A stretch of 25,921 bases of DNA, taken from positions 1-25,921 of IMG/VR virus record IMGVR_UViG_3300034418_007662, one strand, 5' to 3'. Source of the DNA: a virus. The notes under the pieces were generated by a model, which had not been told where the DNA came from, searched no databases, and saw nothing but the letters and a program-made list of their open reading frames with translations. Numbering within the stretch: position 1 is the stretch's first letter; every line of letters starts with the position of its first letter. The position numbers and the translations under genes are program-made. Shown here in pieces: positions 1-25,921 of this stretch.

Positions 1-579
1 TCCTGGTACGGTCTGCCGCTGCTCGCAATCGAGGCCAACAAAGGCGAAGCGCACATCAACGAGTTCCGCAACCGCAATTACCCCAAGCTTTTGCGCAGGC
101 CGCGCATCAACGTCATCGACGGCAGCAAGCTGGAAGACGCAATCGGCTTCTGGATGTCGGAGAGCAACCGCGCTGTGTGCCTCGCTACGCTAGACAGGTA
201 CATCCGCGACGGCAGGCTGGTCGATCCAGACGACGATCTGTACTCGGAGATGCACACGTTTATCGTCAACGAGACGACGGGCAAGAAGGAAGCTGCCAAG
301 AACTGCAACGACGACCATGTCATCTGCACGGCTATTGCCTGCCACCTGGACGACGCATTCCCGCTCGATGCAGGCAAGACCCGCCACCAGGTCAACAACG
401 CCCGTCAGGAAGCCGTCAAGGACGCCATGGCTGCAATCGCCCCGCGCGACATGTCTTCGGTCGTCCAGCGCATGCCAGATCGCCCGTTCATCTCGCCCGT
501 AGCCGTTGACGACGGCAAGCTGCCGGGCGGCGGCAACGCTTGGTGGTCAGGAACAAACCACGTTTACGACAACGATTAG
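1..579 (+). CDS. Terminase large subunit, C-terminal part (truncated by window edge)
   Basis: The frame is open from base 1, so the N-terminal ATPase half lies outside the window and 192 residues are visible. This is the nuclease half of the DNA-packaging motor, which cuts concatemeric phage DNA. Visible terminase traits are the block GLPLLAIEANKGEAHINEF near residues 4-22, a conserved Glu-x-Asn-x-Gly type strand, and the late segment NCNDDHVICTAIA around residues 101-113, whose paired Asp (104-105) match the metal-binding Asp of the RNase H-like nuclease fold. Between them, SEMHTFIVNE followed by a GKKEA stretch is the usual lead-in to that motif. The tail after about residue 150 is Pro/Gly-rich. 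The position upstream of the portal agrees. The internal Leu codon at base 91 is not a start. Family assignment is by recognition of motifs, not by a search. Confidence 0.9.
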   Translation, partial: SWYGLPLLAIEANKGEAHINEFRNRNYPKLLRRPRINVIDGSKLEDAIGFWMSESNRAVCLATLDRYIRDGRLVDPDDDLYSEMHTFIVNETTGKKEAAKNCNDDHVICTAIACHLDDAFPLDAGKTRHQVNNARQEAVKDAMAAIAPRDMSSVVQRMPDRPFISPVAVDDGKLPGGGNAWWSGTNHVYDND

Positions 580-626
580 TTGCATTTTGCGGCAGTATTG
601 CTGCACACTGCATCGCGAGGTGGGTC

Positions 627-911
627 TTGAACGATTTGTACCAAATTGCCGCTTTCGTCTCCGCATCAGGCGTTTTCCTGCTGCTCTGCCTTGAAATCTA
701 CCGCCTGCGCGGTCAACTCAAAGTTGCAGACACGCAGTTGCAGGACGCTATGCGCGACTCCAAGAACGAGCGCGAACGGCTCATCGCCGTGCTTGCCGCA
801 GTCCAGTCCGACAAAGTGCAGTACCATTTGGGGTTAATGACCGACTCCGACCTGCGCAAGAAGAACGAAGAACTCGCGGCGCTCAAGGCGTCGTTCCAAT
901 CTAGCGATTGA
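627..911 (+). CDS. Small membrane protein with C-terminal coiled coil; possible inner-membrane spanin
   Basis: I chose the TTG at 627 because AGGTGGG (618-624) lies at ribosome-site distance before it, while the in-frame ATG at 540 lies inside the terminase gene. The 94-residue product begins MNDLYQIAAF, has one hydrophobic segment at about residues 5-23, and continues as a charged helix with heptad-like leucines to the end. That outline (short N-terminus, one membrane span, long helical tail) matches Rz-type inner spanins, and in T7 the Rz gene (18.5) also sits beside the large terminase gene. It could equally be an unrelated membrane protein. No signal-peptide-bearing Rz1 frame is nested inside it. 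Existence of the gene is likely; the spanin role is inference from shape and position. Confidence 0.6.
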   Translation: MNDLYQIAAFVSASGVFLLLCLEIYRLRGQLKVADTQLQDAMRDSKNERERLIAVLAAVQSDKVQYHLGLMTDSDLRKKNEELAALKASFQSSD

Positions 912-921
912 GGGGTGGGAT

Positions 922-2670
922 ATGGCAGACAACTCAAATCAAACTGCTGGCAAAACTTACAGAAATTACACTTGGAATAAAGTTACGCTCCCAAGCGGTC
1001 GCACTGCTTATCAGAATTTGCGAAGTGGTCTAATTCTTTCAGTATCGCAATGGAATGATTTGGTCAGAACTAGAGATCCTAAAGCTCTTGGTGAAAACGT
1101 CAAAATGACGCCACAAGAGTTTCAAGAGTTTCAGGATTTGCCAGCAGATGTTTTGTCTAAAATGACAAAAACAAACGCCCCATTTTTTTCATTTCCTCCT
1201 GAATTTGAACAAGAACGCGCAGAAATGTATGCGCCTAGCGGGACAACAACTCAAGCACAAAAAAAACCAGCGACGCCTCAGTCTCGAGTTGCTCCGCAGA
1301 ACAAAGCTGCTTTACGTTTGGCTGGCCAGAAAGCATTTACAGAAGCTGTATCCGAATCCGCTAAAGCAATGCAAAGCGGCGCTCCTTCTGCTACTGATGC
1401 CAATGTTGTCCCTAACACGCCGTCTGGCCGTCCCGACTACAAGTACTACGCGGACATGCTGAACGCTGCCGACAGCAACGACTCGTACTACCGCGATTTC
1501 TTGAACCTGCGCAACCAAGCCCGTGCTGCTGCGCGCGAAGCTGCCGCATCCAATATGCGCTACCAGTTCGTGCCGATCCGCGACGACCGCGCCAACCGCA
1601 TCTACTTCGTCAACGCAGACGGTTCGGACGTCGTCCTCGACATGGGCAAGCCTGAAGATGTGCGCGAGTACCGCCGTGTCGCTGAGAAGATCGGCGTGGA
1701 CATCAACCACCTGTCTGACTGGATGGATCGGTCGTCCAAGCCTCTGGCTCGTTACAACATGCCTCCTGGGAGCAATGTGGATACGACTCCCGACTTTGGC
1801 TTCTGGCGCAAACTGCCGTCTACAAAGGCAGAAGGCGCTGAGCCTGCGATGGACACTCCGTCAACGCCGACAAACTTGGGCTTGTCGTTGGGCGAGCGCA
1901 ATCTGCCTCGCAGTGCCAAGATGCCGTCTCCGCAATCTACCCTAGAAACAATGCAGCGCATGCGCGACTTGAGGATGCCTTTGGGAGGATTTCCTGCGGC
2001 ACAGACGCCTGAGCCTGCGACCCCAGCGGCACCTGCACCTTCGGCTCCCGTCGCTCAAACAAAGCAAGCAGAACCAGCTAAAAGCGCGGAAGAACAAGGA
2101 ACAAAAATGCAGCAGCCTGCTGTTGCCGCCGTTGCTCCGCAATCTCAACAGTTTACTCCGCGCGCTGCCGCAGCGCCTCGTCCCGCAGGCGAAAGCACTC
2201 GCATGATGGAAATGCGTCGCGGACCTCGCATGGGCGAGATGGATCCGTCAATGCCAAGCGAGACGCTTGAGCGTACGGAAACTCCTACACCACTAGAATG
2301 GCAAAGAATGCTTCCATTAGTAAAAACAAGAAAAAGCACATACCCTAGAAGGGATTTTGTTCCAGATTTATATGACGGTGAGGAACAACTTCCAGATTGG
2401 TTGTCCAACTTGTCAGTGGCTCAAAACGTAATTGGAGAAAGTATTTTTAAGGGATTACGAAAAGACTCGATGTACAAAGACATTCCAGTTAGCAAACCAA
2501 ATGTCCGTCATCTTGAATCTGACCTTCCAGCAGAGCCACCATTGCCACCAGTCGAACAAGGCCAGGTAGGCGCACCTGTAGTTTTGACGCCAAGCAACAT
2601 GCCGCGAGTAAATCCTGAAGATGAAGATATGAGTCGCTTTAGGCAGTATCGCAACTTCATCCCGCACTAG
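922..2670 (+). CDS. Unrecognised 582-residue protein between terminase and portal
   Basis: I do not recognise this family. The ATG is preceded by GAGGGGTGGG just after the previous stop. Visible parts are an N-terminal region to about residue 80 rich in aromatic and polar residues; a Pro/Ala/Gln stretch around 105-175; a compact, charged, probably folded middle (about 170-300) with many Tyr, Asp and Arg; an Ala/Pro/Gln-rich linker around 350-425; and a Pro-rich C-terminus ending in RQYRNFIPH. Base composition changes inside the gene: about 922-1410 and 2281-2600 are clearly A/T-richer than the middle. No signal peptide or membrane span is seen. Lying between terminase and portal and followed closely by a glycine-zipper protein, it is probably a virion or assembly protein, but that is inferred from context only. 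Confidence 0.75.
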   Translation: MADNSNQTAGKTYRNYTWNKVTLPSGRTAYQNLRSGLILSVSQWNDLVRTRDPKALGENVKMTPQEFQEFQDLPADVLSKMTKTNAPFFSFPPEFEQERAEMYAPSGTTTQAQKKPATPQSRVAPQNKAALRLAGQKAFTEAVSESAKAMQSGAPSATDANVVPNTPSGRPDYKYYADMLNAADSNDSYYRDFLNLRNQARAAAREAAASNMRYQFVPIRDDRANRIYFVNADGSDVVLDMGKPEDVREYRRVAEKIGVDINHLSDWMDRSSKPLARYNMPPGSNVDTTPDFGFWRKLPSTKAEGAEPAMDTPSTPTNLGLSLGERNLPRSAKMPSPQSTLETMQRMRDLRMPLGGFPAAQTPEPATPAAPAPSAPVAQTKQAEPAKSAEEQGTKMQQPAVAAVAPQSQQFTPRAAAAPRPAGESTRMMEMRRGPRMGEMDPSMPSETLERTETPTPLEWQRMLPLVKTRKSTYPRRDFVPDLYDGEEQLPDWLSNLSVAQNVIGESIFKGLRKDSMYKDIPVSKPNVRHLESDLPAEPPLPPVEQGQVGAPVVLTPSNMPRVNPEDEDMSRFRQYRNFIPH

Positions 2671-2679
2671 GAGGACACC

Positions 2680-3141
2680 ATGTTCCAAAAGAAGGTCTAC
2701 GCACAAAAGACTGGTGAAGATTGGTCTGACAAACTCCTGACCAAAGGTTTGCCAATTGCTGGCGCTGTTGCTGGAGGAATTATTGGCGGCAAAATGGGTG
2801 GCCCTGCTGGTGCTGTCGGCGGCTCTCAAGCTGGCCAACAACTTGGAACTGCTCTTGGTGGTTTGCTTTCGGACGACCCGTACAGCGCTGCTCGCGTGCA
2901 ATCTAGCTTGATGGGGGCACCCAAGGCTGCTGATACAGCTTATGAAACATACCTTCGTCGCAAAGCCAACGAGGCGCAGACCAATCCACAAGGCACTGTG
3001 CCGCAGCAGCAAAGCCTTGCTCCTGTAAAGCAGCCGACTGTAACTTCTGCTGGCCCTGAAGTGCCTTCTGACTTTGGTGCAGGTTTCGGCGATTTGCCGT
3101 ATCCTACCCGCGCAAGCCGTTACGGCCTGTCGCTACGATAA
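2680..3141 (+). CDS. Small glycine-zipper protein, possible internal virion or membrane-active protein
   Basis: The start has a strong GGAGG site nine bases upstream and the gene follows its neighbour by nine bases. The 153-residue product carries a Gly/Ala-rich hydrophobic segment at about residues 24-66, with glycines spaced every few residues (AGAVAGGIIGGKMGGPAGAV, then a second patch GTALGGLLS). This is the look of glycine-zipper membrane-associating helices, which occur in phage ejection proteins and in small bacterial envelope proteins. The C-terminal half is polar, Pro/Gln-rich and probably disordered, and no signal peptide precedes the zipper. Function is unknown; an internal virion protein delivered with DNA is one reasonable guess because the genes on both sides are structural or packaging genes. 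Confidence 0.7.
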   Translation: MFQKKVYAQKTGEDWSDKLLTKGLPIAGAVAGGIIGGKMGGPAGAVGGSQAGQQLGTALGGLLSDDPYSAARVQSSLMGAPKAADTAYETYLRRKANEAQTNPQGTVPQQQSLAPVKQPTVTSAGPEVPSDFGAGFGDLPYPTRASRYGLSLR

Positions 3142-3151
3142 GGAGTCCTAG

Positions 3152-5152
3152 ATGGCACAGGGCAAGACGAAATCGCCGCCCATTACCAAGGGCTACGAAG
3201 GTGCAGAGACAAAGTCGCTTGCGCCTAGCGCAGGCGAAATCACCCAGTGGATGCGCACCTGCGAAACTGGACTCTTGCCCATTGCCACGGACTGGTTGCA
3301 GAACAAGCTGTTCTCCAAGGGTCTGCAATACCTAACTAACGCTGGTGACCACACCATTATGCTGGTGCCTGTTCCGCAGAACGCCAAGCGCATCACGGTC
3401 AACGTCTTCTCTGACAAGCGCCGTACGCTCATCTCCAAGTTCACGGCACAACAGCCTATTCCTGTTGTGACGCCAGCGACGTCTTCTTCGGACGATCGCG
3501 CTACAGCTCGCGCATGCGAACACCTGCTGCGCTGGTACTGGCGCAAGAACGAACTGTCGCGCGAACTGGACTACATGGCTGGCGACGTTGTCGATTGTGG
3601 CGGCGGATGGTGGCACATCTACTGGGATCCGACCGCAGGCGAAGAGAAAGAAGTCGTTGTCGCACCCAACGTGATGGATCTGTCCGTCGAGCAGCCCAAG
3701 ACCGAAAAGGTCAGGACTGGCGACGTTGTCTGTCACTTTGTGTCCAACTTCGAAATGCGCGTCGATCCTGCCGCTATGCGTTTGCGCGATGCCATGTGGA
3801 TTATGCGCGTGTCGTACATGTCCACAGAGGTCGCTGAGCGCCGCTGGGGCAAGAGTGTCTACGCCGATGCCGCAGGTACCCGTCCGTCCATCCTGACTCC
3901 TGACTGGCTGCTCAACCCGCAGCGCCTGCTTGCAGACGACGTCTGCCGCATCATCGAGTGCTGGTACAAGCCGTGCGAGCAGTACCCGACAGGGTTCTAC
4001 GCCGTCATCAGCGGCGCCAACGTGCTGCACTTTGAAGACGAACTTGTGGGCGGCGATTTCCCGTTCATCTACTGCGAGTTCGACCCCGACTGCGACAACT
4101 TCTACGGAACGACGCCCATGACTTATGCGCGCCGTCCGCAGATCGAAATGAACGGATTGCTGTCGCAACTGTCCGATGGCCGCGCACGCGGCATGTTCGG
4201 CGCCTGGGTTCAACCCCGCGGCGCCAACATGGACATCCCTACGGGCGCGCCACACGAAGTCCTTGGCTACAACGACACGTCTGGCAAGCCCACCTTTGTA
4301 CAGCCGCAGCCCACTTCGGATTCTGCCTACCGCATGATTGATACGTTCCATGCGCTGCTAGGACAGACTTCTGGCGTGACGGACACAGAGCAAGCTACAA
4401 GCGGCAAAGACCGCCTGTACGCGGCAGAGCAGGACAACACCAAGCTTGGCCCCGCGCTGCGCAGCCTGCATTCGTTCTTGAAGCGTTCGGCGATGAAGAT
4501 CCTGAACCTGTACCGCGACAATGCGCAGTTTGACTTGCTGTACGCAGTCTCCGACCAGAACGCAGAAAGCGATGTGCGTGCGTTTGTCGCCAATGAGATC
4601 AAGTACAGCGACGTCGAAATGAGCATCGACTCTGCGTTGCCGCTGAACCGTCAGGCCAAGCGCGAGCAGATTCTCTTGCTGTACCAGGCAGGCATGCTGG
4701 ACAAAGACCGCGCACTTAAACTCATGGAGTTTGGTGACGTACAGGACGCCATGGGAAGCAGCAACCTCGACCGTGAGCGTGCGCGCAACGAAAACCTCAT
4801 GCTGACCGTGCAGATGGTTGGCGTCGAAGAGTTTGAAGATCACGCTGCACACTTGGAAGAACATCTGTCTGAAATGAAGCAGGAAAAGTGGTATCTGTAC
4901 GACGAAGAGATCAAGAACAACTACAGGAACCACATCAACCTGCACCGCCAATTTATCCAAGCGCAACTCGGAATGGGCCAAGCACCACCAAACGGCTTGA
5001 CAAATCAAGAGGGTGGTCAAGACAATGCGGTAGGCGCTATGGCAGAAGTACCTGCCTCCAACGCGTCGAACGCTGTCATCCCGATCAACGCACCCGTAAG
5101 CGAACGGGACAATGCTGCGCTCGGTATCATCAACGCAACAACAATGGAGTAG
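3152..5152 (+). CDS. Portal protein (P22-like portal family)
   Basis: The portal forms the dodecameric ring at one capsid vertex through which DNA enters and leaves and on which the tail is built. The 666-residue length is near that of P22-type portals. Supporting segments are an N-terminal block with repeated Trp and Arg and GDVVDCGGGWWHIYWDP near residues 144-160, the clip/wing region, and QTSGVTDTEQATSG at about 405-418 followed by long helices with LPLNRQAKREQILLLYQAG near 496-514. Such a Gly-Val-Thr ring-proximal motif and trailing helical C-terminus are usual for podovirus portals. The last 60 residues are polar and probably flexible. An AAGGAG overlapping the upstream stop sets the ATG. 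It stands directly before scaffold and capsid, the standard order. Confidence 0.88.
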   Translation: MAQGKTKSPPITKGYEGAETKSLAPSAGEITQWMRTCETGLLPIATDWLQNKLFSKGLQYLTNAGDHTIMLVPVPQNAKRITVNVFSDKRRTLISKFTAQQPIPVVTPATSSSDDRATARACEHLLRWYWRKNELSRELDYMAGDVVDCGGGWWHIYWDPTAGEEKEVVVAPNVMDLSVEQPKTEKVRTGDVVCHFVSNFEMRVDPAAMRLRDAMWIMRVSYMSTEVAERRWGKSVYADAAGTRPSILTPDWLLNPQRLLADDVCRIIECWYKPCEQYPTGFYAVISGANVLHFEDELVGGDFPFIYCEFDPDCDNFYGTTPMTYARRPQIEMNGLLSQLSDGRARGMFGAWVQPRGANMDIPTGAPHEVLGYNDTSGKPTFVQPQPTSDSAYRMIDTFHALLGQTSGVTDTEQATSGKDRLYAAEQDNTKLGPALRSLHSFLKRSAMKILNLYRDNAQFDLLYAVSDQNAESDVRAFVANEIKYSDVEMSIDSALPLNRQAKREQILLLYQAGMLDKDRALKLMEFGDVQDAMGSSNLDRERARNENLMLTVQMVGVEEFEDHAAHLEEHLSEMKQEKWYLYDEEIKNNYRNHINLHRQFIQAQLGMGQAPPNGLTNQEGGQDNAVGAMAEVPASNASNAVIPINAPVSERDNAALGIINATTME

Positions 5153-5155
5153 CCC

Positions 5156-6124
5156 GTGGCTGATAACAACGTCCAGACCAGCACTAGCGAAAGCAGCGGA
5201 AGCGAACAGTTTTCGTGGCGCAACCTACCCAACGGCGACGAGTTCGCATCGGGGATGGCAGAGTTTGCGCGCGGCACGCAAGGAGAGGATTCGGACAGCG
5301 ACCTCGGCGAGCATATGCGCGCAGAGGACTACAGCGACGAAGGCGATTCCAGCGAAAGCGAAGTCCAAGTCGAGCAGCCTGTCAGCAAACCAGCCAAGAC
5401 TGGCCCTGTGGACATGCAGTCGCTGATGCTCCAGATGCAGCAGCAGCAATTGCAGATGTTCCAAGAGATGCAGCAGCAACTTGCCTCGACGCAGACCAAC
5501 CAGGTCGCCGCCGCTGTGCAGGCTGCCCTTGCGCAGATGGGCCTTGGCAGGCAGGAGCAGGTGCAAGAGGAAGTCGATCCGATTGCAGCGCTCGACCCCG
5601 ATGACCCCGACTACTTCTTCAAGAAGACCGATGCGCACATCGCCAAGCTGGAGAAGCAGAACCGCATGCTCATGGAGCGCCTTGAAGGCGAGCGCATGCA
5701 GCAACAGCAGGCTGTCCAGCAGCAGCAGGCGCAGCAAGCGCAACAGGCGTTTGTGTCGTCGGTGAGCAACGACCTTGGCCGTGCAGTCGATTACATCTTC
5801 CAAGGATGGCCCGACTCGCCCCAGGTGCAGTCGCTCAAGAACATGGCAGCAAACACTGTGGATGCAGAGTGGCACGCTCACGGCTACAAGCCTGAAGGCT
5901 ACGCTATCGGCATCCGCAAGGCTCAGGAAATGCTAAAGAGCATGGAGCCGCTCAAGCACAATTTCGCCCCGCGCGCCAAGACGCCAGGGCCAGTCGGTCG
6001 CGGGAACAATCCTCCGTCGTCCATGCCAGAGCCGCAAGGCCTTTCGTGGCGGCAGATGTTTGATACTACCCGCAAGAATGATGCCTCTGCTCTTCGGGAG
6101 GCAATCAAGAATGGTCTGCACTAG
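5156..6124 (+). CDS. Capsid assembly scaffolding protein
   Basis: This is a 322-residue product starting at GTG, with GGAG (5146-5149) six bases before it and only three bases after the portal stop. The order of regions is classic for a scaffold: an acidic, Ser-rich N-terminus (to about residue 80), a Gln/Met-rich helical block (about 86-130), a second coiled coil starting near AKLEKQNRMLMERLEGERM and running into a polyglutamine-like stretch (about 160-200), and a basic C-terminus ending in a short helix. Scaffolds nucleate the procapsid through basic C-terminal helices that touch the capsid protein. The segment LDPDDPDYFFKK precedes the second coil. There is no protease signature, so it is a separate scaffold and not a protease fusion. 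The gene sits immediately upstream of the capsid gene. Confidence 0.85.
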   Translation: MADNNVQTSTSESSGSEQFSWRNLPNGDEFASGMAEFARGTQGEDSDSDLGEHMRAEDYSDEGDSSESEVQVEQPVSKPAKTGPVDMQSLMLQMQQQQLQMFQEMQQQLASTQTNQVAAAVQAALAQMGLGRQEQVQEEVDPIAALDPDDPDYFFKKTDAHIAKLEKQNRMLMERLEGERMQQQQAVQQQQAQQAQQAFVSSVSNDLGRAVDYIFQGWPDSPQVQSLKNMAANTVDAEWHAHGYKPEGYAIGIRKAQEMLKSMEPLKHNFAPRAKTPGPVGRGNNPPSSMPEPQGLSWRQMFDTTRKNDASALREAIKNGLH

Positions 6125-6150
6125 CGCGGTGCTAGGAACGATCATTGTAG

Positions 6151-6172
6151 TGGGTCCGTGTGACCCAAGGAG
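6151..6172 (+). promoter_or_regulatory. Hairpin abutting the ribosome site of the capsid gene
   Basis: TGGGTC (6151-6156) and GACCCA (6162-6167) form a perfect six-pair stem around a five-base loop, CGTGT. The last base of the stem is the first A of AAGGAG (6167-6172), the ribosome site of the capsid gene. It lies in one of the few real gaps (6125-6178). Hairpins directly upstream of a strong site can protect the 5' end of a processed message or tune initiation. No convincing -35/-10 pair was seen in the gap. Confidence 0.45.
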
Positions 6173-6178
6173 CGTGTG

Positions 6179-7537
6179 ATGGCTACTCCTATTACCGCGT
6201 TTGAGGGTGTCAATACCGTACCCAATCTACTCAAGCGCCGTTACGGTAAGGTCGCCCAGACCATTCCGTTGAAGTTTGACCTGTACAAGTGGCTGGACGC
6301 TGCGCCGTCCTTTGACTTCAAGGGACGCGATTTCGTGTTCCCGGTTATCACTGGCCCTGGTGGCGGCTTCACGGCCTACGCGGAAGGCGGCAAGTATCCT
6401 GGTGCGGTCAAGCCCGTCATCACGGATGCCACCCTGCCCATCACGCAGATCGCGACGCTGGTGGCGTTCTCGAACCTCGACATGATGCTCGGTAAGAGCG
6501 ATGCCGATGGCTTCCTGCGCAACACCGACAAGATCGTCCAGCTCGCGGTTGAGAACTTCAAGCGCAAGCTGAACATCGAGTTGTACGGCCTGCACCCGTT
6601 CAAGAAGAGCAACGGTGCTGCGTTGGCCGCTGGTGAGCAGTCGCTCAACGGCGTGATCAACCAGATCACTGCTGTTGCTGGTGGCCCGCCCGTCACCACC
6701 ATCACCGTGGATCGTCCGCTGGGCTACGCCAATGCCGACCTCGGCGCGCAGCGCTTTACGCGTTACTTGATTCCGGGCGATGTCTTGTCGTACGGCACCA
6801 TCGCTGGCAACGTGTACACCGTCAAGGGTCACCTGCAAATCAACAGCGTGAACCGTTCGGCCAACACGGCGAGCATCACCGTGCTGTCGAGCACCGGTGG
6901 GCAGCCTGCTGGCAATGACTGGCTGTGCTACGCGGACGTCGATCTGGCGACCAACAACAGCTACGGTCGTATGCCGCAGGGCCTCGGCACCGTCCTGTAC
7001 CAGGATGACATCGGTGGCGTTGCCCAGTCGATCGAAGGCGTGACTGTGACCAGCAACGACCCGCTGGGCTGGTTCTCGCAGAAGATCACTTCGGCTGGCC
7101 CCTTCGACCAGACCGATTGGCATCAGCTGAACCGTAACATCGAGATCGTGTCGCAGGGTCCTGAGACTGCTATCGTCAACGACCCCACGATGAAGGACAC
7201 CTACGCTGGTACGATCATCCCCGATCAGCGTCTGGTTGCGCAGGAGGCGAAGGGCGGCTTCAAGGAGCCTGAGTTCGCCAGTGGCCGTCCGATCAAGATG
7301 GTCTACGACATGCACTGCCCCTACGGCATCACCTTCTTCCTGTCGAAGGAAGAGGTGTTCTGGCTCAAGACGATGGCTGAGCCTGGTTGGGACAATGCTG
7401 GCGGCGGTCAGTGGAAGTCGTTCCAGCAGCAGGATGCCGTGTACGGTGCCTTCAAGTGGTACTTCAACATGGGCTTCCAGAACCTGAACAGCCACGGTGC
7501 GGTCAAGGGCATCCAGATTGCCAACGCCCCGCTGTAA
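6179..7537 (+). CDS. Major capsid protein
   Basis: A 452-residue shell protein. I start it at the ATG at 6179, six bases after AAGGAG, in preference to the GTG at 6176, which is only three bases after it. The sequence begins MATPITAFEGVNTVPNLLKR, has a loop-rich early region with aromatic and Gly patches (about 44-75), and a helical part around residues 100-140 (DGFLRNTDKIVQLAVENFKR) like the spine of HK97-fold capsid proteins of podoviruses. A large beta-rich insertion follows, with no immunoglobulin-like tail domain apparent. Codon choice is the most uniform and G/C-ending in the window, as expected for the most abundant product. Position after portal and scaffold is decisive. Hairpins lie just before and after the gene. 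Confidence 0.9.
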   Translation: MATPITAFEGVNTVPNLLKRRYGKVAQTIPLKFDLYKWLDAAPSFDFKGRDFVFPVITGPGGGFTAYAEGGKYPGAVKPVITDATLPITQIATLVAFSNLDMMLGKSDADGFLRNTDKIVQLAVENFKRKLNIELYGLHPFKKSNGAALAAGEQSLNGVINQITAVAGGPPVTTITVDRPLGYANADLGAQRFTRYLIPGDVLSYGTIAGNVYTVKGHLQINSVNRSANTASITVLSSTGGQPAGNDWLCYADVDLATNNSYGRMPQGLGTVLYQDDIGGVAQSIEGVTVTSNDPLGWFSQKITSAGPFDQTDWHQLNRNIEIVSQGPETAIVNDPTMKDTYAGTIIPDQRLVAQEAKGGFKEPEFASGRPIKMVYDMHCPYGITFFLSKEEVFWLKTMAEPGWDNAGGGQWKSFQQQDAVYGAFKWYFNMGFQNLNSHGAVKGIQIANAPL

Positions 7538-7562
7538 CTGTAGACTCAGGCTGCGTGCCGAC

Positions 7563-7595
7563 AGGAGGGGGTGGGTGCTGTGCCTGCCCCCTCCT
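7563..7595 (+). terminator. Strong GC-rich hairpin after the capsid gene
   Basis: AGGAGGGGG (7563-7571) and CCCCCTCCT (7587-7595) pair perfectly over nine bases. The stem extends inward by two G-T wobbles and two G-C pairs to a seven-base loop, TGCTGTG. No run of T follows, so this is not a standard factor-independent terminator. It may weaken read-through, or stop 3' decay of the capsid message. Its left arm resembles an over-strong ribosome site, but no proper gene starts after it. Confidence 0.5.
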
Positions 7596-7610
7596 AGCTC
7601 GGCCTTCCCT

Positions 7611-7626
7611 TTGGGCTAAGCCCCAA
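7611..7626 (+). other. Small second hairpin before the 147-residue gene
   Basis: TTGGG (7611-7615) can pair with CCCAA (7622-7626) around CTAAGC; alternatively GGGC pairs with GCCC around TAA. It sits fifteen bases downstream of the strong hairpin and just before the GAGGA ribosome site of the next gene. It is weak and may be chance. Confidence 0.25.
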
Positions 7627-7636
7627 CGAGGACGCC

Positions 7637-8080
7637 ATGATTGTCAATCACAACGTCAAGAAGAATCAGTTTGTCGGCCTGCAGCGCGCGTACTTCGACG
7701 TCGCTGGCGCTGGCGATGCCACCATTGAATTCCCGCTCACTGGTCCCAAGCAGATCCGCAAGATTGCTGTGGTGACCGCCGACAACAGCGCTGCTGTCGG
7801 ACCCCTGACGCTTGCCGTCAAGCAAAGCGCTGCATCGCTGACCAACATTGTCAGCGGCTTGAACATCAAGCAACTTGCCAACACCTACGTCGTTGCTGAC
7901 GAGGCTGCTCTGGACAAGAACTTGGTCAAGATGAGCGCCTCGTTTAACGGCATTGCGTTCGCTGTCAACAACGCCGCTGGCGCTGATAGCTGGTCGTTCC
8001 GCGTTGAGGTCGTCTACTCGGCTCGCACCAACGTGAACGACAACGTGTACGTTGACGAAAAGATCGAGGGTATCCTGTGA
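7637..8080 (+). CDS. Small beta-rich virion protein, possible capsid decoration protein
   Basis: This 147-residue protein starts at ATG after GAGGA. It is rich in Val, Ala, Asn and Thr, alternates hydrophobic and polar residues over most of its length, and has no signal peptide, membrane span or long helix, which together suggest a compact beta fold. Codon use is as G/C-ended and regular as in the capsid gene just upstream, a sign of high expression. Small proteins encoded right after the major capsid gene are often decoration (cement) proteins or minor head proteins, but I recognise no family motif. It shares the capsid transcript beyond a hairpin that may lower its dose. Confidence 0.75.
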   Translation: MIVNHNVKKNQFVGLQRAYFDVAGAGDATIEFPLTGPKQIRKIAVVTADNSAAVGPLTLAVKQSAASLTNIVSGLNIKQLANTYVVADEAALDKNLVKMSASFNGIAFAVNNAAGADSWSFRVEVVYSARTNVNDNVYVDEKIEGIL

Positions 8081-8508
8081 ACGAAAGTGCATACACGATC
8101 TTGCACAACATGGCCCATCTACGCCGTGGGATTTACTACGGCTTTGATGCTGACGAACTGTCCGTCATCAAGGACGAGTTCCCAGGCGTAGAGGTCATGT
8201 GGAATCTCAGGACTGAGAAGATGGAACTGTGGTCCATCGGCGAAAGCGGCAAACTGCCGCTACGCTTCTTGGATGACATTCCTCGCGAAGACATGTACAA
8301 ACTGCACGATACGCTACGCGAAATGCGTGCGAACGCGATGCGGTACAAAGAAGGCATGTACGCCGAAATCGAGCGGAAGAAGCTGCAGGAGCAACACGAC
8401 CAACAGGTCAAGGCTACTGTAGAAGCAATCGACCCCGACAAGGTACGCAGCGCCTTCAAAGAAATGCGCGGTGACATCAAGCCGGTATCGGTGTCCGCGA
8501 CAGACTAG
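8077..8508 (+). CDS. Conserved-looking hypothetical protein in the head-joining region
   Basis: The 143-residue product starts at GTG within a GTGA overlap with the preceding stop and has GAGGG (8066-8070) at the right distance, so it is translationally coupled. The first half looks globular (repeated aromatic and charged pairs, for example MWNLRTEKMELWSIGE near residues 46-61). The second half, from about residue 70, is a long charged helix likely to form a coiled coil. No enzyme motif, signal peptide or membrane segment is present. Position between capsid/decoration and head-completion genes suggests a head-assembly or chaperone-like role, but I do not recognise the family. Confidence 0.7.
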   Translation: MNESAYTILHNMAHLRRGIYYGFDADELSVIKDEFPGVEVMWNLRTEKMELWSIGESGKLPLRFLDDIPREDMYKLHDTLREMRANAMRYKEGMYAEIERKKLQEQHDQQVKATVEAIDPDKVRSAFKEMRGDIKPVSVSATD

Positions 8509-8525
8509 GCCGGCAGGGGTAAGCC

Positions 8526-9278
8526 ATGAACCTTGGCGAAGCTCGGGCGCTAGTCCGCATGTACATCAACGAACCCAAGGCGCAGACTTGGAGTGATGCC
8601 CAATTGAACGGCATCATCCAAGAGGCCAACCGCGAGGTGTACAACCGCCTTGTGTCGATCTGTCCGCAGTGGTTTGCCAGTGAAAAACAGTTCACTTGGA
8701 CAGCCATGACGCCCAAGGTCAACATTCCCACCAAGCTGGACTCTACAGGTACGGCTATCGGTGATGTGCGCCGTGTCCTCGGTGTGTTCGTCTTGCAGAA
8801 GATCGGCAACGTCAACGTGGACAACCCGCCGTACCCGATGATTCCCAAGACGCGCATCTCCGACCTGTACGAGGTCAAGTTCAACAACTACACGGTTGTG
8901 CCGTCTATCGCGACCAGCTATCCCAGCAACCTGTCGGCGAGCATCACATACAGCTACTGCCTGCTTGGCCCCGACATCTACTGCTGGCCCGTGCCTCAGA
9001 CCGACCTTATCATCAGCCTGTTCCAGATCCCGACAGTTGCTACGCCGACTGCTGACAACAACGAACTGCTCGTACCAGGACGGTTCTCCAACCCTACGCA
9101 GTTGTTCGACCACCACGAACTTGTGCCTCTGCTTGCTGCGGTCAAAGCCAAGACGGCTGTCGGCGACCCTGACAACCATTTGTCGAGCATCTACGAATCC
9201 CGTATGGAATCGAGCAGGCAGTCGCTTGCGATTGACCAGCAGATCCAGAACCCTGTCCAAGTACGCGGGGTGGGCTGA
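8526..9278 (+). CDS. Head-completion / tail adaptor protein (P22 gp4-like)
   Basis: The protein has 250 residues. The opening MNLGEARALVRMYINEP, followed by WSDAQLNGIIQEANREVYNR (about residues 22-41), is the helix-turn-helix lead of gp4-type adaptors that dock onto the portal and prolong the channel. A beta-rich centre follows with many Pro and Tyr (WPVPQTDLIISLFQIP near 157-172), then a helical C-terminus (HHELVPLLAAVKAKTAVGD) typical of adaptors, which thread a tail along the portal. It lies upstream of the gp10-like hub, as in P22-type tails. Start: ATG at 8526 after CAGGGG. Assignment is by pattern and context; an unrelated adaptor fold is possible. Confidence 0.72.
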   Translation: MNLGEARALVRMYINEPKAQTWSDAQLNGIIQEANREVYNRLVSICPQWFASEKQFTWTAMTPKVNIPTKLDSTGTAIGDVRRVLGVFVLQKIGNVNVDNPPYPMIPKTRISDLYEVKFNNYTVVPSIATSYPSNLSASITYSYCLLGPDIYCWPVPQTDLIISLFQIPTVATPTADNNELLVPGRFSNPTQLFDHHELVPLLAAVKAKTAVGDPDNHLSSIYESRMESSRQSLAIDQQIQNPVQVRGVG

Positions 9279-11419
9279 TGGGCATTGTAAACTACCAGCC
9301 GCAGCAAGGCTCGATGCAGTTGTCCGTTGCGGAGCAGCGGCCTGTAGACTGGTCTTTGCTTGTCAACGGACGCATTGTCGATGGAGTACTGCAGACGCGC
9401 CCAGGTTGGGAAATCATGCGCGCACCGCAGACCTACTCTACTGTTGCGGATCCATCTTCTCCAGACGGCTTTGCCTATCAGGTCAACGACTGGGAAGTGG
9501 CTGTAGTAGATGCAAGCAAGCCGCTAGGATCGTTTCTGTTCTCTTCGCCTACAGGCGACGAGTGGATCTTCAGCATTCGCAACGATGGCGCTGCTTACAA
9601 CAAGTTTGAAATCTGGACGACCAGTGGACAGAAAGTCCTAGACCAAGCCAACTTGGCTATAGGACTTCTAGTTCCATCGGTCAACGGCAAGCTGATTGAC
9701 AACTTCAACAGCATGTTGTTTGACCCGACAGACAAGACGTATTGCTTTGTCCGCTTTGTCGATACGGTGTTCTTCTGCAACGGTGGCTACCTGTGGCGTT
9801 GGGAACCTCTGCGCTCTATCCATCGTCCTGAGATTGTCTCTGCATTTCGAAACGCCAACAACGCAACGGCAGGCAACTATGCAGTCGGGCCAATCTACGG
9901 CGCCAGCATCCTTGCTGTGCATCTTGACTGCCTAGTTGTTTCTGGCTTTGAGCAGGGCACGACGATTGCTTTCGACAAAGCTGTGCGTGTCAACAACTCC
10001 GCTTCTCCTGTGCGTCCAGATCCCAGCAAACCTGGGCCATTGCTGATCACGCCAGACGACAACGGTGTTGTGTTCAATCCGTACTACATGATGGTTTCGG
10101 ATCCGCTGTTGCCTAACTGCTTCCAGATTGCAGGCATATTTCAAGCGCCTTTGACAAATCCTATTTCGGCTATGGCCTCGCACACAGGCCGTCTTGTCAT
10201 CTGGTCGCAGTCTGAGATGGGCGTAATCTCTGGGCAAATCGTTGTAGCGAACCAGATTTCTTTCCAGATTGTATCGACCAGCATTGGCTGCATGGGCAAG
10301 CGCGCCTTCTGTCAGACCTCTCAGGGTTTGCTTGTGTTCCTTGGCGACACGAATGTCTACGGCTGGGATGGCAGCGGTATCCCGCAGATTGTGTCAGAGC
10401 AGATCCAGATGTTGTTCCGCGAAGGAACGCAAGGTTTCTGGCGCTGGAACTTCACTACACCTACCTATGACGTCGGTGAAATTGCTGCGCTTCCCTTCCG
10501 TGCTTTGACCACCAAATCAGATGACGCTTGCGCTGTATGGAACGTAGCCAACGGATATGTCGCTATCTCAGTGACGTCTGGAACGCAGAAAGAAAGCAAC
10601 GACTTGGTGTTGTGCTGGAGTCCGACTAGCAACCAGTGGTGGATTGATTCTGTCGAGCCTGCTACACCTGAGTTTGTCCTTGCTGGTGCGGTGCCTGATC
10701 AATATTGGCAACCCAACTTCAGTGCGCCCAAGAGTGCTGCTGTAAGCCGCCACACGTTGATGGTATCCGAAGCTGACCCCACGCTGATCTTTGCTCAGTG
10801 CTACGCATACGAAAGCTATACGACAGATGTGCCGTCGATGAGCATCTGCGTATTGCGCGGGGATACAGACGACGCCTTTATGTACGCTTCTACATCGCTG
10901 CCTGACAAGAACCGATTCGCGTTCTTGGCTATCTCTGCGCCTGTGTTCCTTGGCGATAGCGAACACAAACTGCAACGCCGTCTGTTCATGCGCACAATGG
11001 GTGTTCGCCCCAACGAAGTGGACATGTTCGTTCCTGAATTGACGCTGCACATCATCCCTGAAGACGGCCACACGGATGTGGTCAACAGCACAGACACGAC
11101 TTCTGTGACTTCAGAGCAGGCGCTTAGCACTTGGCGCGACAGCCAACTTGGCGCTTCGTACTGGCAGGATGCACCAGGTGCACCTGTATCAGGCATGTAC
11201 GGCGGCACAGGAACATTTCCGCCTGGATGGCAGAACAGCTGGATCAAGCGCTGGTATCCTCTTGCGCCTGTAGACCGTCGTATCGACATTCCTTCCCGCG
11301 TGACGCAGTGGTTCCGCATTGCCTTGTCCAAGGTCGTCCTTGAGGCAAATGCTTCGCCTACGCTCATCCTTTCGACCTCTGTCGAGATGAACCCCAACTA
11401 CGGCACGCGGAGGGGATAG
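9278..11419 (+). CDS. Tail hub / packaged-DNA stabilisation protein (P22 gp10-like)
   Basis: This 713-residue protein starts at an ATG that overlaps the previous stop by one base (TGATG). Near the N-terminus, residues 32-45 include VDGVLQTRPGWE, a signature placed at the start of gp10-type proteins. The rest is beta-rich with regularly spaced Trp/Gly blocks, for example GRLVIWSQSEMGVISG near 308-323 and GDTNVYGWDGSGIPQI near 357-372, as in a beta-propeller-like hub. In P22 the hub forms a ring below the adaptor, closes the channel and anchors tailspikes. Size exceeds P22 gp10, consistent with the larger versions seen in other podoviruses. No signal peptide or enzyme motif is visible. Confidence 0.75.
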   Translation: MGIVNYQPQQGSMQLSVAEQRPVDWSLLVNGRIVDGVLQTRPGWEIMRAPQTYSTVADPSSPDGFAYQVNDWEVAVVDASKPLGSFLFSSPTGDEWIFSIRNDGAAYNKFEIWTTSGQKVLDQANLAIGLLVPSVNGKLIDNFNSMLFDPTDKTYCFVRFVDTVFFCNGGYLWRWEPLRSIHRPEIVSAFRNANNATAGNYAVGPIYGASILAVHLDCLVVSGFEQGTTIAFDKAVRVNNSASPVRPDPSKPGPLLITPDDNGVVFNPYYMMVSDPLLPNCFQIAGIFQAPLTNPISAMASHTGRLVIWSQSEMGVISGQIVVANQISFQIVSTSIGCMGKRAFCQTSQGLLVFLGDTNVYGWDGSGIPQIVSEQIQMLFREGTQGFWRWNFTTPTYDVGEIAALPFRALTTKSDDACAVWNVANGYVAISVTSGTQKESNDLVLCWSPTSNQWWIDSVEPATPEFVLAGAVPDQYWQPNFSAPKSAAVSRHTLMVSEADPTLIFAQCYAYESYTTDVPSMSICVLRGDTDDAFMYASTSLPDKNRFAFLAISAPVFLGDSEHKLQRRLFMRTMGVRPNEVDMFVPELTLHIIPEDGHTDVVNSTDTTSVTSEQALSTWRDSQLGASYWQDAPGAPVSGMYGGTGTFPPGWQNSWIKRWYPLAPVDRRIDIPSRVTQWFRIALSKVVLEANASPTLILSTSVEMNPNYGTRRG

Positions 11420-12099
11420 TGCGGTTTCCCAGCAACAGGAACGTCGGCACAGTATTCCCGACTGCATCCTTGCCTACAGGCAACTTGTCTGTAGATACCG
11501 CATTGCGCGCACTGTACCAAGACCGCACGCGGCTACGGAACATGTGCGGGGTTGTATGCTCTCCATCGGATGATCTAGACGACATACTCAGGGCGTGCGA
11601 AGACGGCGACACCGTCTTGCTGCTGCCAGGCATTTACGATGCCTACACGACAATCAACGTCATCCGCAGCATCAGCATTGTAGGTCTTGGGGCTATCATC
11701 AAAGGCGAAGGCTTGCTGATGGATTTGCAAGCAGACGAATGCGACGTCCGCAATGTCACGTTTGAACGCACAGATCGTGTAGCTGCTGGGCCTACAAGCG
11801 CAGCCGTACTTGTATCTGGCAACGCTTCGCTAGTCGATGGCTGTATCTTCTCGACACCTGGGCCTAGGGGCTTGCAGGTAGACGGCGATTACTGCTCGGC
11901 GCAGAACAACAGATTTCTTGAGAACGCAAGCAGGCAGGCAGGCGACAGTGATGTGTACTGGGCAGACGGTGCAATTTGGGGCACAGCATGCGGCAACATG
12001 TGGAGTCGCACTGTCGGCAGTTTTGTCGTAGACTACCGCTGGGTTGATAACCTGACGGAGTCCGCCAACGGAAACGCAGGCATCATCAACATACGATAG
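11419..12099 (+). CDS. Right-handed beta-helix protein, tail-associated
   Basis: The 226-residue product starts at GTG overlapping the upstream TAG by one base, with GGAGGGG at 11409-11415. After a short N-terminal part, residues about 45-190 show successive short strands separated by Gly/Asn/Asp turns (DTVLLLPGIY, SISIVGLGAIIKGEG, CDVRNVTFE, ASLVDGCIFS, AQNNRFLENAS). This is the rung pattern of pectate-lyase-like parallel beta-helices. Such folds occur in tailspikes and depolymerases, but the protein is short and shows no clear catalytic acid cluster, so a structural or glycan-binding role is as likely. Following the hub gene, it probably belongs to the tail tip or needle region. Function is uncertain. 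Confidence 0.7.
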   Translation: MRFPSNRNVGTVFPTASLPTGNLSVDTALRALYQDRTRLRNMCGVVCSPSDDLDDILRACEDGDTVLLLPGIYDAYTTINVIRSISIVGLGAIIKGEGLLMDLQADECDVRNVTFERTDRVAAGPTSAAVLVSGNASLVDGCIFSTPGPRGLQVDGDYCSAQNNRFLENASRQAGDSDVYWADGAIWGTACGNMWSRTVGSFVVDYRWVDNLTESANGNAGIINIR

Positions 12100-12110
12100 C
12101 GGGGTCACAG

Positions 12111-12695
12111 ATGGCATACGGGCCAAAGCTGCAATTCATCAAGGCGGGAGATGCGCTAGTCGCAGATACCGTCATGCAGAACTTCCAGACGATTGTGGAC
12201 TTTCTGCGCGCGATCCCGTCGAACAACCTGTTGCAGTACAAGTACACTTGGTCTGGTCAAGGCGAAGTCGGCGCGATTGGCCCAGGTGCTGGTACGCTGT
12301 ACAGCGGCTATCAGAAACTCAACGTCGGCGGGACTCCTGTCGGAATTGAACTGACTGCAACGCTTGTGCTGCCTGCACCTGGCCCACTTGGTGCTGGACA
12401 ATCGGTAGTCGTCAAATGGCAGAAGTGTACGCCAGCCAACGTGTCTGGCCCAAAGAATACAGATGTCTGGGTTGATTTGGCGCTTCCTATCACGTTCGAC
12501 CCGACCAACACCACGCTTGCCGATCTTGTCTTGGATCCAAGCCAAAGCGCATACTGCCAGACGGCAGTGTTGAACAATCTGCCAGCTATCATTGATGGCG
12601 ACTGGATCCGTCTGGAAGTTGAAGCAATTGGCGCTGGTGTTCAAATCAGCAAATGCTCTGCGCAGATCAACATCAAGAACCCGCTTCGTTCGTAA
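12111..12695 (+). CDS. Beta-rich probable virion protein, unknown function
   Basis: This 194-residue protein follows the beta-helix gene by eleven bases with a GCGGGG-type site. The first 35 residues contain a short helix (DTVMQNFQTIVDFLRAIP), resembling the small N-terminal attachment helices of trimeric phage fibre or head-fibre proteins. The remainder alternates beta strands and Gly/Pro loops (for example VDLALPITFDPTNTTL and WIRLEVEAIGAG). No signal peptide, membrane span or catalytic motif is seen. Context between the tail-hub genes and ejection proteins suggests a minor tail or capsid-surface component. I do not recognise a named family. Confidence 0.65.
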   Translation: MAYGPKLQFIKAGDALVADTVMQNFQTIVDFLRAIPSNNLLQYKYTWSGQGEVGAIGPGAGTLYSGYQKLNVGGTPVGIELTATLVLPAPGPLGAGQSVVVKWQKCTPANVSGPKNTDVWVDLALPITFDPTNTTLADLVLDPSQSAYCQTAVLNNLPAIIDGDWIRLEVEAIGAGVQISKCSAQINIKNPLRS

Positions 12696-12705
12696 GAGGT
12701 GCAAG

Positions 12706-14106
12706 ATGCTAGGCAACCCACGCAAGACAGGTCTGAGCAACGGCATCGCCCAGCAAGAAGGCTATCCGACCTCTGGCGAGACAAGTGCCAACGCAGGCGC
12801 ACTTCCTGCTCAACGTGCGCAGCAGCCGTTTGAACACAAGCGCGCACAGACAAACATTCCCCAGCCGACTGCTCGTCCGCTAGCTGGTGGTGGAACCCTC
12901 AATGGAGGGGCCGTACAGGGCGCACAGTACAAGACTGCGCCGCAGCCGATGTCTCCCTCGGTTGCAGGGTTTGTCGCTATTCCTGCGGTCACTACGAAGT
13001 TTGCTCAACCAGGTGGGCCGTCCCTTCCAGGTGCAACGCCGATCCAGATGCAACAGCAAGCTGGGCCTAGCTACTTTGCACCTGGACAAGGACAAGGGCA
13101 GGGATTGCCGCAACCGTCTTCGCAAGGACAAGCTGGCGTCCCTCCTAGCGGACAGGCTTTGCCGCAACCATCAGGACAAGCCGCTGGACAGCCAAGCATC
13201 CCGCAACAGGGCATGTATTCGGCTACACCAGCAGCATCGACACCGCCGCCTCCGCAGTTGACTCCTGTTCCGCAGAAAGGATTTCTTCCTAGCGGAGGAG
13301 TCCAAGGTGGAACAGGGTCTTTCGATTTGATGCCTCAAAACTATGGGCAGCAGCAAACCTCGACAATTGTTGGCGCTGCAACGGGCGCACAGCCTCCACA
13401 GCCAACCGCGACGGGATACGACTACCTCAAAGAACTTGAGGGCATGGGCAAGTACTACGATGTGGGTGGCGAGTACGACACTGCCCAGCGTGCACTGATG
13501 GACGAGAAAATGCGTCAGCAGAACGCGATGATGGCTGCTCAGAACCAGCTTGCTGGCCGTGGCGGCAACATTGCCCAAGTGTCGCAGAACTACGCCAACC
13601 AGCTTGCCCAAATGGAATACCAAGCGCAACGCGCTCAGCTTGAGCAGCAAGCCAAGCAGCAGCAGTTCCAAGGGCAGATGCAGTACGCAGAATCTGTCAG
13701 GAAAGCAAAGATGGACATTGTCGGTCTTGCTAAAGACTTGGACTTGGGGCTGGACGAAGAAGACTTCAACCTTATTGCTGCTGACATCGTCAATCAATAC
13801 GGCCCCAACCCTACGGCTGGGCAAATGCTTCAAGTTCTCAGTGGCAAAGGCGACACAACTACCAAGACTGAGAAACTCACAGGCTTTGCTAATGAGATGC
13901 GTGAGTTGGTCAACAGTTATGCTCTTGGTGCTGAATCGCAAATGGTGGACAAGATCACCAAGATGGACAAGAAGACGCTCAAGAACTTTGCGGCAACCTA
14001 CAAGTCGTTGCTTCAAGATGTGCTTGATGACACTTGGGGCGATGACAACGAAGCCATTATGGATGCGCTCAATGCGGCTGGTGTAGATACTAGCGAATTT
14101 GAATAA
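12706..14106 (+). CDS. Internal virion (ejection) protein 1, Pro/Gln-rich N-terminus
   Basis: I start at the ATG at 12706 after AGAGGTG; in-frame codons upstream lie inside the previous gene. The product has 466 residues. Residues 1 to about 240 are low-complexity and Pro/Gln/Gly-rich, with near repeats of the type LPQPS-x-GQA around 126-160. From about 245 the protein turns helical, with a coiled coil near residues 270-330 (MRQQNAMMAAQNQLAGRG, then Gln/Glu-rich) and an acidic C-terminal domain containing DLDLGLDEEDFNLIAADIV. As the first of three large proteins after the tail genes it occupies the place of T7 gp14-type ejection proteins, which leave the head and insert into the outer membrane. 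No membrane span is evident. Role is inferred from order and composition. Confidence 0.68.
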   Translation: MLGNPRKTGLSNGIAQQEGYPTSGETSANAGALPAQRAQQPFEHKRAQTNIPQPTARPLAGGGTLNGGAVQGAQYKTAPQPMSPSVAGFVAIPAVTTKFAQPGGPSLPGATPIQMQQQAGPSYFAPGQGQGQGLPQPSSQGQAGVPPSGQALPQPSGQAAGQPSIPQQGMYSATPAASTPPPPQLTPVPQKGFLPSGGVQGGTGSFDLMPQNYGQQQTSTIVGAATGAQPPQPTATGYDYLKELEGMGKYYDVGGEYDTAQRALMDEKMRQQNAMMAAQNQLAGRGGNIAQVSQNYANQLAQMEYQAQRAQLEQQAKQQQFQGQMQYAESVRKAKMDIVGLAKDLDLGLDEEDFNLIAADIVNQYGPNPTAGQMLQVLSGKGDTTTKTEKLTGFANEMRELVNSYALGAESQMVDKITKMDKKTLKNFAATYKSLLQDVLDDTWGDDNEAIMDALNAAGVDTSEFE

Positions 14107-14120
14107 AGCAGGGGGACTAG

Positions 14121-15086
14121 ATGGCGCTTACAAGTAGCCGTGAAGAACTTGCACGCGATGCTCAAGAGCGGCAGATCCGCGCTCAGCAAGAGATGCAGGC
14201 TGCTGCTCAAGAGGCAGCCACGCTCAAAGAGCTAGCCGACATCCAGCCGCTCGCTCCCCAGCAGCCGACCAGGTTGCCTATCGACTGGCAGCACAGCGCC
14301 GACAGGGCTGCTGCACGGGCTGCAAACCTTGAGCAGATGCAATTGCAGCACCAACAGCGTCTTGCAGAAATGCAGGCGCGAGAGCAGGCAGAGCGCGACA
14401 GCCTTGCGTACAAGATGCAGATGCAGGCCAAGTACGCTCCTAAGCGTACAGGCGGTGGCGGTGGCGCTGGTTACATGACCAGTTTGCAAAAGGAATACTT
14501 GAAACTATCGCGAGAAGTTCCTGTTGAGCCAGAACAAAAAGAACGATGGCGAAAATCGCTTGCAGCCTACGAATTGGCTATCAAAAAAAGCGGAAAGTCG
14601 GGAGTTGAATTTTTGGATGCCGTCAAGAGTGGACAGTCAATATTTGACGTATCTCTGGGCGGAACCAAGGTTGAAATAGATACTGCATCGGCTGAGCGAA
14701 AAGCAGAATATGCAGAAAGGTTGGAACGTCTTCGAAATGAAGCCAAAGCAAAATCTACCGAAGCCGGTGCTTCGCCTAGAGACAAAATCAATGCTTGGGA
14801 AGCAGTTCTCAAAGCAACACAAAACGATTATGGTGAAGACGTCAAAGCAAAACGACAAGAAGCACTCAACCAGTTGGCATTGTTGGGTAGTTCACCAAAA
14901 CCTTCTGTTCCTGTTCAATCACCAGCGCCAGCAGCGCCGGCTCCTTCTCAAAGCGCAACGGCACCTGCTGGCAACAAGCCTTCGCCAGACGCTCAATGGA
15001 GCGACAAGGCTGGTATGTGGTTCCGCAAGTCGGGTGGAAAATATCAAACGTGGAACGGGACTTCTTGGTCTGACGTAGGCGGTTGA
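14121..15086 (+). CDS. Internal virion (ejection) protein 2, helical, with Gly hinge and Trp-rich tail
   Basis: The product has 321 residues; ATG after GGGGG. Residues 5-105 form an almost continuous Gln/Ala/Glu/Arg helix (coiled coil). A hinge GGGGGAG at about 111-117 (bases 14451-14471) follows, then a second, Lys/Glu-rich helical region to about 250, an Ala/Pro linker around 258-290, and a compact tail with four Trp (SDKAGMWFRKSGGKYQTW near 294-311). Base composition falls from G/C-rich to A/T-rich right after the glycine hinge. It stands between two other ejection-type genes, the slot of T7 gp15. The Trp-rich tail could bind another virion protein or peptidoglycan. No catalytic motif was seen. 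Role is inferred from context. Confidence 0.68.
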   Translation: MALTSSREELARDAQERQIRAQQEMQAAAQEAATLKELADIQPLAPQQPTRLPIDWQHSADRAAARAANLEQMQLQHQQRLAEMQAREQAERDSLAYKMQMQAKYAPKRTGGGGGAGYMTSLQKEYLKLSREVPVEPEQKERWRKSLAAYELAIKKSGKSGVEFLDAVKSGQSIFDVSLGGTKVEIDTASAERKAEYAERLERLRNEAKAKSTEAGASPRDKINAWEAVLKATQNDYGEDVKAKRQEALNQLALLGSSPKPSVPVQSPAPAAPAPSQSATAPAGNKPSPDAQWSDKAGMWFRKSGGKYQTWNGTSWSDVGG

Positions 15087-15087
15087 C

Positions 15088-18000
15088 ATGAGCGACGAGC
15101 AGGAATTTCTGAAAGCACTTAGCGCGTCTCAGCAACAGCCAAAGACTGTTGGTGACGAACAGGAATTCTTGAATGCGTTGAACAAATCAAAACCCGTTGT
15201 CAATGACGAACAAGAATTCTTGAATGCGTTAAGCAAATCGAAGCCCGTTGCAACAGCACCTGTAGCGCCTTCTGTTCCTGTTCAAACGCAAGTCCAAGAG
15301 AAACCATCTGCGCTAGCCAGTGCAGAGAAAGACCTTACAGAGTCTGAGGTCTTTGGTATTCCTGTCGGCTCCTACGTCCAGAAAGCCAGGCATTGGTTGA
15401 TTGGCGAGCCAGTAGCTGCACTGCCTACCGAAATTCTTGGGCCTGTAAAGCCTACAGGTGCCCAGGCTTCGCAAGACATGCAGATGGCTTCGCGGGAATC
15501 TGACTTGCCTGAGTACCGCAAGTTGCGAGGATTTGGCGCGCGCTCTGCTATCCAAGCAGCAGCCAATGTTTCTGCTGGCGCGGTAGGTGTTCTCGGCTCT
15601 GTAGTCAGCCTTCCTTTGGAATTTGCAGTATACGCTGGACGGTATCTTGGCGGAGCGTCGTCAACGATGGCCAGCCTTGGCGCCACATCTCTGTACGATA
15701 TGGGCCACCATGCTTTGGCTGAAGCAATGTTTGGAAAGGAAACAGCTCGACATTTGTCTAATTCAGAGAAGCTATTTGCAGAAGAGTACGACAAGAATCT
15801 TGATGACGCTGGCAAACGTCTAGAAAAAAACCCTGAATCTTTAGAAGCAATTCAAGCATTCGACAAAGCCTTGAACGCTCCACGCTCACGGCTCTACGCC
15901 GAATGGCGCAATGATATTGAAGCTGTAGCCGAAGAAACCGTGAAAGGTTTGGCCTTTGGTTTGAATCCAGCGATATACACGTTTATCAAAGGCAAGGCCA
16001 ACAAAGACCCGCTTGCGTTTGACAAAGCGATGGAAGCCTTTGCCGCGTACCCGCTAGAGACTATTCTACCTCTCACTCACGCGGCTAAAGGCGCTCTGCG
16101 TGTCGGCGGCAAAGAAATCCCTGTACGTCCAGTTGAACCTGCGCAACAAGCCCAACCATCTGCACAGGCTGCCCCTGCCCCTGCACCTGCGCGCGCACCT
16201 GCATCTGAAGCTGTTGTGCCTGTAGATGTGGAAGTCGTCCGCACTATCAAAGGCGAACCTGTCAAGTTGAACGAGTTGGGTCGCGTTGTGTTTGAGCCGT
16301 TTACTACGGCAGAGAAATACAACGACGCAATGCGCGCCAAACTCGGAGACAGTGCGGTCGATGTGTTGCGTTACGGCAAAGAGCGCGTTGAGCCTGCTTG
16401 GCAGAAGTTTGCGTTCGACGTAGTCACACAGCGGGAAATGCAGAAGCAACGCGCTGTAGCGGCTGCTAGGGCGCCGCAATACGCCAACCGTAGTGAAGCA
16501 GCAGACAAGCTTAAACTTGCCGTACACGACTACAACCTGCTACGCGATATTGAAACAGAACTGGCCGATCCCAAATACGACGGCGCAACAGCGTTGCAGA
16601 AGTTCCAGGCAATCGAAGGCACCCTTGGCGAAACAACGTCGATGCGGGACGTTCCTGTGTTGGACAGGGATAGCAGGCAGATTGCTACCAACCTGGGCGA
16701 ATTGTTTGTCGCCAACGGCATGAACGTAGAGACGGCTCAACACGCTATCCCGTTCCTCATCTTTGAATCGCTGCGCAACGAGAAAGCAACAGCAACGCAG
16801 ATTGAAGGATTCAGAGGCGTAAAGGAACAAGTCCAACAAGCAGATCCGTTTGTAGTCCTGTCAGAAATACAGGACAAGATTGCCAAGTCCAACCCGCAAG
16901 AAGCTGCTGCTTTGGTTCGGGCTATCGACACGTTCATTACCTCGCGCAGGAACGATCCCGCGTTCTTCGCCGCTGCGGATGCGTTCTGGTCAAACAAGAA
17001 GCAAGTTGCTATCGGAACCAACGTGTACCGCTGGACGCCAGGTCGCGAAGTCATGGCGCGAGAAGGCTATGTGCGTGCGTTGGAGTCCATCAGGGAGAAA
17101 GATGCCCAAATGGGCAGGACTGTGTTCGACATCAGCATTCCTGAGTTTGGTGAACTGCGCAAAGACTATACGTTCCAACTGTACAACAACCTGATCGACG
17201 ATTTGCGCAGCAGCCCACAGGGTCAAGAGCGTGTGTTGAACATGCTGCGTTCTCAACCGCTTTCGCGCATGGCTGCAAACCCGACTGCGCCTGCACACAT
17301 CCAAGCGCTGGCTGCGTTTTCCAACAAGCCAGGTGGACTCCGCCGTCAACTTGTTGACCTGTTGAACCAGGCCGCTATCGAGGCAGCTGAGAATTACGGC
17401 TACGACCCTGCGGTAATTGCAAAGCGATACGACATGTACCTGTCGCGTGCGTTTACGGATGCCATAGATGCAAGTTCCAAACTTGCAGATTTCATCAGCA
17501 AGATGGAAAGCGAATCGCCAGCTTTGGGCAAAGCTGCAACGGTCATACAGAGTTCGCGGTTCAAGCGCAGGCTATCGCAAGAGTCCAGCAACGAGCGGTT
17601 CACTGACATGGTCAACCGTGGAGACATTTCGCTGCACGACGCGTTGGCCATGACGGTTATTAGCGCGATGAACGTCAACAAGCACCTGGCCAACATGGCA
17701 GCAATTACTGACCAGCTAGTTGCCCTTGGTGTGACGTCAGACACTCCTCGACCTGGGTACACAAAACCAAATACAAAGCGCGTTACAGATCGTAAACAAG
17801 CCGCTAGCGACGATCCGTACAACTTTGTCTATGGAAAACTTGCAACAAAGTACATCCGCTCCGATGTCGCTAACCAGCTTGGCATGGTGCGAGATGCCTT
17901 CCAGAAGTTTGGTGATTCTCAGCCTTGGGCGCGAGTGTTTACAGACTTGGGTGGCGAGGTACTGAAGTTCAACAGGTTTACGCACACCATGTTGAACTCA

Positions 18001-20067
18001 TACGGATACCTGCGGACAAACGCGACAAACGACCCGCTGATTACAATGGCGGCGACTGGACAAACTCCGTACAGCGGCAAAGGCAAGAAAGTGTTGCTTG
18101 AAGTCCAAGCAGCATCTGACCGCTTTGACCGCACAGTCGATTCTCCTGAAGGCGCCGTGCTTTCGCCTGAAATGAAGGAGATGATCGAACAGGGGTTTGA
18201 CCTTCGAACTACTTCGGTGTTGAACGACTTGCCGCAAAGCATGCGCGGCGTAGTCCAGCGCACAGGCGATTACATCCACAACGCCACGGTCGAAGCTACC
18301 AATCCCATGGACAGGATTGGCGCCGCTGGCCGCGCTGCTATGTACACCCGTGCATACGCCAAGACGATCAGCGGCGGCACGATGGCGATCTGGAAAGCTT
18401 TCAACGACACACGCAAGACGCGCAACTTTGAGAAGGTAGTTCTTGAGAACCAACATGAAATCGAGATGCTAGAAGCGCGCATCTTGCAAGAAAGACGCAA
18501 GGTAGAAATTGCCAAGAACCAGAAAGATCCTGTTGCGCAACAAGCCGCAAACGCAGAGGTTGCCCGTCTGACATCGGAGGTTGCGCAAGCAAACGACCGC
18601 ATCAATCAGACAATTGAACAGGCAAAGGCATCGGATCTGCGAGTCAACGACCCTGAGTATCCGACTATCTGGCCGTCTCAATACATGGCCAACCTCAACA
18701 AGCATCTGCACCAGACTGCGATCACCTACGCTGCCGCCAAGATGGAGCGCGAGCGCGCTATCTGGTCGTACACGTTGGCGCGTAGAGAACTCGGCTTGCC
18801 TCCTGATCGTGCAGCTATCTTTACAAGGGAAGCTATCTACGGGCATGAAACAGCCAACCCTACTGTCCGCGCTATCGCCAACAATCCACTTGCTTTGTTC
18901 ACTACCCCGATGTTCTTCAACTTCGGTGTTTGGCAGTTGAGCAAGAATTCCCGTCGCGTACTGAACGATCCAAACCTCTGGATGTCTTACGTCCTACAAC
19001 AAGGATTGCGCGCAGGAAATGAACACGCTGTTCTGCAAGAAGACTTCGGAGACTCTGCGTACAAAGGCAGGTTGGCCAAGATGCACCTGCAACGGTCTGC
19101 GGTTGCGGAAATGCCCCTTGGAACCCTAGACAATGTTCAACGGTCGCTTGTGGAAATGGGCTGGCCCAAGACCTGGGTAGACAGGCTCGGCGACAAGAAG
19201 TCTTCGTTGAACATGAGTCTGGTTGATCCTACTGGCGGCAGGACGTTCTTTCACCAGATCAACCCTGACAGGTCTGGTGGCGATTACTTCTTCCAGTTCG
19301 GCGTATACGGCCCTGTCTTGTCGCAACAGATTGATCGGTTGAACAAGAACTTCAACGACCCAGGTTCGATGCCGATGCCTGGTGACCCAGGGATTTCTCC
19401 TTGGGCCAAGGCTACGCTCCGCTCGCTTACGCTTGCAACATTTCCCTCTACTTTGCAGGTCAAGAACATCGGCTTTACAAGAGAAGTCCCGATTGTCATG
19501 CCGTTTGGACGCGCACTGTCTGGAACGGCAGAACAAGTCCGCGCGATTATGAACGACAAGCCCGTGTACAAAAATGTATACGGTGCAGAACTCAGTCCGT
19601 TGGAAGTTGCAGGAAAGGAAGTCGGCTGGTTCATGCCTAACGCTGTAGACTCCATGGCCTACATGGAGGCTTTGCAACGTCGTATGCGTCACGAAGCCAA
19701 CGTCATCAAGAATGACGAGCGCATCTACAAGTCATCTCTGCCAGCGAACATTGCAGATGAAATCAGAAGCTCGCTCGTAAGCGAAGCCCACATCAACGCG
19801 ACAATCAAGGCAGCGCAGATGAGGTTGAACTACGGCTGGCCGTATGGGTTCATTTCACGCGACGAGGCAATGACTGAATCTGCGCGGTTGGAAAAGATGC
19901 GCGTTGATGCTATCAAGGCGTTGAAAGAGCAGAAGCCTAACGGCGAGATTCTCATTCACATGTTTGACAACGAGAGGATGAACGGGTTCCACGATCACAT
20001 GAACAAAGTTATGGTCGATGCTCTTGAGGATATCGAGGGCGAAGACGGCGAAAAAAGGAGTGATTGA
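15088..20067 (+). CDS. Very large internal virion (ejection) protein, 1659 residues
   Basis: The longest gene of the window, in the slot of T7 gp16-type proteins, which are ejected with the DNA and build the envelope channel. Regions seen: three near-identical N-terminal peptides around DEQEFLNAL (residues 3-11, 23-31, 40-48); a weakly hydrophobic Gly/Ala/Val patch near 155-190; an Ala/Pro linker (about 347-378); a long helical body; a coiled coil at about 1111-1185; a hydrophobic aromatic patch NNPLALFTTPMFFNFGVWQL near 1264-1283; and an acidic helical C-terminus. I could not see the Glu-containing lytic transglycosylase motif that T7 gp16 carries at its N-terminus, so a wall-cutting activity is not supported. 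The ATG at 15088 lies one base after the previous TGA. Family name is by position and size. Confidence 0.75.
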   Translation: MSDEQEFLKALSASQQQPKTVGDEQEFLNALNKSKPVVNDEQEFLNALSKSKPVATAPVAPSVPVQTQVQEKPSALASAEKDLTESEVFGIPVGSYVQKARHWLIGEPVAALPTEILGPVKPTGAQASQDMQMASRESDLPEYRKLRGFGARSAIQAAANVSAGAVGVLGSVVSLPLEFAVYAGRYLGGASSTMASLGATSLYDMGHHALAEAMFGKETARHLSNSEKLFAEEYDKNLDDAGKRLEKNPESLEAIQAFDKALNAPRSRLYAEWRNDIEAVAEETVKGLAFGLNPAIYTFIKGKANKDPLAFDKAMEAFAAYPLETILPLTHAAKGALRVGGKEIPVRPVEPAQQAQPSAQAAPAPAPARAPASEAVVPVDVEVVRTIKGEPVKLNELGRVVFEPFTTAEKYNDAMRAKLGDSAVDVLRYGKERVEPAWQKFAFDVVTQREMQKQRAVAAARAPQYANRSEAADKLKLAVHDYNLLRDIETELADPKYDGATALQKFQAIEGTLGETTSMRDVPVLDRDSRQIATNLGELFVANGMNVETAQHAIPFLIFESLRNEKATATQIEGFRGVKEQVQQADPFVVLSEIQDKIAKSNPQEAAALVRAIDTFITSRRNDPAFFAAADAFWSNKKQVAIGTNVYRWTPGREVMAREGYVRALESIREKDAQMGRTVFDISIPEFGELRKDYTFQLYNNLIDDLRSSPQGQERVLNMLRSQPLSRMAANPTAPAHIQALAAFSNKPGGLRRQLVDLLNQAAIEAAENYGYDPAVIAKRYDMYLSRAFTDAIDASSKLADFISKMESESPALGKAATVIQSSRFKRRLSQESSNERFTDMVNRGDISLHDALAMTVISAMNVNKHLANMAAITDQLVALGVTSDTPRPGYTKPNTKRVTDRKQAASDDPYNFVYGKLATKYIRSDVANQLGMVRDAFQKFGDSQPWARVFTDLGGEVLKFNRFTHTMLNSYGYLRTNATNDPLITMAATGQTPYSGKGKKVLLEVQAASDRFDRTVDSPEGAVLSPEMKEMIEQGFDLRTTSVLNDLPQSMRGVVQRTGDYIHNATVEATNPMDRIGAAGRAAMYTRAYAKTISGGTMAIWKAFNDTRKTRNFEKVVLENQHEIEMLEARILQERRKVEIAKNQKDPVAQQAANAEVARLTSEVAQANDRINQTIEQAKASDLRVNDPEYPTIWPSQYMANLNKHLHQTAITYAAAKMERERAIWSYTLARRELGLPPDRAAIFTREAIYGHETANPTVRAIANNPLALFTTPMFFNFGVWQLSKNSRRVLNDPNLWMSYVLQQGLRAGNEHAVLQEDFGDSAYKGRLAKMHLQRSAVAEMPLGTLDNVQRSLVEMGWPKTWVDRLGDKKSSLNMSLVDPTGGRTFFHQINPDRSGGDYFFQFGVYGPVLSQQIDRLNKNFNDPGSMPMPGDPGISPWAKATLRSLTLATFPSTLQVKNIGFTREVPIVMPFGRALSGTAEQVRAIMNDKPVYKNVYGAELSPLEVAGKEVGWFMPNAVDSMAYMEALQRRMRHEANVIKNDERIYKSSLPANIADEIRSSLVSEAHINATIKAAQMRLNYGWPYGFISRDEAMTESARLEKMRVDAIKALKEQKPNGEILIHMFDNERMNGFHDHMNKVMVDALEDIEGEDGEKRSD
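15094..15249 (+). repeat. Three N-terminal DEQEFL(N/K)AL peptide repeats
   Basis: Copy 1 (15094-15120) encodes DEQEFLKAL. Copies 2 (15154-15198) and 3 (15205-15249) encode DEQEFLNAL followed by N/S-KSKPV, with a 51-base period. Copies 2 and 3 are nearly identical in DNA, while copy 1 shares only the core. The spacers are short and polar, so this looks like a tandem array of a short docking peptide. Confidence 0.85.
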
Positions 20068-20396
20068 TGCGTAAGTTCTCGTTTGATACTGAAGGCCAAG
20101 CGATTCCGACCTCTAAAGCCGTGAGCGACGGACGCCATGCCTGCGTCGAGTACGGCATCAACACGGTCGCCAATACTCCCTATGGTCATGTGTTCGGGTA
20201 CCTCCTCCGACTGGTCGAGGACAAGGATGCAGAAATTGCTGCAATCAAGCAGGAGATTGCTACACTCAAGTCCGCGCAGCCTCAAGCCGCGCTAGTGGAT
20301 GTGCAGGCTGAGTACAATCCTGACGGTACGAAGAAGTCGTACCGCAACATGACTGCGGAAGAGCGCGTTTCTTACCGCAAGACCAAGGGGGCGTGA
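20067..20396 (+). CDS. Small hypothetical protein with short coiled coil
   Basis: The true start is the ATG at 20067, overlapping the previous TGA by one base, with AAGGAG (20055-20060) six bases before it; the TTG at 20064 is too near. The product has 109 residues and begins MRKFSFDTEGQ. Residues about 45-70 (FGYLLRLVEDKDAEIAAIKQ) make a short helix likely to oligomerise. The C-terminal part, YNPDGTKKSYRNMTAEERVS, is basic and polar. No membrane span or signal peptide is seen. It is coupled to the large ejection gene and to the next gene, so a virion-associated accessory role is plausible. Family not recognised. Confidence 0.65.
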   Translation: MRKFSFDTEGQAIPTSKAVSDGRHACVEYGINTVANTPYGHVFGYLLRLVEDKDAEIAAIKQEIATLKSAQPQAALVDVQAEYNPDGTKKSYRNMTAEERVSYRKTKGA

Positions 20397-20755
20397 TGAG
20401 TACTCCGCATTCACAGTGGCAACGGCTGCTCACTGACCAAGGCCAAGAGGCTGTCGTCAATGTTGCCGTCAACCAGTCGGCACCCAACCCGACTGACAAA
20501 GTCGGTGTGCTTTGTGCCAACCGCCGCAAGTTGACGATCCGTTCGTTCAACACTGCAGCAGTGGGAAGTTTCGATGTCGAGGTGTTCCTGCAGTACGCAG
20601 TGGACGAACCTTGGTTCTCTCGTATCGCGTCGGTCAACGTCGCGACGAGCAACTTCTCGACTATCGAGGCGACGGGAGCAATCCGTGCTTTCGCGCTTGT
20701 GGACAACTTTGCCGGCGGCGCGGTCGCGAACGTCCGGATTAGCGGTGGCGACTAG
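20396..20755 (+). CDS. Small beta-rich hypothetical virion protein
   Basis: The ATG at 20396 overlaps the upstream stop (TGATG); the GTG three bases earlier is a weaker choice next to the AAGGGGG site. The 119-residue protein shows regular strand-like alternation (KLTIRSFNTAAVGSFDVEVF near 45-64, AFALVDNFAGGAVANVRISG at the end) and no long helix, signal peptide or membrane span. It resembles a single beta-sandwich domain. Neighbours on both sides are virion proteins, and the next gene encodes a surface-type beta domain, so it is probably a minor capsid-surface or tail component. I do not recognise it by family. Confidence 0.65.
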   Translation: MSTPHSQWQRLLTDQGQEAVVNVAVNQSAPNPTDKVGVLCANRRKLTIRSFNTAAVGSFDVEVFLQYAVDEPWFSRIASVNVATSNFSTIEATGAIRAFALVDNFAGGAVANVRISGGD

Positions 20756-20773
20756 CCACATCTGGAGCGTGCC

Positions 20774-21415
20774 ATGTCTGATTTTATCGCAGGACCCATT
20801 ACTGATCCGTTGACCCAGCGCCTGACCCCCGCCAGCACCACGCTGGTGGACGGTGCCAGCATCAACCTCGATGCCTCGGTTGCCGATGTGTTCGTCGTCA
20901 CCATCAACGGCAACCACACCATCGAAGCTCCGACCAACAGCAAGGGTGGCCAGCTGCTGACCCTCGTTGTGAAGCAGGGCGGCGGCGGTGCGTTTACGCC
21001 TTCGTTCGACGCCGTGTACAAGGGTGTCGAGGGCGTGTCGTTCGCCCAGCCTGCTGGCGCCGTGACCGTGCTGCAGTTCCTCTGCCAGCCCGTCACCAGT
21101 GGCTTTGAGTACAGCCTCGTTTCGTGTTCGACCAGCGCTGGTGGTCTGGCTTCGCTTCCTCAGGTCAGCATCGTCGGACCTGCTAGCAGCGATAACAGCG
21201 TTACTGGTCTGCCCGCGGTATTCAACAGCAAGAAGGTCTTTGTGACGATTGACTCCATCGTTGGCGTCGGCATTTCGGCGGATCCCGTTTGCTTCAGCGG
21301 CCAGATTGCCGGTGGAACTCTCACGGTGGCTTGCTTCAACACGACCACTGGCGCCCTTGAGCCTGTGGCTGCTGGTTGCACGGTGACGCTCAACGTCCTC
21401 GTTGATTTGCGCTAA
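20774..21415 (+). CDS. Virion surface/decoration protein with fibre-type beta domain
   Basis: A 213-residue protein in two parts. Residues about 15-115 follow the pattern of a beta domain common in phage fibre and head-fibre proteins: ASINLDASVADVFVVTINGN, then HTIEAPTNSKGGQLLTLVVK, an aromatic Tyr-Gly-Val-like loop, and a closing AVTVLQFLCQP strand. The second part (about 125-213) is another beta-rich, Cys-containing domain. Codon use is as regular and G/C-ended as in the capsid gene, suggesting a high copy number. It carries neither a helical anchor nor a catalytic motif. The best reading is a decoration or head-fibre protein; a tail accessory is the alternative. Stop and next start are eight bases apart. 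Confidence 0.68.
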   Translation: MSDFIAGPITDPLTQRLTPASTTLVDGASINLDASVADVFVVTINGNHTIEAPTNSKGGQLLTLVVKQGGGGAFTPSFDAVYKGVEGVSFAQPAGAVTVLQFLCQPVTSGFEYSLVSCSTSAGGLASLPQVSIVGPASSDNSVTGLPAVFNSKKVFVTIDSIVGVGISADPVCFSGQIAGGTLTVACFNTTTGALEPVAAGCTVTLNVLVDLR

Positions 21416-21423
21416 GGTGATCC

Positions 21424-21573
21424 ATGATTGTCCAATCGGGCAGTCAGTACCAGGTCAAGTCTGAGAGCGGGAAACCCATGGGGAAGTACCGCTCTCGGGC
21501 TGAAGCCGCCCTTCGCTTGAAGCAGATCGAGTACTTCAAGCACAAGGACAAACGCCATGACAACTCCAAGTGA
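21424..21573 (+). CDS. Very small gene (49 residues), basic, unknown function
   Basis: The ATG at 21424 has AAGG (21414-21417) six bases upstream, and the frame ends in TGA inside the next gene (17-base overlap). The product begins MIVQSGSQYQVKSESGKPMG and ends with a basic helix containing RAEAALRLKQIEYFKHK. The order (two short strands, a Gly-Lys turn, then a helix with EAxxRLxQIEYFKHK) resembles a tiny protein I have often seen in phage late regions, frequently annotated only as hypothetical. The good ribosome site and protein-like composition argue that it is translated. It is placed directly before the membrane protein and endolysin genes. Confidence 0.65.
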   Translation: MIVQSGSQYQVKSESGKPMGKYRSRAEAALRLKQIEYFKHKDKRHDNSK

Positions 21574-21811
21574 GGGCTGGGCAGCAAAGACGAACACGAT
21601 CGTCGCCATCGCTGGCCTCCTGTTCGTGCTGTTCACTACCGTCGCTACGGTTGCCATGTACCAAGGCCGCATCGAGGAAAAGGTCAACGTCGTTGACAAG
21701 CGACTTGAGCGGATGGAAGGCAAGCTCGACCTGATTGCACCGCCGACTGTACGCATGGGCTACACTGGTCCGCAGATGTCGGCACAGCCTGTCGCGAGCG
21801 TTGCGCCATGA
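21557..21811 (+). CDS. Small single-span membrane protein, holin candidate
   Basis: The product has 84 residues; ATG at 21557 with AAGGA eight bases upstream. A single hydrophobic segment occupies about residues 14-35 (NTIVAIAGLLFVLFTTVATV), followed by a charged helix (IEEKVNVVDKRLERMEGKLD) that may form a coiled coil, and a Pro-rich end. The gene overlaps the endolysin start by ATGA, so the two are translationally coupled. The endolysin has no export signal, so a pore-former is expected nearby and this is the nearest candidate. Its single span plus coil also fits an inner spanin, so the precise lysis role is open. Confidence 0.65.
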   Translation: MTTPSEGWAAKTNTIVAIAGLLFVLFTTVATVAMYQGRIEEKVNVVDKRLERMEGKLDLIAPPTVRMGYTGPQMSAQPVASVAP

Positions 21812-22290
21812 ATCTGTCAGAAATCTTGGAAGGCGCACAGACCTGGGCAAAGACCCGTCGCGACATCAAGTACAAGATGGGCGGCGAGGATATCCGTGAG
21901 AACGGCGTACTTGACTGTTCGTCGTTTGTCTGGCAGGTGCTTGGCGAGAAGAAGTTCGACGGCAAGGCATGGCGCAACACGGACTGGATCCGTGCAGACG
22001 CGCTCAACCGCAAGACCCGTTTCCGTCCGATTGCCAAGCCTGTACCAGGTTGCATTGCGGTATACGGTGGACGGGTACAGAAATTCCCAGACGGCACATC
22101 CAAGCGCCATGCAGGCCATGTAGGATTTGTCGTCGATCCTGAGAAGAAGCTGGCTATCGACTGCTCTTCTTCACAGAACGGCATCCGCTTGCATAGGCAG
22201 GTGGTGCTGTTCAACGGCCCTTCCGACAAGCGCGCGGCGGGGCTTATCTTCTGCGTACCTGTGGAGGCTACCGATGCACCAGCATCTTGA
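21808..22290 (+). CDS. Endolysin, NlpC/P60-type cysteine peptidoglycan hydrolase
   Basis: This 160-residue enzyme cuts peptide bonds in peptidoglycan to release progeny. The NlpC/P60 pattern is visible: LDCSSFVWQVLG with the nucleophile Cys37, then GHVGFVVD with catalytic His104, and AIDCSSSQNGI (about 116-126), where the third polar residue is expected. PGCIAVYGG (about 81-88) is the usual PGD-like strand before the His block, with Cys replacing Asp. There is no signal peptide or membrane span, so it needs a holin. It overlaps both neighbours (ATGA upstream, 17 bases downstream), which forms a compact lysis cassette. It is near the minimal size for a single catalytic domain, and no wall-binding repeat is present. 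Confidence 0.85.
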   Translation: MNLSEILEGAQTWAKTRRDIKYKMGGEDIRENGVLDCSSFVWQVLGEKKFDGKAWRNTDWIRADALNRKTRFRPIAKPVPGCIAVYGGRVQKFPDGTSKRHAGHVGFVVDPEKKLAIDCSSSQNGIRLHRQVVLFNGPSDKRAAGLIFCVPVEATDAPAS

Positions 22291-22642
22291 TCTCATCGTC
22301 CTTGTCCTGCTCGTTGCCAACGCTTCTTTCTGCGCTGCCGTCCCGCAGTCGGTAAAGGACAAGGCGCCGTTGCTGTTCGCCGTCCTCGATGCGCTCGCCG
22401 TCAACATCGGTCACGCCAAGAACGAGGGTGCGCAGGCCAAGAGCTGGCAGACTCTGCTGACGACCGCCCTTGTCGGCGCGGTCTTGACGCTTGCTGGCTA
22501 CAAGGCACTGCCTGCGGAAGTGGCTGTCGCTCCGCAGACCGTCGTCGAGACCCCTGTTTCTGACGTTGCAGACGGCGTTTCGCTTTCCGATGCCGTATCG
22601 CCTGCACAAGACGTTTCTGCCGTTTCGCCTACCGCTGACTAG
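22274..22642 (+). CDS. Hydrophobic small protein after endolysin, second holin candidate
   Basis: I place the start at the ATG at 22274, six bases after GGAGG (22263-22267); upstream in-frame codons lie within the endolysin gene. The 122-residue product has an N-terminal hydrophobic stretch (about 6-23, LDLIVLVLLVANASFCAAV), a weaker one (about 31-44), and a clear one at about 59-77 (LLTTALVGAVLTLAGYKAL), then a Val/Ser/Asp/Pro-rich, probably disordered tail. Two spans next to an endolysin suit a class II-type holin. Alternatively the first stretch is a cleaved signal peptide and the protein is anchored by the second. The tail of about 45 residues is longer than usual for holins. Confidence 0.62.
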   Translation: MHQHLDLIVLVLLVANASFCAAVPQSVKDKAPLLFAVLDALAVNIGHAKNEGAQAKSWQTLLTTALVGAVLTLAGYKALPAEVAVAPQTVVETPVSDVADGVSLSDAVSPAQDVSAVSPTAD

Positions 22643-22654
22643 GCTGAGCGCATA

Positions 22655-22664
22655 AACGCGCGTT
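22655..22664. repeat. Perfect 10-base palindrome AACGCGCGTT in the gap before the fibre gene
   Basis: The 59-base gap 22643-22701 holds this palindrome, followed by the GGGGGTG ribosome site of the fibre gene. It could be a protein-binding site or a very short stem. No T-run or convincing promoter boxes accompany it. Confidence 0.3.
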
Positions 22665-22701
22665 CTAGGTCAAATGTGGAGGTCGATTTTCTGGGGGTGC
22701 C

Positions 22702-25191
22702 ATGATCAACCGCAACCGCGTCAACTTCGACACCGCTGGACAGCGGGTGATCATCAACCCAGGTGAACTGACCAATACGGGTGGAGACAATTGGGACATC
22801 ACGCCGTCAGGATATGTACCCCTGACGAGCGTGACTCCCAACGACGTACCCAACACCATCCCTGAGCGTGACGCCAATTGCGGTTTCTCCGTAGGCAACC
22901 TGCAGATCGACCTAACTCCGCCGGTCGCACAGACTGCGGACGTCGGCAAGATGGTGTGGAACGATACAGACGGCACCATCGAGTTTGAACTCAAGGGCGG
23001 CAACGTCTCGATCCCTATCGGCGAGAAGGAAGTCATCCGCTGCCGCAACATTGATGCGGCTCCGATGGTAAAGGGACAGGTCGTCTACATCACGGGCAGT
23101 TCAGGAAGCCACAAAGAAATCAAACTTGCCAACGCCTCTGCTGAAGCGACGTCTGCATCTACGATTGGCGTCGTTGCAGAAACAATTGCAGTCAATCAAG
23201 AAGGCTTTGTTGTAACGACTGGACTGGTCAAAGACATAAACACATTGGCTCTTACGCAAGGTGCGCCTGTCTGGCTCAGCACTGTGTCTGGCCAGATGAC
23301 GACTACTAGGCCGACAGCACCAAATCACGGTGTGCATGTCGGCTTCTGCGTCCGACAGCATGCGACTGTCGGTGTTGTCTACGTCGCTATTGATAACGGC
23401 TGGGAACTGGACGAACTGCACAACGTGTACATCACTGCGCCTGCTACTGGCGATGTTCTTGTATATGATGCTGTCAGCAAGTACTGGAAGAACCTGCCGA
23501 CAGCTTCACAACCTTGGGTGCTGAAAGCTGGCGACACAATGACGGGCTTGTTGAACCTAGTTGCTGGCCAGAATTTTCCACTTATTACTAAACCTTCTAC
23601 ACCTACCGCTACTCTTGCTGGAACAGGCGGAGCAGTAACAGCAGGTGGTCACATTTACTATGTGACGTTCTATACATCAACAGGCGAAACACAATTGTCT
23701 TCGTATGCTGTATCGGCAGCAGTTACAGTTCCTGCTGGCGGAGATAATGTCAACCTAACGAACATTGCTGTGTCTACTGATCCCAGTGTTATTGGCAGGA
23801 AAATCTACAGAAGCCCTGCAAACGTTGGACTTGGCACCGCATTTATTATCGCTACAATTGCAAATAACGTATCTACAACATACACAGATACAACACCAGA
23901 TCCTGGTTCGTATTCAAATGCTTTCAACCGCGACAATACTACCAATCCATTTATTACTGTTGATGGCGCATCATCAATGTTGGTTGGCACTTCGTCAACT
24001 ACGCTTGGCAATAGCGCTGCTCCAGGTATTGTTAGCGGCACCGCAACAGGCGGCAGCAATGTAGCTGTCGGCGCAAGAAGCATGAATACCCTTACTACTG
24101 GGTATGGAAATGTTTGCGTCGGACAAGAATCCGCTGTTGGTATTACTACTGGATACAATAATGTAATTATAGGAACCCAATCTGGATATTGGTTGCAAGG
24201 CGCACTTTCAAACGTGTGTGTTGGAACAAACGCTGGACGCTCAATTCGTGGAAACAGCAACGTTTCGCTTGGCCACTTCAATATGGCACAGCAAGGATTT
24301 TTTAATCTACCCAATGCTTCTATACAGCACAACTGTTCAGTAGGCGTGCAAGGCCTTTATGGCATCACAAGCGGTAGTCACAACTGCAGTCTTGGTTCTC
24401 TTTCTGGATCAAACATTACAAGTGCTGCATCGTGCATTGTCATTGGGGCTGGCTGTAATTTTCCAAGCGCAACAACATCTGCTCAGTTGAATATTGGCAA
24501 TGTGATCTACGGTTTGAACATGTATGGCAATGCCAACAACCCAAGCAGCACGCCACAATCTTCGGGACGAATTGGTATTGGCCTTACTACACCAACTGCA
24601 CGTTTGCACCTTCCTGCTGGTACGACTGCTGCAAGCAGCGCGCCTTTGAAACTGACAAGCGGAAGCCTGATGACTGCGGCAGAGGCTGGCGCTGTCGAGT
24701 TTCTTACAGACAAAGCGTATCTGACCATCACTACAGGAACCGCTCGCAAAGAACTGACCCTAAACGATACAGCTTTGACCGCTGGCCAGCAGCCCACTAC
24801 GACAACCAACGGACGGCTAATCAATAGCAACAAGTTCAGCATCTACGCTACAGGAACTACAAACGGTGCGGCTGGTTCTGCCGTAAACCTGACGCTTTTC
24901 ACTCTGCCCAACAACGGCGACCTCCGCTTCTTGCGCATTACCGTCAAAGCCAAGTCTGCAGCAGCTATGCCAGACATCTTTGGACGCACGCTTGACGCGA
25001 TGTGGGGTAACGGCGCTGGCGTGCTGACCCAGGTTGGCGCAGACCAACTCGGCACAGCATTGACCGTAGGCAACTTGGCCGCAGCAACTATTGCAACGAC
25101 TGCAGCAGGCACTACACTCCGTGTCACCTGCACCGATGTCACGGGCTGCGCAGCAGTAGTGACCTGGGAAGTCTTCGGAGAGTACTACTAG
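22702..25191 (+). CDS. Receptor-binding tail fibre with YadA-like repeats
   Basis: An 829-residue modular fibre. Residues 1 to about 240 form a virion-attachment region containing VKGQVVYITGSSG, TIGVVAETIAVNQEGFVVT and ending in WELDELHNV, a block widespread at the N-terminus of podovirus fibres. WVLKAGDTMTGLLNL (about 272-286) is the common shaft start. About 295-420 is a beta-sandwich-like stretch. About 450-600 carries roughly 16-residue repeats with the core N-x-V-x-(V/I/L)-G (SNVAVG, GNVCVG, NNVIIG, SNVCVG, SNVSLG), as in trimeric YadA-type beta-rolls. About 705-829 is a separate beta-rich tip, the likely receptor binder. No S74 chaperone or enzyme motif is seen. The central third is clearly A/T-richer than the ends, suggesting exchange of host-range segments. 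Confidence 0.85.
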   Translation: MINRNRVNFDTAGQRVIINPGELTNTGGDNWDITPSGYVPLTSVTPNDVPNTIPERDANCGFSVGNLQIDLTPPVAQTADVGKMVWNDTDGTIEFELKGGNVSIPIGEKEVIRCRNIDAAPMVKGQVVYITGSSGSHKEIKLANASAEATSASTIGVVAETIAVNQEGFVVTTGLVKDINTLALTQGAPVWLSTVSGQMTTTRPTAPNHGVHVGFCVRQHATVGVVYVAIDNGWELDELHNVYITAPATGDVLVYDAVSKYWKNLPTASQPWVLKAGDTMTGLLNLVAGQNFPLITKPSTPTATLAGTGGAVTAGGHIYYVTFYTSTGETQLSSYAVSAAVTVPAGGDNVNLTNIAVSTDPSVIGRKIYRSPANVGLGTAFIIATIANNVSTTYTDTTPDPGSYSNAFNRDNTTNPFITVDGASSMLVGTSSTTLGNSAAPGIVSGTATGGSNVAVGARSMNTLTTGYGNVCVGQESAVGITTGYNNVIIGTQSGYWLQGALSNVCVGTNAGRSIRGNSNVSLGHFNMAQQGFFNLPNASIQHNCSVGVQGLYGITSGSHNCSLGSLSGSNITSAASCIVIGAGCNFPSATTSAQLNIGNVIYGLNMYGNANNPSSTPQSSGRIGIGLTTPTARLHLPAGTTAASSAPLKLTSGSLMTAAEAGAVEFLTDKAYLTITTGTARKELTLNDTALTAGQQPTTTTNGRLINSNKFSIYATGTTNGAAGSAVNLTLFTLPNNGDLRFLRITVKAKSAAAMPDIFGRTLDAMWGNGAGVLTQVGADQLGTALTVGNLAAATIATTAAGTTLRVTCTDVTGCAAVVTWEVFGEYY
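24051..24500 (+). repeat. Protein-level beta-roll repeats in the fibre
   Basis: Successive units of about 16 codons share Asn-x-Val-x-(Val/Ile/Leu)-Gly. The DNA of the units has diverged, so the repeat is visible mainly in the protein. Later units (HNCSVG, HNCSLG, SCIVIG) are more degenerate and unusually rich in Cys. Confidence 0.7.
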
Positions 25192-25199
25192 GAGATACC

Positions 25200-25400
25200 A
25201 TGGAAGTGTCTATTGTCATCAAGCTGTCTAACGGCGGCACTCGCGTCATCGAGTTGAAAGACGCCAGCATGCAGACCAGCTGGTCTCACAACTATGTCGC
25301 GCCTGGCTATGACCCAGCCAGCCTTGCTCCTCCGCAACTCATTGGCAACTTGAATTTGCAAGGCATCATCAAAGATGCCGATCTAGTAGGGGTGACCTGA
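25200..25400 (+). CDS. Small hypothetical protein downstream of the fibre
   Basis: The 66-residue product starts nine bases after the fibre stop with TAGGAGA before it. It begins with two strand-like stretches (VSIVIKLSNGGTRVIELKDA) and continues with a Pro/Tyr-rich loop region (YVAPGYDPASLAPPQLIGNL). No membrane span or signal peptide is present. Being directly after the receptor-binding protein, it could assist fibre assembly or attach to it, but nothing in the sequence proves that. The stop overlaps the next start (TGATG). Confidence 0.6.
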   Translation: MEVSIVIKLSNGGTRVIELKDASMQTSWSHNYVAPGYDPASLAPPQLIGNLNLQGIIKDADLVGVT

Positions 25401-25576
25401 TGCGTTACCTGCTTGCAGCCTGTCTTCTGTGTGCAGCTTGCGGCCCTACGCAGTGCAAGCGCACGCCTATCGTCATCACCTCTCACCCTACCTTGCCCAA
25501 GCCTGCAGGCCGTGTGACTATCGGTTGCGACGGCAAGGTGCAGACGGAAATCCTCGCCGACAACGTCGAGTACTGA
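25400..25576 (+). CDS. Small Cys-rich lipoprotein-like protein, possible outer-membrane spanin
   Basis: This 58-residue gene (ATG at 25400, TGATG overlap with the previous stop) was found by reading the sequence. It begins MRYLLAACLLCAACGPTQCK: a short positively charged start, a hydrophobic run, then Cys14 in an LCAAC context, close to a lipobox although the -3 residue is Cys instead of Leu/Val/Ile. LAAC at 5-8 fits the consensus but is too near the N-terminus. The mature part is short and Pro-containing (HPTLPKPAGR), like Rz1-type outer spanins. The partner would be the coiled-coil membrane protein near the terminase or the one at 21557. Lipoprotein export is likely; the spanin role is inference. 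Confidence 0.6.
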   Translation: MRYLLAACLLCAACGPTQCKRTPIVITSHPTLPKPAGRVTIGCDGKVQTEILADNVEY

Positions 25577-25582
25577 GGCAGC

Positions 25583-25825
25583 ATGAGTCTGAAGGATCTT
25601 GCTCGCAGGGAAGCAGGCGACGTCAAGCCTCTGCACTTGGATGCAGAACGGCTCAAGTCGGAGATCGGTATCTACGCACTGCCGTATGCGCAGCAGCTAG
25701 GCATCGAGCCTGCACTTGCTGTAGTGCTGGTCGAGTACCTGGCTAGTCTGGCTGTTGCGCTTGTTGCAGATGCACAGGTCGATCGGATTCAGTCCAAGAC
25801 TGTGACTGTAGTAGACGAGCGTTGA
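25583..25825 (+). CDS. Small protein with hydrophobic helix, unknown function
   Basis: The 80-residue product starts at ATG after GAGG, six bases past the previous stop. An amphipathic N-terminal half (MSLKDLARREAGDVKPLHLD) is followed by a mainly hydrophobic helix at about residues 43-64 (PALAVVLVEYLASLAVALVA), interrupted by a Glu, then a polar end. The interrupted span makes an integral membrane protein uncertain; a helical bundle or holin-like protein are alternatives. It is the last plus-strand gene here, and its end overlaps a probable minus-strand reading frame by 83 bases. Confidence 0.55.
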   Translation: MSLKDLARREAGDVKPLHLDAERLKSEIGIYALPYAQQLGIEPALAVVLVEYLASLAVALVADAQVDRIQSKTVTVVDER

Positions 25826-25921
25826 TTTCCAGTTGCTCCTTCAGGTTTCTCTGGAGCAACTCGACTTCGTCGCACAGCTTCAAGATAGGCTCGGACAGTT
25901 CATGCCTGTGTGCATGCGAGG
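25743..25921 (-). CDS. Probable C-terminal end of a minus-strand gene entering from the right edge
   Basis: Read on the minus strand, the frame is open from the window edge to a TAG at 25745-25743. The roughly 58 visible residues form a plausible amphipathic coil (ELSEPILKLCDEVELLQRNL, then KEQLEINARLLQ), with most third codon positions G or C, as in real genes here. No plus-strand frame covers 25826-25921, so it is not simply the shadow of another gene. It overlaps the convergent gene ending at 25825 by 83 bases, which is unusual, so one of the two ends may be wrong. Start and product lie outside the window and the function is unknown. Confidence 0.45.
   Translation of the reverse strand, partial: SHAHRHELSEPILKLCDEVELLQRNLKEQLEINARLLQSQSWTESDRPVHLQQAQQPD
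25831..25861. terminator. Nine-pair inverted repeat at the end of the plus-strand series
   Basis: AGTTGCTCC (25831-25839) pairs perfectly with GGAGCAACT (25853-25861) around a 13-base loop, starting five bases after the last plus-strand stop. A second small stem, CGAC-TTC-GTCG, follows at once. A bidirectional terminator between converging modules is possible, but no T-run follows on the plus strand. The repeat also lies in the minus-strand coding frame and may come from its Leu/Glu-rich codons. Confidence 0.35.

Follow-up and report, generated by a model that had tools for sequence, protein, structure and literature searches.

Two adjacent genes between the terminase and portal genes of a viral genome, encoding a Pro/Ala-rich protein of 582 residues (the mosaic protein) and a glycine-rich protein of 153 residues (the zipper protein), may well specify extra virion proteins that are internal, probably ejected and part of the genome-delivery apparatus of a podovirus, with their genes next to the portal gene, a reading to which we assign a probability of about one half. 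The genome belongs to a small, little-known group of podoviruses, which are short-tailed bacterial viruses. The mosaic protein has a fixed core between largely replaced wings, and both genes have been swapped among close relatives beside static neighbours, a pattern that suggests membership in the DNA-delivery machinery. Counting against this reading, neither protein is tied to known ejection proteins by a family or fold match.

Gene order and relatives

The window, which is the whole 25,921-nt virus record IMGVR_UViG_3300034418_007662, starts inside the large terminase gene (782-838 aa as a full ORF in relatives) and continues on one strand with genes for a 94-aa protein, the mosaic and zipper proteins, a P22-like portal, a scaffold-like protein and the coat protein (Table 1), with gaps of 3-51 nt from position 911 through the coat gene. 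An earlier note, made from the letters of this DNA, had placed the mosaic and zipper ORFs between terminase and portal, and both exist as placed, tightly spaced (9 and 10 nt to the next gene), with ribosome sites of the AGGAG/GAGGGG type that can be read directly in the sequence; a third gene (that of the 94-aa protein) also lies there and had been missed. Its TTG start was picked by eye and by comparison with relative G004, and its product combines a hydrophobic helix (Kyte-Doolittle 2.07) with a charged part that looks coiled-coil-like by eye. This gene is present in all four relatives (98% identity in G001-G003, 49% in G004) and is static among the close ones.

Table 1. Features of the window discussed in the text (all on the + strand)
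Feature	Positions	Residues	Basis or remark
Large terminase, C-terminal fragment	1-579		phrog_24361 terminase, E 3.7e-4; 98-99% identity to G001-G003
94-aa protein	627-911	94 aa	Single hydrophobic helix followed by a charged tail
Mosaic Pro/Ala-rich protein	922-2670	582 aa	Core common to four relatives; wings largely replaced
N wing	922-1401	aa 1-160	Homology break at 926-932; GC3 0.31
Hairpin-like motif	1009-1053	aa 30-44	One copy per N wing in five homologues
Fixed core	1402-1812	aa 161-297 (137 aa)	Equal length in 5/5; GC3 0.75
C wing	1813-2670		Predicted disordered; pLDDT <50 for 295-582; patchwork; GC3 0.45
Glycine-rich zipper protein	2680-3141	153 aa	Homologues in four relatives
Glycine-rich segment	2734-2862	aa 19-61	GxxxG-type runs in 5/5 homologues
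P22-like portal	3152-5152		PF16510, E 1.7e-16; phrog_156, E 4.4e-27
Scaffold-like gene	5156-6124		By position
Coat gene	6176-7537		phrog_14242, E 6e-9
Tail-region genes (three)	9278-12695	713, 226, 194 aa	Second divergence island; no family match
Putative ejection-protein cluster	12592-20067	504, 321, 1659 aa	By position and size alone

IMG/VR was searched with the mosaic, zipper, portal, terminase and N-wing sequences, which yielded four relatives (G001, 41,584 nt; G002, 29,977 nt; G003, 19,462 nt; G004, 31,279 nt) along with a distant portal at 22% identity (L011); no relative was retrieved with the N wing as sole query, and distant relatives may have been overlooked because these scans begin with short peptide patterns. 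The two ends of the G001 record (L028, L029) overlap over 241 nt, in which 5 positions mismatch; this genome is therefore probably near-complete at about 41.3 kb. The portal is 98-99% identical to those of G001-G003 and scores well above the PF16510 cut-off (60.3 against 26.1 bits). The order terminase, 94-aa protein, mosaic, zipper, portal is identical in all five genomes (the window and four relatives). The earlier note had held that independent occurrence in relatives would speak against a functional pair; since the two stand together in 5/5 genomes, no such separation was seen, and within this one small group they are always gained and lost together. Chance ORFs are excluded by conservation and dN/dS: both genes are real, given relatives in four IMG/VR records and a mosaic core under purifying selection.

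In profile searches of Pfam, PHROGs, NCBIfam and PADLOC the mosaic protein matched nothing, and the zipper protein gave only low-scoring glycine-rich matches. No relative of either was found among annotated phages, and none among bacterial genomes with the terminase and mosaic alignments as queries. Annotated-phage matches of the core and the 94-aa protein (E 0.6-5), four plasmid-collection rows for the core, and the lone PDB sequence match of the mosaic protein (E 0.67) were taken as chance. By BLAST, the mosaic and zipper proteins have no segments in common with the other compared genes of these genomes. No Rfam family was matched in the window at gathering thresholds, and no tRNA was found in the window or in the two end stretches of G001. 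A literature search, in which subscription journals were thinly covered, returned no description of this gene arrangement.

The earlier note had remarked that terminase and portal genes are often adjacent. Eight of ten distant records were counted (one was unannotated and one had no portal in view), and 1-4 annotated genes occupy the terminase-portal gap in five of these (Shocker, Brad, ctKpZ937, ctEqG8 and CRP-7), while the gap is empty in ctuNt529 and ambiguous, by the labels, in DS1 and ctLwi270; a gap gene is therefore ordinary. Neither the glycine run nor the hairpin-like motif described below occurs in any of 13 gap proteins from six records and the upstream ORFs of the unannotated record, a set in which one protein is labelled terminase, the DS1 terminase is unlabelled, and the one gap protein of ctEqG8 and a 62-aa protein of ctLwi270 are left out.

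A fixed core between replaced wings

The mosaic protein is Pro/Ala-rich, as the earlier note had said: Pro and Ala each make up 11% of it, compared with 5% and 9%, respectively, for the portal. The DNA of the window matches G001 and G003 up to position 926 and G002 up to 932, a break that falls at the start codon (922); matching resumes at 1405 and continues at 88-91% over 1405-1838/1840, beyond which only patches remain. The core thus delimited is 93-94% identical to those of G001-G003 and 51% identical to that of G004, with a dN/dS of 0.04-0.07 against G001-G003 that denotes purifying selection; the whole protein is only 46-53% identical to those of G001-G003. Across the homologues the N wings range from 160 to 465 aa and the C wings from 133 to 311 aa. 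Long N-wing likeness (low-complexity filtering on) is confined to the pair G001 and G003, and shorter patches nearer the core connect G001, G002 and G003. The N wing of the window has a 40-residue patch in common with G002 (35%, E 0.003), and its C wing has a 20-residue patch in common with G002 (80%) and a final 25 residues that match G001/G003 (48%); the wings of G004, likewise filtered for low complexity, match none of the others. The core is the part of highest GC3 in G001-G003 also (0.78-0.83), and in G004 its GC3 (0.45) is scarcely above that of the wings (0.36 and 0.44).

Structure prediction, which the earlier note had named as a check, succeeded for the core: modelled alone by AlphaFold2 from five sequences (pLDDT 81, pTM 0.70), it is predicted to form a compact alpha-beta domain in which a long helix is combined with a sheet of three strands and further helices, while most of the model of the whole protein cannot be used (mean pLDDT 45). 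No confident structural match came of it. Foldseek searches of BFVD (viral models) and the PDB returned nothing at E 0.001 or better, the best VIA-align result was Z 4.5 (rmsd 7.3, 79 aligned), and rows for vaccinia entry-complex, RadD, chemokine and polo-box folds were weak and set aside.

Every N wing contains one small hairpin-like motif, with Tyr/Phe, a few residues, Gly/Gln, a hydrophobic residue, Thr/Ser/Leu and then Gln/Glu-aromatic. This pattern, drawn up after the sequences had been seen, turns up in 0.2-1% of cases when the first 110 residues are shuffled and in 0.7-1.5% when whole proteins are, and has no copy in 7,400 aa from 20 other genes of the window; its five occurrences amount to four types because those of G001 and G003 are near-copies. 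The predicted model of this region, of moderate confidence, has three strands and a helix. A likeness to WW domains, noted by eye, was dropped when no Pfam match was found.

The glycine-rich protein

The zipper protein is 68-73% identical to its homologues in G001-G003 (60-72% over the matched part) and 32% identical to that of G004. The earlier note had taken it for a membrane-active glycine zipper. The glycine-spaced segment is there, but it is weak as a zipper (10.9 bits against PF05433, cut-off 24.2) and unexceptional in hydrophobicity, so that the basis for membrane action is a modest glycine-rich segment; the best 19-residue Kyte-Doolittle mean in the protein is 1.36. The usual transmembrane cut-off is 1.6, above this value, and a gp14-like partner would be expected to have several transmembrane helices. 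A role like that of T7 gp14 is not specific to the zipper protein, as the coat (1.34) and a 147-aa protein (1.41) equal it and the 713-aa (1.69) and 1659-aa (1.72) proteins exceed it; it is one candidate for a small membrane role, since the 504-aa and 321-aa proteins (1.12 and 0.58) have no convincing membrane helix. PHROG matches (best 1.8e-5) fall on glycine-rich inner stretches of large phage proteins, tape-measure proteins among them, most of which have 550-2,000 aa, and were treated as composition, as was a match to PdsO (0.011) far under the PdsO cut-off.

Two islands of divergence

Synonymous divergence was compared gene by gene. At the protein level, the portal, the scaffold and the coat have 96-99% identity to their counterparts in the three closest relatives, with dS of 0.07-0.24. 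In the comparison of the window with G001/G002, dS is 0.27/0.29 for the terminase, 0.27/0.34 for the 94-aa gene, 0.24/0.23 for the portal, 0.15/0.15 for the scaffold, 0.14/0.07 for the coat, and 0.09/0.10, 0.07/0.06, 0.35/0.39, 0.12/0.04 and 0.05/0.02 for the 147-, 143-, 250-, 110- and 120-aa genes. The corresponding values, rough where above 1 because near saturation, are 1.19/1.57 for the mosaic and 1.01/1.06 for the zipper gene, 0.96/1.08, 1.03/1.03 and 1.11/0.94 for the 713-, 226- and 194-aa genes, and 1.62/1.46, 1.32/1.12 and 1.87/0.34 for the 504-, 321- and 1659-aa genes. Against G003, which ends early, the zipper (1.43) and mosaic (1.21) genes again stand apart from the remaining compared genes (0.09-0.27). 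Within the first 20.4 kb, the sole other such island is the tail and putative ejection block (9278-20067). Faster protein change alone is ruled out, for synonymous sites diverge too; the simplest account of the high dS is that alleles of a more distant lineage have come in by replacement.

Between G001 and G002, dS is low for the zipper gene (0.33), the mosaic core (0.24) and the five genes of 9278-15086 (0.02-0.33; 0.02-0.18 for the three of 9278-12695). The zipper gene and core thus group as the genes of 9278-15086 do, with the window set apart and G001 placed with G002, and the grouping matches in the two islands, on either side of about 6 kb in which the genes hardly vary; it amounts to one contrast, because only three genomes span both islands (G003 and G004 end earlier). 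There are exceptions in the mosaic N wings, where G001 and G002 differ (dS 0.97 for the whole gene), and in the 1659-aa gene (1.79), where the window goes with G002. Composition runs similarly in the window: GC3 is 0.69-0.80 in the head genes, with the core alike, and 0.46-0.62 in the second island, to which the wings and the zipper gene (0.44) are closer than to the head genes. This argument is weakened by the 713-, 226- and 194-aa genes of G001 and G002, whose GC3 (0.67-0.70) is near that of the head genes. That the pair are additional ejected proteins, one of the options raised in the earlier note, is the best supported of these, though indirectly, on the evidence of divergence like that of the tail and putative ejection block and unlike that of the static head genes.

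Several further observations concern the downstream genes. The first gene of the putative ejection cluster may start near 12706, and convincing family matches for the cluster are absent in Pfam, PHROGs and NCBIfam, a match of the 1659-aa protein to NCBIfam SseD (E 0.031, 14.4 against 130 bits) lying far under the cut-off. The 1659-aa protein (15088-20067) is 92% identical to that of G002 and 58% to that of G001, and has been exchanged independently of the block. Two more divergent spots lie past 20.4 kb. One, a third small island, is a 213-aa gene (20774-21415; 47% to G001, with compared neighbours at 97-100%), and the other is the fibre-like gene (22702-25191): its first 294 aa are 91% identical to G001 and the remainder is mostly unmatched, which looks like a swapped tip. 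Family matches of the latter gene are to phrog_4636 (tail spike) and to phrog_511 (internal virion protein). Between 21557 and 22642 lie an endolysin-like gene and two further strongly hydrophobic ORFs.

Proposed role and alternatives

As constituents of the delivery apparatus, both proteins would be made late, together with terminase and portal, as their place in the gene run implies. The 137-aa core, for which docking is proposed because it is conserved and of fixed length, would bind a constant part of the head, most likely the portal or scaffold, and so enter the procapsid. At infection the Pro/Ala-rich wings, each N wing bearing its hairpin-like motif, would exit via the portal and come into contact with the envelope or cytoplasm of the host. 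Insertion of the glycine-rich protein into a host membrane, in the role of the small membrane protein gp14 of T7, may follow and is the weakest step of the scheme. Alleles of the pair are replaced together with those of tail and ejection genes while the head genes stay, possibly owing to contacts that these parts make with the host or among themselves.

A tentative alternative is that the proteins are structural and not ejected, a portal-docked or scaffold-associated factor of head or neck assembly whose wings vary because they touch variable tail proteins. The adjoining portal gene and the conserved core of fixed length suit such a factor, and the pair groups equally with the tail-region genes at 9278-12695 and with the putative ejection genes; however, wings that vary two- to three-fold in length are unusual for a rigid joint, and the glycine-rich partner is left unexplained. 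It is doubtful, though conceivable, that the mosaic protein is a delivery platform, with a constant packaging domain docked on portal or scaffold, wings exchanged as cargo and the glycine-rich partner acting at the membrane; the cargo and carrier of the earlier note fit the mosaic protein itself, with its constant core and replaced wings, better than they fit the pair. Close relatives would then put different proteins into the host via the same portal.

Replacement of the N wings from the start codon onward, the patchwork of the C wings and the independent exchange of N wings and 1659-aa gene would also accord with injected or expressed proteins of host takeover or counter-defence, encoded at a recombination hot spot whose resemblance to the tail and ejection block is coincidental. 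This is unlikely, as core and zipper are kept in all five genomes, the core is under purifying selection, and PADLOC, a library of defence rather than counter-defence models, gave no match at E 0.1. Early membrane-acting factors, as also raised in the earlier note, are disfavoured by a same-strand packaging and head run with gaps of 9-10 nt; a scan of 400-3400 for promoters of the sigma-70 consensus type gave a single site, which is on the - strand (1.6 on average in shuffles), and terminator-like sites numbered 5 against 4.0 expected. Late membrane factors that stay outside the particle, for superinfection exclusion or lysis timing for example, would account for the glycine-rich segment and the strong hydrophobic helix of the neighbouring 94-aa protein, but are very unlikely given the endolysin-like and hydrophobic ORFs elsewhere and a Pro/Ala-rich protein with a constant core that misfits simple exclusion proteins.

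If the pair does belong to the ejected delivery proteins, part of the podovirus delivery apparatus lies outside the usual cluster, where it would have been overlooked because its genes sit in the packaging block, and the design of constant core and replaced wings could serve naturally as a tag by which other proteins are brought into the head. Where two distant gene blocks diverge in step, sequence alone offers a test of which virion parts must fit each other.

Comparison with known systems

The glycine-spaced hydrophobic segment of the zipper protein resembles the glycine zipper 2TM family (PF05433) and the glycine-rich segments of tape-measure proteins, but the protein falls well under the Pfam cut-off, and the PHROG matches to inner stretches probably reflect composition. 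Tail fibre genes, as described in PMC10386132, have a constant attachment part and a replaced tip, and the mosaic gene is like them in having one attachment-like part conserved and the rest swapped among close relatives. Unlike in fibre genes, its constant part is central with both ends replaced, and it sits in the packaging block without a fibre family match.

The closest comparison is with the podovirus ejection proteins (T7 gp14/gp15/gp16 and P22 gp7/gp20/gp16). PMC8954989 describes podovirus ejection genes as a small cluster of gp14-like, gp15-like and larger gp16-like genes, and gp15-like proteins as diverging faster than portals; according to PMC10386132, the genes for internal virion proteins generally lie on the right-hand side of the structural block and show more divergence or mosaicism. 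By the first description, the pair does not bring gp14-, gp15- and gp16-like genes together, the candidate for such a cluster being at 12592-20067, and no recognisable relative of the pair was found in Pfam, PHROGs, NCBIfam or PADLOC beyond the low-scoring glycine-rich matches of the zipper protein; both proteins do diverge faster than the portal between the window and G001-G003. The pair resembles the T7 and P22 proteins in the location of its genes in the packaging and structural region, in the association of a small partner with a larger one, and in fast, mosaic evolution relative to the portal. It differs from them in having no sequence match to them, in lying between terminase and portal and not in a downstream cluster, and in the construction of its larger partner, whose fixed core is flanked by wings that are replaced and in part predicted to be disordered.
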